Source: Fimbriimonas ginsengisoli Gsoil 348
GTDB lineage: Bacteria; Armatimonadota; Fimbriimonadia; Fimbriimonadales; Fimbriimonadaceae
DNA length: 64,000 bases
Assembly (NCBI GenBank): GCA_945881865.1
Contig: CAMCVK010000005.1
Span: forward strand, 62,001-126,000
Direction of reading: 5' to 3'
The position numbers were made by a program, and so were the translations under genes. Below are positions 1 through 64,000 of this stretch, piece after piece (positions within the stretch are counted from its first letter, which is position 1; the number at the start of each line of letters is the position of its first letter). Below the pieces are notes generated by a model, which was not told where the DNA came from, ran no database searches, and saw only the letters and a list, made by a program, of their open reading frames with translations.

Positions 1-178
1 CGAAAGGCGCGCCGAGAACTCCCATCCCGGCATTGGGCTTTCGATATTCACTCACAAAAAACAGGAAGCCGAACATCGAAAGCAGCAAGGTCACGACGCA
101 CAAACAAGCAAAGCATGTCGCAAAGACGGTGTCGCCTCGGCTGTGAGTCTGGCCCGTGACAATCGGCGGTGGCCTCAT
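1..178 (-). CDS. N-terminal fragment of a membrane protein (leaves window)
   Basis: An open frame on the minus strand begins with ATG at 178 and runs off the left edge, giving 59 codons. The first 18 or so residues are polar (MRPPPIVTGQTHSRGD), followed by a strongly hydrophobic stretch, roughly residues 19-42, and then a polar segment. This looks like a cytoplasmic N-terminus plus a first transmembrane helix. A good promoter lies directly upstream at 189-217. The layout (short basic N-terminus, GD, then a helix) would fit an ABC-type permease such as a PstC/PstA protein, but too little is visible to claim that. It is too short for the family to be named. Confidence 0.6.
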   Translation of the reverse strand, partial: MRPPPIVTGQTHSRGDTVFATCFACLCVVTLLLSMFGFLFFVSEYRKPNAGMGVLGAPF

Positions 179-188
179 CGGTACCGGG

Positions 189-217
189 AGTCTAGCACCT
201 GCCGCAGATCGATTCAA
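189..217 (-). promoter_or_regulatory. Sigma70-type promoter for the partial membrane gene
   Basis: Reading the minus strand, TTGAAT (212-217) is separated by exactly 17 bases from TAGACT (189-194). The start codon ATG at 178 lies 10 bases beyond the -10 element, so the transcript would carry a leader of only a few bases. No Shine-Dalgarno sequence precedes the ATG. This is the only clear -35/-10 pair found among the leaderless-looking genes of the window. Confidence 0.6.
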
Positions 218-281
218 GTTCCGAAACGGCCGGTTCTCAGCGGAGCGACCTCCGTCTCACCGTACGGCACGAAAAGGAAAT

Positions 282-357
282 TGGCGCGCTCGAGAGGACT
301 CGAACCTCCGACCCCCAGCTCCGCAAGCTGATGCTCTATCCACTGAGCTACGAGCGC
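282..357 (-). tRNA. tRNA-Arg (anticodon GCG)
   Basis: The minus strand folds into a complete 76-base cloverleaf. The acceptor stem is GCGCTCG with CGAGCGC, the T-loop is TTCGAGT, the anticodon loop is TTGCGGA and CCA is encoded (282-284). U33 is followed by anticodon GCG and G37, which reads CGC and CGU by wobble. Most bacteria read these codons with an ACG tRNA edited to inosine, so a G34 version is unusual. It lies 15 bases after the lhgO stop codon and is probably co-transcribed with it. Confidence 0.93.
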
Positions 358-372
358 ACGCGAGCCCAAAGG

Positions 373-1569
373 TTACCCGAAACGCACCTTGAGGGTATCG
401 ACGATGTGGTCGCCGATGGCCAGCGCGGCCGTTGCGGCGGGCGACGGCGCATTCACCACATGAACCGAGCGCTTCGTCTCCTCGAAGGAAAAGTCGTCCA
501 TGAGAGTGCCATCCGGCAGCACGGCTTGCGCGCGCACCCCAGCATCGATCGGCATCAACTGGTCCACCGTGATGTCGGGAACGAGGCGTTGGAGCGCCTT
601 AACAAAGGCGGCCTTGGAAAAACTTCGGTGGATTTCGCCAAGACCCATCTTCATATGCTTGGTGGCGATCTTCAGGAAACCTGGATAGGCCAGCGTTTCG
701 AGAAGCTCTGGCAAGACGACTTTGGTCTTGGAATATCCTTCGCGGGCGAAGGCCAACACTGCGTTTGGGCCACACTCAACGCCGCCATGAATCATTCGCG
801 TAAAGTGGACGCCCAGGAACGGAAAACTGGGATCGGGAACCGGATAGATCAGGTTTTTGCAGACATGCTCGGCCTCCGGCTTGAGTTGGAAATACTCCCC
901 GCGGAACGGCACGATCTGCGCCTTCGGCTTTAGGCCGGCGAGTTTCGCCAGCTTGTCGGAGTACAGGCCGCCGCAGTTGACAAAATACTTGGCCGTGAAC
1001 GATCCGGTGGTCGTTTCGACTTCAACGCCGGTCTCGGTTTCCTTAATTCCCGTGACCTTGCCGCCAAGGACGATTTGGTGGCCGCGCCCGCGCAGAATCT
1101 CGGCGATTTTCTCGCAGAAGCCAACGTAATCGACGATCCCCGTTTCGTGAACTTGAATCCCTTTGATGCCGTTTACGGAAGGCTCACGCTCCTTCACCTG
1201 GGCGGCATCAATAATTTCGCAACGAACGCCGTTTGCCTGGCCGCGCTCATAAATCTTCTGCAAAGCCGGAAGCTCAGCTTCGTTGAGAGCCACGATGGTT
1301 TTGCCACATACTTCGAAATCCACGCCGTTCTCAGCGCAGAACGCCTCTAGGGCGGCTTTACCTTCGCGGCAGGTGGTGGCCTTCAGCGAGCCCGGTTTGT
1401 AGTAGATGCCGGAGTGGATGACTCCGGAGTTGCGGCCGGTTTGGTGGCGCGCAAGGGCCGGTTCTTTTTCAAGAATCAGCAGTTTGAGGGTGGGAAAGCG
1501 TTCCGAAAGACGGTAGGCGGTGGATAGACCAACTATCCCACCGCCTACGAGAATGACGTCTGGACTCAT
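373..1569 (-). CDS. lhgO: L-2-hydroxyglutarate oxidase (FAD-dependent)
   Basis: This 398-residue protein matches the LhgO/L2HGDH branch of the D-amino-acid-oxidase-like (DAO) family, which oxidises L-2-hydroxyglutarate to 2-oxoglutarate and passes electrons to the membrane quinone pool. A dinucleotide-binding GGGIVG sits at residues 9-14, followed by the family motif RHQTGRNSGVIHSGIYY near residues 41-57. The C-terminus carries a conserved RAQAV segment and a second flavin-contact region (NAPSPAATAALAIG). Length is typical. It starts 11 bases after the upstream SDR gene and is likely read through from it, then continues into tRNA-Arg. Its link to polysaccharide synthesis is positional only; it is probably a metabolite-repair enzyme. 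Confidence 0.88.
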   Translation of the reverse strand: MSPDVILVGGGIVGLSTAYRLSERFPTLKLLILEKEPALARHQTGRNSGVIHSGIYYKPGSLKATTCREGKAALEAFCAENGVDFEVCGKTIVALNEAELPALQKIYERGQANGVRCEIIDAAQVKEREPSVNGIKGIQVHETGIVDYVGFCEKIAEILRGRGHQIVLGGKVTGIKETETGVEVETTTGSFTAKYFVNCGGLYSDKLAKLAGLKPKAQIVPFRGEYFQLKPEAEHVCKNLIYPVPDPSFPFLGVHFTRMIHGGVECGPNAVLAFAREGYSKTKVVLPELLETLAYPGFLKIATKHMKMGLGEIHRSFSKAAFVKALQRLVPDITVDQLMPIDAGVRAQAVLPDGTLMDDFSFEETKRSVHVVNAPSPAATAALAIGDHIVDTLKVRFG

Positions 1570-1580
1570 GCGCCTAAAGA

Positions 1581-3170
1581 CTACTTCAGAACGATGGGTC
1601 GCGTGTCTTCGTCGATGGATTCGGTCGTGGCGTCAACTAGCGATCGGAGCCATCCATTTTCCGTTCGGAAAACGTTCGGTCCGGCCTTCTCTTGCAGGAA
1701 CTTCACGTTGCTGTAAGCGGCGTCCTGATAGTTCGTCACCTTTCCGGTTTCGAAGGCCTGGATGACCTGAGCGATGCCGGACTCCAGCGTCCACTCGGGC
1801 TTGTAGTCGAGGCGATTCTTAAGTTTGGAGAAGTCGACGCGGTAATTTCGTCGGTCGCCGTCGTTTCCGCTGGAAATGATCTCCGCCGTGGGAACCTGGT
1901 CGCGAATCATCTTGCCGATATCGCCGAGGGTCTTGTTCTGCTCGTCCGATCCGACGTTGAAGATCTCTCCGCCGACGGCCGAGAGAGGCGCTTCGAGAAC
2001 CTTAACCACCGCAAGCGCGGTGTCTTGCACGTGGACGAACGGTCGCCACTGATCCGCACCGAAAACGGTGATCTTGCTGTCAACGACCGCCTTAGCGGTG
2101 AGCAAGTTGACCACGAGGTCGAATCGGGTTCGTCCGCTGAGACCGTAAACCGTGCCGAAGCGAAGAATGACCGGTCGGAAATCTTCCGTCGTCATCGACT
2201 GGAGAACCTTCTCTGAGGCGATCTTGCTTCGAGCGTAGAGCGAGACCGGGTTGAGCGCAGATCGCTCGTCCAGATAGTCGTCGCTGGCGCCGTAGACCGA
2301 GCAGGTGCTGGCAAAGATGAACCGCCGGATGCCCTGTGCCTTCGCAACTTCGGCGATCATCCGCGTTGCGTTCAAGTTGACTTCGATGGTGAATTCTTCG
2401 TCCAGCGCACATGCCGGGTCACCGACGATCGCGCCGATGTGAATGACCGCTTCTGCGCCCTTCATGGCCTGGACGACCTTGTCGACCTGGCGGAAGTCTG
2501 CCCGCATGATCTCCAGTCGGTCGTGACCAATCAGGTCTCGAATCGGCTCATCACCGTACATGAAAGCGTCGAGGAGTCGGACGTTGTAGCCGCGATCCAG
2601 CAACTTTCGAAGGAGCGCGGAACCAACGTAGCCGGCGCCGCCGACAACGAGGACATGCTTCACTTCCTCGGCGGGCATGGCGGCGAGATCACCCTCACTA
2701 ACCGCAAGTCGCTTCCAAACTGCCGACCAAACTCGGCCGGCGACCATGCCAACAAGCGAGAGAGAGAGGGCGACGATGAGAGCAATGCGTGGGATTTCGA
2801 TGCCGGCGACAAGATAGTCCAGCGCGGCGAAACAGAGGAAGCTGAGTCCGACAGCCTGGGCAACGATCAGAGCTTTGTAGCGGCTTCGGTAAGCGCGGCC
2901 CCGGGTGTAAAAGCCGTTGAGCGAGAAGATAGCGAGCGCCAGCAGGTTGCCTAGCCATCCCCATACTGCGTAGCCTTGCAGCATTTCATTCAGCAGCGCA
3001 GTTCCGCTTCCCGTTTTCTCCCGCTCAATCAAGGCCGTAACCATGAACCCAATGAGGAAGCTCACGTTCAGCACGAGTAGGTCTGCTACCGCGCGGATTA
3101 CTATCTCATAAGAAAACCAGTTTGGTCTTCCTCCCGTAGATTCGATCCGATCTGTGGTTTGGTTATTCAT
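1581..3170 (-). CDS. Membrane-anchored NAD-dependent nucleotide-sugar epimerase/dehydratase
   Basis: A 529-residue two-part protein. Residues about 22-150 hold four predicted transmembrane helices, arranged like the N-terminus of WbpM/PglF-type dehydratases and of polyprenyl-phosphate sugar transferases. From about residue 172 an extended SDR begins: GGAGYVG at 177-183 and the catalytic Y312-x3-K316 (LYARSK), with Ser residues just before SVYG. WbpM-like enzymes normally have an extra Rossmann domain between the membrane part and the SDR, and Met in place of Tyr; here the extra domain is absent and Tyr is present. The substrate is unknown; UDP- or GDP-sugar epimerase/dehydratase is inferred from the fold. 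It sits in the polysaccharide locus between a DegT aminotransferase and lhgO. Confidence 0.78.
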   Translation of the reverse strand: MNNQTTDRIESTGGRPNWFSYEIVIRAVADLLVLNVSFLIGFMVTALIEREKTGSGTALLNEMLQGYAVWGWLGNLLALAIFSLNGFYTRGRAYRSRYKALIVAQAVGLSFLCFAALDYLVAGIEIPRIALIVALSLSLVGMVAGRVWSAVWKRLAVSEGDLAAMPAEEVKHVLVVGGAGYVGSALLRKLLDRGYNVRLLDAFMYGDEPIRDLIGHDRLEIMRADFRQVDKVVQAMKGAEAVIHIGAIVGDPACALDEEFTIEVNLNATRMIAEVAKAQGIRRFIFASTCSVYGASDDYLDERSALNPVSLYARSKIASEKVLQSMTTEDFRPVILRFGTVYGLSGRTRFDLVVNLLTAKAVVDSKITVFGADQWRPFVHVQDTALAVVKVLEAPLSAVGGEIFNVGSDEQNKTLGDIGKMIRDQVPTAEIISSGNDGDRRNYRVDFSKLKNRLDYKPEWTLESGIAQVIQAFETGKVTNYQDAAYSNVKFLQEKAGPNVFRTENGWLRSLVDATTESIDEDTRPIVLK

Positions 3171-3504
3171 GAAAAGTCACCATGTTTCGTTTCTTCAGAC
3201 ACCACCGCAGTCGACGTCGCCGACGAAATGAGTAAATTCACTTCCACCGGACTTGCCTCGTTGCAAGCGAGCGCGTTGGTGCGGGCTTTACAAGAAATTG
3301 AACCCGCGCTTTGTTAAGAGAATACCACTTTGAGAACATTTTGAGCGCAATAACCCAAAATATCACACACCTGTGGCGAACGCTTCCCTTCCTTCAGCGT
3401 TGGTTCCGGCCGGCAACATCGCCAGCCAATATCTCTTAGATGGACGTAGGCAATGCGGAATAGTTCCGTAAGACTAAGAAAATATGTCGAACCTTAACCG
3501 CAAT
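3171..3504. other. Intergenic region, no convincing gene
   Basis: These 334 bases separate the DegT gene from the SDR gene, both on the minus strand, and should contain the SDR promoter. The middle part is AT-richer than its surroundings. A 29-codon plus-strand frame (3228-3317) has no ribosome binding site and was not accepted. Short repeats of CTCAAA occur on the minus strand near 3330-3350. No hairpin with a T-tract was found. Confidence 0.5.
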
Positions 3505-4710
3505 CTAGCGCGTCGCTCGCAAAACGGTTTGGGCAACAATCTCCGCAACGTCATGCATCACCGAAGCCGGCAGAGTTGGATGGACCATGAACATCATGGA
3601 AGTCTCTCCCAGCTCCTGCGCCACCGGCAGACGCTCGGCCGGCCCCATGTTCTTGGAGGTGAAAGCCTTCTCCAAGTAAATCTCGGAACAGCTACCGGAT
3701 AGTCCCGGAACGCCCTGCGTTGCAATCTCTGCGAGAATTCGGTCGCGAGTCCAGTCGTCCTTAAGTGCCTCCGGTCGAACGTAGACGTACAGCTTGTAAT
3801 AGGCGTGTCGAATATGGTCGGGCACAATCGGCACTCGGAGAGCACTTAGAGGGCGCAAGCGGTCCTCGATGATGTGCGCATTTCGGTTGCGAAGGTCGGT
3901 CCACTCCGGTAGCTTTTTGAGCTGTTCGCGGCCGATCGCCGACTGCATCTCGGTCATGCGCCAGTTCGTTCCCCAGCCGTCGTGCAGCCAGCGGAATCCC
4001 GGCGGGTGCGGCTGGTTGTAAACCGTGTTCCAGCCTTTGCCGTGGTCTTTAACGCTCCACATGCGGCTCCAAAGCTCTTCGTCTTCAGTGCTCACCATGC
4101 CGCCTTCGCCGCCGGTGGTCATGATCTTGTCCTGGCAGTAGGACCAGCTGGCTGCGTGCCCGTAGACGCCGGCATGCTTGCCTTTGTACAGGGCACCGTG
4201 CGACTGCGCGCAGTCTTCGATCACTTTGAGGCCCTTCTCTTCGGCCAACGCCATGATATCGTCCATCTCGCAAGGCCATCCGCCAAGGTGAACCGGCATG
4301 ATCGCCTTGGTGTTAGGGGTCAAAGCGCGCTCAATCGTCTCAGCGGTGATGTTCCCGGTTTCGCGGTCGATGTCGGCCATCACCGGCCGGGCATACTCCA
4401 TAACGATTGCGCTGGAGGTGCCGATGAACGTTCGCGGGGTCGTGATGACGTCGTCGCCACATCCAATCTCAAGGGCTTTCAAACATGCCTGCAGGGTTAC
4501 GGTTCCATTCGCTAGGGCGATGGCGTGCTTCACGCCGAAGTATTCGGCAAACTCCCTTTCGAACTCACGCCCTACCTTTCCCGTCCAATAGTTGACCTTG
4601 CCGGACCGAAGCACGGAGGCGGCTGCCTCCACCTCGTCTGCGTCAAAGACGGGCCATGGATAGTTCTTCAGATCCACGGAAAGGGTGCTCTCATTAGCGA
4701 CCGTACTCAT
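3505..4710 (-). CDS. DegT/DnrJ/EryC1/StrS family PLP aminotransferase
   Basis: The 401-residue protein is a sugar aminotransferase of the DegT/StrS (fold type I PLP) family. These enzymes transfer an amino group from glutamate to the keto group of a nucleotide-linked deoxysugar. The PLP-binding Lys is K195 in CQDKIMTTGGEGG, with the cofactor Asp at D166 (EDCAQSHGA). The region WRMTEMQSAIGREQL is also family-typical. A TAGCAT element lies 5 bases before the ATG, with no Shine-Dalgarno sequence. It is divergent from the NeuD-type acetyltransferase at 4771, which suggests a PglE/PglD-like pair that makes and N-acetylates an amino sugar. The sugar itself cannot be told from sequence. Confidence 0.9.
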   Translation of the reverse strand: MSTVANESTLSVDLKNYPWPVFDADEVEAAASVLRSGKVNYWTGKVGREFEREFAEYFGVKHAIALANGTVTLQACLKALEIGCGDDVITTPRTFIGTSSAIVMEYARPVMADIDRETGNITAETIERALTPNTKAIMPVHLGGWPCEMDDIMALAEEKGLKVIEDCAQSHGALYKGKHAGVYGHAASWSYCQDKIMTTGGEGGMVSTEDEELWSRMWSVKDHGKGWNTVYNQPHPPGFRWLHDGWGTNWRMTEMQSAIGREQLKKLPEWTDLRNRNAHIIEDRLRPLSALRVPIVPDHIRHAYYKLYVYVRPEALKDDWTRDRILAEIATQGVPGLSGSCSEIYLEKAFTSKNMGPAERLPVAQELGETSMMFMVHPTLPASVMHDVAEIVAQTVLRATR

Positions 4711-4715
4711 GTTTC

Positions 4716-4721
4716 ATGCTA
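4716..4721 (-). promoter_or_regulatory. Putative -10 element (TAGCAT), DegT gene
   Basis: TAGCAT on the minus strand ends 5 bases before ATG 4710. A second candidate, TACACT, lies just upstream. No -35 match is evident. It fits a leaderless transcript. Confidence 0.35.
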
Positions 4722-4757
4722 AGTGTAGCGCAATCTCGCCCTCCTCAATGGGTTGTG

Positions 4758-4763
4758 TAAGCT
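4758..4763 (+). promoter_or_regulatory. Putative -10 element (TAAGCT), NeuD-type gene
   Basis: TAAGCT ends 7 bases before ATG 4771, the spacing expected if transcription starts at the A of the start codon. No Shine-Dalgarno sequence is present and no clear -35 box was found. Confidence 0.4.
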
Positions 4764-4770
4764 AGTCCGG

Positions 4771-5439
4771 ATGAGCAAACCGTCGGTCGTGGTCGTTGGC
4801 GCGTCCGGGCACGCCCGGGTGATTCTTGATATCATTCGGTCTGAAGACCGGTGTGAGATCGTTGGGCTGGTAGATTCCTTCAAGCCGGTCGGAACGGAAC
4901 TCGCCGGTTTCCGTGTGCTTGGCGACGAAGCCTTCTTGGCCGATGCGGTTCGGCTCGGCGACATCCAGGGCGTGATTGTCGGCATCGGCGACAATTCGAT
5001 TCGTAGCCGAATCACCGCAAATCTTTCCGCCGCCGTGCCCGGGCTAACGTTCTTTTCTGCGATTCATGCCCGTGCGACGGTCTCGCCAGACTCCGTCATC
5101 GGTCCCGGAACGGTCGTCATGGCCGGTGCGGTGGTTAACCCGGGATGCACGATTGGCGCTGGATGCATCATCAACACGAACGCCTCGATTGACCACGACG
5201 GGCGCATGGATGACTTTTCCAGCCTTGCACCCGCCTGCAGCACCGGCGGAAACGTCAGCATCGGAACGCACGCCGCAATCGGAATCGGAGCCATCCTGTT
5301 CCACGCGATCAACGTCGGCGAGCACACCGTCATCGGCGGCGGAGCCGTCGTCACGCGGGACATTCCGCCTTGCAGCGTTGCGATGGGCGTCCCGGCGCGC
5401 GTGGTTCGCCAGCGCGAACCCGGCCAGCGCTACCTTTAA
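4771..5439 (+). CDS. NeuD/PglD-family sugar O/N-acetyltransferase
   Basis: This 222-residue protein has the two-part build of NeuD/PglD enzymes. A small Rossmann-like domain opens with [11 protein letters not shown] (residues 6-16), followed by a left-handed beta-helix of hexapeptide repeats from about residue 95. The catalytic His is H142 in [12 protein letters not shown]. Family members use acetyl-CoA to acetylate a UDP-4-amino-sugar or sialic acid. The ATG at 4771 is preferred to an in-frame TTG at 4753 because the conserved domain starts there and TAAGCT lies 7 bases before it. It is divergent from the aminotransferase, and its last 4 bases overlap the convergent gene at 5436. Confidence 0.86.
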
Positions 5440-6038
5440 CGCCAGCCTTCAACCTGACGAATCGGTTTGGCCGGAGAACCGGCCACAAGCGTGTTCGGAG
5501 GCACGTCGCGCGTCACCAGCGAACCGGCGGCGACGATGGAGTTCTTCCCGATCGTGACCCCCTTCAGGATCGTGCTTCCGGCACCGATCCAAACGTGATC
5601 CTCGATGCGCACGTAGTCACCGCGAGGGCGCTTCTCCGTCTCAGGAAGATCGATGATCTCGTGCATGTCGTTGTCGAGGATCGTGCAGTTCCACGAAATC
5701 GCGCAGTCCCGGCCAATCGAAACTTCGTGGCGCGCCGAGATCACGGTGCCGTACCAGATGCTCGTCAGATCGCCGATTTTCAGCGAAGCCGGGGCATCGG
5801 GCCGACCGATCACGCTCAGCACCACTCGGTTATGTAGCTCGCAAAACTTACCTAGCTCAAGGTTTCCGCGCCAAGCTCGAACCTTCACGTGCGGATGGAG
5901 GATCGGCATTTGGCGGGGCGGCTTCAAAAGGCCGCGAGAAGCAGCTCGCAGCAGGGCGATAACGATTTCAAACTTGCGCCAAAGCGGCATTCCCGCGGCA
6001 GATACGGCGCGTCGATGTTCGGTGGTTGGCTCGCTCAT
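5436..6038 (-). CDS. Hexapeptide-repeat O-acetyltransferase (LbH family)
   Basis: A 200-residue acyltransferase of the left-handed beta-helix type (WcaF/maltose O-acetyltransferase-like). Hexapeptide repeats run from about residue 80 to 190 ([43 protein letters not shown]). The catalytic His is probably that of NDMHEI near residue 125. Such enzymes transfer acetyl from acetyl-CoA to sugar hydroxyls of surface polysaccharides. The start ATGA overlaps the stop of the glycosyltransferase at 6035 by 4 bases, so the two are translationally coupled. The 3' end overlaps the convergent NeuD-type gene by 4 bases. The acceptor is unknown. Confidence 0.84.
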
Positions 6039-7255
6039 TTCTTCCCTGCCGCTTCTAGGATAACCGCTTCAAACTGAACCGCCAGCTTGTCTCGGCTGAA
6101 CTCGTTTGCCAGCTCGCGGGCATTCTTGCCCATCTCGGCCAAGGCGTCACGGTCCGCCGCCATCTTTTCCATCGCGGTGGCAAACGCGGCGGCGTCATCG
6201 GGAGGAACGACCCGGCCGCAATTGTGCTCCTCAATCATCCCGGCAAGCCAGCCCGGATAGTTGTTCAGCACCGGCAGACCCGACGCCAAATAATCGAAGA
6301 ACTTGTTCGGCGACGTTCCGTAATAGAACGCCGGGACGTTCTTCAGGATCATCAAGCCTACGTCGGCGCTATGCAGCGCATTCACCAGCTGGGTCTTCGG
6401 CACCGAATTCAGAAAAACGCAGTTGTCCAGTCCCTCTGCTTTCGCTCGCGCCACCAGGGCTTCTTTCTCGCGTCCATCGCCGATGCAAATGATCTTGATG
6501 TCGTTCCGGCCCCGCTTCTTCAGTTCGGACGCCGCATCGAGCAGGCTTCCGAGGCCGTTTGCAAGGCCGTGGGTGCCGGTGAACACGGCCTTGAAGTCGC
6601 CGGGTTTGATGGGCTCTGGCCAGGCGAACGGCTGCGTCGGGACATCGAAGACGTCCAGGTCGCAGCTGTTCGGAATCATGGCGATCTTGTCTTCCGGGTA
6701 TAGCCGGGCGATGCCCTTGACGATTCCCGGCGAAAGCCCGATGCAGCGGTCCGCCGCACGGTAGCTCGACTTTTCAATGAGGGCCATTCCCCAGATCAAG
6801 ATCGGATTCTTTACGGCACCAATCGCCACCGGAAGCTCGGGCCACAAATCGCGAACCTCGAAAACAAACGGCTTCTTGCGAAACCTGCGGGCAAAAATGC
6901 CGGGGATTCCGGCCGTAAGCGGCGTCGAAGTCGCAAAGACGACGTCGTAATCCTCCTTCATGGCCACCGCAACGCTCCGCCAACCAAACTTGAGGAAGCT
7001 GACCAAGCGGCCGACGAGGCTCGTTTTGTTGGCAATTGGCAGGTCGAGTTCGATCACCCGGATTCCGTCGACCACGCCCGTGCGGCGTCCGTTTTCGAAC
7101 GGACCTTCCAGCCCCGTCTTTCCGCTGGCCAGCGAGCCGCAAACCATCGTCACCTGATGTCCGTTCGCCACCAGGCGCTTCGCGAACTCGTAGGAGCGTG
7201 TTCCCGCCGACCCTTTCGGAATACCGAAAAACTGGTGGAAATAGAGAACGTGCAT
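6035..7255 (-). CDS. Glycosyltransferase family 4 (WbuB-like)
   Basis: A 406-residue GT-B glycosyltransferase. The N-terminus [20 protein letters not shown] and the later [13 protein letters not shown] resemble WbuB-type GT4 enzymes that add amino sugars to the O-antigen or capsule repeat on the cytoplasmic face of the membrane. The C-terminal nucleotide-sugar region includes GDGREKEAL and the acidic stretch around [10 protein letters not shown]. The open frame extends 69 codons upstream of the conserved start; ATG at 7255 was chosen because homology starts there and TACACT lies 8 bases upstream. It is divergent from the PIG-L gene, with 57 bases between, and coupled to the acetyltransferase after it. 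Confidence 0.87.
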
Positions 7256-7263
7256 CGCCCGGG

Positions 7264-7269
7264 AGTGTA
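7264..7269 (-). promoter_or_regulatory. Putative -10 element (TACACT), GT4 gene
   Basis: TACACT on the minus strand ends 8 bases before ATG 7255. No Shine-Dalgarno sequence is present and the -35 region is weak. Confidence 0.38.
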
Positions 7270-7298
7270 CCGATCTGACTCCACTCGAACCGCCCGGG

Positions 7299-7304
7299 TA
7301 TCGT
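7299..7304 (+). promoter_or_regulatory. Putative -10 element (TATCGT), PIG-L gene
   Basis: TATCGT ends 8 bases before ATG 7313. Together with TACACT at 7264-7269 on the other strand it would make a compact divergent promoter region. Confidence 0.35.
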
Positions 7305-7312
7305 CCTACCCG

Positions 7313-7975
7313 ATGAACGTTCTTGTGGTTGCTCCCCATCGCGATGACGAAGTTCTTGGTTGCGGCGGCACGATCGCAAAGCACGTCAAGTCCGGCGACA
7401 CCGTCAGCCTCTGCGTCGTTACCACCGGCCTTGCCAGTCTTTTCTCTGCGGAAATGCTGCAAGAGACCGACGACCAGATGCGCGAATCCTGCGCTTACCT
7501 AGGCATCTCGCAGATATTCTCGCTCAACTTCCCGGCACCGCGAACCGACCTTGAACCCAAGCACCGGGTGGCAGACGAGATTCGAAAAGTTATCCTGGAA
7601 ACGAAAGCGGAGACGATTTATCTTCCGCACCCCGGAGATCTTCACTTTGAGCACGCGATCGTTTTTCGCGCCGGACTGGTCGCCGGACGGCCGGTTCCGG
7701 GCTCGCCGGTGAAGAACATTTACGTTTACGAGACTCTAAGCGAGACCGACTGGGCACCCGCCATGCCGCACGAAGCGTTTCTGCCGACCCGATTCGTGGA
7801 CATTACCGACACGCTCGAAGACAAGATTGCCGCGATGGGCAAGTACAAGGCCCAGTTGAAACCGGCGCCAAGTGCTCGCTCGCTAGAATCGCTCCGCGCA
7901 TTGGCCACCCTTCGCGGCGGCACCGTTGGCGTCTTGGCCGCAGAAGCCTTTATGGTGATGCGGGAAATCGCTTAG
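7313..7975 (+). CDS. PIG-L/LmbE family deacetylase
   Basis: This 220-residue protein belongs to the PIG-L/LmbE zinc-dependent N-acetylglucosamine deacetylase family. The metal-site motif is PHRDDEVLGCGG at residues 8-19, with R in place of the usual P of PHPDDE. The second metal motif, PHPGDLHFEH, spans residues 105-114. Family members remove acetyl from GlcNAc-linked lipids or sugars; in EPS loci they may act on a nucleotide sugar or lipid-linked intermediate. Start at 7313 was chosen because the conserved N-terminus begins there and TATCGT lies 8 bases upstream; the open frame extends upstream only as shadow. The 3' end overlaps the convergent heparinase-like gene by 26 bases. Confidence 0.88.
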   Translation: MNVLVVAPHRDDEVLGCGGTIAKHVKSGDTVSLCVVTTGLASLFSAEMLQETDDQMRESCAYLGISQIFSLNFPAPRTDLEPKHRVADEIRKVILETKAETIYLPHPGDLHFEHAIVFRAGLVAGRPVPGSPVKNIYVYETLSETDWAPAMPHEAFLPTRFVDITDTLEDKIAAMGKYKAQLKPAPSARSLESLRALATLRGGTVGVLAAEAFMVMREIA

Positions 7976-9875
7976 TTGCAGCGGCCGCAAGTTCTGCGGC
8001 GACGGCCTCGCTCTCGGCTCCGATCACGGTAACGAAGGTCGCGGACGCTGCCTTCAGGCTGGTTTTCAAAACCGAAATCGGGGAGATTTCTGCGTAGTAC
8101 AGGCTTTCGCCGGTCTCGGGGTAATTCGTTTCTCCGGCGAGAAGAATAGTTTCGCCGGCTTCGGCAAACACTTGTACCGCGACCGGCCCGTTGGCTCGCC
8201 TGCCTTCAAGCGTCCAGTTTGTTCCTGCGAGGCGCCATCGGAGGACGATGTCAACCGGCTCCGTGCCGCCGGTGATCGAATCGGAAACCACCCAGACGTC
8301 GCCAAAAACTTCGATTCGGCGGCGATGGACCACCCCAAACCGTTTCTGGTAGCCGTAGTGCTCGCCATCAAAAGGCTCCGTTGAGCGAAGCTTCGACTGC
8401 GTCCACTCGCTCCACATGAAGCGGGTTCCCTTCTCCATTTGGCTTTGGCCGTTGATTTCAATCGTCGAGTGCGCAGCCGTTGACTTGAAAAACTCGCCAC
8501 GATTCGTCGCGTCGAAGTACTGGAAGGTGCCGCCGTCGGGCAGCAGGTTTACGCCGTGGTGCCAGAGGTCCAGCGCCAACATGTCGGCGTGGCTCGGGTT
8601 CGTTTTGAACGAGTGGCAGCGAACGACGCCGTAGCTGTTCTCGCCGCGAACCACGTAGTAACCGCCTTCCGTAAAGGCGACGTTCTCAACGGTGCGAATT
8701 GACTTGGATGGCTCGAGACCAAACCAGGCCAGCTCCTCATCCCACGGTCCCGGCTCGTAGGCTCGCTCGCCTGTCAGCGCAACGGTTAGAGATTGAATCA
8801 GCGGTCGATAGTCGAGATAGCCCAGTCCGGTCAGATCGAAAATGTTGGCGCCATCGTTTGCGCCGTAATTTGGCACGCGGCCGGTCTCAGGGTTCTGTAC
8901 GGCACGCAAAAGGTCCAATGCCGCCAACGCACGTTGCTTGACCGCCGCAGGCAACGGATCATTATTCGCGTGGCAGGTGAGCGTGAACAGCAAAATGTCG
9001 CGGAGGGCGACCCGTGTGTAGTTATGCGAGCTTTGGATGTAGGATCCGTCCGCGAGGAACTGCTCGCGAACCTGCTCTTCCATCACGGCACGACCGCGCG
9101 CCCGCCAGCGTGCGCTGTCGGGGTGTGATTTCAAAGCGGTGCCAGCCAGATACAGCCCGGCTGCCTCGCTGAGCGCGTGGTTATTCTTCTGCGCGATCGC
9201 GTAGCCGATGGCAACATCGACTCGACCGGCAAGCGCGGTCACGGCTTTCCAAAGTTTCGTCGTCTGCTCGGCAGTTCCGTCACCAAAAACGCCGATCGCG
9301 AAGATCATCGCCATCATGCGAAGCGAAGACTCCTGGCCACATTTCCAGTTCGGCCCCTGGTTTGGCGGATTCTGCTCGTACCAGCTTTCGAACATCTGCC
9401 AAAACCGCGCGCGGTACTTGTCATCGCCCGATGCGCGCCAGGCGCGCGCTAGGCCGTGGACCCAATCGAACCGCGAGGGTTCCCACACGAACTTTACGTC
9501 GCCCTGCTTTTGGTCAAAGTCCGGAATCTTCGACCAGTGCGCCGTTCCGAAGGTGAATTCGGTGGATGCGCTCCAAAGCCAACGTTCCTGATGCTTGTGC
9601 CAATGGCGACCAAAATACAGTAACTCACCGCCGACGATTCGGTCGCCAAAAGCGATGGCTTCGGCGGAGCGGTGAATCTCTAGGTCAGACGGATTCGAGA
9701 ACGGCGACTTGCCGGCGAAGGCACGAACTTGATCCCAAGATATCGCCGGACAGGTGCGCTCGTAGTAGCCATTTCGGGTCCGCATTCGGTGCTGTGCGAA
9801 AAGCCAGAGGTTTTTCGGCCCGAGCTGAATCGCGGCCTTTCCAACCTTGGCGAGACGCCGAAGTTTGCCGATCAT
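7950..9875 (-). CDS. Heparinase II/III-like polysaccharide lyase
   Basis: A 641-residue protein of the heparinase II/III family. Residues about 60-400 form the alpha-toroid N-terminal part (FVWEPSRFDWVHGLARAW, KNNHALSEAAGLYLAG, IQSSHNYTRVALRD). The C-terminal beta-sandwich (PF07940 type) contains RCHSFKTNPSHADMLALDLWHHGVN-type residues and a conserved EIN. His and Tyr residues in NNH and SHNYTR are candidate catalytic groups. Family enzymes cleave uronic-acid-containing polysaccharides by beta-elimination. No signal peptide was seen, which is common for members encoded next to bi-domain oxidoreductases in polymer-synthesis loci. The start codon overlaps the upstream stop by one base (TAATG), so it is coupled to the oxidoreductase. 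Confidence 0.85.
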   Translation of the reverse strand: MIGKLRRLAKVGKAAIQLGPKNLWLFAQHRMRTRNGYYERTCPAISWDQVRAFAGKSPFSNPSDLEIHRSAEAIAFGDRIVGGELLYFGRHWHKHQERWLWSASTEFTFGTAHWSKIPDFDQKQGDVKFVWEPSRFDWVHGLARAWRASGDDKYRARFWQMFESWYEQNPPNQGPNWKCGQESSLRMMAMIFAIGVFGDGTAEQTTKLWKAVTALAGRVDVAIGYAIAQKNNHALSEAAGLYLAGTALKSHPDSARWRARGRAVMEEQVREQFLADGSYIQSSHNYTRVALRDILLFTLTCHANNDPLPAAVKQRALAALDLLRAVQNPETGRVPNYGANDGANIFDLTGLGYLDYRPLIQSLTVALTGERAYEPGPWDEELAWFGLEPSKSIRTVENVAFTEGGYYVVRGENSYGVVRCHSFKTNPSHADMLALDLWHHGVNLLPDGGTFQYFDATNRGEFFKSTAAHSTIEINGQSQMEKGTRFMWSEWTQSKLRSTEPFDGEHYGYQKRFGVVHRRRIEVFGDVWVVSDSITGGTEPVDIVLRWRLAGTNWTLEGRRANGPVAVQVFAEAGETILLAGETNYPETGESLYYAEISPISVLKTSLKAASATFVTVIGAESEAVAAELAAAATKRFPASP

Positions 9876-12007
9876 TAGATGCCTCGGATCTGCTCGACCG
9901 CCGTGAAGCAGGCTTCCGTGACTTCGATGATCTCGGAGAACGGAATCGGAGCTGGCTTTCCGGCTTGAATCGCCTCGACGGTGGCGACGAATTCTTCGCG
10001 GTGGCCTTTTTCTTGGCCGCGCGTTTTGAACGTGCCGAGTGCTGGCCAGTTAAAGCCGGTAGTCACGCGGAAGTTATCCATCTGGGCAACCTTTCCGTTC
10101 ACAAAAACTTCGAGCCGCTCCTTGGGGAACGTCTTCGCGCCGCTGGCAAAGTAGAGCACGGTTCCGGTGGAGCCGTCGGCAAACCGCAACGTGATCGTCA
10201 CCTCGTCTTCGATGGCTTGACCGGTTGAGTCTTTAGCGGACGTCGCCGCGACCTCGACGATCGGATGGCCCACGAGGTAGCGAACCAAGTCGATGAAGTG
10301 GCAGCCTTCGCCGATGATGCGACCGCCACCGACCAGCGGGTTCTGCGTCCAGTGGTCGGACGGAATCATGCCCGCGTTAACCGTATAGACAATGCTCTTG
10401 GGCCGGTTCTCGCTGGCGAGAAGCCCCTTCAGCTTCTGGATGTGCGGCGAGAAGCGACGATTGAATCCGAGCATCACGAACGGCGACGGGCTTTCGGCTA
10501 CCGCCAGCTTCACGTCTTCGAGCTCTTCCCGTGAAATCGCGAGCGGCTTCTCGACGAACACTCGCTTCCCGGCGCGAACCGAGCGCGCCACGTAGGCTGC
10601 ATGGCTGTCGTGCCGCGTCGTCACAAAAACGGTCGTGATCTCGGGCGAGCTGAACACCTCATCGGCAGAGCTTGCCACCCTCTCAAAGCCATGCTTCTTC
10701 GCAAGGTGCGCCGCCGTGATGCCGGTGTTGGAAACAATCGTGTGAAGTCTCCCACCCGCCGCCTTCAGGCTTGGCACAAGAATGAGGCCGCTGAAGTTTC
10801 CGGCTCCCAGAACCCCGGCCACCACGTTGGCCGACTTCGGCGCGACCGCCGTCGCCAGCGCAGGAACGCCGACCGAACGGTTCATCAGCTCGGGGCGGTC
10901 GGTCGCTTCCGGATACTGGAGAACGACGCCAAGGGTCTTTCCGCCGAGGCTAGCGTAGGCGGCGATCGCATCGGCAAACGGGGCTCGCTTACTGATGAGC
11001 GTCTCGGTGTCAATTTTCCCGTCTGCGGAGAGGTCGAGGTACGCCTCGAAGTTGCGCTGCGCCGTCCAGCGGACGAAGCCAATCGGGTAATCCAGCCCTC
11101 GGTCCTCGTAGGCTTCCTCGTACCGGCCTGGGCCGTAAGCGCACGAAACCTGGAAGCTGATCTCTTTCTTGTAAAAGTCTTCGCGCTTGATGTTCAGGCC
11201 GATGACGCCGGTCAGCACCACCCGACCGCGCTTGCGGCACATCACCGCCGCCTGGTGAATGACTTCGTCGCTCTTGGTGCTGGCCGTGATCAGCACGCCG
11301 TCAACGCCGCGTCCACGGGAAAACATATCGGCCTCGGCGATTGGATCGCCGCCGGTGGCCAAGCAAACGGTGTGTACGCCAAACTGGCGCGCGATCTCGC
11401 ACTTGGCCGGGTCGAAATCGATGCCCATCACGCGGCAGCCGTTTGCCCGCAGAAGTTGGACCGCGATGAGTCCAATGAGGCCAAGGCCGGTTACCACAAA
11501 AGTCTCGCCGAGGGTTGGCTCGGATAGCCGAACGCCCTGCATCGCCACCGCACCGAGAACCGCGAACGCCGCGTGGTCAAAGGAAACCGAGTCGGGAATC
11601 TTCGCGCAAAGGTTCTCAGAAACAGAAACGACCTCGGCGTGCGGGCCGTTCGAAACGACCCGGTCACCGGGCCGAAATGCGCGAACGTCGTTCCCGACCG
11701 CCAGAACCACGCCCGCGTTGCAGTAACCCAGCGGCACCGGTTGGTCTAGCTTTGCCCGAACGGCTTCCAGCGTCGCCGATAGGCCGTCGGTTTTGATCTT
11801 GTTGAGGACGTCTTTGACACGATCCGGCTGCTTTCGTGCTTTTTCCAGCAGGCTTGCCTTGCCGAAGTCGATGATCATCTTCTCGGTGCCGAGCGACACA
11901 AGCGAAGACTGGCTTGCAATGAGCACTTGGTTGCGGCCGACCGATGGGGTCGGAATGTCGGTGAGAAGTGTTTCACCGTTCCCGAGGTTCTGGATCAGTT
12001 GTTTCAT
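9875..12007 (-). CDS. Bi-domain oxidoreductase (Zn-type ADH + Gfo/Idh/MocA)
   Basis: A natural fusion of 710 residues. Residues 1 to about 370 are a medium-chain zinc-type alcohol dehydrogenase with Rossmann motif TGLGLIG (173-179). Residues about 395-710 are a Gfo/Idh/MocA NAD-dependent oxidoreductase starting with GAGNFSG (401-407) and containing VEKPLA and the catalytic-region EGCHFIDL. Such fusions are known from exopolysaccharide clusters, usually beside a heparinase II/III protein exactly as here, but their reaction is not established; a uronate or amino-sugar oxidation is inferred. A 55-base gap follows the acyltransferase gene upstream; the downstream heparinase-like gene overlaps by one base. 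Confidence 0.87.
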   Translation of the reverse strand: MKQLIQNLGNGETLLTDIPTPSVGRNQVLIASQSSLVSLGTEKMIIDFGKASLLEKARKQPDRVKDVLNKIKTDGLSATLEAVRAKLDQPVPLGYCNAGVVLAVGNDVRAFRPGDRVVSNGPHAEVVSVSENLCAKIPDSVSFDHAAFAVLGAVAMQGVRLSEPTLGETFVVTGLGLIGLIAVQLLRANGCRVMGIDFDPAKCEIARQFGVHTVCLATGGDPIAEADMFSRGRGVDGVLITASTKSDEVIHQAAVMCRKRGRVVLTGVIGLNIKREDFYKKEISFQVSCAYGPGRYEEAYEDRGLDYPIGFVRWTAQRNFEAYLDLSADGKIDTETLISKRAPFADAIAAYASLGGKTLGVVLQYPEATDRPELMNRSVGVPALATAVAPKSANVVAGVLGAGNFSGLILVPSLKAAGGRLHTIVSNTGITAAHLAKKHGFERVASSADEVFSSPEITTVFVTTRHDSHAAYVARSVRAGKRVFVEKPLAISREELEDVKLAVAESPSPFVMLGFNRRFSPHIQKLKGLLASENRPKSIVYTVNAGMIPSDHWTQNPLVGGGRIIGEGCHFIDLVRYLVGHPIVEVAATSAKDSTGQAIEDEVTITLRFADGSTGTVLYFASGAKTFPKERLEVFVNGKVAQMDNFRVTTGFNWPALGTFKTRGQEKGHREEFVATVEAIQAGKPAPIPFSEIIEVTEACFTAVEQIRGI

Positions 12008-12062
12008 CGCAATTCGACCGAAGCAACTCGCCTACGGACATAAAAATGTACCCGAGGGACAG

Positions 12063-13169
12063 CTATTCTGCCGCCGGACGCTTTTGCCGGGGCACAATTC
12101 GGTTTGCAAAATCATTGCCCCACTTAATGAACGGCTGCTCTAGCCAATGGAATGCCGCGACGGACGGGGCGATGGTTCCGACAAGGAAAATCGCAAAGCG
12201 GACCGGGAACGGAATGTCCTGCAGATACTGGAAAGCAAACGTTCGCGCCACGTCGTGGAACAAATAGATGCCGTAGGAGTACTTCGCAATCGTCTGAAAG
12301 ACCCTTGCGGCGGTGCCGTGCGGAAGATCCTGGAGGTACGGCAAAAGCACGCCGAGCGCCAAGCAAATCGGGAAGCCGACCAGGATCTCTCGACCAAATC
12401 GCGTGCTGACGGCCGAGTGCAGCACCACCGTCACCATCAGGAAGATCGGCAGAATCCACCACGGCAGGCTCCGGCGCTTCACCGTGAGGGCAAAGGCGAT
12501 GACCCCCGGAATAAAGCACGGCGCAAACTTGAACATCGAGTGCGTGTAGGCAGCGCCACTCTGTGTTGCCGCAACCCCGAGCGAGGCGACATAGATGACG
12601 CAGATGGCCGCCAGGCCCCATTTTCGGGCCGCGACAAACAGGAACGGCAGCACGAGATACATTTGGATCTCGATGGGCAGGCTCCAAAGCGGGCCGAGCA
12701 CCGACACTTCTGGCTTCGGCCACACGTTCTGGACGAGCAGCAGGTTGCCGACGATAACTTGCGGGGTCACGCCGCCCGTAGAAGCGCCGTCGTAGTTTTG
12801 CGGGTAGATGCCGTACGGCAAGAACCAGAACGCGGCCAACAGCACGACCAGAATCGAGAGCGGATAGATTCGAAAAACTCGCCGGGTGACGAAGGCAGCG
12901 TAGTGCTTAATTGGCGTCGCGTAGGTATCGAATCCCTGCCGCTGAAGGCTGAGCATGAGCACCAATGACGTGTGCACGAAGAATAGCAAAACACCGAACT
13001 TTCCGAACTGGGGCATGCCAAGCGCCTTCTCCAGGGTCGGGTTTTCATAAAGCAGGTGGCGGAAAACCACAAACAGCACCGCGAAGGTTCGAAGCAGGTC
13101 AAGATTCGTCGAATCTTTGCCAAACGATGCGCCCGTGGCTTTTGGGACAGATTTGGCCGCCGGTTGCAT
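12063..13169 (-). CDS. Acyltransferase 3 family membrane protein (OafA/YrhL-like)
   Basis: A 368-residue integral membrane protein with about ten hydrophobic segments, matching acyltransferase family 3 (PF01757). The N-terminal motif LDLLRTFAVLFVVFRHLLYE carries the conserved Arg and His that act on the acyl donor. The segment GPLWSLPIEIQMYLVLPFLF, near the middle, is the family signature. These proteins move acyl groups across the inner membrane and O-acylate surface polysaccharides. TACATT lies 6 bases before ATG 13169 without a Shine-Dalgarno sequence, so this gene may start its own leaderless transcript inside the cluster, 18 bases after the hexapeptide transferase stop. Confidence 0.9.
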   Translation of the reverse strand: MQPAAKSVPKATGASFGKDSTNLDLLRTFAVLFVVFRHLLYENPTLEKALGMPQFGKFGVLLFFVHTSLVLMLSLQRQGFDTYATPIKHYAAFVTRRVFRIYPLSILVVLLAAFWFLPYGIYPQNYDGASTGGVTPQVIVGNLLLVQNVWPKPEVSVLGPLWSLPIEIQMYLVLPFLFVAARKWGLAAICVIYVASLGVAATQSGAAYTHSMFKFAPCFIPGVIAFALTVKRRSLPWWILPIFLMVTVVLHSAVSTRFGREILVGFPICLALGVLLPYLQDLPHGTAARVFQTIAKYSYGIYLFHDVARTFAFQYLQDIPFPVRFAIFLVGTIAPSVAAFHWLEQPFIKWGNDFANRIVPRQKRPAAE

Positions 13170-13175
13170 CGGTTG

Positions 13176-13181
13176 AATGTA
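13176..13181 (-). promoter_or_regulatory. Putative -10 element (TACATT), acyltransferase-3 gene
   Basis: TACATT on the minus strand ends 6 bases before ATG 13169. It lies in the 18-base gap after the preceding gene and may provide internal transcription of the distal part of the cluster. Confidence 0.35.
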
Positions 13182-13187
13182 CCCGCC

Positions 13188-13721
13188 CTACTTTGCCGGT
13201 AGCCCGAGCTTGGCGCGTTGGGCCGCGAGTCCCTTCTTGTGCTCGACGATTTGTTCCGGCGTGAAGCGAGCGCGAATCGGCTTCGCGGGGACGCCGCCGA
13301 CGATCGTATACGGCGGGACGTCTTTGGTCACCACCGCTCCCGAAGCCACGACCGCACCTTCGCCAATCGTCAATCCGTGCATGACGGTTACGCCGTAGCC
13401 AAGCCAGACATCGTCTTCCACCGTGATCGGCAGGTTCGTGTCGCGCCCGGCATGAATCATCGGCAGGCCGACGACATCGATTTTGTGGTCGCCACCGACA
13501 AACGCAACGCGCCCGGCGAGCATCACGAAATCGCCGATGCTGGCCTGACTCTGCAGCCAGCAGTTTGGCCCGATGAAGGAATAGCTACCCAGCTTGACCG
13601 AACCTTTGCGGATACCGACGCCCGGCGCGATGAAGGATCCCTTCCCTACCCACCGCATCTTGAACTTGCGAGCGTAGTAGGCGGTCAGTAGGTCGCGCAG
13701 AATCGCCTTAGGACTAGGCAT
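13188..13721 (-). CDS. Hexapeptide-repeat acetyltransferase (WcaF-like)
   Basis: A 177-residue left-handed beta-helix acyltransferase. Hexapeptide turns begin near residue 30 (GSFIAPGVGIRKGSVKLGS) and continue to about residue 155, ending with the family tail VVTKDVPPYTIVGGVPAKPI. The catalytic His is probably H79 in GGDHKI. It should transfer acetyl (or a related acyl) from CoA to a sugar hydroxyl in the cytoplasm. The start lies within the last 8 bases of the upstream glycosyltransferase gene, so translation is coupled. It is the third hexapeptide acetyltransferase of the locus, suggesting a heavily acetylated polymer. Confidence 0.86.
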   Translation of the reverse strand: MPSPKAILRDLLTAYYARKFKMRWVGKGSFIAPGVGIRKGSVKLGSYSFIGPNCWLQSQASIGDFVMLAGRVAFVGGDHKIDVVGLPMIHAGRDTNLPITVEDDVWLGYGVTVMHGLTIGEGAVVASGAVVTKDVPPYTIVGGVPAKPIRARFTPEQIVEHKKGLAAQRAKLGLPAK

Positions 13722-14922
13722 CGACCGGTTCCTTGGCGAAGAAATCTCGGTTCACCGGGTGCTCGATTTCCACCGGCAAAAGGCCGTCGACGGCTCGCTC
13801 CATGACCAGCCGCTGGTTCTGTGGGCTATAAAACTGGTCGATTCGGTCGTAGCATGCCTGCCGATGCTCCGGCGTGGGCCACGGCGTCGCCGTCCACTTT
13901 CTCAGTACCTTCGCCAGTGCATTCGCATCGCCCTGCTTAAAGAAGGAACCGGTGACGCCCGGGACGACTCCCTCAAATTCGGGGCCCTGAGCGTGCGGAT
14001 TATCGTGCGTGATCAGCGGCGTGCCAAACGAGATCGTGAGCATCGAGAACAGCCCAACCTGGCCCGGCGCGACCGACACGTTCGAGAGCATGAGCAACTT
14101 GCCCAGTGTCTCGTCGTCGAAGCACTTGCCAAAGAACTTGACCGGCAGGTTTCGGCTGGCCGCGTCCTTTTCCAGCGCCTCACGAACCGTGCCATCGCCG
14201 ACGATTAGGACGTTGATCGGATGGCCTTCGGCCCGAAGTTTCTCTGCGGCTTCAAACAGCAGCTCCAGTCGGAACTTGGCTTCGAGGCGTGAAACAAAAA
14301 TGGCGGTTGGCAGGGCCGGGTCGAGTCCGAGCTCTACCTTGTAGGCCTTTAGCTCCTCGTCGGAGAGATTTTCGCGAATCTCTCGGTGCCGCGGCAGGTC
14401 GAGGCTGTTATAGACAACGTACAACTTTTCTGGCTTAAATCCAAGATCCAGCCCGAGCTGGCGGGCGAAATTTCCGTAGAGCAACAGGCCGTTCGCAAGT
14501 TTGTAAAACGTCTTCCTCAGGTCCCGTACGATCCCAGTCTCACGGCGGAGCCAGCCGTTGGTCCAGAAGAAAACCTTCTTTCCCATGAGTCGGGCGAGCG
14601 GCGCGGTGAGCCAAGTGTTTAGATAGTGGAAGTCGCCCAGGTAGATGATGCTGTCAATATCCCGCCGCATGGCGAGTTTGAACAGCCCGGTTTGCACCAT
14701 CACTACCTTGAAAATGAAGCGGCACTTTGTTTGGATGTACCGATCCGGGTTCGGAATCTTTGTCGCGGGAACGCCAATGTTCCGCGGGTCGTGAGCGTCG
14801 CCGGCGAAATAGAAGTCATGCTTCGAGTTGTCGAGCAACTCGCGGATGATGGCACCTCGGTAGTGCGCAAAGAAGTGGTACACGATGACCACTTTTTTTC
14901 TCTTCGCCGGCGTGTTCTCCAT
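13714..14922 (-). CDS. Glycosyltransferase family 4 / group 1
   Basis: This 402-residue protein has the GT-B layout of group 1 glycosyltransferases. An N-terminal acceptor domain starts VVIVYHFFAHYRGAIIRELL. A C-terminal donor domain holds AIFVSRLEAKFRLELLFEAAEKL and VLIVGDGTVREALE. The usual EX7E region is altered (SMLTISFGTPLITHDN), seen in some GT4 subgroups. It should extend the lipid-linked repeat at the inner face of the membrane. AAGGGA lies about 9 bases before the ATG, 13 bases after the wecC-like stop. Donor and acceptor sugars are unknown. Confidence 0.82.
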   Translation of the reverse strand: MENTPAKRKKVVIVYHFFAHYRGAIIRELLDNSKHDFYFAGDAHDPRNIGVPATKIPNPDRYIQTKCRFIFKVVMVQTGLFKLAMRRDIDSIIYLGDFHYLNTWLTAPLARLMGKKVFFWTNGWLRRETGIVRDLRKTFYKLANGLLLYGNFARQLGLDLGFKPEKLYVVYNSLDLPRHREIRENLSDEELKAYKVELGLDPALPTAIFVSRLEAKFRLELLFEAAEKLRAEGHPINVLIVGDGTVREALEKDAASRNLPVKFFGKCFDDETLGKLLMLSNVSVAPGQVGLFSMLTISFGTPLITHDNPHAQGPEFEGVVPGVTGSFFKQGDANALAKVLRKWTATPWPTPEHRQACYDRIDQFYSPQNQRLVMERAVDGLLPVEIEHPVNRDFFAKEPVDA

Positions 14923-14935
14923 ATTTGCGGTTCCC

Positions 14936-16159
14936 TTACCGTCCGAAGCCGCAGAAGTCGAGCACGATCTTGTCGTCTGGGTTCATTCCCTTAAACGCAA
15001 GGTGGTTGACCAGGATTACGACGATGTCGCTTTCGTTAAGTCCATCCTCCAGCGTGCGCAGCGGCAACTTGTCGTGCTCGTGAATGTTCGGCTCGACCGC
15101 TAACACGTTCAATGCGGCATTGTTCTCGTCACCGTGCAGCAGGTGCTCGGTGATCTCCAGAGCCGGAGATTCGCGCAGGTCGTCGATGTTGGGCTTAAAC
15201 GCCAGACCAAGGCAAGCAACTACCGGTGCGCGGCCGAGCTTCTCGGTCGCTTCCACGGCGGCGCGACGTACCTGGTCGATAACCCACTCGGTCTTGTGCA
15301 GGTTGACTTCGCGTGCGGTTCGGATCATCCGTGCATTGGTGGGGTCTTGGCTAACGATGAACCAAGGGTCGACGGCGATGCAGTGTCCGCCTACGCCGCA
15401 GCCCGGCTGGAGGATGTTAACGCGCGGATGGCGGTTGGCCAGGGAGATCAGCTCCCAAACGTCGATTCCCAACCCTTCACAGAGGAGCGAGAGCTCGTTC
15501 GCGAACGCAATATTGACGTCGCGGAAGCTGTTCTCCGTGAGCTTGGCCATCTCCGCCGTTCGAGCATCGGAGACGAGCACCGCGCCGGTGACGAACGTTC
15601 GGTAGAAACCGGCAACCTTCTCGGCGGCTTCGGGCGAGAGACCGCCCACGATTCGGTCGTTCTCGCGCAGCTCCGTCATGATGCGGCCCGGAAGCACGCG
15701 CTCGGGGCAGTAGGCAAAGAAGATCTCGCTAACGGCAACGCCCTCGTCGGCGAGAACGCCCCGCACGGCTTCTGTCGTGCCAACCGGCGAAGTTGACTCG
15801 AGGATCACAATGTTCCCGGGTCGAACGAAGGGTGCGATGGCTTTGGCGGCCGACTGAACGTAGCTGATGTCCGGCGTCGGGATTTCGGTGTCTGCGTGGA
15901 ACGGCGTCGGCACACAGATCATGAAGATGTCGGCTTCGGCCGGGACCAACGCCGCCTTCAGCCGGCCGGCCTCGACCGCTTGCCGGACGAATCCATCCAG
16001 GTCCGGTTCGACGATGTGAATGTTTCCGGCATTGATCGTGTCAACAACACGCTCGCTCTTGTCGACGCCGTGGACATCATAGCCTTCTGCGGCCACAATC
16101 GCGGCCGTCGGAAGTCCAATGTAGCCTAAACCAACGATGCATATCTTCCCTTTAGACAT
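14936..16159 (-). CDS. wecC: UDP-N-acetyl-D-mannosamine dehydrogenase (WecC-type)
   Basis: A 407-residue member of the UDP-glucose/GDP-mannose dehydrogenase family. GLGYIG at residues 10-15 binds NAD. The catalytic Cys is C260 in GCGVGGHCIAVDPWF, and K207 and N210 of AKLTENSFRD fit the active site. The PWF after the catalytic motif and the FAYCPERVLPGR segment resemble WecC, which oxidises UDP-ManNAc to UDP-ManNAcA, rather than plain UDP-glucose dehydrogenase. The product, an acidic amino sugar, would suit the lyase and bi-domain oxidoreductase downstream. GAGGGTG just before ATG 16159 serves as a Shine-Dalgarno sequence; an in-frame GTG at 16165 is less likely. Confidence 0.87.
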   Translation of the reverse strand: MSKGKICIVGLGYIGLPTAAIVAAEGYDVHGVDKSERVVDTINAGNIHIVEPDLDGFVRQAVEAGRLKAALVPAEADIFMICVPTPFHADTEIPTPDISYVQSAAKAIAPFVRPGNIVILESTSPVGTTEAVRGVLADEGVAVSEIFFAYCPERVLPGRIMTELRENDRIVGGLSPEAAEKVAGFYRTFVTGAVLVSDARTAEMAKLTENSFRDVNIAFANELSLLCEGLGIDVWELISLANRHPRVNILQPGCGVGGHCIAVDPWFIVSQDPTNARMIRTAREVNLHKTEWVIDQVRRAAVEATEKLGRAPVVACLGLAFKPNIDDLRESPALEITEHLLHGDENNAALNVLAVEPNIHEHDKLPLRTLEDGLNESDIVVILVNHLAFKGMNPDDKIVLDFCGFGR

Positions 16160-16227
16160 ATTCACCCTCTATCGCATTCAGGTGGCGCGTTCCACAAGGA
16201 AACGCCCCACCTTCTACCGAATCCGCG

Positions 16228-19200
16228 CTACTTACTCAGCGCGTTAATCAGACCAATTGTGACCGCCGCGCTGGTAATCGTGCTCGTGGCTTGCTCAAGA
16301 ACGTCTTTCTTGATCTGCAACCGAGCCGCCACTACCTTCGTTGGCACGATAATGTTATCGCCGAGCTCCACCTTCACGCCCGGTCGGTACCGGATAAGCT
16401 GCCCGTTCGCCCGAACGATGATGATCTGGTCCACCGACGCGTCGCCGGCCAATCCACCCGCGAAGTTGATGTAATACAGGATCGACTTACCGGCCGAGAA
16501 CGTGACCGCGCTCGGTCGAAGTACGGCGCCCGTCACAACGACCGTGGTCGGAGTCTCCGGCACGGTGATCACGTCGCCTTCGCGAAGGATGACGTCGCGT
16601 CCGCTGCCCGGGCGGCGAATCGCGCCGGCTAGGTCAACCGCGAGGTTGCCGGAAGGGCTCAAGTCCTTCTCCGTCAGCGGTCGAGCTCGAGTAACTGCCT
16701 CAGCGCCAAGCGCCTTGGCAAGGGCCTGGTCAAGCGATTGTCCCGGCATCACCGAGGAACCGGTAGGCGCGCCGCCACCGCCCAGGATGCTTCCCGTCGA
16801 ACTGACCGAAGCGCCCTGGCTAAATACGATTCTCAGACGATCCAAGTCCGCCTGGGCGCTCGAACGCTTGTATTCGTCCGTTTGAACTTTCTGAATCTGC
16901 TCCAGAACGTCCGGCTGGGCGAACACCTGAGTGTTAGTGCTAAGGAACCGAGGGTCACGGACAAACTCTGTCGCCGGCGGATATGCGGTCGGCATTAGGC
17001 CTCCGGCTCGCTGAATGAGCGAGCTCAAGCGGTCATTCTCGCCCATAAGCTGGTACGGGCCAGGGAACCGAACGGCTCCACCAATCACCACGAGTCGCGG
17101 CGCAGTTCGAATGTCGGATCGTGCGGGAAGGGTGACCTGGTCTCCGGGCTCCAAGATCACGTTCGCAGCATCGTTACCGCTGACCACATCCGCAACGCGG
17201 ATGCGACGTGGCGGGGTGCCGAGCGGTTGGAATACCTTGCCGATTTCGAACGTTTCGCTGGCCGTCGGAATGACGCCACCGGAGAGCTCGATCAGGTCGC
17301 GCAGCCTCATGTTATTCGCACGGATGAACTCGCCCGGTCTTTGCACCGCGCCGGCGATCTTCACCGTTTCGGGAATGCGGAACTTAACCTCACGCTGGTC
17401 GAAAACGCTAAGCCGATCGTTGTTCAACAGCACCAGGTTGTTGGAAGGGTCATTCGCCAGGATCTTGTCCAGATTTAGGATGAGCAACGGACCCTGCGTT
17501 CCGTTCGGGTTTTGGCGCTGTAGATAGAGCTTTTCACGGTAGGTCGAAGGAATCGGACCACCGGCAAGGTTGATGAGGTCGAGCACCGTCATGCCTTCCG
17601 ACCGAACGTACTTGCTCGGATTCTGAACCGCTCCGACAATCTCGACGCCCTGCGTCGGGGTGAAAATTGCCTGAGTCTGGGTGTAGATGGTAAGGCGGTC
17701 TCGCGGTTGTAGAACGAGGTTCTGCTCCGGATCACCAACCAGCACTTTCCGCAGGTCGAGCGTAAGCAAAACTTCCGGAGTGCCGTCGATCTTGAATCGC
17801 TGCAGGAATGCTCTCTCCAAGAAGGCGGTCGGAAGCAGGTTTCCGGTGTAGTTGATGAGGTCTCGGACCGTCATTCCCTCCGACCGGATGTAGGAGCCCG
17901 GGCGTTGAACCGGCCCGATGATGTCGACCTGCTGCTCCGGTAGGAACATGGAGTCGTTGACGGTGAACACGGTAAGCCGGTCCCGCGCCTTGAGCACCAG
18001 GTTGTCGGAAGGATCGCCGTTAAGGACCTTTACGAGGTTTACCGTTACGAGGACCTCGGCCGTGCCGTCGACACGGAACCGTTGGAGGAACGCCTTGTCG
18101 GGATATGCCGTCGGCAACACGTTTCCGGACAGCAGGAGCATGTCGCGGATCGTCATGCCCTCGGAGCGGACAAACGTGCCTGGGCGCTGAACCGCGCCGA
18201 GGATCGAGACCTGCTGCTCTGGCTTGAACATTGCCTCGGCCTCGGTGAAGACGGTAAGGCGGTCTCGCGGAAGCAGGGCGATATTCGTTCCTTCATCGCC
18301 GGCGAGCAACTTTCGAAGGTCGATCGTAAGGAGCACGTCGGCCGTTCCGTCAAGCTTAAAGCGTTGAAGCAGTGCTTTTTCCGGGTACGCAGTTGGCAAC
18401 AGATACCCGGCCGTCTGGACCAGGTCCTTCAGGCGCATGTTAGTCGCCTTGAGGTAGCTGCCCGGTCGTGCAACTGCACCGACGATCTGAACGCTTTGGT
18501 CCGGGATGAAGTTCACATCTCGGATGCTGTTGACGGTGACTCGGTCATCGTCCTTCAGCAAAATGTTTTCTTTAACGTCTCCGGCAAGGACCTTACGCAG
18601 ATTCACACGGATGAGATCGGCCGGGTTGCCGTTCTGGTTAATCCGCTGAACGAAGGCGACGTCCGGATAGGCATCCGGCGTGAGTCCCCGCGCCTGAATC
18701 AGCAGGTCCCTCAGGGTCATGTTGTCGGACCGAATGAAGATTCCTGGCGAGCGGACCGAACCTTGGATGGCAAGTCGGCGGTTGCCGAGGAACTGAAGGT
18801 CCTCGGTTCGGTAAATTACGAGACGGTCGTTTGGCATCAAGACCGGGTTCGCGTTCGAGCCTTTCACAAGCGCCTGACGCAGCTGAACTTTGATCAATGC
18901 CGTCGAACCGTCCGCGTTCAGGCGGAACAGGTCGGCCCGCTCAAGCGCGGCGCCCGGCAGCAATCCGCGAGCGAGCACGACAAGGTCAGAAACGCGCATC
19001 CCTTTGCGGTAGGCGTAGTTTCTCGGCTGGTCGACGGGGCCGATGATGCTAACCTGGTTCGCGATGATCGGACGCACGCTGAAGACGTCGACTACGTCGT
19101 TGTCCTGCAGTGCCGGGTTCCCCAGGCCGCCCTTCTGGAAGAGGTCAACATCGATGAGTCGGCGGTCGATTCCCGGGCGAATGGACTCAACCAAAATTCT

Positions 19201-20334
19201 CTGGCCGATTGCCGAGGGCTTCAGGCCTCCCGAAAGGCGCACGGCGTCTTTCAGCCGTTCGTTGGGCAAAAGCTCATAGGCTGCCGGTCGGCGGACCTCG
19301 CCGTTCACGTAAACGACCTTCTGTCGCGGCATCACCATGATGACGTCGCCGGCTTGCAGCGGAATATCCAGCGCGCCGTTCCCTTTCAGGAGCAGGTCGT
19401 AAAGGTCGATATTTTTCGAAATGCCGTTCGGGCGCTTTAGCTTGATTTGCCGGAAGCTTCCAAACTCGCTGGGACCACCCGCAATGTACATTGCATTAAA
19501 CACGGTCACAACGCTGGGCATCAAATAGGTTCCCGGCGCATAGGCTTCGCCGAGAATCACGATCGGAATGGACCGTAGTTCACCCATCGTGACGGAAACC
19601 GTCACCCCGCGAAGGACATCCTTCATCGCGAGAGACATTTGCTTCTCAAACTGATCCAGGGTCTGGCCACGCGCGATGATCCGCTGCGAGCTTTCCGGAA
19701 CGTCAATGTATCCGCGGCTGTCGATTCTCAGCTTAGATTCGGTCGCATCGCGGGTCGGGCTGCTGTACCGGACAATAACTTCGTCGCCGGCTCCAAGCGT
19801 GTATCGCTGGGGCGTCGGAAGGTTCAGCCCGATGTTTGCCATGTCTGGCGTCACCGGCGTTGCAAGCGCATTAATCGTATCGGGCCCGCCACTCTTTCGG
19901 CGACGAACGTCAACTGCGGCCCGCGCCTCGGCGAAGAATGAGAAACCAAAAACGGGCAGTACCCGCGGCGCCAAGGCGTTCATGCCGACGATGTTTGGAT
20001 TTGCCGTCGGGTCAACGTTTGCCGGAGTCGTCGTGGGCGGATTTGCCTGGACACCCGTGGTGACAACCGGCGGCAAAGTGCCTGGCGGAGGCGTCGTGGC
20101 GGGTGGCTGCGTTGCAGGCGGAGGAGTTGTCGCAGGAGGAGGCGTTGTCGCCGGCGGCGGCGTTGCCCCGCCGTCGGTGCCGCCGGCCGTCTGACCCTGC
20201 AACATGGAGAACGCGACCATTCCTGGGTCAGCGGCGCGAGAAACGTTTGTGCCGATGATCAAGGAAGCAAGAAAAGCCGCGCAAGCGATGACTTTGATTG
20301 CCGTGGAGCGATCCGGAAAGAGCTGCCTTCGCAT
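16228..20334 (-). CDS. Very long polysaccharide export protein with ~11 SLBB-like units
   Basis: About 1368 residues, against roughly 380 for Wza. A signal peptide (basic MRRQLFPDR, then a hydrophobic stretch ending near SRA-AD) has no lipobox Cys. Residues of about 60-100 are Pro/Thr-rich repeats of TPPPAT. A PES domain (PF02563) starts YTLGAGDEVIVRY, followed by about eleven SLBB-like units recognisable by a V-x-I-x-G-x-V-x-R-P-G-x-Y/F core; units in the middle repeat every 94-95 residues. A short coiled segment lies near residues 1110-1150. The C-terminus has a hydrophobic stretch. It probably forms the outer-membrane/periplasmic export channel for the polymer made by the genes downstream. 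ATG 20334 is preferred; GTG/ATG at 20367/20364 is possible. Confidence 0.88.
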   Translation of the reverse strand: MRRQLFPDRSTAIKVIACAAFLASLIIGTNVSRAADPGMVAFSMLQGQTAGGTDGGATPPPATTPPPATTPPPATQPPATTPPPGTLPPVVTTGVQANPPTTTPANVDPTANPNIVGMNALAPRVLPVFGFSFFAEARAAVDVRRRKSGGPDTINALATPVTPDMANIGLNLPTPQRYTLGAGDEVIVRYSSPTRDATESKLRIDSRGYIDVPESSQRIIARGQTLDQFEKQMSLAMKDVLRGVTVSVTMGELRSIPIVILGEAYAPGTYLMPSVVTVFNAMYIAGGPSEFGSFRQIKLKRPNGISKNIDLYDLLLKGNGALDIPLQAGDVIMVMPRQKVVYVNGEVRRPAAYELLPNERLKDAVRLSGGLKPSAIGQRILVESIRPGIDRRLIDVDLFQKGGLGNPALQDNDVVDVFSVRPIIANQVSIIGPVDQPRNYAYRKGMRVSDLVVLARGLLPGAALERADLFRLNADGSTALIKVQLRQALVKGSNANPVLMPNDRLVIYRTEDLQFLGNRRLAIQGSVRSPGIFIRSDNMTLRDLLIQARGLTPDAYPDVAFVQRINQNGNPADLIRVNLRKVLAGDVKENILLKDDDRVTVNSIRDVNFIPDQSVQIVGAVARPGSYLKATNMRLKDLVQTAGYLLPTAYPEKALLQRFKLDGTADVLLTIDLRKLLAGDEGTNIALLPRDRLTVFTEAEAMFKPEQQVSILGAVQRPGTFVRSEGMTIRDMLLLSGNVLPTAYPDKAFLQRFRVDGTAEVLVTVNLVKVLNGDPSDNLVLKARDRLTVFTVNDSMFLPEQQVDIIGPVQRPGSYIRSEGMTVRDLINYTGNLLPTAFLERAFLQRFKIDGTPEVLLTLDLRKVLVGDPEQNLVLQPRDRLTIYTQTQAIFTPTQGVEIVGAVQNPSKYVRSEGMTVLDLINLAGGPIPSTYREKLYLQRQNPNGTQGPLLILNLDKILANDPSNNLVLLNNDRLSVFDQREVKFRIPETVKIAGAVQRPGEFIRANNMRLRDLIELSGGVIPTASETFEIGKVFQPLGTPPRRIRVADVVSGNDAANVILEPGDQVTLPARSDIRTAPRLVVIGGAVRFPGPYQLMGENDRLSSLIQRAGGLMPTAYPPATEFVRDPRFLSTNTQVFAQPDVLEQIQKVQTDEYKRSSAQADLDRLRIVFSQGASVSSTGSILGGGGAPTGSSVMPGQSLDQALAKALGAEAVTRARPLTEKDLSPSGNLAVDLAGAIRRPGSGRDVILREGDVITVPETPTTVVVTGAVLRPSAVTFSAGKSILYYINFAGGLAGDASVDQIIIVRANGQLIRYRPGVKVELGDNIIVPTKVVAARLQIKKDVLEQATSTITSAAVTIGLINALSK
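17330..19060 (-). repeat. Tandem SLBB-unit repeats within the export gene
   Basis: The central part of the export gene consists of diverged tandem units of about 282-285 bases. At protein level each contains a core such as ILGAVQRPGTFVRSEGMT, then LLPTAYPEKA, LQRFKLDGT, LRKLLAGD and a closing DRLTVFT. The units at about 17620, 17905 and 18190 are the most alike. The boundaries given are approximate. Confidence 0.75.
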
Positions 20335-20421
20335 GGTTGTGGGTCCGCAATCTGCCCGAAGCATCACCTCGGACCGTCAGACGATACCTGACAATTGGGC
20401 CCCGGCGGAGCAAATTTCGGA

Positions 20422-21306
20422 CTAGAACTCGAGGGTCAGAAGCGAACCGTCGGAAGTGCCAACGAGTAGCTCCGACCGGTGTTGGAGAAACTTTATCGAC
20501 ACAATGAACCCACGATCTACTGGCACGGAGATTGTTTTTGGTGTTCCCATTGGGTCCAGAATTACCTCGTGCCGGGTTGCTACGGCGCACCTTCCGCCCA
20601 GCGAAGTCTCGACCAGTGGGAGCCCAGCCCCAACCGGAATGCGATGCCGGGTTTCTCCGGTCGCAAGGTCAAGCGTGAACAGCTCGTGGATGCTGCGAAC
20701 GAGCGCCTCGCCCGTCGCAACGCTCAGTGAAAAGCCGTAAACACGCTCCGAGAGGCGGTAGCTCGATACCCGTCGCCCTTCCTGGCTCCAAACCGAAATC
20801 GAGAAGCTGTCGGACCCGACGACAGAGCCGTCGGAGGCGATGGCAAGATGGCGCGGCGCAAACGGGTCTTGCCAGAGCCGTAACAGCTGGCCGCCCTCAT
20901 GCCAAATCGCCATCCCGCCGTTATCGAACGCGGCGGCAACGGTCGTCCCCTGGGCATCTAGACACATCGGAGAAATCACCAGGAACCCAAACGAGCGCTT
21001 GGGAACGTAGCTCCATAGTGTTTCGCCCGTGAGCGCGTCCAGGCAAAGCACCGTATCGGCGGCAGCAACAAAAAGACGATCACCGGTGCCAGAGAACGCT
21101 AGAGACCGCACTCGCTGAGTCGAAGCAACCTTCTGGTTGGTCGAGCCAACGCTAACCGCCCACCTCAACTCGCCATCCGCGTAGAGCCGCAGCCCCATTC
21201 CGGTATCAGACGCGGCGACGACCCGCCCGCCCGCCGTAGTCGCAAGGTGGTTCACGCCAACCACACTGATCAGCTCGGGAAACAGATTTTGGGTAACCAA
21301 GCTCAT
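20422..21306 (-). CDS. Beta-propeller (WD40/PQQ-like) protein
   Basis: A 294-residue protein with no signal peptide or membrane segment. It consists of about six to seven repeats of short beta-strands of the WD40/PQQ type (RSLAFSGTGDRLFVAAADTVLCLDALTGETLW; RHLAIASDGSVVGSDSFSISVWSQEG). No catalytic motif is visible, so it may be a cytoplasmic scaffold or sensor. AGGAAC lies a few bases before the ATG. It is transcribed towards the SLBB export gene, 87 bases upstream of it, and is divergent from cysE. A functional link to export is only inferred. Confidence 0.72.
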   Translation of the reverse strand: MSLVTQNLFPELISVVGVNHLATTAGGRVVAASDTGMGLRLYADGELRWAVSVGSTNQKVASTQRVRSLAFSGTGDRLFVAAADTVLCLDALTGETLWSYVPKRSFGFLVISPMCLDAQGTTVAAAFDNGGMAIWHEGGQLLRLWQDPFAPRHLAIASDGSVVGSDSFSISVWSQEGRRVSSYRLSERVYGFSLSVATGEALVRSIHELFTLDLATGETRHRIPVGAGLPLVETSLGGRCAVATRHEVILDPMGTPKTISVPVDRGFIVSIKFLQHRSELLVGTSDGSLLTLEF

Positions 21307-21377
21307 GTCGTCGTTCCTGGAATACTCTACGATATGAGAACGGGGCGGCGCGACGCTAAGTGGCAGAAAGGACTAGC

Positions 21378-22199
21378 ATGCTGAAAGAAACCGTACTCGC
21401 CCATCTGATGGCGAACCGCCACGAGGCATGCTTTCCGCCGGAAGTTCGGCCACGATCACTTGCATTTCTACAGATTTGCTTGGCGCTGCTCTTTCCTCAC
21501 TTTGCCGAATCCGAATCGTGCACGCCGGAGTCGCTGAGTTCCGGTTACGACCGGTCCGAGGACTTGCTTCGTCTCCTCGCTCATGACCTGGCACCGGAGT
21601 GGAAGCTCGAAGGCACGTTCCTCGGTGAGTTGCCAAGGCTGCAAACGGCACTTATGCTGGACGCCCGGGCAATGTTCGACGGCGACCCGGCCGCCACGAG
21701 TCTGGACGAAGTCATCCTCTCGTACCCGGGGTTCTTCGCGGTGGCGGTCTATCGCATCGCGCACGAATTGCATCGCCTCTCGTTTCCAATCCTTCCTCGC
21801 ATGCTGACCGAGATCGCCCATCGTGAGACGGGAATTGATATTCACCCTGGGGCGGAGATTGGGCGCGAGTTCTGTATTGACCACGGAACTGGTGTCGTTA
21901 TCGGCGAGACGGCGCACATCGGCAACCAAGTCCGGCTTTACCAAGGGGTCACCTTGGGAGCCCTCGTCATCGAGAAATCGCTGGCGCAATCGAAGCGGCA
22001 CCCGACGGTCGAGGATCGCGTCGTGATCTACGCGAACGCGACTATCCTAGGCGGGGAAACGGTGATCGGGCACGACAGCATCGTCGCCGCCAACGCGTGG
22101 ATTACGGAGAGCGTCCCTGCCTTCAGTTTTTCCGGAAGAAACGCGGCGCAAAGGCCCAGAAAGGAACCCGGAGGAGATTTGCCGGATTACATGATTTAA
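21378..22199 (+). CDS. cysE: Serine O-acetyltransferase
   Basis: The 273-residue protein carries the left-handed beta-helix of serine acetyltransferase at about residues 145-255, with GIDIHPGAEIG, the catalytic DHGTGVVIGE and the cofactor loop KRHPTVED. It resembles the EpsC-type N-terminally extended form. It acetylates L-serine with acetyl-CoA, the first step of cysteine synthesis. ATG at 21378 is chosen because AAAGGA precedes it by 6 bases; an in-frame GTG at 21360 is less likely. cysK follows after 3 bases, so the two steps of the pathway form one operon. The C-terminus has no obvious cysteine-feedback signature that could be judged. Confidence 0.9.
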   Translation: MLKETVLAHLMANRHEACFPPEVRPRSLAFLQICLALLFPHFAESESCTPESLSSGYDRSEDLLRLLAHDLAPEWKLEGTFLGELPRLQTALMLDARAMFDGDPAATSLDEVILSYPGFFAVAVYRIAHELHRLSFPILPRMLTEIAHRETGIDIHPGAEIGREFCIDHGTGVVIGETAHIGNQVRLYQGVTLGALVIEKSLAQSKRHPTVEDRVVIYANATILGGETVIGHDSIVAANAWITESVPAFSFSGRNAAQRPRKEPGGDLPDYMI

Positions 22200-22202
22200 A
22201 GC

Positions 22203-23114
22203 ATGAAAGCGAACAACGTCTTAGAAACCATCGGCTCGACGCCGCACGTCCGGATCAATCGACTCTTCGGCGACCGCGTGAACGTTTTCATGAAACTGGA
22301 GCGCAGCAACCCGGGTGGAAGCATCAAGGACCGAGTCGCGCTCAGCATGATCGAAGCCGCTGAAGCCGACGGGCGACTCACGAAAAACACGGTCATCATC
22401 GAACCGACGTCCGGCAACACCGGAATCGGGCTCGCAATGGTCGCCGCCGTGAAGGGTTACCGCTTGATTCTCGTAATGCCAGAGTCGATGTCGATCGAGC
22501 GCCGAAAGCTGATGGCGGCCTACGGTGCGGAGTTCGAACTGACTCCACGCGAGAAAGGAATGAAGGGCGCCATCGAGCGCGCGCAGGAACTGGTCGCCGA
22601 AATCCCGAACGCGTGGATGCCGATGCAGTTCGAGAATCCGGCAAACATCTCGATTCACCAGCAGACAACTGCGCGGGAGATCTTGACGGACTTCCCCGAC
22701 GGCTTCGACTCCTTGATCACAGGCGTGGGAACTGGCGGCCACCTTACCGGTGTCGCCGACGTCCTGAAGCCGCTCTTCCCGCAGCTTAAGGTCTATGCCG
22801 TGGAGCCGGAAAAGTCGCCGGTGATCTCGGGCGGCGCACCGTCGCCGCATAGGTTGCAGGGGATTGGCGCTGGCTTCGTGCCGACGAACCTCCACCGCGA
22901 AGTTCTGGATGGCGTCATTCAAGTCTCGGAAGCCGACGCGTTTCACTACACACAGGAGGCCGCGAAAAAGGAAGGAATTTTGATCGGGACGTCAAGCGGG
23001 GCTTCGCTGGCCGCCGTCGCCCAGCATCTGCCGAGCCTGCCCGACGGAGCGACGGTCGTCACGTTCTGCTACGACACCGGGGAGCGATATCTGAGCATCG
23101 AGGGACTGTTCTAA
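22203..23114 (+). CDS. cysK: Cysteine synthase A (O-acetylserine sulfhydrylase)
   Basis: A 303-residue fold type II PLP enzyme that makes L-cysteine from O-acetylserine and sulfide. The PLP Lys lies in [11 protein letters not shown] near residue 43, the substrate loop [12 protein letters not shown] near residues 70-81 and the phosphate-binding [10 protein letters not shown] near residues 178-187. Length is typical. It follows cysE by 3 bases. The last 4 bases overlap the convergent TPR gene. Confidence 0.95.
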
Positions 23115-23590
23115 CGTTCGTCTTCGTCGCTGGTTAAGATGATTCTGCTCTCGACCCGCTGGTTCATCTCCCAGCGTTGCTTCTCTCCGCGTACGTGGGG
23201 CTTCAGAAATTCCACCATCCCGCGGAGGCTGCTGTCGTTGGGGCGAACGACCAGCCATTCCTGCGCAACTTTGTGCGCCTCTTCGTAATTCTTCATCTGC
23301 AGAAGACACTGCGCCAGTTTCGTGCCGGCTTCCCAGAACTTGTGATCCAGAGCAATGGCTCGACGGAAGCTGACGACCGCGACCTCCAGCTTGCCTTCAC
23401 GAAACAGGCACATGCCGATGTAGCCGTGGAGCCGGGGGTTCGTGGGGTTTGTCAGCACAAGCCTCTCGGCGAGCAAGCGCGCTTCTTCCCAGCGCAGGGC
23501 GTACATCAGCTTTTCCACCGCCGCTAATTTCTCGGCGAAGGTCGCGCCCGGCCCGTATAGCTCTCCAAGATCCGCTCTTCCCTCTTCCAT
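23111..23590 (-). CDS. TPR-repeat protein
   Basis: A 159-residue protein with about three tetratricopeptide repeats: residues about 20-55 ([19 protein letters not shown]), 56-90 ([29 protein letters not shown]) and 91-125 ([30 protein letters not shown]). The C-terminus is charged. No signal peptide is seen, so it is probably cytoplasmic and binds another protein. GGGAGAG before ATG 23590 sets the start; the frame upstream of it is not needed. Its partner is unknown. The 3' end overlaps cysK by 4 bases. Confidence 0.78.
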
Positions 23591-23670
23591 TTCGCTCTCT
23601 CCCGTCAAATCAAACGTTTCTGGGTGCAGATGGGTGCACCAAGCGGGCAAAAATGTTCAACTACGCGCAA

Positions 23671-23706
23671 AAAAGCCCTAGGCCGGCGGACCGGTCTAGG
23701 GCTTTT
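23671..23706 (-). terminator. Rho-independent terminator of the Tricorn-like gene
   Basis: A 16-bp stem (AAAAGCCCTAGGCCGG with its complement, one G-T pair) closes a 4-base loop. On the minus strand it is followed by a run of six T. It starts 4 bases after the end of the protease gene. On the plus strand it also ends in TTTT and could work in both directions. Confidence 0.9.
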
Positions 23707-23710
23707 GGCG

Positions 23711-26700
23711 TTACTTGGCTTGCTTCAGGAGGACTTCGATTGCTTTATCCAGTTGGGCGTCCTTGCCCGCGAGGAATTCAATCGGATCGTTCTCGAGGAC
23801 GAAGTCGGGGACAACTCCCATGTTCTCCAGCGAAGAGCCATCCAATCGGTAGACGCCCGTGCTCGGCATTCGGGCGATCGTTCCGTCCACCAGCTGGAGG
23901 CCGTACGTGTAGATCACGTAGCCCGGGGTCGGCATGCCGACGAGGGTGGCCAGCTTGCGGCTCTTCATCGAGTTCGGGAACATTTCCGCGTTCGAGAAGC
24001 TAGTCTGGGCGCACATGACGACCAGCGGGAAGTCGGCGAGTTCGCCCGGTCCCACGATCGGCGACTCATCGCGAACTTGGTAGTACGCGTTCGGCCGTCG
24101 CTCCAGAACGTCGATGATCTGGTCGGCCGTGTTGCCACCGCCGTTGTTGCGAACGTCGATGATCATGCCCTTCTTGCCCTGGCTGTACTGCCAGACCTGC
24201 TGGCGGAACCGAACCAACTCGCCTCCGCCCATGCCGGCGATGTGCACGTAGGTCAGCATGCCGCCGGACTTCTCCTCGACGTACTTCCGTCGAGCACGCA
24301 GCAGATTGTCGAAGGCGATGCCGTTGAACTCGCCGCCGCTGATGGCGCGGTATTTGACTTCCCGAAGGTCGCCTTTCGCGTTTCGAACCGAGAGGGTGAC
24401 CTCGCGGCCGATCTGCTCGTTGAGAACGTCACGGTACAAAGCTTCGTTCGGCGCGACATCCTTGCCGTTGATTTTCAGAACCACGTCACCGGGCTCGAGC
24501 TTGCTCTTGGCGAAGCTGGCCGGGGCGCGTGCCGGGACTTCCTTCACCTTGATGCCAACCCCGTTCCAGGTGGGATCGAATACGAACCCGAGGCTGGCGC
24601 TGCTCTGGCTTCGGGGATTGCCCGGAGCCGGGGAAATCTCGGCATGTGACGCCTCGAGTTCGCCGAGCATCTGGTTCAACACGGTGGCAAACTCGTTTCG
24701 GTGACCCACGCTCGGCAGCAGCTTCTCATATCGAGCGCGAAGACCCGGGAAGTCACGTCCGTGGAAGTTGGCATCGTAGAAGCCGCGGTTGAACTCTCGC
24801 CATAGCTGCTGGAACGCGGCCCGTCGCTCAAGCCGTACGTCTCGCGTCCAGTCGGCGCGGAAGTCGACGGTCGTGAAGCCCGGATTGGGCGAGCGCAGCG
24901 GGAGCGTGTTGATCTTGCCGTCGCGCAGCACCAAGAACGACTTCTGGTCTCCGGCGAGCCGGAAAGCCGCAACGTTGTTATCGCCAGCGTATTTTCGAGC
25001 GTTCTCGCCGCTATAGTCCGCGCGCCAAATGTCTCCGCCGCTCTGGAAGTAAATCGTGCCGTCTTCCGGGTCGCTGGCTAGGTTGCCATCGAGGCCACGA
25101 GAGACGAGCCGACGAATTCGGTACTCAATACCGTCGAAATCGATCTCGACCTTGAGCGGTGCGGTGGGCTTCTTGAACTCCAACACGGCTTCGGAAGCCG
25201 TCGTTTCTTCCTTCTGCAAAGGAAGAATGTAGATGCCGTCGCCGCTTCGGTTACTGCCGAAGTAAAGGTACTTGCCGTCGCTGGACCAGCGCGGAGTGTT
25301 GTGCTGCGCGTTCAGCTGCGTAACGTTCGTTGAGGCACCCGTCGCCACATCGATGACGAAAACGTTGGAACCCGACTCCCAGTAGTAATAGCCGCTGCCG
25401 TTGAGCGTGTCAGCATAGGCCACGTAGCGGCCATCGGGCGAGAACTGATAGTCCACTCCGCGGTTGCCGGGGCGCTTCAAAATCTGCTTCGGCGTGCCGG
25501 CTTCAACCGGAACCACGAACAATCCGCCGTCTTTGCCGGTCGACCAGAAGCTGAGCGACTTCCCGTCCGGAGTGACCGATAGGTTCGTCACGTCGGCGTC
25601 GATCGTCGTGATCGAGACAGGCTTGCCTTCCGGCAATTCTTGACGGTAGAGGCGCTCGGCACCATCTCGGTCGCTGACGAAGAAAATCGCTTTGCCGTCC
25701 GGAGTAAAGGTCGCCTGCTCGTCGGTACCTTCCCAGGTGGTAATCCGCGTGGCGTCGTCCTTGTTCGGGCCCTTGCCCTTCTTCATCGGAACCGTCCAAA
25801 TGTCGCCCCGAACCGTGAAGACGGCCGTTTCGCCCTTGGCGTTAATGTCGAAGTCGGAGACACCGGTCGTAAGAATCAGCCGCTCTTCCAGGCTTGTCTT
25901 GTCGTCTAGGTTTGCCGTTAGCGTAATCGGTTTCGGTTCGCCGTCCGCCGCAACGAAGACCGTGCCGTCGCGCTCGAAGGCGTACGTTTTGGCGTTCGTG
26001 GCGGCGGTGAGGAACCGGACTCCCGCATCGGCAAACTTCGTCAGCTGGGTGGCCTTGCCGTCCGGGCTGAAACGAAACACGTTCGGCGTGTTCTTTTCCG
26101 TGAAGACAACGCGCGGAATCGGCTTGTTCAGGTAGCTGCTGCTGGGTGCCTTCTCGGCTTGCGTCACGGCCATGATGCCGTTCATCGTCCAGCTGGACCA
26201 CAGATGCTGCAACTGGTTGTTCCGAACCGGCGTTCGCTTGCCGGTCGCCAAGTTGTAGGTGTACAGCGCCGCCGCCCCAGAGCCTTCGTATCGGGGGCGG
26301 TTTATTGGGAAGCCCAACCGCGTGTACAAGATCTCGGCGCCGTCGGGCGAGTAGCGTGGCGAACCGATGTTCAGCGGGTCCGAGAAAATGGCCTTGAACC
26401 GACCGCTTTCGACTTCCAGCTCATAGATCGAGTTGTAGACCGTGTCTCGTGAAGAACGTAGCAAGAGCTTCTTGCCGTCTTTCGACCACGCGCTAGCGAC
26501 ATCCGGACCGGAGAAGTAAGTCAACCGACGTGGTTGGCCGCCCTCGGCCGAGACGAGATAGATGTCGTCGTTGCCGTTTCGGTTGCTGGTGAATGCGAGC
26601 GACTTTCCGTCCGGAGACCACAGCGGCTGGTCGTCCATCTCGATGTTCGACGTAAGCGCAACCGCGCGGCCGCCCGAGCTGGGTGCCGCCCAGATGTCGC

Positions 26701-26839
26701 CCTGGTAGCTAAACGCTAGTTGCGAACCGTCGGGACTCAACGCAAGAGATCGCGCGCCAATGAGGGGCGAGGCCGTCTGTCCCGCGAGGGCAAAGGCCGG
26801 CAAGAAGGCGAGGGTGATGCCAAGGGTATGGATACGCAA
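23711..26839 (-). CDS. Secreted Tricorn-like S41 peptidase
   Basis: A 1042-residue protein with a signal peptide (about 1-20, LAGQTASP at the cleavage region). Residues about 25-660 contain TolB/WD40-like propeller blades (SPDGSQLAF, SPDGKSLAFTSNR, TPDGKAIFFVSDRDG). A PDZ domain follows near residues 780-860 (LEPGDVVLKINGKDV), then the S41 peptidase core. The nucleophile is Ser949 or its neighbour in TSFSNAEMF, E1005 lies in SLENMGVVPD, and SH in ELEASHAEIS matches the Tricorn His. It probably degrades oligopeptides in the periplasm. The start is TTG at 26839, with TAACGT 9 bases before it. Its terminator is at 23671-23706. Confidence 0.88.
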   Translation of the reverse strand: MRIHTLGITLAFLPAFALAGQTASPLIGARSLALSPDGSQLAFSYQGDIWAAPSSGGRAVALTSNIEMDDQPLWSPDGKSLAFTSNRNGNDDIYLVSAEGGQPRRLTYFSGPDVASAWSKDGKKLLLRSSRDTVYNSIYELEVESGRFKAIFSDPLNIGSPRYSPDGAEILYTRLGFPINRPRYEGSGAAALYTYNLATGKRTPVRNNQLQHLWSSWTMNGIMAVTQAEKAPSSSYLNKPIPRVVFTEKNTPNVFRFSPDGKATQLTKFADAGVRFLTAATNAKTYAFERDGTVFVAADGEPKPITLTANLDDKTSLEERLILTTGVSDFDINAKGETAVFTVRGDIWTVPMKKGKGPNKDDATRITTWEGTDEQATFTPDGKAIFFVSDRDGAERLYRQELPEGKPVSITTIDADVTNLSVTPDGKSLSFWSTGKDGGLFVVPVEAGTPKQILKRPGNRGVDYQFSPDGRYVAYADTLNGSGYYYWESGSNVFVIDVATGASTNVTQLNAQHNTPRWSSDGKYLYFGSNRSGDGIYILPLQKEETTASEAVLEFKKPTAPLKVEIDFDGIEYRIRRLVSRGLDGNLASDPEDGTIYFQSGGDIWRADYSGENARKYAGDNNVAAFRLAGDQKSFLVLRDGKINTLPLRSPNPGFTTVDFRADWTRDVRLERRAAFQQLWREFNRGFYDANFHGRDFPGLRARYEKLLPSVGHRNEFATVLNQMLGELEASHAEISPAPGNPRSQSSASLGFVFDPTWNGVGIKVKEVPARAPASFAKSKLEPGDVVLKINGKDVAPNEALYRDVLNEQIGREVTLSVRNAKGDLREVKYRAISGGEFNGIAFDNLLRARRKYVEEKSGGMLTYVHIAGMGGGELVRFRQQVWQYSQGKKGMIIDVRNNGGGNTADQIIDVLERRPNAYYQVRDESPIVGPGELADFPLVVMCAQTSFSNAEMFPNSMKSRKLATLVGMPTPGYVIYTYGLQLVDGTIARMPSTGVYRLDGSSLENMGVVPDFVLENDPIEFLAGKDAQLDKAIEVLLKQAK

Positions 26840-26884
26840 GATTCCGCTACGTTACCCAGCCGCTGGCCGCTCTGGCAAAGAATG

Positions 26885-26890
26885 TAGACT
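26885..26890 (+). promoter_or_regulatory. Putative -10 element (TAGACT), Zn-ribbon ORF
   Basis: TAGACT ends 6 bases before GTG 26897, identical to the -10 hexamer found at 189-194. No Shine-Dalgarno sequence is present. Confidence 0.38.
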
Positions 26891-26896
26891 TGTTTT

Positions 26897-27112
26897 GTGG
26901 AGCGGTGGAATTCTGAGGGCATCCTTAGAGAGATGCTTGTCGTCGCTCTCAAAGATCGCGACATGGTGTTGACCGCGCGCCGCGTCGACACCTGCATGTT
27001 GTGCCGACGAAAAAAGGTGAACGAGGCCGGCATTTGCGAGGTCTGCTACGGCAGTTTGGACGGGCCGGAGCTCACGCTTGCGGTGCGTTGGCGTTCGGGA
27101 GTCGGGCCGTAA
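26897..27112 (+). CDS. Small zinc-ribbon-like protein
   Basis: A 71-residue frame with a CMLCRR...GICEVCYG arrangement: two CxxC pairs 13 residues apart, as in a treble-clef or zinc-ribbon knuckle. The N-terminal part (MLVVALKDRDMVLTARRV) looks folded and not like a shadow. The start could be GTG 26897 (TAGACT 6 bases upstream) or ATG 26933. It ends inside the beginning of the membrane-protein gene at 27088, and the two may be coupled or have once been one gene. The function is unknown; a small nucleic-acid or protein-binding role is possible. Confidence 0.55.
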   Translation: MERWNSEGILREMLVVALKDRDMVLTARRVDTCMLCRRKKVNEAGICEVCYGSLDGPELTLAVRWRSGVGP

Positions 27113-27951
27113 ATCCATATCTGCTCGTCGTCGGCCTCTCTCTCGGCTTCGCCATCGGATTCCTTGCCTTCAAGTTTCGTCTGAGTGGTCACCGCCGAAC
27201 CCCGTGGCTCGCCGAATTCCATATCTTTCTGCCGACCGCTACGGTTCCGACGCAGGACGACGTGATGGACCGTCTGATTCGCTCGAATCCGTTTAAGCCG
27301 GGCGGAAAACCGGCGATTGTCCCCCTCGACGGCCTCTTCTTTAGCGATGTACGCCTTAACATCTCGGTGGCCACCCGGGAGCGCAACCCGAACGCGTTTC
27401 TATGGCGCGGATACACGGAGCCTTTGCGGCCCGAGATTGAGAAGAGCCTCGTGGACGCCGAGCGATTTGTGATCGCTCGATACGCGAGCGAGAAGCCGAT
27501 GAAGGACCTTCGGTACCTCCACTTTTTGCTGCATCTCTGCGCGGCCTACCTGGAGCTGGGCAACGGTTCGTGCGTCTACGACGCCGTTTCGGAGCGATTT
27601 TGGAGCCGCGACGAGCTCACCGAGTTTCTGGCAACCACGCTCGATTCGAGCACGGAGGAGGCGCACGTTTGGCGCGGCTGGACGGAGGGCGAAACCGGCG
27701 GCTGGTATGCGACCCGGGGCCTGCGGAAAGTCGGCCAGTGGGATCTCGCGACGCCAACCTCCCCCCGCGACCACGAGTTTCTCATCACGCAACTGATGAC
27801 GGAACTGGTCTCCAAAGTCTGGCAAGAGCGGACGATGCCCGAGAAGCTCCAGCTTGAAGCTTACGGAGACCAGTTTTTCGTTTCGATCTGGCCGCGGAAG
27901 CGGGAAAACCTCGTGCGAATTATGCGTGCCCAAGAAAAAACCGCCCCATGA
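27088..27951 (+). CDS. Membrane-anchored hypothetical protein
   Basis: About 287 residues if the TTG at 27088 is used; no ATG or GTG start is available before the hydrophobic segment, so the start is uncertain. One N-terminal transmembrane helix (about residues 10-30, [21 protein letters not shown]) precedes a soluble domain of about 250 residues. No family was recognised; aromatic and acidic residues such as [13 protein letters not shown] and [13 protein letters not shown] are notable. It overlaps the Zn-ribbon ORF by 25 bases at the start, and its stop overlaps hisF by 4 bases (ATGA). It is therefore part of the hisF operon. Confidence 0.65.
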
Positions 27952-28706
27952 CCAACGTTCGCCTCATTCCCTGCCTTGACATTCGCGACGGCCGCGTCGT
28001 AAAAGGGGTCAATTTTGTCTCGATCCGAGATGCTGGCGACCCGGTTGAACTCGCGGCGTTCTATGACAAAGAAGGCGCGGATGAGCTGGTGTTCCTCGAC
28101 ATCACGGCCACGCACGAGGGCCGGGCGTCGGTCATCGAACTCGCCGAACGGGTGGCCGAGCAAGTGTTCATCCCGTTCACCGTCGGCGGCGGGATTCGCA
28201 CGGTTGACGATATTCGCGCCGCGCTAAAGGCGGGCGCCGATAAAGTGAGCCTGAATTCGGCGGCGGTAGCCAATCCCGGGCTCGTCGCCGAGGCTTCGCG
28301 GCAGTTCGGCGCACAGTGCGTCGTCGTCGCCATCGACGCGCGGCGAACGGGAGACCGTTGGGAAGTCGTAACCCACGGCGGTCGGAAATCCACCGGACTG
28401 GATGCCGTTGCCTGGGCAAAAGAAGTCGCCGATCTCGGGGCGGGAGAGATTTTGCTCACCAGCATGGACGGCGATGGAACTCAATCCGGCTACGATCTCG
28501 CCTTGACCCGAAGCGTCAGTGAGGCGGTCAGCGTTCCGGTGATTGCCAGCGGGGGCGCGGGCAACGCCGGCCACCTTATTGATGCCGTCCGAGAGGGAAA
28601 GGCAGACGCGGTCCTGCTGGCCAGCATTATCCACGACGGCGACTTCCGCATCGCGGACCTAAAGCGAGAAATGGCCGCGGCGGGACTTCGGGTCCGGCTC
28701 GTTTAA
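27948..28706 (+). CDS. hisF: Imidazole glycerol phosphate synthase cyclase subunit
   Basis: A 252-residue TIM barrel of the HisA/HisF family. [17 protein letters not shown] (residues 6-22) with D11 and the second catalytic Asp in [13 protein letters not shown] (about residue 169 onwards) identify HisF. It joins ammonia from HisH with PRFAR to give IGP and AICAR in histidine synthesis. VGGGIR and SGGAGN are the phosphate loops. Coupled to the preceding membrane protein by a 4-base overlap; no other his gene except hisS lies in the window, so the pathway genes are scattered. Confidence 0.96.
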
Positions 28707-28713
28707 CCCGGTG

Positions 28714-28719
28714 TAACAT
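28714..28719 (+). promoter_or_regulatory. Putative -10 element (TAACAT)
   Basis: TAACAT ends 6 bases before ATG 28726, between hisF and the next gene. No Shine-Dalgarno sequence was seen before that ATG. Confidence 0.38.
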
Positions 28720-28725
28720 CACGGT

Positions 28726-29172
28726 ATGCGGAGGTGGATCAAAGAATTTCTCCCGGCGCTGGCCTTGGCCGCCGGCACGCTTTTCATCTTTGGCCGACTC
28801 CAGGATTACGGCCCGGTCTCAGTCGTTCGCCGCTTCCATGAATCTATCCGTGCCGCCGACGCCCCCAATGCCCCCGCTCAACTCCTGAGGGAGAACGTGC
28901 AGCAGTGCCTCATCGAGAACATCTCGGACCTAGAACCGCGACGCCTCATCACCGCCGTCGAGCAATACATGCTGGACTCCCAGATCGGCCTTGCCGGAAC
29001 CGAGCGCGAACCGCGTTCTGTACGCGTCTTGATCGCCTACCGCAAGCCAGATGGGTTTGTTCTGCCGGTTGTGTTCTTCGTCGAAAAACCGCAAAACAAG
29101 TGGAAGATCAACGCGACCAAGACGGAAACCGCGTTGGAGCATTATATGGAAACAATTCTCAGCCCCGGATGA
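28726..29172 (+). CDS. Small membrane-anchored hypothetical protein
   Basis: 148 residues: a basic MRRWIKE N-terminus, a hydrophobic helix at about residues 8-24, then a periplasmic or external domain. The soluble part (VRRFHESIRAAD..., VRVLIAYRKPDGFVLPVVFFVEKPQNKWKIN) has the alpha-beta pattern of NTF2/DUF4878-like domains ending in a W-K-I strand, but this is a weak match by eye. The next gene has the same size and layout, and the two may be distant paralogues. TAACAT lies 6 bases upstream. Confidence 0.66.
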   Translation: MRRWIKEFLPALALAAGTLFIFGRLQDYGPVSVVRRFHESIRAADAPNAPAQLLRENVQQCLIENISDLEPRRLITAVEQYMLDSQIGLAGTEREPRSVRVLIAYRKPDGFVLPVVFFVEKPQNKWKINATKTETALEHYMETILSPG

Positions 29173-29221
29173 TGTCATTCCAGGATCGAATTTCGTTTTC
29201 GCGGCGTTGAGGTTTAATACG

Positions 29222-29665
29222 ATGCGCATGAAGAGAGCAGGTCGCGTAAATATTCTAACCGTCGCGGTTCTCGCGTGCGTGGTCGTCATCTTTAGCATGT
29301 TCTTCATCGGAAGGGAGAACATCGGCTCGGTCGGTGCCAAATTCATGTCGGCACTCGCGAAGGGCGACGTGGACACCCTGACCGATCTTTCTTATCTCGG
29401 CAACAAGGATAAGGAAGATATGAAGAAGCAGTGGGAGTTCGCCGCAAAGGATGTCAGCAAGCAGTACGCCTTCGAGTGGCGCGTCACCGGAGCGCGAGAA
29501 CTGAGCGACAAGGCCGGAAGCGTGAGCCTGATGGTCAGCCGAAATCTCTTTTCGGGTTCCACCTACGAAGAGAAGTTTGAGCTTCCCATGATTCGGGTCA
29601 ACGGACGCTGGATGGTCAACGTAAGCGGTATCAGCCGCGATATGTATCCGGCCCTTCCCCGGTAA
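29222..29665 (+). CDS. Small membrane-anchored NTF2-like protein
   Basis: 147 residues with a basic start (MRMKRAGR), one transmembrane helix (about 10-28) and an external domain. KFMSALAKGDVDTLTDLSYL and the final strand IRVNGRWMVNVSGI match the pattern of NTF2-like lipoprotein/DUF4878 domains (helix-helix, then beta-sheet). No function is known. The ATG at 29228 is an alternative start. An AT-rich TTTAATAC precedes the ATG. It probably shares a transcript with the gene before. Confidence 0.66.
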   Translation: MRMKRAGRVNILTVAVLACVVVIFSMFFIGRENIGSVGAKFMSALAKGDVDTLTDLSYLGNKDKEDMKKQWEFAAKDVSKQYAFEWRVTGARELSDKAGSVSLMVSRNLFSGSTYEEKFELPMIRVNGRWMVNVSGISRDMYPALPR

Positions 29666-29751
29666 ATCGTTATCGTTAACACAAAACAGCAAGACGCAGG
29701 GGAAATGGGCTCAGCGGAATTCTCTAATTCCGTGATACCCTTCTAGCGTTC

Positions 29752-31083
29752 ATGCCGCCAGAACTTGGCATTTTTGTCACAACCGGTGCCCTGCTCCTCA
29801 TCAGTGCGTTCTTCGTATCTGCGGAATACGCGCTGGTAAGCGTGCGGAAGTCCAGCATTGACTTACTGGCAAAGAAAGGAAACCGGGCCGCCAAAGCGCT
29901 CTCGGCTGCGCTGCAAGACCTCGCGCCGTTCGTGGCCGGATCGCAAATCGCCATCACCATGTTGGGCATTGCCCTTGGTTTGGCCTGTGAGCCGCAACTC
30001 ACGGAGATCTTAAAGAGCTGGTTCACCGCATCGCTGGGAGCGGCGACCACCGCGCGAATTGGCCAAGGCACCACGATTCTGTCGCTGATCTTGTTGACCT
30101 ACTTTACGGTGGTCTTCGGCGAACTCGTGCCGAAATATATCGGGCTCCGGCGCGCCGAACAGGTCGCCCTCTTTACGATCCAACCGCTTAAACTTTTCAT
30201 ACGACTCATGAAGCCGCTGGTTTGGGTCGTTCAGTCCTCCGGCACGGCCGTTACGAGACTTTTCGGTGTGAAGCCGACGGAAGGGGAGGACGAAGGCGTT
30301 TCGAAAGACGAACTGCTGATGATGGTTCGAAGCGGCGGCGACTCGGGTGTGTTCGAAAAGGGCCAGGCGGTCCTCATTAGCCGTGCGTTGCGCCTAGACG
30401 TTCTCACCGCGCGGGACATCATGATCCACCGGTTGGACGTGAAGTGGCTAGATGCCGGAATGAGCAAGGACGCCGTGCTTGCGGCATTGCCAACCATGCC
30501 TTTCAATCGCATTCCGGTCTGCGGCGGGGATATCGACGACCTCGTCGGCGTCGTGTATCTGCACGATATCGTGAAACATCTGACCCATCCGGACTTTGTG
30601 TTGCGCGACTTCGCCCGCCCGGCCGTTGTCGTACCAGAAAACCTCACGCTGGAGAAGATCGTGGAGACCATGCGGCGCGAGAAGACGCAGATGCTCTTCG
30701 TCACCGACGAGTACGGCGGCACGAGCGGGATGCTCACCCTCGAAGACGTCGTCGAGGAGATCTTTGGCGAGTTAGAAGACAGCCTGGAAAGCGAGCGTCC
30801 ACCGATCCGCGTGATGAGCGGTGGCCGAGTCTCGGTAAAGGCAGACCTCCGCTACGACGAACTGATTGACCGGCTTGGGCTCCAGGTCGAAACTCCGTCC
30901 ACCGACACCTTGGCGACCCTCGTCGTCGACCAGCTCGACCGGATCCCCACCACCGGTGACGCGATCGATACCGAGATCGGCCTAATGCGGGTCGAGAACA
31001 TGGCGCGCCGACGAATTACGCGTATCAGCTTGCAGCTCAAGCCAGAGCAAGCCGCGATTCTCGCGGAAAATCCCATCGCCTGA
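29752..31083 (+). CDS. CNNM/CorC-type transporter-associated protein (DUF21-CBS-CorC_HlyC)
   Basis: 443 residues. An N-terminal DUF21/CNNM membrane domain has four hydrophobic segments (about residues 5-30, 60-85, 100-125, 130-155). A CBS pair follows at about residues 215-335 (MIHRLDVKWLDA, FNRIPVCGGDIDDLVGVVYLHDI, TDEYGGTSGMLTLEDVVEEIFG). The C-terminal CorC_HlyC domain (PF03471) ends the protein. Family members are often labelled hemolysins, but current knowledge points to magnesium or other ion transport. It converges with recR, 6 bases apart. Confidence 0.9.
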   Translation: MPPELGIFVTTGALLLISAFFVSAEYALVSVRKSSIDLLAKKGNRAAKALSAALQDLAPFVAGSQIAITMLGIALGLACEPQLTEILKSWFTASLGAATTARIGQGTTILSLILLTYFTVVFGELVPKYIGLRRAEQVALFTIQPLKLFIRLMKPLVWVVQSSGTAVTRLFGVKPTEGEDEGVSKDELLMMVRSGGDSGVFEKGQAVLISRALRLDVLTARDIMIHRLDVKWLDAGMSKDAVLAALPTMPFNRIPVCGGDIDDLVGVVYLHDIVKHLTHPDFVLRDFARPAVVVPENLTLEKIVETMRREKTQMLFVTDEYGGTSGMLTLEDVVEEIFGELEDSLESERPPIRVMSGGRVSVKADLRYDELIDRLGLQVETPSTDTLATLVVDQLDRIPTTGDAIDTEIGLMRVENMARRRITRISLQLKPEQAAILAENPIA

Positions 31084-31089
31084 GTCGGG

Positions 31090-31686
31090 TTAGATTTCCC
31101 GGCGAAATTCGAGCGCGCTGAGGAGGGTCGCCGAGTCGGCGTAGTCAAGCTCACCACCGACGGCCATGCCCTGCGCGAGACGGGTGACCCGCACCCCCAA
31201 CGGCTTCAGGAGCCGTCCCAGATAAAGCGCGGTGGCATCGCCCTCAAGCGTTGGGTTTGTCGCGAGAATGATCTCATGCACGCTGCCGTCTTGCATACGA
31301 TTCAATAGCTCTCTCAGGCGAAGCTGCTCTGGACCCACGCCGTCCATGGGCGACAGAAGGCCGTGCATGACGTGATACAGCCCCTTGTATTCATGAATGC
31401 GCTCTAGCGCACCGATGTCCTTGGGCTCCGCGACGACGCAGATGATGGAGCGGTCTCGGCGCGGGTCCCGGCAGATGTCGCAGAATTCCTGCTCCGTGAT
31501 GTTTTGGCACTGCTGACACAGCCGCAACGCCTCCTTCGCCACGCGGATGACTTCCGCGAGTTTTAGCACCTCGTGGCGGGGGGCCTTCAGAAGGTGATAG
31601 GCGAGGCGCTGGGCCGATTTCGGCCCAATGTTCGGTAGCCGCTCAAGTTCGGCAATCAGCTCGGCGAGCGGCTTGGCAAAAAGCAT
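31090..31686 (-). CDS. recR: Recombination protein RecR
   Basis: The 198-residue protein has a helix-hairpin-helix (LERLPNIGPKSAQRLAYHLL), a Cys4 zinc finger (CQQCQNITEQEFCDIC) and a Toprim domain (IICVVAEPKDIGALER; ATNPTLEGDATALYL). It works with RecF/RecO to load RecA at single-strand gaps. ATG at 31686 is chosen; the open frame upstream is shadow. It is the last gene of dnaX-ybaB-recR, 10 bases after ybaB. Confidence 0.96.
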   Translation of the reverse strand: MLFAKPLAELIAELERLPNIGPKSAQRLAYHLLKAPRHEVLKLAEVIRVAKEALRLCQQCQNITEQEFCDICRDPRRDRSIICVVAEPKDIGALERIHEYKGLYHVMHGLLSPMDGVGPEQLRLRELLNRMQDGSVHEIILATNPTLEGDATALYLGRLLKPLGVRVTRLAQGMAVGGELDYADSATLLSALEFRREI

Positions 31687-31696
31687 CGGCCCGGGT

Positions 31697-32026
31697 TTAG
31701 AGGCCCGGGATGTCTGGCAAGTTCGGCAGGATGCCTTGGACGCGGGCGTTTCGCAGTTCGGTCGCCTGGTCGAAGCCGGAGCGGATCGCACCGACGATCA
31801 GGTCCTCTAGCGCCTCTACGTCTTCCGGATCAACAATTTCGGGATCGATCTTGATGCTGAGGAGCTTGCCGGTTCCGTCGAACAAAGCCTTGATCTGGCC
31901 CTTGTCGATCGCAAACCGCTCGTTTTCCAGCTCGGCTTCGAGCGACTGCGCCTTTGCCATAGCGCTCTGCATCTGCTGCATCATTCCGCCAAAGCCAGCG
32001 GGACCGAAGTTCTTGGGAAGTTTCAT
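31697..32026 (-). CDS. ybaB: Nucleoid-associated protein, YbaB/EbfC family
   Basis: 109 residues, the usual size. The sequence shows the YbaB order: GGMMQQMQSAMAKAQSLEAELE amphipathic helix, a beta-hairpin with FDGTGKLLSIKIDPEIV, and a C-terminal helix (EALEDLIVGAIRSGFDQATELRN). It binds DNA as a dimer. It lies 9 bases after dnaX and 10 before recR, the conserved bacterial order. Confidence 0.95.
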   Translation of the reverse strand: MKLPKNFGPAGFGGMMQQMQSAMAKAQSLEAELENERFAIDKGQIKALFDGTGKLLSIKIDPEIVDPEDVEALEDLIVGAIRSGFDQATELRNARVQGILPNLPDIPGL

Positions 32027-32035
32027 AAATGTCGC

Positions 32036-33658
32036 CTACGGCTCCGGCCGATAGATGCGGTCTTTCATTTCCTCGCGCACCATCTGATCCAGCTTATCGC
32101 CGCCTTTACCTAAGTCTACCGCCGGGGAATCGCTTGCCGTGGTGATGGCTGGCTTGTCCGGTGGCAGGAACCTGATCACGGTGCCCGCGCCAAGGGCTTT
32201 GACCGCGAACCCGTTGATGTAGGACAGCCGACGTGGGTCATCCATCCACCATTCATAGTCCATCTGTTTCGCCACGCGAACGGAGATCTCCTTCCCTTCT
32301 TGCGAAACAAACTGGCTGCCGACGCTCTTGCGAAGCACCGCGACACCTTCTGGCAGTTGGGCTAGCACCTTCACCCAAGGGTTATCCGCCGGTACTGGCG
32401 CTTCTTGCAGCGGCTCGGCTTGCACTTGCTCGATCTGAACAGGCTCGGGCCGGGCCGGTTCTGGACGGGGTGGCTCAGCACGGGTTGGCTCAGCACGGAT
32501 TGGTTCGGCAGCTGCGACAGGCTTCGCCCCGACCGGGGCGGTGGCGGCCGGAGCCGGTTGCGGGCGCTCTTCCGGGCGGCTCAAATTGCAGGTTAGCTTT
32601 ACGAACTCACTTTCCAGCCAAATTTTGGGAAGAGAAACGTCGCGGATCACCCGATGGGCGTCCGAAACCGCCCCGCGCAACCGAAGAATATTTGTCCGGC
32701 CGACCCTGGCCGCCATATCGTACATCGCCGCGTTGCGGCTCGCATCCGTGGCGTCCTGAACCTCATAGGAAGCGCGAGTGAGATCGGCCAACCGGTAGAG
32801 AGCGCTCTCCAAAATTGCCCGAGGATCGCGGCCCAGTCGGGCGATTTCGTCCAAAACACTGAGCACGTGGACCACGTCGCCGCTCACCGCGCCAAGCAAG
32901 AGCGAATCGATGGTTTCTTCGGCGACCAGACCAAGTTGGTCGTAGACCTTTTGAAGCGTAATGTGGCCGTCCGCGGTGAGGATCGCTTGCTCCAGCAGCG
33001 TGAGCGCGTCGCGGTACCCACCGTCCGCCATCCGCGCGATCGCCGAAACCGCGGGCGGATCAATTTGCACGCCTTCCGCCTCGGCAACATACGTGATGCG
33101 GGAGCACAGGTCGCCCATCGAAGCCCGATGGAATTCGAACTTCTGGCAGCGGGAGCGAATTGTCGGCGGGACCTTGTTGTATTCGGTGGTCGCCAGGATA
33201 AAAATGAGATGCTCGGGCGGCTCCTCAATCGTTTTCAACAGCGCGTCGAACGCCTTGCCCGAGAGGTCGTGAACCTCGTCGATGATGATGACCTTGTAGC
33301 GGGCCATCATCGGACGGTATTCGGCAACCTCGATGATCTTTTCGCGGATGCTGTCGACGGAGGAATCGCTGGCCGCGTCCATTTCCATCACATCGGGACA
33401 GGAGCCCGCGGTGATCATCTGTACGATTGGATCATCTGGCGACGGATTGGCCAGAGGACCATTTTCGCAACAAAGCGACTTAGCGAGCAAGCGTGCGGTA
33501 GAGGTTTTGCCGGTTCCGCGCGGACCGGTAAACAGGTACGCGTGCGAAATGCGACCGCTCGCGACTCCGTTTTGAAGGGTACGCACGACGTGCTCCTGGC
33601 CGATCAAGTCGCCGAAGGTCTGACTGCGGTATTTGCGGTACAGGGAGATGGTAGACAC
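32036..33658 (-). CDS. dnaX: DNA polymerase III subunit gamma/tau
   Basis: 540 residues. The clamp-loader AAA+ ATPase has Walker A GPRGTGKT (45-52), Walker B IIIDEVH, and sensor SRC (RSRCQKFEF). Domain III continues to about residue 355. A Pro/Glu-rich linker with repeats of the RAEPxRPEP type (about residues 370-425) precedes a tau-like C-terminal domain of about 110 residues. The Cys4 zinc knuckle normally inserted after Walker A is mostly lost: C63, C64 and C87 occur but the GVCxxC part is missing. Start is GTG 33658. It heads the dnaX-ybaB-recR operon. No slippery A-run for a gamma form was identified. Confidence 0.94.
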   Translation of the reverse strand: MSTISLYRKYRSQTFGDLIGQEHVVRTLQNGVASGRISHAYLFTGPRGTGKTSTARLLAKSLCCENGPLANPSPDDPIVQMITAGSCPDVMEMDAASDSSVDSIREKIIEVAEYRPMMARYKVIIIDEVHDLSGKAFDALLKTIEEPPEHLIFILATTEYNKVPPTIRSRCQKFEFHRASMGDLCSRITYVAEAEGVQIDPPAVSAIARMADGGYRDALTLLEQAILTADGHITLQKVYDQLGLVAEETIDSLLLGAVSGDVVHVLSVLDEIARLGRDPRAILESALYRLADLTRASYEVQDATDASRNAAMYDMAARVGRTNILRLRGAVSDAHRVIRDVSLPKIWLESEFVKLTCNLSRPEERPQPAPAATAPVGAKPVAAAEPIRAEPTRAEPPRPEPARPEPVQIEQVQAEPLQEAPVPADNPWVKVLAQLPEGVAVLRKSVGSQFVSQEGKEISVRVAKQMDYEWWMDDPRRLSYINGFAVKALGAGTVIRFLPPDKPAITTASDSPAVDLGKGGDKLDQMVREEMKDRIYRPEP

Positions 33659-33794
33659 GGTTCGGCAGGAAGGCCGGGAATGATGCGTCGCACGGAGAAT
33701 CGACTTACCGTTGCTACCTTCCGATCCTGGCGGAGTTCACCAACCTGCCGCCGCGCAGTTCCCGGTTGCAAGAAGTTTAGCAGACTGGACCCAT

Positions 33795-33800
33795 CATAAT
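33795..33800 (+). promoter_or_regulatory. Putative -10 element (CATAAT)
   Basis: CATAAT ends 7 bases before ATG 33808, in the 149-base divergent region shared with dnaX. No Shine-Dalgarno sequence is seen. Confidence 0.42.
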
Positions 33801-33807
33801 CTTCCAA

Positions 33808-34371
33808 ATGGCGGAACGGGTTCGGGTGGCAGTGTTGGGCGCCGCCAGTCTTCGGTGCGGGCCGGCGATCGGGGCTTCGCTCGCGCAGTACTTTGGCGAG
33901 AGGCCGCTGGAATTTTGCTTTTGGGACGCCGACGCCGAGATTCTGGAGGTGATGGTGTTCGTCGCGCGGCACTGCCTCTACGCCATGCGAAGCCCGCACT
34001 CGGTGATCAGCGAAGAGGCACCGGCCGACGCCTTGGCCAACGCCGACGGCGTCATTTTCGCCATGGACCGTCGCTCGGCGGCGAAGTTCCTTCGCGAACC
34101 TGAAAGCGAGGATGGTGTCGAACGCGCGCTGCAACGCCTTTCGGTGCTGCTATCGCCGGAGCCAAAGTACCTCTCGTTGATTCCCGAACCGGTCCCAGAC
34201 GGACTCACCCGGCTGACATCCGTCTCCTGGCCCCCGCCACTACCGGACGACGGCCCATTGAGACTGCCACTGCGGCTTTTACGAATTCTAAACTCAGAAG
34301 ACCCAATTCATGAGTTGCTGCGCGGGCACGAGCGTACGCCGCTGTCGGAATGGCTGGAATCCTTAGCCTAA
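33808..34371 (+). CDS. Rossmann-fold hypothetical protein
   Basis: 187 residues. The first part (RVRVAVLGAASLRCGPAIGASLAQYF, then LEFCFWDADAEIL) has the beta-alpha-beta layout of an NAD(P)-binding domain and resembles the N-terminus of GH4-type enzymes, but the rest of a GH4 protein is missing. The middle (GVIFAMDRRSAAKFLREPE) fits a further Rossmann strand. The C-terminus ends RTPLSEWLESLA. No catalytic residues can be named. trmFO follows immediately, so the two are co-transcribed. Confidence 0.68.
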   Translation: MAERVRVAVLGAASLRCGPAIGASLAQYFGERPLEFCFWDADAEILEVMVFVARHCLYAMRSPHSVISEEAPADALANADGVIFAMDRRSAAKFLREPESEDGVERALQRLSVLLSPEPKYLSLIPEPVPDGLTRLTSVSWPPPLPDDGPLRLPLRLLRILNSEDPIHELLRGHERTPLSEWLESLA

Positions 34372-34388
34372 GGCACAATAAGGTGGTG

Positions 34389-35783
34389 GTGACGGTTGTT
34401 GGGGCGGGCTTCGCCGGAGTCGAAGCGGCATGGGCACTCGCCGAGCGCGGCGTGCCGGTTCGACTGGTCGAGATGCGCCCCGCGCAAACCACACCTGCCC
34501 ACGTGACCGGCCACTTCGCCGAGCTTGTCTGCTCCAATTCCCTCAAGTCGCTTCTGCCGACTTCCCCCGCAGGCCAATTGAAGGCCGAAATGGCGGCGCT
34601 GGGCTCGGTGGTTTTGACGGTGGCGGCCGAGCATCGAGTGCCGGGCGGCGAAGCCCTTTGCGTTGACCGCGACGCGTTTGGAGACGCCATCACCCATAGA
34701 CTGCGAAGCCACCCGCTGATTGAGGTCTTGGAGCAAGAATTCGGCCCGGACGACATCGCGAGGGCCCTAAACCAGCCAAACGGAATCGTGATTCTCGCGA
34801 CCGGACCTTTGACGACCGGCCCTATTTCTGAATGGCTCGCCCGCGTCACCGGCCGAACCCATCTGTACTTCTACGATGCCGTCAGCCCGACGATAGACGC
34901 CGCCAGCCTGGACCGCTCGATCATCTTCGCGGAAAGTCGGTACGGCAAAGGCGAGGGGGACGACTATCTAAACTGCCCGTTCGAACGAGATTCATACGAT
35001 GCCTTCGTCGCGGCGCTGGTTTCCGCCGAGCGAGTGCCCATCCGGGCGTTTGAAGCCGGTGGGCGGCGGGACGACACGGGCGAAGTACTGGAAGAAATGT
35101 TTCTGGAGAAGATCAAATACTTCGCCGGTTGCACCCCCATCGAAGCCATCGCAGAGAAGGGCCCGCGCTCGCTCGCGTTCGGCAACTTTAAGCCGGTCGG
35201 CCTGACGGACCCACGCACCGGTCGGCGACCGTGGGCGGCCTTGCAGCTTCGACCGGAAAACAAACAGAAGACCTTGTACTCGTTGGTCGCTTGCCAGAAC
35301 CGACTTCGCTTTGGCGAGCAAAAGCGCGTGTTTCGCATGGTTCCGGGCCTCGAGAAGGCCGAGTTCGTGCGGTACGGCGTGATCCACCGTAACACCTACC
35401 TTGAGGCACCCAAGGTCCTTACTCCGCAGCTTGAGCTCCAAGAGATTCCGGGTCTTTTTGTAGCCGGCCAGTTAACCGGCGTGGAAGGCTACGTGGAGTC
35501 GGCCGCGATGGGCATCTTCGTCGGGCTGGCCGTGTTTGCCCTGTTACACGACGCCGAGCTTCCCGCTCCGCCGCGAGAGACCGCCTACGGTTCCCTGCTA
35601 TCGCATCTTCAGGACACAACTCCGCGTGAATTCGCCCCGATGAACATCAACTGGGGGCTTTTCCCCGAACCGGAAGCCGTCCCGACGGGCGCGAAAACGG
35701 ACCGCGGCGAGCGGAAAGAAGCCAAGATTTCTGGGGCGCAGGCCGGGCTAGCTCACTGGCGAGCCGGGATCACTTTTCTGTAG
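34389..35783 (+). CDS. trmFO: Methylenetetrahydrofolate-tRNA (uracil-5)-methyltransferase TrmFO
   Basis: About 464 residues. The FAD-binding VVGAGFAGVEAAWALAERG opens the protein. HFAELVCSNSLKS holds the conserved Cys, and YFAGCTPIEAIAEKGPRSLAFGNFKPVGL is family-specific. It methylates U54 of tRNA using methylene-tetrahydrofolate and FADH2. Three GTG codons lie in a row near the start; GTG 34389 is preferred because AAGG sits at the right distance, while ATG 34350 would overlap the previous gene. The last 14 bases overlap the convergent membrane gene. Confidence 0.94.
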   Translation: MTVVGAGFAGVEAAWALAERGVPVRLVEMRPAQTTPAHVTGHFAELVCSNSLKSLLPTSPAGQLKAEMAALGSVVLTVAAEHRVPGGEALCVDRDAFGDAITHRLRSHPLIEVLEQEFGPDDIARALNQPNGIVILATGPLTTGPISEWLARVTGRTHLYFYDAVSPTIDAASLDRSIIFAESRYGKGEGDDYLNCPFERDSYDAFVAALVSAERVPIRAFEAGGRRDDTGEVLEEMFLEKIKYFAGCTPIEAIAEKGPRSLAFGNFKPVGLTDPRTGRRPWAALQLRPENKQKTLYSLVACQNRLRFGEQKRVFRMVPGLEKAEFVRYGVIHRNTYLEAPKVLTPQLELQEIPGLFVAGQLTGVEGYVESAAMGIFVGLAVFALLHDAELPAPPRETAYGSLLSHLQDTTPREFAPMNINWGLFPEPEAVPTGAKTDRGERKEAKISGAQAGLAHWRAGITFL

Positions 35784-36603
35784 GCGCGCGCTCGATCGGC
35801 GGGAAAGACCGGGGCTCCTCGGTTGGATACTGGTTCTTCTTGAAGGTTCGCATTGCCTTTCGTGCGGCCGGACTCAGGGTGATCAGATCGTCAACGAAGC
35901 CGGCACCGGTGGAGATGAAGATGACCGCGTAGTGCAGCGTTGGATGACGCAAGACGATGCAGTGTTCCTCGTCCACCGACGTCCCCACTAAGATCACAGG
36001 GCGGGAAAACCCGAGCGGATCGACATCTTGGCCACCAATGAGAAAGCTGGTTTGTCTGCCGACAAAGAAGAGCCGATCCTCTTCGACGACAATCGTTCCG
36101 TAATCCTTCCCGAGCTGCCGCTCGTTGGCGCAGAAGATGACGCCGACCTGGAAGGCGTTCTCGGCCGTCAGTTCGGGGACGTCCAATGCCCTGGGCTCTC
36201 TCCGCTGCGAGCCTAAGTTGCCGGAGATCACAAGGCAGGTTGTGCCCAGGAACCCCAGGAGGATCGTGCCGAAAGGAACTTGGTCGGGGTAGCCGCTAAT
36301 AACAAGCCAAAAAATTGCGGCGATAACGCAGAAAAAGCCGAAGCCTCGAAGTCCAACTTCCAGGCCGGTTGGGGATGGACGCTTTGCCAACGGATCGCCC
36401 GCGATCCATTTTGCCTGGAACTCCGGTGGGACATATGGCCGGTCGCGGCGTAAGCCGCGCGGAGATTCTGGCGTCAAAAAGTCTCGGCGCAACCACGAGC
36501 CGGTTTCGAAATCGTAGTACTCGTTCTCGTGGGACGGCTTTATTCCCCTATTTTGCCGCGACGCCTTCGAGACGCGCAATGCTGGGCACGATTTCACCCG
36601 CAA
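35770..36603 (-). CDS. Hypothetical protein with two transmembrane segments
   Basis: 277 residues from TTG 36603 (TATGAC 8 bases upstream), or slightly less from GTG 36597. A polar N-terminal part of about 80 residues (NEYYDFETGSWLRRDF) is followed by two hydrophobic helices close together (GFFCVIAAIFWLVISGY, FGTILLGFLGTTCLVISG, about residues 92-130). A C-terminal beta-rich domain comes after (DRLFFVGRQTSFLIGG, HYAVIFISTGAGF). This pattern resembles PH-like/YcxB-type membrane proteins, but the match is weak. Its 3' end overlaps trmFO by 14 bases, and its start is divergent from the LCP gene with shared promoter bases. Confidence 0.62.
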   Translation of the reverse strand: MRVKSCPALRVSKASRQNRGIKPSHENEYYDFETGSWLRRDFLTPESPRGLRRDRPYVPPEFQAKWIAGDPLAKRPSPTGLEVGLRGFGFFCVIAAIFWLVISGYPDQVPFGTILLGFLGTTCLVISGNLGSQRREPRALDVPELTAENAFQVGVIFCANERQLGKDYGTIVVEEDRLFFVGRQTSFLIGGQDVDPLGFSRPVILVGTSVDEEHCIVLRHPTLHYAVIFISTGAGFVDDLITLSPAARKAMRTFKKNQYPTEEPRSFPPIERAPTEK

Positions 36604-36610
36604 CCGGGTT

Positions 36611-36621
36611 TGTCATAATTA
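36611..36621. promoter_or_regulatory. Shared AT-rich core of a divergent promoter
   Basis: The short stretch TGTCATAATTA lies between the two divergent starts. On the plus strand CATAAT ends 10 bases before GTG 36630. On the minus strand TATGAC ends 8 bases before TTG 36603. The two -10 elements would overlap, so the genes may compete for polymerase. Confidence 0.35.
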
Positions 36622-36629
36622 GTCGACAA

Positions 36630-37667
36630 GTGAAGAAGAGTCCTCCGAAGAAGCCGGCGAGCAAAACGAAGCCCGGCTGGAAACGCATCCTTGGGGGAAC
36701 GTTCTACGCGCTATTCATTCTTTGCGCTTTTGGAGCGGGCACGATCGGTGGCTGGATTAGCCGCAGCCCCATGATGATGGCGCTGGCCCAGCAAATTTTC
36801 GTTGCGAAAGACCCGGCAGAGGTCTTCGGAAACCAGAAACACCTAACCATTTTGATGATGGGAGTAGACGTGGACCTTAAAACCGTTGGTGTACGGTATG
36901 TAGGCAACAAAGTCTATTACAAAAAAGAGCCCATTCCTGGCTCCGGGCGAGCCGATATGATCCTTGTCGCCCGCCTCGACTTCGAGAACAACACGATCAC
37001 CGGCGTCTCCATTCCCCGCGATACGCTCTGCCGACTACCCGGCTACCGTCGCCAGAAGATCAACGCGTACTTCCGATTCAATCGCAAAGAAAGCGAATAT
37101 GGCCTGATGCGCGAAGCCGTCGAGGACACCCTGCCCGGCGTGAAGATCGACCGCACGGTGGTTCTCAACTACTCCGCTTTCGAAGAGATCGTTAACGATC
37201 TTGGGGGCGTCTGGATCGACGTGAAGAAGCCGATGAAGTATGACGACTACTTCGGCAACATCTTCATCAACTTCAAGCCCGGCGTGCAGAAAATGAACGG
37301 GCATGATTCGCTGCTCTTCGTTCGATTCCGGCACACCGACTCCGATTTTGAACGTCAAGCGAGGCAAAAACAGTTTCTGATGGCGATGAAAACGGCCATG
37401 ATGCAGAACATCGCAAAATTCCCGCTCGTTCTGGAGAAGTCCGTGTCGCTCATGGGCGGCGCGTTCACGCGCGACGAAATGGCGAGCGTTGCTTACTTCG
37501 CAAAGGACGTGAAGCAAGCGGACATCAAGATGGGGCGGATTGAAACTCTCCCGATCCGTAGATCGACCGACTTGCGGGTTGACCAAGCGAAGTTAGCCGC
37601 TACCCTTCGAGAATACAAGATGATTGAGGACCCGACCGGTCCGAACCGAAATGAGGCAAATGATTAA
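36630..37667 (+). CDS. LytR-CpsA-Psr (LCP) family protein
   Basis: About 345 residues with a basic N-terminus (KKSPPKKPASKTKPGWKR), one transmembrane helix (about 22-44) and an extracytoplasmic LCP domain. Typical motifs are LTILMMGVDVD, GRADMILVARLD, SIPRDTLCRLPG, KINAYF and FVRFRHTDSDFERQARQKQFL; the Arg and Asp residues bind the polyprenyl pyrophosphate. LCP enzymes attach polysaccharides to cell-wall peptidoglycan or similar acceptors. GTG 36630 is preferred; ATG 36579 is an alternative. TAATG links it to the pilin-like gene after it. It could be the ligase that anchors the polymer of the left-hand locus, but this is inference. Confidence 0.88.
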   Translation: MKKSPPKKPASKTKPGWKRILGGTFYALFILCAFGAGTIGGWISRSPMMMALAQQIFVAKDPAEVFGNQKHLTILMMGVDVDLKTVGVRYVGNKVYYKKEPIPGSGRADMILVARLDFENNTITGVSIPRDTLCRLPGYRRQKINAYFRFNRKESEYGLMREAVEDTLPGVKIDRTVVLNYSAFEEIVNDLGGVWIDVKKPMKYDDYFGNIFINFKPGVQKMNGHDSLLFVRFRHTDSDFERQARQKQFLMAMKTAMMQNIAKFPLVLEKSVSLMGGAFTRDEMASVAYFAKDVKQADIKMGRIETLPIRRSTDLRVDQAKLAATLREYKMIEDPTGPNRNEAND

Positions 37668-38485
37668 TGAGTGACGCTTACGATCCACAAGCAACCGAAG
37701 AAGAGGCGTCATCTAAAAGTCAGCACATGACCTTTAAGGACATTCGAGTCCTGGGAGTTGTCATTTTGGTCACCGCACTAATTCTCTACCCCGTTTACCA
37801 AATGGGCCGGAAAAAGAGCGAGAAAGCCCAGTGCGTTAACAACCTGAAAGCCATGGGTGACGCCATCGCTTTGTACGCGAACGACCACGACGATGGCCTT
37901 CCGGTCCTCTTCCGAGAAGAGAACGGAGTTCCAGCGGTTAACAAGCGTGGCTTGCCCTATACTTGGGTCTCAGATATCTCAAAGTATATGAACAAGAGGG
38001 CCAGCTTTAGGTGTCCATCTGCCGACGAGAAGGAAGTGGTCTACGTCGAAGACCCCACCGATAGCAAGCTGAAAATCCCCTGTACCTACGGCATGTACGC
38101 CGCCTACAGCGGCTACAAAACGTTTAACATCGACCTTCCAGAACGAACGGTGCTTCTGGCCGAAACGTCGAACCAGGGCGCGATGACCAGCTTCGACCCT
38201 CTTCCGTTTAGGGACAAGGACGGGAAACCCATCCCGGATGGCTTTGTCATTGGATGGAGCGATTCCAACCTTCAGGGCGGTCCGGCGTCAAAGTCGCCTA
38301 CACGCCTTGCATTTCGGGACAGCGCCAACGGCGACTTTTCGAAAGCCGCTGGACGCCACGACGAAGGCATTCACGCGTTGGTTGCCTCTGGCGCGCGGTT
38401 CATCATGCAGCCCAAGCACGTCCCGATTCGGATTCGCGAAGGACTGCCAAGCGATTTCTGGGCCGTTCCTGCTCGACGCCGCTAA
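37667..38485 (+). CDS. Pseudopilin-like protein without prepilin motif
   Basis: 272 residues. A 40-residue polar N-terminus is followed by one hydrophobic helix (about 25-47, VLGVVILVTALILYPVYQMG). The region after the helix, CVNNLKAMGDAIALYANDHDDGLP, is typical of Armatimonadota/Planctomycetes pseudopilins (DUF1559-like), and the C-terminus (GRHDEGIHALVASGARF) resembles their closing H-x-G/ADG segment. The FTLIE peptidase/methylation motif is absent, so it is probably a permanent membrane protein and not a processed pilin. Translation is coupled to the LCP gene (TAATG). The last 4 bases overlap the next gene. Confidence 0.76.
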   Translation: MSDAYDPQATEEEASSKSQHMTFKDIRVLGVVILVTALILYPVYQMGRKKSEKAQCVNNLKAMGDAIALYANDHDDGLPVLFREENGVPAVNKRGLPYTWVSDISKYMNKRASFRCPSADEKEVVYVEDPTDSKLKIPCTYGMYAAYSGYKTFNIDLPERTVLLAETSNQGAMTSFDPLPFRDKDGKPIPDGFVIGWSDSNLQGGPASKSPTRLAFRDSANGDFSKAAGRHDEGIHALVASGARFIMQPKHVPIRIREGLPSDFWAVPARRR

Positions 38486-39357
38486 GCTAGGCTGGCCAGC
38501 GCCGCGCCGTCGTCTGTGCCCAATACGAGATTGGGGAGTAAGCGCCACACTTCGGTGTGGCGGACGGACTCGCCCGGCGGTGTGAGCTGAAACGCGCCCA
38601 GCGTTTCGATCTCGATCATCTCATCGTTGGTAAAAGTTTCGAAGTTGCAGCCGAAATCGGGATAGTTTCCGGGCATGGCCGGGAAAGACTTCACGAGCAG
38701 AACGTCGCCAATCTGCGCTGCGGCATATCCTTGCTCCACGAACGTGCCGATTTTTTGCGGTGCGGCTTCATCGGTGTTTGTGAGGGAAGCGAGTTCTTTG
38801 CCCCAATGCCAGCGGGAATCGGCCAAGTTCGAATAGCGCCAAAGCACCAGCGGCCGGGCGGGCAAAACGTCGGCGGTATGGGCGGCAAACGCGGGCTGCG
38901 GGAAAAAGACGACGCTTCCTTTCCGCAGCATCGTGAGTGCCCACGCCGAAAGATTCAGTTCGAAGGCACCACAGTTTTTTAGTGAGTGATCAATGCGAAA
39001 CGTCTCGTCGCCGAGCGGCGTGATTTCGAGGGACTTCTGAACGTGGTTTCGGTCGGTCGGCGCGGTAAAGCGGATGGCACCGCCGTCCAACTCTTCCGTT
39101 TCAACCGGCTCGTTCTCCGGCTGGTAGGTACGCGGGAGCTCCTCGGGCGCGATCCAAAGTCGGTGGCCGCCATAGAACCGGTAGTCGGTTCCGCCCGTCG
39201 TGCCGAGATCACCGGGGAAGACGTGAAAGAGGTTCTCGCCGCCGCCAACGGTCAGAGAGATGATTCGCGGGCCGACGTCGAGCGTAACTTTCAGCTCGGC
39301 GGCACCGCTCTTCAGTACGGCAACGCGATCCCAACCGGCAAATGACTCGGTATGCAC
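38482..39357 (-). CDS. DUF4380-like (mutarotase-fold) protein
   Basis: 291 residues with no signal peptide. The N-terminal half has the pattern of the galactose-mutarotase-like beta-sandwich family with a DUF4380 flavour (LKVTLDVGPRIISLTVGGGENLFHVFP, then YGGHRLWIAPEE with conserved GGHR and W). The closing segment is LTPPGESVRHTEVWRLL. Members of this group are of unknown activity and probably bind sugars. The start is GTG 39357. The 3' end overlaps the pilin-like gene by 4 bases. Confidence 0.68.
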   Translation of the reverse strand: MHTESFAGWDRVAVLKSGAAELKVTLDVGPRIISLTVGGGENLFHVFPGDLGTTGGTDYRFYGGHRLWIAPEELPRTYQPENEPVETEELDGGAIRFTAPTDRNHVQKSLEITPLGDETFRIDHSLKNCGAFELNLSAWALTMLRKGSVVFFPQPAFAAHTADVLPARPLVLWRYSNLADSRWHWGKELASLTNTDEAAPQKIGTFVEQGYAAAQIGDVLLVKSFPAMPGNYPDFGCNFETFTNDEMIEIETLGAFQLTPPGESVRHTEVWRLLPNLVLGTDDGAALASLA

Positions 39358-39382
39358 CCCAACGGTTTACCAGGTATTCGGC

Positions 39383-42300
39383 TTAGAACCGAAGCTGGTA
39401 GTTCACTCGGAGGGTGAAATTGTTACGCGCAACCCCGTTCGCAATCTCTTGCTCGTAGCTTACGTTGCCTACCAAGAAGCTGAACGACTGGTTGGGGCCA
39501 GGTCGCTGGTCGAACTGGAGGCTGTATCGTTGCTGGCTATTCATCTTGATGGCACCGGAAGATTGCTCCAGGCCGTACGAGATCTTTACCGGGCTACCGC
39601 TGTTCTCAAACAAGGTCAGGCTCATACCGCCAGTACGCGAACGGGCATTGTTCTGGTCGTTCACGAGTTCCTTCCAGAAGCCACCGACGGTCATGTTTTG
39701 GGCGCGCTTGTAGTTCACTTCCCAAGAATTGGTTCGCGCCGCAACCGGCAACGAGCCAAGGAACACATCGCCGCGCATCTGCTCTGGATTCGTCTCCAGG
39801 CGGTTGACGACTTCCATGTTCTTGGTGGGCCGGGTGATGATGTTAAAGTTTCGGATGGCGATCTGCTGATCCCACGGCAGGGTTCGATACTTATAGAACA
39901 TGTTGACGCGGATCCAACGCTTGTCGGATGCGTCGCTCTCAAGCTTGAAGGTCCGGTCAATGCCGCGCGCGCCGCTCGGGTGCATCTGGCTCATGTACTC
40001 ATAGCCGAGCTGGTTCGAGCCGAGCTTGCCAGCGAACTGGAACAGCTTGTTCTCCTTGGCGAATTTTGAGTAGTCCGATGCCGTGTCCATTCCCATGTGG
40101 AACTTCACGTCCGTAAGGAAACCGACTCGGAAAGGAGCCGCCGAGCTGATGGCAACATTGGTAAAGGCCTGGGTGCGACCGTTCTGGTCCCACTGGTTGA
40201 CGCCATAGGCTCCGCCGACCTTGAGGCCACCCAGCTCAGATTGCTGGATTCCCCCGGTCTGGTTCGAGTTTGCACTCTGGGCGTTTTGGCCAACGGCGAA
40301 AGAGCTGTTCAGGGTCCCGGCTTCGGCACCGACAAGCTGGCGCGCATATCCGTAGCTGACGCGCACACCCTTGCCGAGGTCCACCCAGAAACCATAGTTC
40401 CGGTGCTTCTCGTCTCTGTCCTGGCCGGTTCGGTCCACGTCGGTGTCCGTCACGCTAACGCCAAGGTTCTTGGTGATCGCCGTGCTGACGGTGTTGCTGC
40501 TTACCTTCTCGTCGTTTCCGTTGCCGTAGGAGGTGCGGGTTTGCTCCGTTCGAACATCCGTGCCTTTCGTCAGGCTCGTTTGCAGGGCCAAGTATTGTCG
40601 GTGTGAATCGACCTGATTCGTTTGAGTCCCGTCAAAATTGATCTTCTCGTCCTGGAAGAGGATCTGCCCAAGCCGGCCCAAATCTCGCGAGAGCGTGATT
40701 CGCTCCGTAAGGTTCGCAAAGAGAACGCTCAGCGGATCGTTCGACTTCTGTTCGTTTCGAACGTAGTTCAGCTTCGTCTTGGTGTTCGGCGACCAGTCGA
40801 CGGCGTAATTTCCAAGTCGATTCTTGACGTTCGTGCTGTCGTTAACGGCCTCGTAAATCGTGGCGTCCAGGTTCAAATTCGGCAGGATCTGCCACTTGAT
40901 CTTCGCGTCTCGCTGCTTGTAGCCCTGAAGACCGTTCAGGACGTCGCGCTCGTTATCCGCCAACTGGTTAAGACCAGCCAGCCCCGAGTCCACCTCGCGA
41001 GAATTGACCGCAATGTCGAGCTTCTTGTCTCGGTAGGCGATTCCAGTTCGGCTGAACGATCCGGCCGACGCCGTGCCCCGGGCCGAATCAAGCGTGAAGT
41101 TGCGGCCCCGGCCAAGGTCCATCGCAAGGCCGAAGTCGGTTCGATCCATGCCCGCCACGTTGCCGAGCTTCCATCGCTCGAAACTCATCAGGTTTGAAAA
41201 CTCGTTGAACTGCCGCCCAAGTTCCTGGCGTCGCAGGGTGAAGTTGGTGTTCTTGCTTCCGCCGGTCACGGTTTGGACGTGGGCACCGTCCGCGCGACCG
41301 CGCAGGCTTAGGTCCGAGAACGAGAGATCCCAGCCGGCGAATGGCTTAGCCGAAATCTGTGTGTAGTTACGCTCCAAGCCGCCGCTAAGGCTGAACTGAT
41401 TCCGGTCTTCCGGTCGAATGTTCGTACCTGGGCCATACATGGCCGCAATCGCCGAGACGTGGTTGTCCACTTCGGCGCGGCCATTGGTGTCGCCTCGGTT
41501 GAGCGCGTTAAACCTCGTGAAGCCGTTATCCACCGCGCGCGAGGAGTTTTGAATGCTCCACGTCTTGCCCGCGACCTTCACGTCGCTGCTGCGCAGCTTC
41601 GTGTTGTTGTCTGTCAGCGTGTTCGTGTTGAAGTCGAGCGAAGTGCCCTTACCGAGGACGCCCGTTTGAAGACCAAGCCATTGCCGCTTGAGGCCCGCGT
41701 CAAGACCGTACCGCGCTTGCTCGTCGCCCAACAGGCTCTGGAACCGATTGAATCCGGCGGCAACCTCCTGCTGACCGTAGCTGAACTTGTAGCTACCGCC
41801 ATCAAAGCCCAGGTCCGTGCGCGAAATGCCGGGCTGACCGGAGGCGTCGCCAATCTTCACGGAACTGAAATTCAGCTTCGAGGTCTTGGATACGAAGGCA
41901 CCCGCCCAGTTTTCACGGGCCAGACCACGCTCTCGTTCTAGCTGCTGACGGTCACCTTCCGCGATGTCTTTAAATCGGTTGAAGTTTTTACTTACCTTCT
42001 GGCTGTTGAAGTTCAGGCTAAATCCGCCGGAAGTCACGCCGTAGTTGCGCCAGTCGATACTGCCCTGGTCATCCGAGACCGAACGGAACCCGCTGCTCAC
42101 ACCGAGACCTCCCAACTTCAGGCGATCTGCGGAAACTCCAAGGCGCGTGATACCGCGCTCATTTCGGAGTTGGTTCACCTTGGCGTCATCGACGCCCGAA
42201 AGGTTTGAGAACGCCGCGAAGTTCTTGCTGACGTCCTGGTAGTCGAGATTGACCGTTCCGCCGAGAGCCTTGCTCCCAATGTTCTGCATGATGAGGCGAG

Positions 42301-42943
42301 ACTTCCCTTCGGATCCGTCTGCATTCCCGCCGACATCGCCCTGCATGTTCAGACCGCGCTCGTTGTTGGTTCGGCTTCGCTCGCCGAACATCATGACGCC
42401 GGTTGCGGTGGCCTGGCCAAACTTCAGCGAGTTGTTAAAGCCAAACGCGTTCCCGGTGAGTACCTTGCCGTCGCCAGTTCGCTCGGCAAAGCCGAGACCC
42501 ATTAGCAGGTTGAGGCCACCTGGGACAATGTTCAGCTTCATTCCGCCCATTCCCTTCATTCGGCTCGGCGCAGAAGGGTCTGGCTTGTCGGTGTAGCGGT
42601 AAGAAACGTTGAGGGTTTGACCCGGCTTGGTTGGCACCTTCAGGTAGACAACGCCGACTTCGTAGTCCATGGCGTAGTCGGTTGAGACGGTGAGCGCGCG
42701 ACCATCCAGAGAAATTTTCTCGCTACCGACGACGACGTTTCCAAAGCGGAGCGGCGTACCGATGGCGGAGTTCTGAAGTCGGATCAGGTCAACCGTCGGC
42801 GTTCCGCCGAGCTTCTCGCGGAGGTTGGTTTCGACGGATGCATCCAGTTGGAAGGGCGTCTGGCCGAGGGAAAGCGTCGGCATGCCAATGGAGGCCGCGA
42901 TGAGCCACCATGCCGTTAGTTTCCTCCCTCGTAATCCCTTCAT
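39383..42943 (-). CDS. Large repetitive outer-membrane beta-barrel protein
   Basis: 1186 residues. A signal peptide (MKGLRGRKLTAWWLIAASIG..., cleavage near SLGQ-TPF) precedes a beta-rich domain of about 100 residues (VETNLREKLGG...VGVVYLKVP). The rest consists of alternating short strands with many Ser, Asn, Gly, Arg and Gln. It ends VNYQLRF, the Phe terminus expected for BAM-inserted barrels. A motif of the type F-x-x-F-x-x-L-x-x-x-D-x-x-x-L-x-x-E-x-G recurs at least five times, at spacings of about 80-100 residues, suggesting internal duplication. The function is unknown; porin, adhesin or surface scaffold are all possible. The sigma-factor gene lies upstream on the same strand. Confidence 0.75.
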   Translation of the reverse strand: MKGLRGRKLTAWWLIAASIGMPTLSLGQTPFQLDASVETNLREKLGGTPTVDLIRLQNSAIGTPLRFGNVVVGSEKISLDGRALTVSTDYAMDYEVGVVYLKVPTKPGQTLNVSYRYTDKPDPSAPSRMKGMGGMKLNIVPGGLNLLMGLGFAERTGDGKVLTGNAFGFNNSLKFGQATATGVMMFGERSRTNNERGLNMQGDVGGNADGSEGKSRLIMQNIGSKALGGTVNLDYQDVSKNFAAFSNLSGVDDAKVNQLRNERGITRLGVSADRLKLGGLGVSSGFRSVSDDQGSIDWRNYGVTSGGFSLNFNSQKVSKNFNRFKDIAEGDRQQLERERGLARENWAGAFVSKTSKLNFSSVKIGDASGQPGISRTDLGFDGGSYKFSYGQQEVAAGFNRFQSLLGDEQARYGLDAGLKRQWLGLQTGVLGKGTSLDFNTNTLTDNNTKLRSSDVKVAGKTWSIQNSSRAVDNGFTRFNALNRGDTNGRAEVDNHVSAIAAMYGPGTNIRPEDRNQFSLSGGLERNYTQISAKPFAGWDLSFSDLSLRGRADGAHVQTVTGGSKNTNFTLRRQELGRQFNEFSNLMSFERWKLGNVAGMDRTDFGLAMDLGRGRNFTLDSARGTASAGSFSRTGIAYRDKKLDIAVNSREVDSGLAGLNQLADNERDVLNGLQGYKQRDAKIKWQILPNLNLDATIYEAVNDSTNVKNRLGNYAVDWSPNTKTKLNYVRNEQKSNDPLSVLFANLTERITLSRDLGRLGQILFQDEKINFDGTQTNQVDSHRQYLALQTSLTKGTDVRTEQTRTSYGNGNDEKVSSNTVSTAITKNLGVSVTDTDVDRTGQDRDEKHRNYGFWVDLGKGVRVSYGYARQLVGAEAGTLNSSFAVGQNAQSANSNQTGGIQQSELGGLKVGGAYGVNQWDQNGRTQAFTNVAISSAAPFRVGFLTDVKFHMGMDTASDYSKFAKENKLFQFAGKLGSNQLGYEYMSQMHPSGARGIDRTFKLESDASDKRWIRVNMFYKYRTLPWDQQIAIRNFNIITRPTKNMEVVNRLETNPEQMRGDVFLGSLPVAARTNSWEVNYKRAQNMTVGGFWKELVNDQNNARSRTGGMSLTLFENSGSPVKISYGLEQSSGAIKMNSQQRYSLQFDQRPGPNQSFSFLVGNVSYEQEIANGVARNNFTLRVNYQLRF

Positions 42944-43025
42944 GAGAAGTCTGGCGGGTATGAGACCGCCACCCTAAATTCTAGCGTACAACCGGCCCAA
43001 TCCATGGGCCTTCTGAGGTTCAAAC

Positions 43026-43064
43026 GGGGCAATCTTCCGGCTGTTTCGGCAAAAAGATCGCCCC
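43026..43064 (-). terminator. Imperfect hairpin after the sigma-factor gene
   Basis: GGGGC (43026-43030) pairs with GCCCC (43060-43064), and ATCTT (43032-43036) with AAGAT (43054-43058). It lies 20 bases after the sigma-factor stop on the minus strand. The following sequence is only CGTTTGAA, so the T-tract is poor. It may weaken rather than stop transcription into the barrel gene. Confidence 0.4.
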
Positions 43065-43083
43065 ACGTGAAAATACTTGAGTT

Positions 43084-43725
43084 TCACATCGCCGGAGACA
43101 GTCTTCCCGGCCCAAACGACCGCCGATTTTGGACTGCCGGAGCGTTCGCTCCGGTTTGTCGCCGTAGCGATTCCAGCCGGGAGCGAATGAGCTTGTGGGT
43201 CCGGTGAAGTCGGCTACGGACGGTTCCGACCGGCTTGCCAAGCATCTCCGCAATTTCTTGATACGGAACGTTTTCGACGTCCGCGAGATTGACCAGCAAC
43301 CGCTGCTCGGCCGAAAGCGAGTTCATCACCTTCTGCAAGTCTTCACTCAGCGCACCCGTCATGAGGCGCTCTTCCGGGTCGGGCGAGTGATCCGCAACGT
43401 CGAAGTACAGCGAGTCGTCGGAGAACCCGTTTGGAATCGGCGTGTCGTAGCTCACGGTTCGTACGCGGCGGCGTCGAGCACGCAGCAGGTCCAGGAACAA
43501 TCGCGAGAGAATTCGGTAGATCCAATTCTCAAACGGCTTGTCTCCCTCGAACTCGTGGTAGGCGCGGTAAGCACGGAAGAAAGACTCCTGAGTTAGGTCT
43601 TCGGCGTCCGCGCGGTTGCCCGCGAGTCGGTAGGCCATGTTATAGACTTTCCGGTATGAGTCCGCCATGTGCTGGCTGAAACTCGATTCTTCTGTGTTAG
43701 TCAAGGCGTGGGCTTCGGTCTGCAT
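43084..43725 (-). CDS. RNA polymerase sigma factor, ECF/sigma-70 family
   Basis: 213 residues. Region 2 contains VYNMAYRLAGNRADAEDLTQESFFRAYRAY (about 23-52), and region 4 contains LSAEQRLLVNLADVENVPYQEIAEMLGKPVGTVRSRLHRTHKLI (about 137-180). The linker holds a longer insert with SYDTPIPNGFSDDSLYFDVADHSPDPEERLM, common in SigE/RpoE-like group 4 factors. ATG 43725 is preceded by GGAGGAGG at ideal distance, so the longer upstream frame is rejected. No anti-sigma factor lies next to it; the barrel downstream and the divergent pseudopilin are candidate targets. Confidence 0.92.
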   Translation of the reverse strand: MQTEAHALTNTEESSFSQHMADSYRKVYNMAYRLAGNRADAEDLTQESFFRAYRAYHEFEGDKPFENWIYRILSRLFLDLLRARRRRVRTVSYDTPIPNGFSDDSLYFDVADHSPDPEERLMTGALSEDLQKVMNSLSAEQRLLVNLADVENVPYQEIAEMLGKPVGTVRSRLHRTHKLIRSRLESLRRQTGANAPAVQNRRSFGPGRLSPAM

Positions 43726-43997
43726 TTCTTCCTCCTCCGTTGCACCTATGACGTGTCTCGCCGCTCCGCGTGATCGTGAAAGGTGTTGGTTATGGAAGGA
43801 AAAACCCGCGCCCCGCAACCTGGGTTCCAATTCTTTGAAGGGTCCTAGGCCCATACCAGGGTGGAAACACACGTGAATTTTAAGATTGGTGTGTTTTATC
43901 CTAGTAAATGTACGCTATCACGATCTCACGTTCGCCTAGTATAGTGATATCCAGCCCTGGTGCGTACCCGCGTCAAGGCGATGTAATTGGAGGCCTC

Positions 43998-44891
43998 GTG
44001 AACCAAACCCGGAAAGCTTTCACCCTTATCGAGCTCTTGGTAGTCATTGCCATTATTGCCATCCTCGCGGCGATCCTCTTCCCCGTCTTCGCTCAGGCGA
44101 AAGATGCGGCGAAGAAGACCCAGTCGTTGAGCAATGTCAAGCAACAGGTAACGTCTCACCTACTGTACAGCTCCGACTTCGACGACCTTTTCTCGCCTTT
44201 GGCGCACGAGAAGCAAACGGACACGATCGACTACGATTCGTCGTTCATCCCCCTGCTTCTGCCGTACACCAAGAGCCTGCGACTTTTCTACTCGCCTAAC
44301 TCAAAGGATCAGAGCGATCCTAAGCTCACGGCTTCGCCGCGAACCAGTGGCGGCGTTCTCACGCAGTACGCAATGCTCCCGCGCTGGCAGGTTTATGCCG
44401 GTACGGACGCGAGCAATGCCCTGTGGCGAACGGCTTACGCACCGAACGGTGCTCTCATGGAAGGTATCGCAGGATACAGCTTCGATGAAGGCGCTGCCTA
44501 CTTCGGCAACAACAACTACTGCACCAACAACGGTGGCGCAGAAGGTTCGCGAGTCGGTTCGCTCGGCCAGACTTCGGTCGCACGCGTTTCGGAAACGGCT
44601 CTCGTGCTCGAAGCACGCGGCTGGGACTACGGCTTCTTCTGCCGCAGCCCGTGGCCATCGCCGGCAGACGCCATCGATGACACGAGCCCGACCTACGGAA
44701 TCAACTTCGACGGCCGCTACACCTTCCGTGGTGAGCAGCGCGTAAACAACCTTGTCCGATATCGCATCGGCGTGGGTGCCGTTGGCTTTGCTGATGGACA
44801 CGCCAAGACGATGGAAACCGGCAAGTTCTACGAAACGATCGACGTTGCTGGCGGACAGAAAGCCTACAGGTATCAGTACGCGAAGGAGTAG
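43998..44891 (+). CDS. Prepilin-type N-terminal cleavage/methylation protein
   Basis: 297 residues. A short basic leader (MNQTRKA) precedes [20 protein letters not shown], the recognition and helix segment for the prepilin peptidase/N-methylase. [22 protein letters not shown] follows. The large C-terminal domain (about 230 residues) ends with [17 protein letters not shown], the H-X9-DG type closing segment. GGAGG before GTG 43998 sets the start; no ATG fits. It probably forms a type IV-like or secretion pseudopilus. A tiny lipoprotein gene follows after 2 bases, then a terminator. Confidence 0.9.
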
Positions 44892-44893
44892 TC

Positions 44894-45061
44894 GTGAAGA
44901 CACTCCGGACCGCGATAGCGGGGCTTATTGCTTGCTCGGTGTTGGTGGCGTGCGATGGAAGTGCGCCACCTCCACCTGAGGCGAATGGAAAGGTAGAGAT
45001 AAAGAAGCGAGTTAAGGAGCCGGACGTGTCCCCTGGGGGACGCGAACGACAACCTGGCTAG
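44894..45061 (+). CDS. Small putative lipoprotein
   Basis: A 55-residue frame starting with GTG 44894, 2 bases after the pseudopilin stop. AAGGAG, in the end of the pilin gene, serves as its Shine-Dalgarno sequence. The N-terminus (MKTLRTAIAGLIACSVLVAC) is a type II signal with a lipobox L-V-A-C, so Cys20 would be lipidated. The mature part is short, Pro-rich at first (APPPPEA) and then charged. A strong terminator follows at 45070. The function is unknown; a pilotin-like or stabilising role for the pseudopilin is a guess from position only. Confidence 0.72.
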   Translation: MKTLRTAIAGLIACSVLVACDGSAPPPPEANGKVEIKKRVKEPDVSPGGRERQPG

Positions 45062-45069
45062 CCCCTTTG

Positions 45070-45096
45070 AGGCCGACTCGATTTTCGAGTCGGCCT
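45070..45096 (+). terminator. Rho-independent terminator of the pseudopilin-lipoprotein pair
   Basis: A 12-bp perfect stem, AGGCCGACTCGA (45070-45081) with its complement (45085-45096), closes a TTT loop and is followed by TTTC. It starts 9 bases after the lipoprotein stop and also faces the convergent beta-lactamase-like gene, which ends at 45100. Confidence 0.85.
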
Positions 45097-45099
45097 TTT

Positions 45100-46053
45100 C
45101 TACGTCCCTTCGAGGCCGCCACCCGTGGGCAGATACTTCTCCGAACCCGTCGGTGGGGAATATTTCCGCTTCTGCGTAGAATTCCAGACCAGCACCGCAA
45201 TCTGGCGGAGCAGCTTATCGCCATCGTTGTCGGTGGTCCAGCGTTGGTCTTTTTGGCTGTCGGTGTAGATGGTCAGCACGTAAGGCTTCTCGGCAAACAC
45301 GATCGCCGTGTCGGACCGGCTTCGGCTAATCGCCCCGGACTTCATCGCCGCCGTGACTCCCGGCGGAACCGAAACCCCGATCCAGTCATCCCAATACTGC
45401 TTCTGAAGGATCCGCAGGATTTTCTCGGAACCGGCCTTCGAGGTTGCCGTCCCGCGATAGAACATCTCCAGCATGCGGTTCATTTCGTTTGGCGTGGTCA
45501 TTCCCATGCCAAACTGGCCGCCAAGCCGACGGAGGCGAGTCTCCTCTTTCGGCGCACTGGCCAAGAGCAACGTGTCTTTGAACCCGAGATCCGTGAGCGA
45601 CCGATTCACGTTCACGGTGCCAAGCCACTCGCGCAAGATGCGCGTCGCCAGGTTGTCACTCACCGAGATCATCAGGTTGACGTAGCCATCAAGGTCGAGA
45701 GAGAGCCCGTCCTGCAGGTAGTAGCTGTAGACGCTCGTGTCCCACTCCAGCCGCTTCGACTTCGGAGGAAGTTCGCGTTTGTCCGTCCACTTCATTCGGC
45801 CGGCTTCCACCTCGCGGATCGCGTGTAACATGACCGCCGTCTTGATCGTGGATGCGGTTGGAAAACGCTCGTCGCCGCGGTACGAAATATGGCGACCCGA
45901 GTCGAGCATCTTCAGCGAATAGCCCGCCCGGCCGCGGAAGTAGGTGCACATGGAATCGAGCCGAGCCTTGAGGAGCGGCAGAGGATCGACTTCCACGGCC
46001 GGTGCCGCGGGAAGTCCAATTCCTAATAGCAAAGACGAAAACAGGGCGACCAT
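45100..46053 (-). CDS. Class A beta-lactamase-fold serine hydrolase
   Basis: 317 residues with a signal peptide (about 1-19). The serine beta-lactamase/PBP motifs are present in order: S-x-x-K in TASTIKT (about residue 66-72), SDN in SVSDNLAT (about residue 130-137) and KSG in AAMKSGAIS. The omega-loop Glu-x-x-x-Asn of true class A enzymes is not clear (PKEETRLRRL occupies the place). It may therefore be a beta-lactamase-related carboxypeptidase or esterase. It acts outside the inner membrane. GGAGG lies 3 bases before ATG 46053. Resistance function cannot be claimed from sequence alone. Confidence 0.8.
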   Translation of the reverse strand: MVALFSSLLLGIGLPAAPAVEVDPLPLLKARLDSMCTYFRGRAGYSLKMLDSGRHISYRGDERFPTASTIKTAVMLHAIREVEAGRMKWTDKRELPPKSKRLEWDTSVYSYYLQDGLSLDLDGYVNLMISVSDNLATRILREWLGTVNVNRSLTDLGFKDTLLLASAPKEETRLRRLGGQFGMGMTTPNEMNRMLEMFYRGTATSKAGSEKILRILQKQYWDDWIGVSVPPGVTAAMKSGAISRSRSDTAIVFAEKPYVLTIYTDSQKDQRWTTDNDGDKLLRQIAVLVWNSTQKRKYSPPTGSEKYLPTGGGLEGT

Positions 46054-46080
46054 GATCCTCCATGATACGCCCTGAGTGGG

Positions 46081-46254
46081 TTAGAGCCGGTTCGTCAGAT
46101 TGATCTGACTTTCCAGCAGTTTTTGCCAGCTTTCCAGGAAGGATTCCGAAGAACGCTCCCGTCGGTTTGCGCGCTGCCACTTCTTTAGGGCAAGCAACGG
46201 CTGGCGAATGATGGGCATCCTGAATGCGTTCAGGTTGCGGATGGTAACGATCAT
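46081..46254 (-). CDS. Small hypothetical protein with strong RBS
   Basis: A 57-residue frame (MIVTIRNLNAFRMP..., then a basic helix LALKKWQRANRRERSSESF and an amphipathic LESWQKLLESQINLTNRL). GGAGGTG ends 3 bases before ATG 46254, a very good Shine-Dalgarno sequence, and that SD is predicted to be paired in a hairpin (46260-46295). The protein is basic and helical, with no membrane segment. It resembles a small DNA- or RNA-binding protein but no family was recognised. Its 5' part lies antisense to another candidate ORF at 46208-46384. Confidence 0.58.
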   Translation of the reverse strand: MIVTIRNLNAFRMPIIRQPLLALKKWQRANRRERSSESFLESWQKLLESQINLTNRL

Positions 46255-46384
46255 TGACACCTCCAAAGGTTCTGGCACCAACGTGGTGCAGGAGGGACAG
46301 GTCTATGTCCTCAACGGAAAGGTTCAACGACGAACCCATCTAGAATACTCCGTCCCAGAAAACCTCCGCGCAAAGGTCCCGTGA
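46208..46384 (+). CDS. Candidate small ORF coupled to the phosphorylase gene
   Basis: A 58-residue plus-strand frame (MMGILNAFRL..., GTNVVQEGQVYVLNGKVQR near the middle). Its TGA stop overlaps the GTG start of the phosphorylase as GTGA (46381-46384), the usual arrangement of a coupled pair, and the second half has protein-like composition. Against it: no Shine-Dalgarno sequence precedes ATG 46208, 46211 or 46241, and it overlaps the minus-strand 57-aa ORF. Its reality is uncertain. Confidence 0.35.
   Translation: MMGILNAFRLRMVTIIDTSKGSGTNVVQEGQVYVLNGKVQRRTHLEYSVPENLRAKVP
46260..46295 (-). promoter_or_regulatory. RBS-sequestering hairpin upstream of the 57-aa ORF
   Basis: On the minus-strand RNA, CCTCC (46295-46291) can pair with the Shine-Dalgarno GGAGG (46264-46260). 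Between them GCACCA and TGGTGC form a perfect 6-bp stem with a 3-base loop. The ATG lies 5 bases after the masked SD. The geometry would allow translation control by temperature, ligand or protein. Confidence 0.45.
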
Positions 46385-47145
46385 ACTATACTCGCGTTGT
46401 GAAAGCGGACGTCGGCATTATTGGCGGAACCGGCATTGGAGAAAGGTTAGCAACGCTTGGCGGCGTGGCCGTCCACGTTCCGACCGCGTTCGGCATTTCT
46501 CAGGGCCGGATGCTGGACTACCACGGTCTCTCGATCTTCTTGATGAGTCGGCACTCCTCTGGCCACACCGTTCCTCCGCACCGGGTCAACTATGCCGCGA
46601 TGGCGTCGGCGCTGCGCACGCTGGGCGCAAGTTGCTGCCTTGCAACGGCTGCGGTCGGAAGCCTTGACGACACCGCTGGCCCCGGAACCATCTTCGTCTG
46701 CTCGGACTTTCTCGACGTTTCCGGGCGGCAGACAACCCTCTTTTCGAACGCCGTCCAACATACCGACTTCAGCTATCCGATGGGCGTCACATCGCGCGAA
46801 GCCTTGCTCGCCGCCGCCGATTCCGAAGACATTCACGTGCGAGACGGCGGCGTTTACGTTTGTGTGAACGGACCCCGGTATGAAACACCCCACGAAATCA
46901 GCACTTTCCGGCAGTGGGGCGGCAGCGTGGTGGGCATGACGGCCGCCAGCGAAGCCATTTGCATGCAGGAGGCCGGCATCGACTACGCGTGCCTTTCGAT
47001 CGTCACCAATTTCGCGTCCGGGATATCGACCAGCCCGCTAAGCCACCAGGAAGTCGTGGAGCAGATGGACCGCTCGGGAGACGCGGCGGTCCGGGTTTTG
47101 CTGGCCGCTGCCGCCCGGTTGAACCAGGCATTTACTCGCCGCTGA
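46381..47145 (+). CDS. MTAP/PNP-family nucleoside phosphorylase
   Basis: 254 residues of the MTAP/PNP-2 family, which cleaves 5'-methylthioadenosine or purine nucleosides with phosphate. GIIGGTGIG (phosphate loop) lies at residues 12-20, MSRHSSGHTVPPHRVNY is the family segment with H-x-x-x-x-x-P-H, and CVNGPRYETPHEI plus GMTAASEAICMQEAGI form the base and ribose site. The Ala-Ser after GMT, rather than the Asn/Asp-specific pattern of 6-oxopurine enzymes, does not settle which nucleoside is used. GTG 46381 has AAAGG 4 bases upstream. Confidence 0.88.
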   Translation: MNYTRVVKADVGIIGGTGIGERLATLGGVAVHVPTAFGISQGRMLDYHGLSIFLMSRHSSGHTVPPHRVNYAAMASALRTLGASCCLATAAVGSLDDTAGPGTIFVCSDFLDVSGRQTTLFSNAVQHTDFSYPMGVTSREALLAAADSEDIHVRDGGVYVCVNGPRYETPHEISTFRQWGGSVVGMTAASEAICMQEAGIDYACLSIVTNFASGISTSPLSHQEVVEQMDRSGDAAVRVLLAAAARLNQAFTRR

Positions 47146-47155
47146 GGCAATATCT

Positions 47156-48031
47156 ATGTCTCCCCGGTCCTTTGCCCTGCTGCTCGCAATGACGTCCGGC
47201 ATTGGAGGGCGCACGGTGGCGCGCGTGGTGGCGCGAAACGCCCTGCTCGCTCGTTCCCCGGAAGAGTTCCTGGCACTGTCACCTCAGGTCTGGCAGGAGG
47301 ATTACCGAATGAGCGCAAAGGCGGCGACGGCTCTCACTTTGCGGATCTCGGACGCCCCGAAGGAGATCGAAGCTCTTGAGCGGCGGCTGAACGAGCGCGC
47401 CGTTTCATGGGTCACCGCCGCCGATGCTCACTACCCGCAGGCCCTGGAAGCTTTCGATCCCGATCCGCCCGGGGTGCTGTTTCTGCACGGCAACCACCGA
47501 CTTCTCGACCGCAAAACGTTCTGCGTGCTTTCTTCGCGCAATGCTTCGCCCGGGCAACTGGAAGTGATCGGAAGCCGCGCGGAGGAGGGCGTTCTCGCGG
47601 GAGACATATTGGTAACGGGCCATGATCGGCCGGAGTACCAGCGGTCGGCAATCGTTCCGCTTCGGTGGGGCGCACCCCGCGTGCTTTGCCTTGACCGCGG
47701 TTTGTTCACGGTGCTGGGCGACGACCTGAAGAACGAAGCGTTCCGGGCCGCGCGGCTTTGGCGGTACGAATTTGACCCGCTGACCGACCTCGCCATGAGC
47801 CCGTTCCGCCCGGATAGCGATTTCGCGGGGGTCAACAACAAGGTGCGCGACCGCCTGGTTGCGGGGCTGAGTCGACGCCTTGAGGTCGTTCACCTCTCAC
47901 CGGGCGGAAACATGGAACGGCTGATGGGGCTGGCTCTGAAGATCGGTCGCCCGGTGCAGATCGCCGCTGACATCCCAGACGCACAACTTTGGGTCGAGCG
48001 CGGGGCGGGACTTATGCCCGACATGACATAA
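47156..48031 (+). CDS. Divergent DprA/Smf-like protein
   Basis: 291 residues in the DprA order. An N-terminal helical part (LLLAMTSGIGGRTVARVVARN) resembles the HhH/SAM region. The Rossmann domain begins YPQALEAFDPDPPGVLFLHGN and CVLSSRNASPGQLEV. The end, NNKVRDRLVAGLSRRLEVVHLSPGGNMERLMGLALKIGRPV, matches the DprA segment RNRIIAGLSxxxxVVE...GR. The glycine-rich SGGARGIDxxAH part typical of DprA is changed to GDILVTGHDRPEYQRSA. DprA loads RecA on incoming DNA; this copy may have lost part of that activity. TGAGG lies 9 bases before the ATG. Confidence 0.72.
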   Translation: MSPRSFALLLAMTSGIGGRTVARVVARNALLARSPEEFLALSPQVWQEDYRMSAKAATALTLRISDAPKEIEALERRLNERAVSWVTAADAHYPQALEAFDPDPPGVLFLHGNHRLLDRKTFCVLSSRNASPGQLEVIGSRAEEGVLAGDILVTGHDRPEYQRSAIVPLRWGAPRVLCLDRGLFTVLGDDLKNEAFRAARLWRYEFDPLTDLAMSPFRPDSDFAGVNNKVRDRLVAGLSRRLEVVHLSPGGNMERLMGLALKIGRPVQIAADIPDAQLWVERGAGLMPDMT

Positions 48032-48042
48032 TGAATCTTCGC

Positions 48043-48135
48043 GGAGTGGTGTCCGAGTGGTCGAAGGAGCGCGACTGGAAATCGCGTATCCGGTGTTGAA
48101 CCGGATCGAGGGTTCGAATCCCTCCTACTCCGCCA
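48043..48135 (+). tRNA. tRNA-Ser (anticodon GGA)
   Basis: A 93-base class II tRNA. The acceptor is GGAGTGG with CTACTCC (one G-T pair), anticodon loop CTGGAAA gives GGA for UCC/UCU, the long variable arm is TATCCGGTGTTGAACCGGATC, the T-arm is GAGGG-TTCGAAT-CCCTC and CCA is encoded. CATAAT (48027-48032) ends 10 bases before it and overlaps the stop codon of the DprA-like gene. The next protein gene starts 11 bases after it. Confidence 0.95.
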
Positions 48136-48145
48136 GAAGAAGCAC

Positions 48146-48550
48146 ATGCTTGATCCTTCGACCGAGGAAATCCAACGCCGCAACGCCGTGATCGGCCGCG
48201 TTCTCAGCTTTGTTCGCGAGAACCGCACAATCAAGCTGCCGGCATTCGACCCGAACGTGGACCGCCCCGACGATCAGTTCGCCCTGCTCTCCGTTGGCAT
48301 CGAGCCTAACGATTTCTCTGGCACCGTTGGCGACTTTCGCTACCAGTTTGAGGGTGAAGAGGACCTACTGCACCTGATGATCACCCGCCGAGAACGCTTG
48401 CCACTGACGGTAGAGGAAAGCCAAGTCGTGGCCGAGTTTCTCTATCGCGGAGTGGCTCCGGCGCTGGTTTGGCTGCGACCCGGCGAGTTTTCGCAACACT
48501 TTTACGTGGGTCATGACGACCTTCTCGGCGAAATCGTTTCGGTTATCTGA
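48146..48550 (+). CDS. Hypothetical protein between tRNA-Ser and mutY
   Basis: 134 residues, soluble, acidic. No family was recognised. The sequence has a helical N-terminus (EEIQRRNAVIGRVLSFVRE) and later segments such as DFRYQFEGEEDLLHLMITRR and LTVEESQVVAEFLYRGV. It begins 11 bases after tRNA-Ser, so its mRNA probably arises when the tRNA 3' end is cut. Its stop overlaps the mutY start (TGATG). A link with DNA repair is suggested only by position. Confidence 0.7.
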   Translation: MLDPSTEEIQRRNAVIGRVLSFVRENRTIKLPAFDPNVDRPDDQFALLSVGIEPNDFSGTVGDFRYQFEGEEDLLHLMITRRERLPLTVEESQVVAEFLYRGVAPALVWLRPGEFSQHFYVGHDDLLGEIVSVI

Positions 48551-49560
48551 TGCCGGTGGCGGGAGCGATCGTCGAGGCCACGCTTGCATGGTTCGATGAA
48601 CACCGGCGCCTGTTGCCCTGGCGCGAATCCCGCGACCCCTATGCCATCTGGGTCAGCGAGATCATGCTGCAGCAGACGCAGGTGAAGACGGTGATTCCGT
48701 ATTTCCACAAATGGATGGCGACCTTCCCGACCGTGGCCGCCCTCGCTGCCGCTGATGAGCAAGCCGTGCTGGCGATGTGGCAGGGCCTCGGCTATTATCG
48801 ACGCTGCCGACAGCTGCTGGAGGGCGCACGGTTTGTGGCTCGAAACGGAATGCCGACCTCGGCAACAGGCTGGCGTGAGGTTCCGGGAGTCGGACCCTAC
48901 ACCGCCGGTGCGATCGCGAGCATCGCGTTTGGTGAACCGGCCGCGTTGGTGGATGGCAACGTCGAACGCGTGTTCGCTCGCCTAACCGCCTGCCCCGAAA
49001 CCGGCCCCAAACTGAACCGCCAGGCCTGGGACTGGGCGCAGGCAAGCGTTCCGGCTCATCGCCCAGGTGATTGGAATCAGGCCCTGATGGAGATCGGCGC
49101 GACGGTTTGCCGCCCGCGCGAGGCAGACTGCCCGGCTTGCCCCTTACGGCCCGCCTGTCTGGCCGCAGACGGCGATCCACTCGCCTTCCCCACCACCGTT
49201 CCGAAAAAGTCGCCGACCCTGCTTCAACACGAAACCTGGATTCCAATTTGCGGGGGCCGGCTGGGCGTCCGTCAGATTCCAGACGGGCAATGGTGGGAAG
49301 GAATGTGGGAGTTTCCCCGCACGACCGACGGCACAAAGTTGTTCCCGGGCCAGGAAACCTGGCCGCTTGGAAGCTTCCGGCATACGGTGACGGTGCACCG
49401 GATCACCCTCGCGGTGAATTGCGTAAGGCTAAAATCCCAGTCGGACGAGCTTAAATGGTTTGGCTTGGATGAACTGGCCGGCCTGCCGATGCCCGCTCCA
49501 CAGCGAAAAGCCGTTGGCCTATTTCAAACTGCCCAAAAATCCCTAATCGATTTCGAGTGA
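48550..49560 (+). CDS. mutY: A/G-specific adenine glycosylase
   Basis: 336 residues. The helix-hairpin-helix (VPGVGPYTAGAIASIAFGEPAALVDGNV) with the catalytic Asp in VDGN, the MLQQTQV motif, and the 4Fe-4S cysteines C-x6-C-x2-C-x5-C in CRPREADCPACPLRPAC identify MutY. The C-terminal NUDIX-like domain (TWPLGSFRHTVTVHRITLAV) recognises 8-oxoG; it is shorter than in E. coli. The enzyme removes A paired with 8-oxoG. The 3' end overlaps the convergent J-domain-like gene by 18 bases. Confidence 0.95.
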   Translation: MPVAGAIVEATLAWFDEHRRLLPWRESRDPYAIWVSEIMLQQTQVKTVIPYFHKWMATFPTVAALAAADEQAVLAMWQGLGYYRRCRQLLEGARFVARNGMPTSATGWREVPGVGPYTAGAIASIAFGEPAALVDGNVERVFARLTACPETGPKLNRQAWDWAQASVPAHRPGDWNQALMEIGATVCRPREADCPACPLRPACLAADGDPLAFPTTVPKKSPTLLQHETWIPICGGRLGVRQIPDGQWWEGMWEFPRTTDGTKLFPGQETWPLGSFRHTVTVHRITLAVNCVRLKSQSDELKWFGLDELAGLPMPAPQRKAVGLFQTAQKSLIDFE

Positions 49561-49944
49561 ACCGAATCGCTTTTCGGTCGGGTCGACGTTCTCCGTGAGA
49601 ACTCCGTAGGCCCAGCGAATCTCCTTCTGGATCTCGCGGGCGCGGGCGCGCTCCGGGCTGTTCTCGGGAAAATTCTCCGGGTCGCTCCGCTTTTCCAACC
49701 GTAGGAAAGCTTCTCGGATCTCGTTGAACGGCGTTCCCACCGAAACCCCGAGCACGGCAGTCGCGCGGAGGTGCGGATCAACCTTCGGCGTCGGGCGGGG
49801 GGTAGGTTCCGTCGGTTCCATATCGGGGGCCGCCGCCGCCGCCGTGCTACCTTGCCCGGCAAAAGCGTCTAGGCCCTGCAGGCGTTCCCATTCTTGGTTG
49901 ACATGTCCCCGAAGGATGTCGTAGGCGCGTCGTCCGATACTCAC
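49543..49944 (-). CDS. Degenerate J-domain-like protein
   Basis: 133 residues. A Pro/Thr-rich spacer (EPTEPTPRPTPK) joins a helical N-terminus to a C-terminal region that follows the J-domain pattern: AVLGVSVGTPFNEIREAFLRL (helices I-II), then SDPENFPENSPERARAREIQKEIRWAYGVLTE (loop and helix III). The HPD signature needed to stimulate Hsp70 is SDP here, so it is probably not a standard DnaJ partner. Start GTG 49944 has TAGGAT 6 bases upstream. It overlaps mutY by 18 bases at the 3' end. Confidence 0.66.
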   Translation of the reverse strand: MSIGRRAYDILRGHVNQEWERLQGLDAFAGQGSTAAAAAPDMEPTEPTPRPTPKVDPHLRATAVLGVSVGTPFNEIREAFLRLEKRSDPENFPENSPERARAREIQKEIRWAYGVLTENVDPTEKRFGSLEID

Positions 49945-49950
49945 CCTAAC

Positions 49951-49956
49951 ATCCTA
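49951..49956 (-). promoter_or_regulatory. Putative -10 element (TAGGAT)
   Basis: TAGGAT on the minus strand ends 6 bases before GTG 49944. It sits in the 17-base gap after the barrel gene, and no Shine-Dalgarno sequence is present. Confidence 0.36.
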
Positions 49957-49961
49957 CCAAT

Positions 49962-50843
49962 TCAGAAGCGGTACCGCAGGGTCAAATTGAAATCATAGAA
50001 GCCACCGTTTCTGTTTCGCAACATAGGCTCCAACGTGACCTTGGTGCCAACTTGGAAGGCGGCGGCAAAACGGAGCCATTGCTGGGACTCCTGCGGGATC
50101 TGGCTAAACCCGACCGAGAACGACCGTTTGGGCGAGTCTTTCCAATCGAGCGACAGGTCATAGACGTTCCGCTCGCGGTCGACGTTTGTTTCTGGACCCG
50201 CGAGTGCTACCGCGGCCAGCCGAAGCGAAACCTTTCCGGTTCGGCGCGCCGCTTCCAGCCCGAGAGCCCGTCGGTATCCCCGGCCCGCCCCCGGCGCGTC
50301 CTCTGGACGCCTGACGGCAGAGAGCGACGTGCCGCTGATGCCAAAGTTCCGCCCGACCGCCACGCTGACGTTCAAGGATTCGCTGCCGACTCGCGCCACG
50401 TAGCCTTGCTGATAACCCCGGCCGGCATCGCAGGCGGCAAGCGAAATCGCAACGCCTTCAAAAATGAGGTTGGAATCTGCCCGAAGCGACGGAACGCTTT
50501 CGGCGAACAGCCGACTGAACCCAAACGGCAGATACTGCTTGCCTACCCGCCAGATTCCTTCGTCTTCCAGGTACGCCTCGTCCAGAAACTCGTTCGCCGG
50601 CCCGCCTTTGATGCGCTCCAGCCGCTGGCTCGCGAACGCGCGGAGTCCGGGCTCTAGGAAGAAGGTTAGAGAAACCGTGCCGGGCCGCCCCATCGGGTCA
50701 TAGAGGCGAAGTTTATTGCGCCCGCGCTGCTCGATTCGCTCCGTCAGACTGAGGTCAAGCTTGAATCGTACGTCCGGTGCCTGGGCCAACGACATGCCGG
50801 CAAGGGCCAAACCCAAGACCGTTAACGCCGCGCGGATATCCAC
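49962..50843 (-). CDS. Outer-membrane beta-barrel protein
   Basis: 293 residues. A signal peptide (MDIRAALTVLGLALAGMSLA-QAP) precedes a beta-rich body of alternating polar/hydrophobic strands (VSLTFFLEPGLRAFASQRLE, FSVGFSQIP), and the last residues LTLRYRF end in Phe as expected for BAM substrates. The open frame continues 132 codons upstream, but that part is the shadow of hisS; GTG 50843, overlapping the hisS end by 22 bases, is where the signal peptide begins. It is probably translated from the hisS mRNA. The function is unknown. Confidence 0.74.
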   Translation of the reverse strand: MDIRAALTVLGLALAGMSLAQAPDVRFKLDLSLTERIEQRGRNKLRLYDPMGRPGTVSLTFFLEPGLRAFASQRLERIKGGPANEFLDEAYLEDEGIWRVGKQYLPFGFSRLFAESVPSLRADSNLIFEGVAISLAACDAGRGYQQGYVARVGSESLNVSVAVGRNFGISGTSLSAVRRPEDAPGAGRGYRRALGLEAARRTGKVSLRLAAVALAGPETNVDRERNVYDLSLDWKDSPKRSFSVGFSQIPQESQQWLRFAAAFQVGTKVTLEPMLRNRNGGFYDFNLTLRYRF

Positions 50844-52093
50844 TCCACCACTTCTCCGGCGGGAACGGTAAACGTCTCTTGCTCGCGGAGCGCCCGCACT
50901 TGGTATTGGCCCGAGGTCAGTTCGTCCGAGCCCAATATGAGAGCAAAGGTGGCCCCGGATCCGTCCGCTTGCCGCATCTGCGACCGCAAACTCTTGCCGT
51001 CGACGTCGCTGAGAGCTCGCACCCCAGCCCGCCGCAGGTCGGAAGTGAGAAGCCGGACCGTGTCCCGCGCGTCCTTCCCGGCGCTGATGACGAACACATC
51101 TGGTCGCGGCGCCAACGGAGCAAAGCCTTCGGCCTCCAGGGCAATGAGAGCGCGTTCGATGCCTATTCCGACACCGACGCTCGGCGTCGGCAGCCCGCCC
51201 AGTTCGGCAAGGAGGTTGTCGTAGCGGCCACCGCCGCACAAGGAGCCCTGCGCGCCGAGGTGACGGCTTTGAATCTCAAAAACGGTCTCGGTGTAGTAAT
51301 CGAGGCCCCGCACGAGCGACGGATCGAGCCGGTAGGCAACCCCGACTTCGCCAAGAAACTGCCGGATGGAATCGAGCCGAGCCTTAGAAGCGTCCTCCAA
51401 GTAGTCCGTCAATGGCGGCATGGTCTGAAGTAGCGGCTGAATGGACTCTTCTTTCCAGTCCAGAATTCGTAGCGGGTTGCGGCGCGCGCGGTCTTGAACC
51501 TCGGTTTCTTGGTCCTTGAGCCACGGGGCAAGGTGATCCAAGATCACGGTCTCATACTTAGCGCGGCACTCGGCCCGACCGATAGAGTTCAACAGCACCA
51601 CGAGGTTGTTCAAACCTAGCTTCTCGTAGAACCGAACCGTGAATTCGATGACTTCCGCGTCGGCTTCGGGGCCAACGCCGCCGATCAACTCGATGCCGAA
51701 CTGATGCGCCTGCCGGAACCGGCCCTTCTGAATCGCGCCGTATCTAAAGAACGGTCCCCCGTAGGCGAGACGAAGCAAGGTGCTGGGCGGGCACAGGTTG
51801 TACTCGACGACGGCGCGCATGGCGGGCGCCGTCAGCTCCGGCCGCATCACGACGGTGCGTTCGCCTTTGTCCACAAAGTCGAACATCTCCTTCGTGACGA
51901 TGTCGCTAGTCTCACCCGACGTGCGGTCGATGATCTCGATTCGCTCCAGAATCGGCGTGCGGATTTCGCGGTAGCCGTAAAGCGATGCGTGATCCCAGAA
52001 AGCCCTCTCAAGAAACTGCCAGGCGTGGGTATCGGCGGGCAGCAGATCTTGCATGCCCGGCAACGGAAGCGTTTCTAGCTTCGGTCCCTTCAC
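50822..52093 (-). CDS. hisS: Histidyl-tRNA synthetase
   Basis: 423 residues of a class II synthetase. Motif 2 is in LLRLAYGGPFFRYGAIQKGRFRQAHQFGIELIG, the His-binding motif is LVRGLDYYTETVFE, and motif 3 is VGVGIGIERALIAL. The C-terminal anticodon-binding domain starts RPDVFVISAGKDA. The ATGA start overlaps guaB's end by 4 bases; it is coupled. Length is normal. Confidence 0.96.
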   Translation of the reverse strand: MKGPKLETLPLPGMQDLLPADTHAWQFLERAFWDHASLYGYREIRTPILERIEIIDRTSGETSDIVTKEMFDFVDKGERTVVMRPELTAPAMRAVVEYNLCPPSTLLRLAYGGPFFRYGAIQKGRFRQAHQFGIELIGGVGPEADAEVIEFTVRFYEKLGLNNLVVLLNSIGRAECRAKYETVILDHLAPWLKDQETEVQDRARRNPLRILDWKEESIQPLLQTMPPLTDYLEDASKARLDSIRQFLGEVGVAYRLDPSLVRGLDYYTETVFEIQSRHLGAQGSLCGGGRYDNLLAELGGLPTPSVGVGIGIERALIALEAEGFAPLAPRPDVFVISAGKDARDTVRLLTSDLRRAGVRALSDVDGKSLRSQMRQADGSGATFALILGSDELTSGQYQVRALREQETFTVPAGEVVEWISARR

Positions 52094-53568
52094 TCAGATT
52101 CTCCGCCGGAGTACGGCGATGAGTAGTTTGGCGGCTCTTTCGTAATCTGGACGTCGTGCGGGTGACTCTCGCGCAGGGCCGCGTTCGTAATCTTTAGGAA
52201 CTCAGCTTTCTCGCGCAAGTCAGCGAGGCTCTCCGCGCCGATATAGCCCATTCCCGACCGGAGCCCGCCCAGCAACTGGGCCATGGTGTCGGCGAGAGAT
52301 CCCTTAAACGGAACCCGACCTTCGACGCCTTCCGGCACGATCGTTCCGCCGGCAGCTTTCTCCTGCATGTACCGGTCGCTTGAACCTTGGCGCATGGCAC
52401 CCACACTGCCCATTCCGCGATACACCTTGTAGGCGCGGTTTCGATAAATCTCGATTTCGCCCGGGCTTTCTTCCGTTCCGGCAAACATGTTGCCCATCAT
52501 GACCGAGCCCGCTCCCGCAGCAAGGCATTTCACCACGTCGCCGCTGGAGCGGATTCCGCCGTCGGCGATCGTCGGGATGCCAAGCTCATTCGCCTGCTCG
52601 CTACAATCCATAACGGCGGTGAACTGGGGCACGCCGACTCCGGCGACCACCCGGGTCGTGCAGATCGAACCGGCACCAATGCCGAGCCGCAAGCCATCCG
52701 CCCCGGCCTCGAACAACGCGCGAACGCCTTCCTTGGTGGCCACGTTCCCCGCGATGACGCGAAGGTCGGGCAGCTTTTCCTTGAGCATGCGAAGGCAGCT
52801 GAGCACGCCCTTCGAATGGCCGTGGGCGGCATCGATGACAATGAAGTCCACGCCGGCTTCTTGCAGGGCTTTCGCCCGCTCGTACGGCGAGCGCAGCGCA
52901 CCGATGGCCGCGCCCACCACGAGGCGGCCCTTGCCGTCCTTGGTTGCATGCGGGTGGCGTTGCACCTTCAAAATGTCCTTGATCGTGATGAGGCCGCGTA
53001 GTTTTCCGTCGCCATCGACGATCGGAAGCTTCTCGATGCGGTGCTGGGCCAGCATCTCTTGGGCCGCTTTAAGGTCGGTTCCCACCGGCGCGGTGATCAG
53101 GTTCGCGCTCGTCATGCGCGTAGAAATCTCTTTCGTGTAGTCGGTTTCGAACCGGATGTCGCGGTTCGTGAGGATTCCGACGAGCGTTCCCTCGGCATCA
53201 ACGATGGGGACGCCGGAAATGTGGAACCGCTCCATCAGATTCACGGCGTCCTGGATGGATTCGTGCGGACCCAATTTGAACGGCTTGGTGATCACTCCGC
53301 TCTCCGATCGCTTCACGCGGTCGATTTGCTCGGCCTGCTGATCGATCGTCAGATTGCGGTGAACCACCCCGACGCCGCCTTCCCGCGCGATCGCAATCGC
53401 GAGGCGGGCGTCCGTTACCGTATCCATCGGCGCCGACACGATGGGGACTTTGAGGGTAATTCCGGGCAAAAATGGCGTGGAGGTGTCAACCTCGCTTGGG
53501 AGCACTTGAGTTTCTTTTGGGATTAATAAGACGTCGTCAAAACTGAGACCTTCACGAAAAGCCGCCAT
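52090..53568 (-). CDS. guaB: IMP dehydrogenase
   Basis: 492 residues. The TIM barrel contains the catalytic Cys in GAGSICTTRVVAGVGVPQ, and two CBS domains are inserted at about residues 95-205 (SGVPIVDAEGTLVGILTNRDIRFE; LPIVDGDGKLRGLITIKDI). The flap RYMQ (SSDRYMQEKA) is present. It oxidises IMP to XMP for GTP synthesis. AAGGAGG precedes ATG 53568. hisS follows with a 4-base overlap. Confidence 0.97.
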   Translation of the reverse strand: MAAFREGLSFDDVLLIPKETQVLPSEVDTSTPFLPGITLKVPIVSAPMDTVTDARLAIAIAREGGVGVVHRNLTIDQQAEQIDRVKRSESGVITKPFKLGPHESIQDAVNLMERFHISGVPIVDAEGTLVGILTNRDIRFETDYTKEISTRMTSANLITAPVGTDLKAAQEMLAQHRIEKLPIVDGDGKLRGLITIKDILKVQRHPHATKDGKGRLVVGAAIGALRSPYERAKALQEAGVDFIVIDAAHGHSKGVLSCLRMLKEKLPDLRVIAGNVATKEGVRALFEAGADGLRLGIGAGSICTTRVVAGVGVPQFTAVMDCSEQANELGIPTIADGGIRSSGDVVKCLAAGAGSVMMGNMFAGTEESPGEIEIYRNRAYKVYRGMGSVGAMRQGSSDRYMQEKAAGGTIVPEGVEGRVPFKGSLADTMAQLLGGLRSGMGYIGAESLADLREKAEFLKITNAALRESHPHDVQITKEPPNYSSPYSGGESE

Positions 53569-53594
53569 TTCGGCCTCCTTTTGCTTTTCATTTG

Positions 53595-53624
53595 AGTATG
53601 GCGTAGGTTCAAACGGCGACGCAA
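53595..53624 (-). promoter_or_regulatory. Possible guaB promoter
   Basis: On the minus strand TTGCGT (53619-53624) lies 18 bases before CATACT (53595-53600). The leader to the guaB ATG would be about 20 bases and contains its Shine-Dalgarno sequence. Confidence 0.35.
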
Positions 53625-53700
53625 CCGGCCCAGAGGTCGTTCGGGCTGCGACAAAGCATCACAGTCGGTAAAAGTGTGACCCTGAATTCATGATTCGCCG

Positions 53701-55917
53701 GTGCGCATCCGGGGCAACGGAGCCTACACTAATTCCCAGGTGACTTTCTTTAAGAACAGCCTGCGACACGGTCCGGCAAGAACGCTCACGGGAATGTACA
53801 TCCTGGCGTTGAGCTTGCTGGGCTTATGCGCCGTCGCGAACCAGCTGGTCATCCAAATAAAGATTAACGAGCACAGTGGCATGTCCAGCCTAATCAACGT
53901 GGCCGGTGGACAACGTACTCTCAGCCAGCGCATCTGCAAAAGCGCCCTCCTTATTCAAACGGCAACCGAAGATTCCAGCCGACGCACAGAAGTTGCCGAG
54001 CTTGAAAAATCGATAGCCCAGCTTCAGGCCCAAAACTTTGCTTTGGTCACCGGCGACCCGGGCAGTGGCATCCCGCCCTTGCGCATCCCCAGCGCCCTCG
54101 CCAAATATGAGGCGAGCCAAACGCACCTGCGCGAAATCCTTCGCGGTGCATCCGGCATTTTGGCGACCCGCGGGCAAGGATCTGATACCGCCGACAACGT
54201 ACGGCTGATTCTTCAACATGAGAAAGGATTTCTGGAAGAGACCGAGCAAACCGTTCGCCTGATTCAGGAGGAGGCCGACGCCCAGCTGGTCCAGCTGAAA
54301 ATTCTGGAGCTTTCGATCGGAGCGTTTACGATTCTTTTGCTGATCCTGGAAGCCGCCCTCGTTTTCCGCCCGCTGGCGCAAAAAATTGACGAGCAGTTCG
54401 GCTCTTTGGAGCGCGCATCCGCCGCCGCGCGCGAATCACAAGCGATCGCCGAAGCAGCCGTTAAAGCCAAGTCCGAGTTCTTAGCGAACATGAGTCACGA
54501 GCTGCGCACCCCGCTCAACGGCATTATCGGCATGGCCTCCCTGCTGAGCACGAACAACAGCCCGAGCGAAACCAAAACCCGGTCTGAGATCATTGGACGG
54601 TCGGCAAATTCGTTGCTCATCATCCTCAACGACATTCTGGATTTCTCGAAGTTCGAAGCCGGCGTGGTCGAGCTGGAGAAGATTCCGTTCGAGCCACGCC
54701 TCATTCTTGGCGACGTTTGCAGCGTGATGGAGCCAATTCTGATGAAGAAGGGGGTTGCCATCGCGTGTTCGGCGGACGCTACCGTCCCCGACCAAGTGAT
54801 TGGCGACCCGACCCGGTTCCGCCAGATCCTCAATAACATCATCGGCAATGCGGCAAAGTTCACCGAAGTTGGCCGCATTGACGTCCTTGCCTCCTTTCGC
54901 GATGGGATGCTGACCGTCGAGTGCCGAGATACCGGAATTGGCATGACCCCCGAAACGGTTGCGAAGTTGTTTAATAAATTCGCCCAAGGCGACGCCTCGG
55001 TGGCGAGGAAATACGGCGGCACCGGTCTTGGACTTTCGATCTCGAAATTCCTTGCGGAAGCGATGGGTGGCGGCATCGAGGTTGCCAGTGTTCACGGCCA
55101 AGGGTCGACCTTCACGATCACGATTCCGTACGAAGAAACCGCCAACGAATCTTCGGCCGGGCGGCGGCTAACCGGCGAAGTCGTGCTCTGCGTTGATTCA
55201 AACCTGACCAACCTGACCGTGCTCATGAACTACGTCGAGGAGTTCGGCGGCGTCGCGCTTGGGGCCACGTCGCCAGACGAGGCGATGGAGTATGTGCTGA
55301 ATGCGGAGCAACGCATCGATATCGTTGCGGTGGACATGGACCTTCCGGCGCAGGACGGAATCCAATTGACCCAGCGGATCCTTCGCTATCGTCCACTGCC
55401 GGCGTTGCTCGTGACGTCCGTCATCATGAACAAGCCGGCCGATACGGCGGCGAAGCGAATTTTCGATTCGGTGATCTTAAAGCCAGTGCGTAGGGCTGCG
55501 TTCGAGACCGCGCTCATGCACTCCATCTCGAAGGTTGCTTCCTTGCCAACTCGGCCCTTGCGCGTGCTTTCGGTGGACGACAACAAGGTGAACCGGCTCG
55601 TTGTGCAGGGCTTTCTTCGCCCCACCGGCTGGCAAGTTGACGATGCCGTGAACGGCCTCGATGCCATTTCCATGGCCGAGACCGGCGCTTACGACGTGAT
55701 TTTGATGGACTGGCAACTGCCCGACGTGGACGGAATCGAAGCCACCCGGCGGATTCGCACATTTGCCGCCAACAAACTACGGATCATCGGCCTAACGGCA
55801 AATGCGACGCCGGACGTGATTAAGCGCGGCACGGAAGCGGGCATGAACATGGTTCTGCAAAAACCGGTGTCCGCCGACCAACTTCGGCAAGAGATCATCG
55901 CGCAAACTTCACGTTGA
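53701..55917 (+). CDS. Hybrid sensor histidine kinase with PilJ-like sensor and two receivers
   Basis: 738 residues. Two transmembrane helices (about 30-52 and 204-223) flank a periplasmic helical sensor whose start, GGQRTLSQRICKSALLIQ, is typical of PilJ/NarX-like type IV pilus methyl-accepting N-terminal domains. HisKA has the phosphate-accepting H266 in SHELRTPLNG; HATPase_c follows (NIIGNAAKF, DTGIGM, GTGLGLSI). Two REC domains come next: the first lacks the acidic pair (CVDSN) though AVDMDLP is kept, and the second is complete (VLSVDDNKVNR, ILMDWQLPD, LQKPVS). GTG 53701 is one start; GTG 53740, with TACACT 9 bases upstream, is as likely. TGATG joins it to the reductase gene. Confidence 0.9.
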   Translation: MRIRGNGAYTNSQVTFFKNSLRHGPARTLTGMYILALSLLGLCAVANQLVIQIKINEHSGMSSLINVAGGQRTLSQRICKSALLIQTATEDSSRRTEVAELEKSIAQLQAQNFALVTGDPGSGIPPLRIPSALAKYEASQTHLREILRGASGILATRGQGSDTADNVRLILQHEKGFLEETEQTVRLIQEEADAQLVQLKILELSIGAFTILLLILEAALVFRPLAQKIDEQFGSLERASAAARESQAIAEAAVKAKSEFLANMSHELRTPLNGIIGMASLLSTNNSPSETKTRSEIIGRSANSLLIILNDILDFSKFEAGVVELEKIPFEPRLILGDVCSVMEPILMKKGVAIACSADATVPDQVIGDPTRFRQILNNIIGNAAKFTEVGRIDVLASFRDGMLTVECRDTGIGMTPETVAKLFNKFAQGDASVARKYGGTGLGLSISKFLAEAMGGGIEVASVHGQGSTFTITIPYEETANESSAGRRLTGEVVLCVDSNLTNLTVLMNYVEEFGGVALGATSPDEAMEYVLNAEQRIDIVAVDMDLPAQDGIQLTQRILRYRPLPALLVTSVIMNKPADTAAKRIFDSVILKPVRRAAFETALMHSISKVASLPTRPLRVLSVDDNKVNRLVVQGFLRPTGWQVDDAVNGLDAISMAETGAYDVILMDWQLPDVDGIEATRRIRTFAANKLRIIGLTANATPDVIKRGTEAGMNMVLQKPVSADQLRQEIIAQTSR

Positions 55918-56915
55918 TGGAATACCGTTCGCTCGGAAAAACTGGCCTTCAGGTATCGGTTGCCTGTTACGGCACCATGACGTTTGGTTGGGCCCCCGAT
56001 GATTGGGGATCTTACGAAGAGGACTCGCTTCGGCTCACGGACGTGGCGTTTGAGCTCGGCATCAACTTTTTTGACACCGCCGACGTCTACGCCCGCGGCG
56101 TTAGCGAAACGATTCTCGGCAAGGCGCTGGCCGGCCGAAGGGAGCGCATCGTGCTTGCCACAAAGTGCCACGGCAAGATGGACGATAACGACCCGAACGC
56201 TTCCGGCAACTCGTACCGGCACGTCATCGAAGCCTGCGAGGCGTCGTTGCGGCGGCTGGACACCGATTACATCGACCTCTATCAGATTCATCGGCCGCAA
56301 CCGTCGGTGCCCATCGACGAGACGTTGCGTGCCCTCGACCACTTGCAACGCGCGGGCAAGATTCGATATGCCGGCTGCTCGACGTTTGCCGCATGGCAGG
56401 CCTGCGAAGCCCATTACGCGGCAAAGGAAATGGGTGCGGCCGGGTTTGTGTGTGAGCAACCGCCCTACAACCTACTCGACCGACGCATCGAGCGCGAACT
56501 CCTTCCCTTTTGCCGAACCTACGAGTACGGCGTCATTCCGTGGTCGCCGCTGGCGGGCGGCATGCTGAGCGGCAAGTATTTGGACGGCGCGGAGGACGGC
56601 CGATACAGCAAGAGCGATCCGGGCGGACGGTTGGCCCAGGTGCCGATCGAGCAGCTAAAGCAGCTCCGGGAACTTGCCCAGCAAAACGACCTCACTCTAC
56701 CGACGCTCGCGCTGGCTTGGGTTGCGGGTCAACCAGGCATCACGAGTCCGATCATTGGAGCGCGGAGCGAGGCGCAACTGAGGGAATCGACGGCGGCCGT
56801 GCAAACGAAGCTCTCAGCGGAAGTGATGGAGGCAGTCGACGCCATTTTTGCGCCCGGCACCCACCACGTAAACTATTACGCAGCGAACTTCGGGCCGAAC
56901 GCTCGACCACGGTAA
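55917..56915 (+). CDS. Aldo/keto reductase
   Basis: 332 residues, an AKR of the YajO/Tas-like type. The catalytic tetrad can be assigned as D in NFFDTADVYARG, Y of the same motif, K in VLATKCHGK and H in YQIHRPQ. The NADPH phosphate site is in SPIIGARSEAQL. It reduces carbonyls with NADPH; the natural substrate is unknown. The ATG overlaps the kinase stop by one base, so the two are coupled, although an AKR beside a sensor kinase has no obvious link. Confidence 0.9.
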   Translation: MEYRSLGKTGLQVSVACYGTMTFGWAPDDWGSYEEDSLRLTDVAFELGINFFDTADVYARGVSETILGKALAGRRERIVLATKCHGKMDDNDPNASGNSYRHVIEACEASLRRLDTDYIDLYQIHRPQPSVPIDETLRALDHLQRAGKIRYAGCSTFAAWQACEAHYAAKEMGAAGFVCEQPPYNLLDRRIERELLPFCRTYEYGVIPWSPLAGGMLSGKYLDGAEDGRYSKSDPGGRLAQVPIEQLKQLRELAQQNDLTLPTLALAWVAGQPGITSPIIGARSEAQLRESTAAVQTKLSAEVMEAVDAIFAPGTHHVNYYAANFGPNARPR

Positions 56916-56961
56916 CGCAGTGATCTCTGGCCCGCCTGCGGGCCAGAGTCCAAACTCGACA

Positions 56962-57264
56962 TCAGTAGCTGTCGGGCTGCTCTCGCGTAACGCGTGCGAG
57001 TTCAACGAAGTGCTTTTCTGCCTTGGCGGCGTCGTTGTCGTGGAACTTCAGGAACGGAGCCTTCTCATCTTCGGTGAGGCTCGACCACATCTCTTTCTTT
57101 TTCGCGATGTCCGTCATCGACGGCAGGAGCGCCATCTTTTCGGGGCTATCGCTCGTTTTCTCAACCTTTACGTTCGCGTCAACTTTCGTATTGACGTCTT
57201 TATTCGCTTCGCAACCGACGAGAAGAAGGGAGAGAGCGACGAGGGAGATCAGTAAATTTTTCAT
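56962..57264 (-). CDS. Small lipoprotein with HMG-box-like helices
   Basis: 100 residues. MKNLLISLVALSLLLVGC is a type II signal with lipobox L-V-G-C; Cys18 would be lipidated. The mature part is charged, and its second half (KKKEMWSSLTEDEKAPF, then LKFHDNDAAKAEKHFVELA) resembles helices 2 and 3 of an HMG box, probably by chance or convergence since the protein should sit in the periplasm. ATG 57264 is the only sensible start. The function is unknown. Confidence 0.68.
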   Translation of the reverse strand: MKNLLISLVALSLLLVGCEANKDVNTKVDANVKVEKTSDSPEKMALLPSMTDIAKKKEMWSSLTEDEKAPFLKFHDNDAAKAEKHFVELARVTREQPDSY

Positions 57265-57279
57265 GGGATACAAAGTTTT

Positions 57280-57307
57280 GGGTGCCAAACCTTGCGGTCT
57301 GGCACCC
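57280..57307. repeat. Inverted repeat between lipoprotein and pseudopilin genes
   Basis: GGGTGCCA (57280-57287) pairs with TGGCACCC (57300-57307), with a further ACC/GGT inside. It lies 20 bases after the pseudopilin stop on the minus strand. No T-tract follows on either strand, so it may act as an mRNA 3' end protector or a weak terminator. Confidence 0.5.
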
Positions 57308-57327
57308 ATGGTTAAGCGGCGGGCCGC

Positions 57328-58338
57328 TTAGAGCTGGACCGGGTTACCGGTGATCGGGTCGAGGAGCGGCTGGTTAGCTGCGGTGTACATCTCTGCACCC
57401 CACATATACTTGCTGGCGCTGACGGTGGCGTTGAACTTGGCGTACTTAGCCGAGCCGTCTGCCATACCGTAGTTGTCGCCCTCGTTCCATCGGTTAGCCG
57501 AGTGGTAGGAGATGAGCGGGTACGTACCGGCCGGGTTCGACTTGCAGGATGCGAACACGTTTCGGACCTGGCCGAAGTTGAGAGCCCAGAGCGGGGTGGT
57601 TGCCGCGTCGGTGTTCTCGCCAAGGTACTGCTGGGTGTTCTCCGCGTTTCGCGTCGCAGCGTTCGTCGAACGGTGCGAAGAGTTGCGGATACCCGTGCCG
57701 AGCGACTGGCCGTTCAAGCACTCAAGGTTGTCGGTAAGACCGGCAATCATGATCGTGCCCGAAACGTTCGGGAGAACGGTCTGGCTGATAACGCGGACGC
57801 CAGCGTTGAGGTCGTTGATGTTTCGTGCTCGCGGCATCACGGCGCTGTTGACCGTGTAGGAAAGTCGCGGAACCTGGTTGTCGATGATGAAGCCGCCGAG
57901 GCTCGGTGCGCCGACCGGGGTGTTACCGGAGACCGGGCATCGGTCTGCCTGCTGGCCGCCCGGGAAACCCTTGCCGCTGTTGTTGTTAGCGGAAGCGAAG
58001 CACGTCGGACCGTGGCCGCGAAGCGTGTCGCCAGGGCTGACGAACATGTCTACGTTCTTAACGTACGGCTGAACGAGACCGGACCAGTGCTCGTATCCGC
58101 CAACCGTGCCGCCGAGGGCCGGGCTGAATGCGCGGTGGAAGTAAGCCGAAGGGAGAACGTCGTCGGTGTCGCCCGAGTAGAGCAGGATGCCGAGGCTAAG
58201 CTGCTTGACGTTGGAGAGGTCCTGCGTCTTCTTAGCGGCAGCCTTCGCCTGAGCGAAAACCGGGAAAAGGATTGCGGCCAAAATCGCAATGATTGCGATG
58301 ACCACCAAAAGTTCGATGAGAGTAAATGCCTTCTTCAT
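57328..58338 (-). CDS. Prepilin-type N-terminal cleavage/methylation protein
   Basis: 336 residues. [20 protein letters not shown] is the peptidase/methylase site and helix; the following [22 protein letters not shown] is nearly the same as in the protein at 43998. The C-terminal domain has NNNSGKGFPGGQQAD-type loops, several Cys, and ends with NYGMADGSAKYAKF. GAGGAAC 8 bases before ATG 58338 is the Shine-Dalgarno sequence. It is probably a major or minor pseudopilin. Two copies of TTAACA (58380-58400) lie upstream and may belong to its promoter. Confidence 0.92.
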   Translation of the reverse strand: MKKAFTLIELLVVIAIIAILAAILFPVFAQAKAAAKKTQDLSNVKQLSLGILLYSGDTDDVLPSAYFHRAFSPALGGTVGGYEHWSGLVQPYVKNVDMFVSPGDTLRGHGPTCFASANNNSGKGFPGGQQADRCPVSGNTPVGAPSLGGFIIDNQVPRLSYTVNSAVMPRARNINDLNAGVRVISQTVLPNVSGTIMIAGLTDNLECLNGQSLGTGIRNSSHRSTNAATRNAENTQQYLGENTDAATTPLWALNFGQVRNVFASCKSNPAGTYPLISYHSANRWNEGDNYGMADGSAKYAKFNATVSASKYMWGAEMYTAANQPLLDPITGNPVQL

Positions 58339-58421
58339 GGTTGCGTTCCTCACGCATCACAAGCATGGAATGTTTTTGTTAAGAGCGTGTTAACTTTTCC
58401 ATAATCCCGGTACCGCTTTTA

Positions 58422-61082
58422 TCAATCTTCGGTAAGCGACCAGTCATCCGCGAACACGGTTCCAGTTCGGCCCGAAGTTTCCTCAATCGAGAGCAGCACA
58501 TCGCGCAGATTCGCCGGCACGGTGAACCGAACGGTGTACAGCTTGTAGGCATTGCCAGAAATAGTTGCGGGGATCGAGTCCTCGGTGCCGTCGGGTCGGC
58601 GGAAGCGCACAAGAATCCGTGCGGTCGTTAGGTCCGACTTTGCGTACACCTTCAGCGTGTAGGCAGCCCCCGGCTTCAGGTTCTCAAAGGGCTGATAGAC
58701 CGAGTTCCATTGGCCAAGGAAGCGCATCGCGTACGTGCCGGATCGCGGCGTTTCGGTGGTGACCTCCATTGTAGTTCCACCGCCGAGCCAACCCGCGAGG
58801 TTGCCCGTCTCGTAGCCCGGATTCCGCATGAGGTTCGGCGTAACCGCGTAGATCACGACCTGGTTCGACATGGTGGTCTCGACGCCGTTTCGAACTGCCG
58901 TAACGCGATAGTAATACCGCTGACCATTCACCACTTCTTGGTCTACAAAGCGTGGGAACCGAAGACCGGTCTTAAACGGGGTTGCACCGGCGGCAATGGT
59001 CGTCGCGCTTCGATAAACGTTGTAGGAGTCCGGATCGATTGCGTAGGGCGGATCCCAGCGAAGTTCGATCCGGCGCGTCGAAGGCGCGGTGGCCGCAAGG
59101 TTGCTTGGCATCGACGTCATGACGCTTGCCGCCGTCTTGAATTCGAAGCCTTGGATCGCGTAGGCGCGTCGGGAGTTAACTTCGATGCCGAGGAAGTTCT
59201 GCCCTTTGTTGAGCTTAACAAAAGCCCAGTCCGAAGGCTCAAACGCATCGACCGCGGTCGGCTTGAAGCGGAATCGCTTCGCAGAAAGGCCGTTGATTGA
59301 GGTCAACAGCTCTGCGTTCCGGCCCCCGCCGGTATAGATCACACGGAATGCATACGTCCCGGCAGCAGGAGCCCGGAAGATGTATTCGAATCGATTCCCA
59401 ACTTCGAGATACCTAAGGAACGGGTTATCGGTGGCATAGCTCGCCGGCGCACCGGCCCGCCGTCGAGCGTCCAGGGTTCCGGGGATCATTTGCCCAAGGG
59501 TCGGCGTTGGCTTGGCAACCGCCAGGGTGTTGTCCATCGCCAGGATCTTCGGCGCGGTTTGGTTCCGCATGTCGTTGGTGAGGCCCCATGTGCCGTACTG
59601 TGTGTCGTAGTTGGTTGCGCCGATCACGAACCACAGGAAGAGGTCGCCGCCCATCTGGTACCAGTTCCTCAGGTACCGCTCGTTGATCGCTTGGAAGGCA
59701 GGATCCAGCGACGCGGCTTTCTTCGCGGCGATGTTGTTTGGCCCAAAGGTGTCAGGTCCTCCTTCGTAGCTAATGAACTTCAGGCCAAGCGAACCGGTTA
59801 GCCCGCGCAGCTCCTCCATCACCCGTGCCCCCCAACTGAACTCCGTACCCCACTCGTCAACACTCCCCGCGAGAGCGGTCAAAACTTCGTCTTTGGTGAG
59901 GTCGGTTCGAGTGTCCGCGTTCCCCATATTGAAGTAAGGTGCACCGGCAACTGCGTAGAAGTAATCTCTTGCCTCGTAGCCCTTGCTGTCCATCCATTCC
60001 ATTCCCATCCGGAACAGAGATGGGTTCACAACCTGCGTTCCGTAAACGATCCGGACTCGGTTGTTCATTGCATCCTCGCCGTAAACGCTGGCGAAGATTC
60101 GGTTGATTTGGTAGAGGCGCTTTGCCATTCGGCGGAAGGCAAACGTGTAGCGGTTCACATAGTTGCCGTTGGCATCCTTATCCAACTCACCCGGAAAGGC
60201 CAAATCAGAGTTCCCGGCATCAACTTCGTCAATCGCGAGCTGAAGGTTCTGGTGGAACTGCAGGAAGCTACCGTTCCAAATCTCGTTGCTGTATTCAACG
60301 TAAAGCTTTCGGCTCGAACTCAGCCTTACCTTTGCCAGCTCGGCGAGGCGGCGGACGTAATCGTCATCGGCCAGTAGCGGAACGTTGATCCAAGCATCGC
60401 GACCGAGTTCTTGGCAGAGTTGGAAGCAGTGCTCCCAGGGCACACCCGTTCGAGTGGCCACGCTTGGCCAGGTCGGAGGCGTTCGGTCGGCCCATTTCTC
60501 CACCAACGTGAAGTTCGTCTCGGTGAAGTCCATGAACCGGATCACGTTGAACCGCTTGGCGTGATTCTTGTATTGATCGGTAAAAAGTTGCGTCGTGTCT
60601 GCGGGGTAGCCAGGCCGAATGAGCCGGATGTTCTTGACGCCATTGGTGGTGTTTCGGAACCGAAGCACGAAGTATCCGTCTTGGGCGTCATTCGGATAGG
60701 CAAAGTCGATGTCGGCGGTGGTCGTGTCCGTCGCCGCGTTGTAGACCCGATTGCGAACCACGCCGCCGATCGACCACCAGGTGTCGACGTCAGCTTGGCC
60801 CTTAAAAGTCAGTTTGTAGACGCCGTTGTATTGGCCACCGTCGTTTCCAACCGTGAGAACGATGGTCCAGGCATCCTCTAGCGGCCAGCCATTTGCGTCG
60901 AGCCGCGCCGGCTCGTTTACTTCGGTGCGAATGAAGCCTCGGCTGTGCTTCACCATGTCTACGTAGACATTGCTTCTCGACCAGTCTCGGACGCCTTCTG
61001 CCCCTCCGCCAAGATCTTTGTTAAGTTGCGCCGGACACAAAAAGGCGCAAAAAGCGAGAAGAAGCACCGCAAGGAATCTCAC
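58422..61082 (-). CDS. Secreted multi-domain glycoside-hydrolase-like protein
   Basis: 886 residues. A signal peptide (about 1-18) precedes a beta domain and a TIM-barrel-like region (about 170-510). The segment LYVEYSNEIWNGSF holds an acid/base-type Glu in NE, and KFISYEGGPDTF could supply the nucleophile Glu, as in clan GH-A enzymes. A carbohydrate-binding/PA14-like domain (about 545-645), a fibronectin III domain (about 660-750, RIELRWDPP...YYYRVTAVRNG) and a CBM4/9-like domain (about 760-886, NPGYETGNLAGWLGGG) follow. Start GTG 61082 has TATCCT 7 bases upstream. The substrate is unknown; plant or bacterial beta-glycans are likely. Confidence 0.78.
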   Translation of the reverse strand: MRFLAVLLLAFCAFLCPAQLNKDLGGGAEGVRDWSRSNVYVDMVKHSRGFIRTEVNEPARLDANGWPLEDAWTIVLTVGNDGGQYNGVYKLTFKGQADVDTWWSIGGVVRNRVYNAATDTTTADIDFAYPNDAQDGYFVLRFRNTTNGVKNIRLIRPGYPADTTQLFTDQYKNHAKRFNVIRFMDFTETNFTLVEKWADRTPPTWPSVATRTGVPWEHCFQLCQELGRDAWINVPLLADDDYVRRLAELAKVRLSSSRKLYVEYSNEIWNGSFLQFHQNLQLAIDEVDAGNSDLAFPGELDKDANGNYVNRYTFAFRRMAKRLYQINRIFASVYGEDAMNNRVRIVYGTQVVNPSLFRMGMEWMDSKGYEARDYFYAVAGAPYFNMGNADTRTDLTKDEVLTALAGSVDEWGTEFSWGARVMEELRGLTGSLGLKFISYEGGPDTFGPNNIAAKKAASLDPAFQAINERYLRNWYQMGGDLFLWFVIGATNYDTQYGTWGLTNDMRNQTAPKILAMDNTLAVAKPTPTLGQMIPGTLDARRRAGAPASYATDNPFLRYLEVGNRFEYIFRAPAAGTYAFRVIYTGGGRNAELLTSINGLSAKRFRFKPTAVDAFEPSDWAFVKLNKGQNFLGIEVNSRRAYAIQGFEFKTAASVMTSMPSNLAATAPSTRRIELRWDPPYAIDPDSYNVYRSATTIAAGATPFKTGLRFPRFVDQEVVNGQRYYYRVTAVRNGVETTMSNQVVIYAVTPNLMRNPGYETGNLAGWLGGGTTMEVTTETPRSGTYAMRFLGQWNSVYQPFENLKPGAAYTLKVYAKSDLTTARILVRFRRPDGTEDSIPATISGNAYKLYTVRFTVPANLRDVLLSIEETSGRTGTVFADDWSLTED

Positions 61083-61089
61083 GGAGACT

Positions 61090-61095
61090 AGGATA
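61090..61095 (-). promoter_or_regulatory. Putative -10 element (TATCCT)
   Basis: TATCCT on the minus strand ends 7 bases before GTG 61082, with no Shine-Dalgarno sequence. It fits a leaderless mRNA for the secreted hydrolase. Confidence 0.4.
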
Positions 61096-61134
61096 ACGCG
61101 TTAACACATATTGTTCCCGCGCAAAAACAAAAAA

Positions 61135-61159
61135 GCCCCGGAATTTTTGATTCCGGGGC
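61135..61159 (-). terminator. Rho-independent terminator of clpC
   Basis: GCCCCGGAAT (61135-61144) pairs perfectly with ATTCCGGGGC (61150-61159) around a 5-base loop. On the minus strand a run of six T and then further T-rich sequence follows. It lies 8 bases after the clpC stop. Confidence 0.92.
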
Positions 61160-61167
61160 GGACTGGC

Positions 61168-63669
61168 TTAGTTGTTGACCAGTTCTTTTTCGGGTTCGCT
61201 GCCCTCTTCTGGCTCAATCCGCCGGAAGATGACCGTATCGCTGCCCGGTTCGGCAAGCTCGGCGATGATGGTGTCGCCGGCGGTGAACCGACCAATCAGC
61301 ATCTCCTCGCTTAGCGGATCCTCAACGTACCGTTGCACCGCGCGGCGAAGCGGTCGCGCTCCGAGGTTCGGGTCGTAACCCTTATCCACGAGCACGTTCT
61401 TGAGCTCTTCGCTCAACTGGATCGTGATTCCGAGCGCCGCTGCCTGCTGGTTCACACGAACCAAGTACAGATCGGCGATCTGTAGAATCTCCGGTCGCGA
61501 AAGGTGCTGGAACACGATGACTTCATCGACTCGGTTCAAGAACTCGGGGCGGAACAGCTTTCGCATGTCCTCCAGCATCTTGCTCTTCATCGACTCGTAC
61601 ACCTTCGGATCGTTGTAATCCTGTCGGGTGTCGCGGAAGCCAAGTCCTTGCTCCAACTCGATCGGCTTCACGCCGACGTTCGAAGTCATGATGACGATCG
61701 TGTTGCGGAAGTCAACCGTGCGACCTTGGCTGTCGGTCAGCTGTCCGTCTTCCATCACCTGCAACAGGATGTTGAAGACTTCCGGGTGCGCCTTTTCGAT
61801 TTCGTCGAACAGAACCACGCAGTACGGATTTCGCCGAACCTGCTCGGTGAGTTGCCCGCCTTCGTCGTAGCCCACATATCCCGGAGGGGCACCGGTGAGT
61901 CGGCTGACCGCAAACCGCTCCATGTATTCGGACATATCGATCCGAACCATGTTGCTTTCCTTTTCGTACAGGTAGCCGGCCAAAGTTTTGGCAAGCTCCG
62001 TCTTTCCGACTCCGGTTGGACCAAGGAAGATGAACGACGCGATCGGTCGCTTCGGATCTTTGAGACCCGAGCGAGAGCGGCGAATGGCGCGAGCAACCGC
62101 TGTGACGGCCGTGTTTTGCCCAATGATGCGCTCGTGCAGGTCGGCTTCCATGCGAAGCAGCTTCTGGCTTTCGGCCTCCACCAGCTTCGTCACCGGAATT
62201 CCGGTCCAGCTCTGAACGATGCTGGCGATTTCGGCCTCGCCCACGACGGGCTCCGGCTTCTCCAGCATGCTCCACTCTTCCTCGCGGGATAAGATGCTCG
62301 CTTCGAGCGCCTCGATTTCGCTTCGCAAACGATTCAGGAGTTCTTCGTCCTGTTCTCGCTTGGCGAGATGCTCCAAGTTCGTGCGTAGCTTCGTCAGTCG
62401 CTGTCGCTCTTGGCGAACCTCGAGCGGCGGCAAGCTCTGCTGCAACCGAACCCGGCTGGCGGCTTCGTCGATCAGGTCGATGGCCTTGTCCGGCAACGTT
62501 CGGTCCGAGATGTAGCGCTGGCTGAGCGTGACGGAAGCTAGGATCGCCTCGTCGGTGATTTCCACCTGGTGGTGGGCCTCATATCGCTCGCGGAGACCCT
62601 TTAGGATCTCGATGGCCTCTTCCTCGCTCGGCTCCTTCACCTTAACGGATTGGAATCGTCGCTCAAGGGCGGCGTCGCGCTCGATGTACTTTCGGAACTC
62701 GTCCTGGGTCGTCGCGCCGATGCACTGGAGTTCGCCACGCGCAAGCGCGGGCTTCATGATGTTGCTGGCGTCGATCGCGCCTTCGGCGGCTCCGGCACCA
62801 ACAAGGGTGTGAAGCTCATCAATGAAAAGGATGACCTGGCCGTCGGCCTTGCGGACCTCCTCCATCACCTTCTTCATTCGCTCTTCGAACTCGCCGCGGT
62901 ACTTCGTTCCGGCCACGAGTCCGGCAAGGTCCAACGCGACGATTCGCTTGTTGGCCAGCAGGTCCGGAATGTCTCCGCTGACGATGCGAAGGGCTAGGCC
63001 CTCGGCGATGGCGGTTTTGCCAACGCCCGGCTCGCCGATGAGGCACGGGTTGTTCTTCGTGCGGCGGCAGAGAATCTGCATCACGCGCTCGATTTCGTTG
63101 TGCCGACCGACGACCGGGTCTAGCTTGCCGTCGCGGGCTAGCTCCGTCAGGTCGCGGCCGAACTCATCCAGCGTTTGGGTTTTTGCCGACGACGGATTTG
63201 CCGCGCGGCTACCTCCGCCAGATTTCGTTTGGGTTTCGTTGTCCTGAAGGGTCATGACCTCTCGGCGCGCTTTCTCAAGCTCGACGCCAAGTTTTGCCAA
63301 GACACGGCCGGCGAGGCCGTCTCCTTCACGGATCAGCCCAAGCAAAAGATGCTCGGTGCCGATGTAATTGTTGTTGAGGTTTCGAGCCTCGTCGTATGCC
63401 AGGTCGATCACGCGTTTCGCGCGCGGCGTCAGGGTCATGTCCTGATTCGGCCGTGCGTCTCCTCGGGGAAGCTGCTTTTCAACCTCCGCTCGGATTCGGT
63501 TGAGGCTGACGCCTAACTTTTCGAGAACGCGCGCGGCGACGCTGTCGGACTCTCGCACCAAGCCGAGGAGAAGGTGTTCCGTGCTAACGTAACCCTCCCC
63601 GAACTTTTGTGCTTCTTCTTGCGCATAGAAAACGACTTTTCTAGCGCGCTCTGTAAAGCGTTGCCACAT
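61168..63669 (-). CDS. clpC: ATP-dependent Clp protease ATP-binding subunit ClpC
   Basis: 833 residues. Two Clp-N repeats (about 1-145, [10 protein letters not shown] and [10 protein letters not shown]), AAA-1 with [13 protein letters not shown] near residue 210, a coiled-coil middle region ([34 protein letters not shown]) and AAA-2 with [13 protein letters not shown] near residue 550 identify a ClpC. It unfolds proteins for ClpP. The C-terminus is acidic. AGGTGA lies about 10 bases before ATG 63669. The usual partners mcsA/mcsB/ctsR are not beside it. Confidence 0.95.
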
Positions 63670-63885
63670 GTTTTTCTAGTCACCTACCTTCTGGTGCTCG
63701 CGCACCGGATTCTGATTACACATACGCGAAAATCGCGTTCCTCATTTGAAAAGACCCATTCGCCGAAGCCAAGCGAGCAAGATCTCCAATGTTTCTACTC
63801 TGCACAGGTTACGACGAAAGAGCTACCTTTCACGGTTCGGTCTTTGCCCGCAAGGGTACCACGGCATCCGAGCGTGTCCATGTGA

Positions 63886-63926
63886 CGGATTTGATGAAAA
63901 ACCGTTCCGTCAATCCATCAAATCTG
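63886..63926. repeat. Inverted repeat with alternative pairing
   Basis: CGGATTTGATG (63886-63896) pairs with CATCAAATCTG (63916-63926) with one G-T pair, around a 19-base loop. Overlapping it, TGACGGA (63883-63889) can pair instead with TCCGTCA (63906-63912). The two folds exclude each other. No T-tract follows. Confidence 0.5.
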
Positions 63927-63968
63927 AGGCAAACGCGTCCGGGTCCCGCCTTTGACGAGGCGCTCCGC

Positions 63969-63974
63969 TAAAAT
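63969..63974 (+). promoter_or_regulatory. Putative -10 element (TAAAAT)
   Basis: TAAAAT ends 5 bases before ATG 63980. TTGACG lies 11 bases upstream of it, too close for a standard -35. Confidence 0.4.
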
Positions 63975-63979
63975 GAAGC

Positions 63980-64000
63980 ATGCAAAGCGCGGTGAAGGTC
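63980..64000 (+). CDS. Start of a gene leaving the window
   Basis: ATG 63980 is followed by six more sense codons (MQSAVKV) up to the window edge. TAAAAT sits 5 bases upstream, as in other leaderless-looking genes of this window. ATG 63973 in another frame is an alternative. Nothing can be said about the product. Confidence 0.35.

Follow-up and report, generated by a model that had tools for sequence, protein, structure and literature searches.

The window, a 64-kb stretch of the genome of Fimbriimonas ginsengisoli Gsoil 348, carries on its minus strand a giant gene coding a Wza-type (OPX) polysaccharide export protein (16228..20334, defined by its open reading frame and Pfam domains). The frame runs from 20334 to 16228 and codes 1,368 residues from its first plausible ATG (20334), or 1,379 residues if translation begins at the alternative GTG at 20367. 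The gene is the head of a leftward polysaccharide biosynthesis run. The first gene downstream, after a gap of 62 bases, codes a UDP-sugar dehydrogenase (14936..16165, minus strand). It is followed by a cluster on the same strand (373..14922) coding glycosyltransferases, acyltransferase 3, hexapeptide transferases, a zinc-dehydrogenase/Gfo-Idh fusion, and heparinase II/III-like, DegT aminotransferase and epimerase proteins; two genes within it, one PglD/NeuD-like and one PIG-L, are on the plus strand (all assigned by Pfam). The gene just upstream codes a PQQ-type beta-propeller protein (20422..21306, minus strand, PF13360). An initiating sugar transferase gene is found about 20 kb from the giant gene, and no co-polymerase, Wzx or Wzy was recognised in the giant gene's own cluster. 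The product of this cluster is most likely an exopolysaccharide or a capsule.

A sequence-only reading had described the protein as a greatly enlarged Wza-type export protein of about 1368 residues with one PES domain and about eleven SLBB-like units, the middle ones repeated with a period of 94-95 residues. This description agrees with the domain search of the whole protein, in which all SLBB stretches and Poly_export lie in a single unbroken frame. Pfam gives eleven SLBB stretches (PF10531, E 1e-82 over the entire protein), not two or three, together with ten SLBB_2 stretches and one Poly_export match (PF02563, 31 bits against a cut-off of 28). Poly_export followed by at least one SLBB is the domain order that defines the OPX family. 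The starts of consecutive units are spaced by 83, 87, 93, 94, 94, 94, 94, 94, 91 and 183 residues. An assembly artefact is ruled out as the source of the repeats because the DNA of the units has diverged too far (ungapped identity between units does not exceed 63%) and because a relative with 11 units is present in an independent MAG.

The amino terminus begins with a putative type I signal peptide (MRRQLF...NVSRA/A; 20233..20334, minus strand), read from the sequence and without a credible lipobox. A loose lipobox pattern is matched by the residues VIAC, but since these sit at the beginning of the hydrophobic stretch the protein probably has no lipobox, as first proposed. The Thr/Pro-rich low-complexity stretch that had been noticed after the signal peptide is indeed there (20008..20184, minus strand); its alignment with relatives indicates that it differs among them. 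The Poly_export (PES) domain follows (residues 184-261; 19585..19818, minus strand). Together with SLBB units 1-2, its predicted model matches the structure of Escherichia coli Wza (2w8i) with a Z score of 15.4 over 240 aligned residues and an rmsd of 10.3.

SLBB units and the GfcC-like carboxyl terminus

The last 1,199 residues, from Poly_export to the carboxyl terminus, were modelled with AlphaFold using 41 relatives. In this structure prediction of the monomer, which the sequence-only reading had called for, eleven beta-grasp units follow one another (mean pLDDT 80); the pTM of 0.33 over the modelled chain means that the model does not predict how the units are placed with respect to each other.

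Comparison of single units separates a conserved core of seven units from a variable middle block. The best matches of units 1-4 (18499..19572, minus strand), which form the amino terminal part of the core, and of the last three units are the units at the same position in relatives, such positional orthologues being about 46-65% identical. Unit 9 (17101..17373, minus strand) is assigned to the core by its best match and by the unit tree. Units 5-8 (17374..18498, minus strand) make up the middle block and are the four units by which the window protein exceeds the seven-unit core. Within this block, units 5, 6 and 7 are best matches of one another (54-64% identity), and mutual best matches are likewise found in three relatives (units 5-7 of L057 and of L081, units 5-6 of L079). 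A quick tree built from 141 units gives the same picture as the best matches; many of its forks are weak, and it was relied on only in combination with the best-match identities. From these identities, several lineages appear to have amplified the middle block separately, each at the same site; the alternative is that gene conversion inside one protein, which could mimic a recent duplication of units, made old copies look young. Of the 111 spacings counted in middle blocks, 95 measure 93 or 94 residues; the total includes a few odd ones from two relatives with different, atypical architectures (L148 and L098). Such a near-constant pitch argues for a rigid repeat and, taken with the pattern of units 5-7, fits a length-adjustable rod or tube.

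The core ends in a GfcC-like module (16333..17100, minus strand) composed of SLBB unit 10, which is interrupted by a predicted helix of 45 residues (16801..16935, minus strand), and of unit 11. Folded alone, this carboxyl terminal fragment is predicted with a pLDDT of 83.5 and a pTM of 0.70. Its model matches E. coli GfcC (3p42) with a Z score of 11.7 (165 of 234 residues, rmsd 4.2), and the last part of the longer model does so with a Z score of 11.3; the helical insert interrupts unit 10 in the fragment and in GfcC alike. A PDB search with the fragment's profile retrieves GfcC (3p42) at an E-value of 1.6e-6, and hhalign relates the module to GfcC at 95%. The Pfam GfcC models themselves stay below threshold, with weak scores in just 5 of 53 members. 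As predicted in the models, two of the eleven "SLBB" units thus correspond to the pair of beta-grasp domains in a GfcC-like tail. The segment that closes the protein (16228..16332, minus strand) is predicted by AlphaFold to be helical at low confidence, its pLDDT being mostly below 50, and is a possible membrane or outer membrane contact helix. Wza_C (PF18412) has no match in the protein at E-values up to 1, and a test for a Wza_C-type amphipathic helix gave a hydrophobic moment no higher than that of shuffled sequences, in the window protein and in its relatives.

Class assignment, relatives and co-polymerase genes

OPX proteins are grouped in classes according to the domains that accompany Poly_export: 1-14 SLBB units followed by Wza_C in Class 1, 1-6 SLBB units followed by GfcC, with or without Wza_C, in Class 2, and 1-7 SLBB units only in Class 3 (PMC9603273, Saidi et al.). 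The domain order predicted here, with a GfcC-like module behind the SLBB units, is best read as that of a Class 2 (KpsD-type) OPX in which nine SLBB units precede this module, a number outside the one to six reported for the class, which is a range and not a rule. The likeness to Wza first proposed holds for the amino terminal part, whereas the carboxyl terminal end, which accounts for two of the eleven units, is KpsD-like. The likeness to Class 2, drawn through the class definitions, extends to Poly_export, the tandem SLBB units, the Sec/SPI signal and the final predicted helix. Absence of a lipobox fits Class 2B, in which about 83% of the signals are Sec/SPI (PMC9603273). The protein differs from the published class in its length (1,368 residues against a median of 824) and in that the final helix, which spans the outer membrane in Class 2B, is here a low-confidence prediction. 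Wza, a Class 1 protein, shares the fold of Poly_export and of the first SLBB units (Z 15). It carries two SLBB units against eleven in the window protein, and it has both a lipoprotein signal and a Wza_C helix, whereas in the window protein no lipobox and no match to Wza_C was found. GfcC belongs to the group 4 capsule operon of E. coli and is a periplasmic protein in its own right; most of it has the fold predicted for the module that forms the tail of the OPX protein here.

Other assignments were discarded. Class 3 is ruled out by the GfcC-like tail, seen by profile and by fold. The score of 238 bits to the XrtA/PEP-CTERM export protein model (TIGR03027, NCBIfam) is a sum over nine repeated stretches, and the only exosortase of the genome is encoded on another contig (C10). 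A PHROGs match adds nothing.

The window protein has numerous relatives. A single-sequence scan of genome contigs found none, while an alignment-based scan did; those with names belong to Armatimonadota (Fimbriimonadaceae, Chthonomonadales and others), and shorter relatives are found in Betaproteobacteria, Acidobacteria, Aquificales and other groups. The carboxyl terminal module is present, at an E-value of 1e-15 or better, in 135 of the 291 Armatimonadota genomes searched, mostly in ORFs of 900-1,400 residues. The multi-SLBB proteins of this phylum, about 950-1,430 residues long, are orthologues that share the seven-unit core and the same module. Most relatives examined have this core and a minority carry 8-11 units, so that the four extra units of the window protein place it among the highest counts seen. 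The same genome codes for a paralogue of 1,071 residues (contig C11), at a locus that also codes a flippase of the Wzx type and another initiating transferase, and for a normal OPX of 334 residues (C6). OPX proteins of 138 to 1,728 residues have been described (PMC9601211, Schwabe et al.), so that, with 1-14 SLBB units also published, neither size nor SLBB number alone is new: the giant protein is a long example of a known OPX kind and not a unique oddity. In the library searched, no relevant literature was found on Armatimonadota envelopes and OPX.

A profile for co-polymerases (PCP) finds no such gene in the window, as had been noted, nor was one recognised in the adjoining 18 kb. A recognised PCP neighbour is also absent from many seven-unit relatives. 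A Wzz-type gene coding 431-436 residues directly follows the giant gene in L057, L061 and L062, three relatives that have 9-11 units, and one also directly follows in most betaproteobacterial and acidobacterial relatives. One is divergent from the OPX gene, at about 90 bases, in L058 and L059, and from the C11 paralogue at 61 bases. The genome codes for four PCPs: C11 carries two, C24 has one, and one of 693 residues lies on C10 beside the exosortase.

Models for polysaccharide export across the periplasm

With a probability of about 0.68, we favour the reading that the protein is a Class 2/KpsD OPX that assembles on a Wzz-type co-polymerase, stacks its SLBB layers through the periplasm and meets the outer membrane with its GfcC-like end. 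After export via the Sec signal peptide, several copies would assemble through their Poly_export domains atop the putative co-polymerase partner of the inner membrane. Stacked in successive layers, their SLBB units may guide the polymer across the periplasm, while the GfcC-like end and the terminal helix would contact the outer membrane or a porin. Duplication of the middle units at one site, separately in several lineages, would give rods or tubes of different length with both ends unaltered. The longer periplasmic tube envisaged by the sequence-only reading is plausible in the light of the models, because the pitch of 93-94 residues is constant and each unit is predicted to fold as a beta-grasp domain. 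A more far-reaching form, which we put forward only tentatively, is that the family is a length-tuned export tube: its fixed ends would dock to the co-polymerase and the outer membrane, whole middle layers of 94 residues would be gained or lost to suit each lineage's periplasm or polymer, and the longest members would be a conduit over nearly the whole periplasm.

The dimensions of such a stack bear on these readings. The Poly_export-SLBB protein WzaB measures about 62 Å and measured periplasms 210-442 Å; a survey found OPX length and periplasm thickness to be uncorrelated (PMC9603273), which bears on the unusually thick envelope that the sequence-only reading had suggested as one possibility. 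At about 31 Å per domain, a stack of 12 domains comes to about 370 Å, a figure of arithmetic and not of a model. With a co-polymerase added, this exceeds most measured periplasms, so that the periplasm would be wide, the layers tilted or flatter, or not all units stacked. The overshoot, like the pTM of 0.33, could be accounted for if the units were beads on a string, a flexible polymer-binding tether running through the periplasm from the co-polymerase to an outer membrane porin (compare Model 4 of PMC9603273), in which extra units add binding sites and not tube length. SLBB domains are ligand-binding domains (PMC1796856), which suits this proposal, but flexible linkers usually vary in length whereas the unit spacing is almost invariant, and Wza, the solved close relative, forms a ring; we therefore hold the tether to be unlikely.

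The same estimate, with a stacked length near that of the whole periplasm, could also suit a long protein that spans the periplasm alone and replaces the co-polymerase, as had been suggested in place of a separate Wzc, and the lack of a PCP gene in the window and in the giant gene's own cluster points the same way. This suggestion did not hold up and is very improbable: PCP genes adjoin the giant gene of relatives and the 1,071-residue paralogue, four are present in the genome, and no inner membrane anchor was recognised in the giant protein. That the gene is a non-working duplicate of the C11 paralogue, its repeat number drifting neutrally under relaxed selection, hardly deserves credence. 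Two giant copies are present in the genome and unit number differs among close relatives, but the reading frame is intact, the pitch is conserved, positional orthologues are about 46-65% identical and the gene heads a polysaccharide cluster of its own.

The reading as a Class 2/KpsD OPX with stacked layers touches on a question that is openly debated, namely how the polymer crosses from the co-polymerase to the outer membrane. In M. xanthus about 100 Å of this gap are unaccounted for, and stacked OPX layers have been offered as one answer (PMC9603273). Covalently linked SLBB layers, 7 to 11 in number among the relatives, would be natural length variants for testing the stacked-layer model. The interest of the family lies in its combination of fixed ends with a middle that appears to have been amplified separately.

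Other genes of the window and a paralogue array

The zinc-type dehydrogenase fused to a Gfo/Idh/MocA oxidoreductase (710 aa; 9875-12007, minus strand) adjoins a heparinase II/III-like protein. A Tricorn-like protease of 1,042 aa, which features a PD40 propeller, PDZ and S41 peptidase domains, is encoded on the minus strand at 23711-26839. The same strand carries at 39383-42943 an ORF of 1,186 aa for which the Pfam search yielded zero matches. On contig C5 of the window's genome, at about 47-52 kb (L076:3307-7710), two paralogue types alternate in a tandem array. Proteins of the first type have 172 aa and no match in the Pfam search, and those of the second (about 205 aa) match Imm11 weakly. 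The array is possibly one of immunity genes.

Further giant OPX proteins

The OPX relative of a Candidatus Poribacteria MAG (L098:9515-13846; 1,443 aa) has two SLBB units, the first with weak GfcC_C likeness, followed by the Poly_export domain and nine further units, a domain order that resembles the rare Class 2C/2D order. The 1,517-aa OPX of Rectinema subterraneum (L148:9281-13834) is a protein enlarged by a different route, its unit spacings alternating between 228 and 81 residues. Contig L094 bears a giant OPX typical of Armatimonadota, and its public label, "Methanoregulaceae archaeon", looks wrong.

Exosortase, Wzz-type and OPX genes on contigs C10 and C11

Contig C10 of the window's genome codes at 48848-50201 for an exosortase (PF09721, E 1e-48) adjoining a 693-aa Wzz-domain protein; no OPX gene was found on this contig. 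Contig C11 codes for another giant OPX (L071:8926-12141; 1,071 aa, 8 units). A Wzz-type gene (L071:12202-13461) is divergent to it across a gap of 61 bases, and a Wzx-type flippase and a Bac_transf initiating transferase are encoded nearby. This is likely the main Wzx/Wzy locus of the genome.
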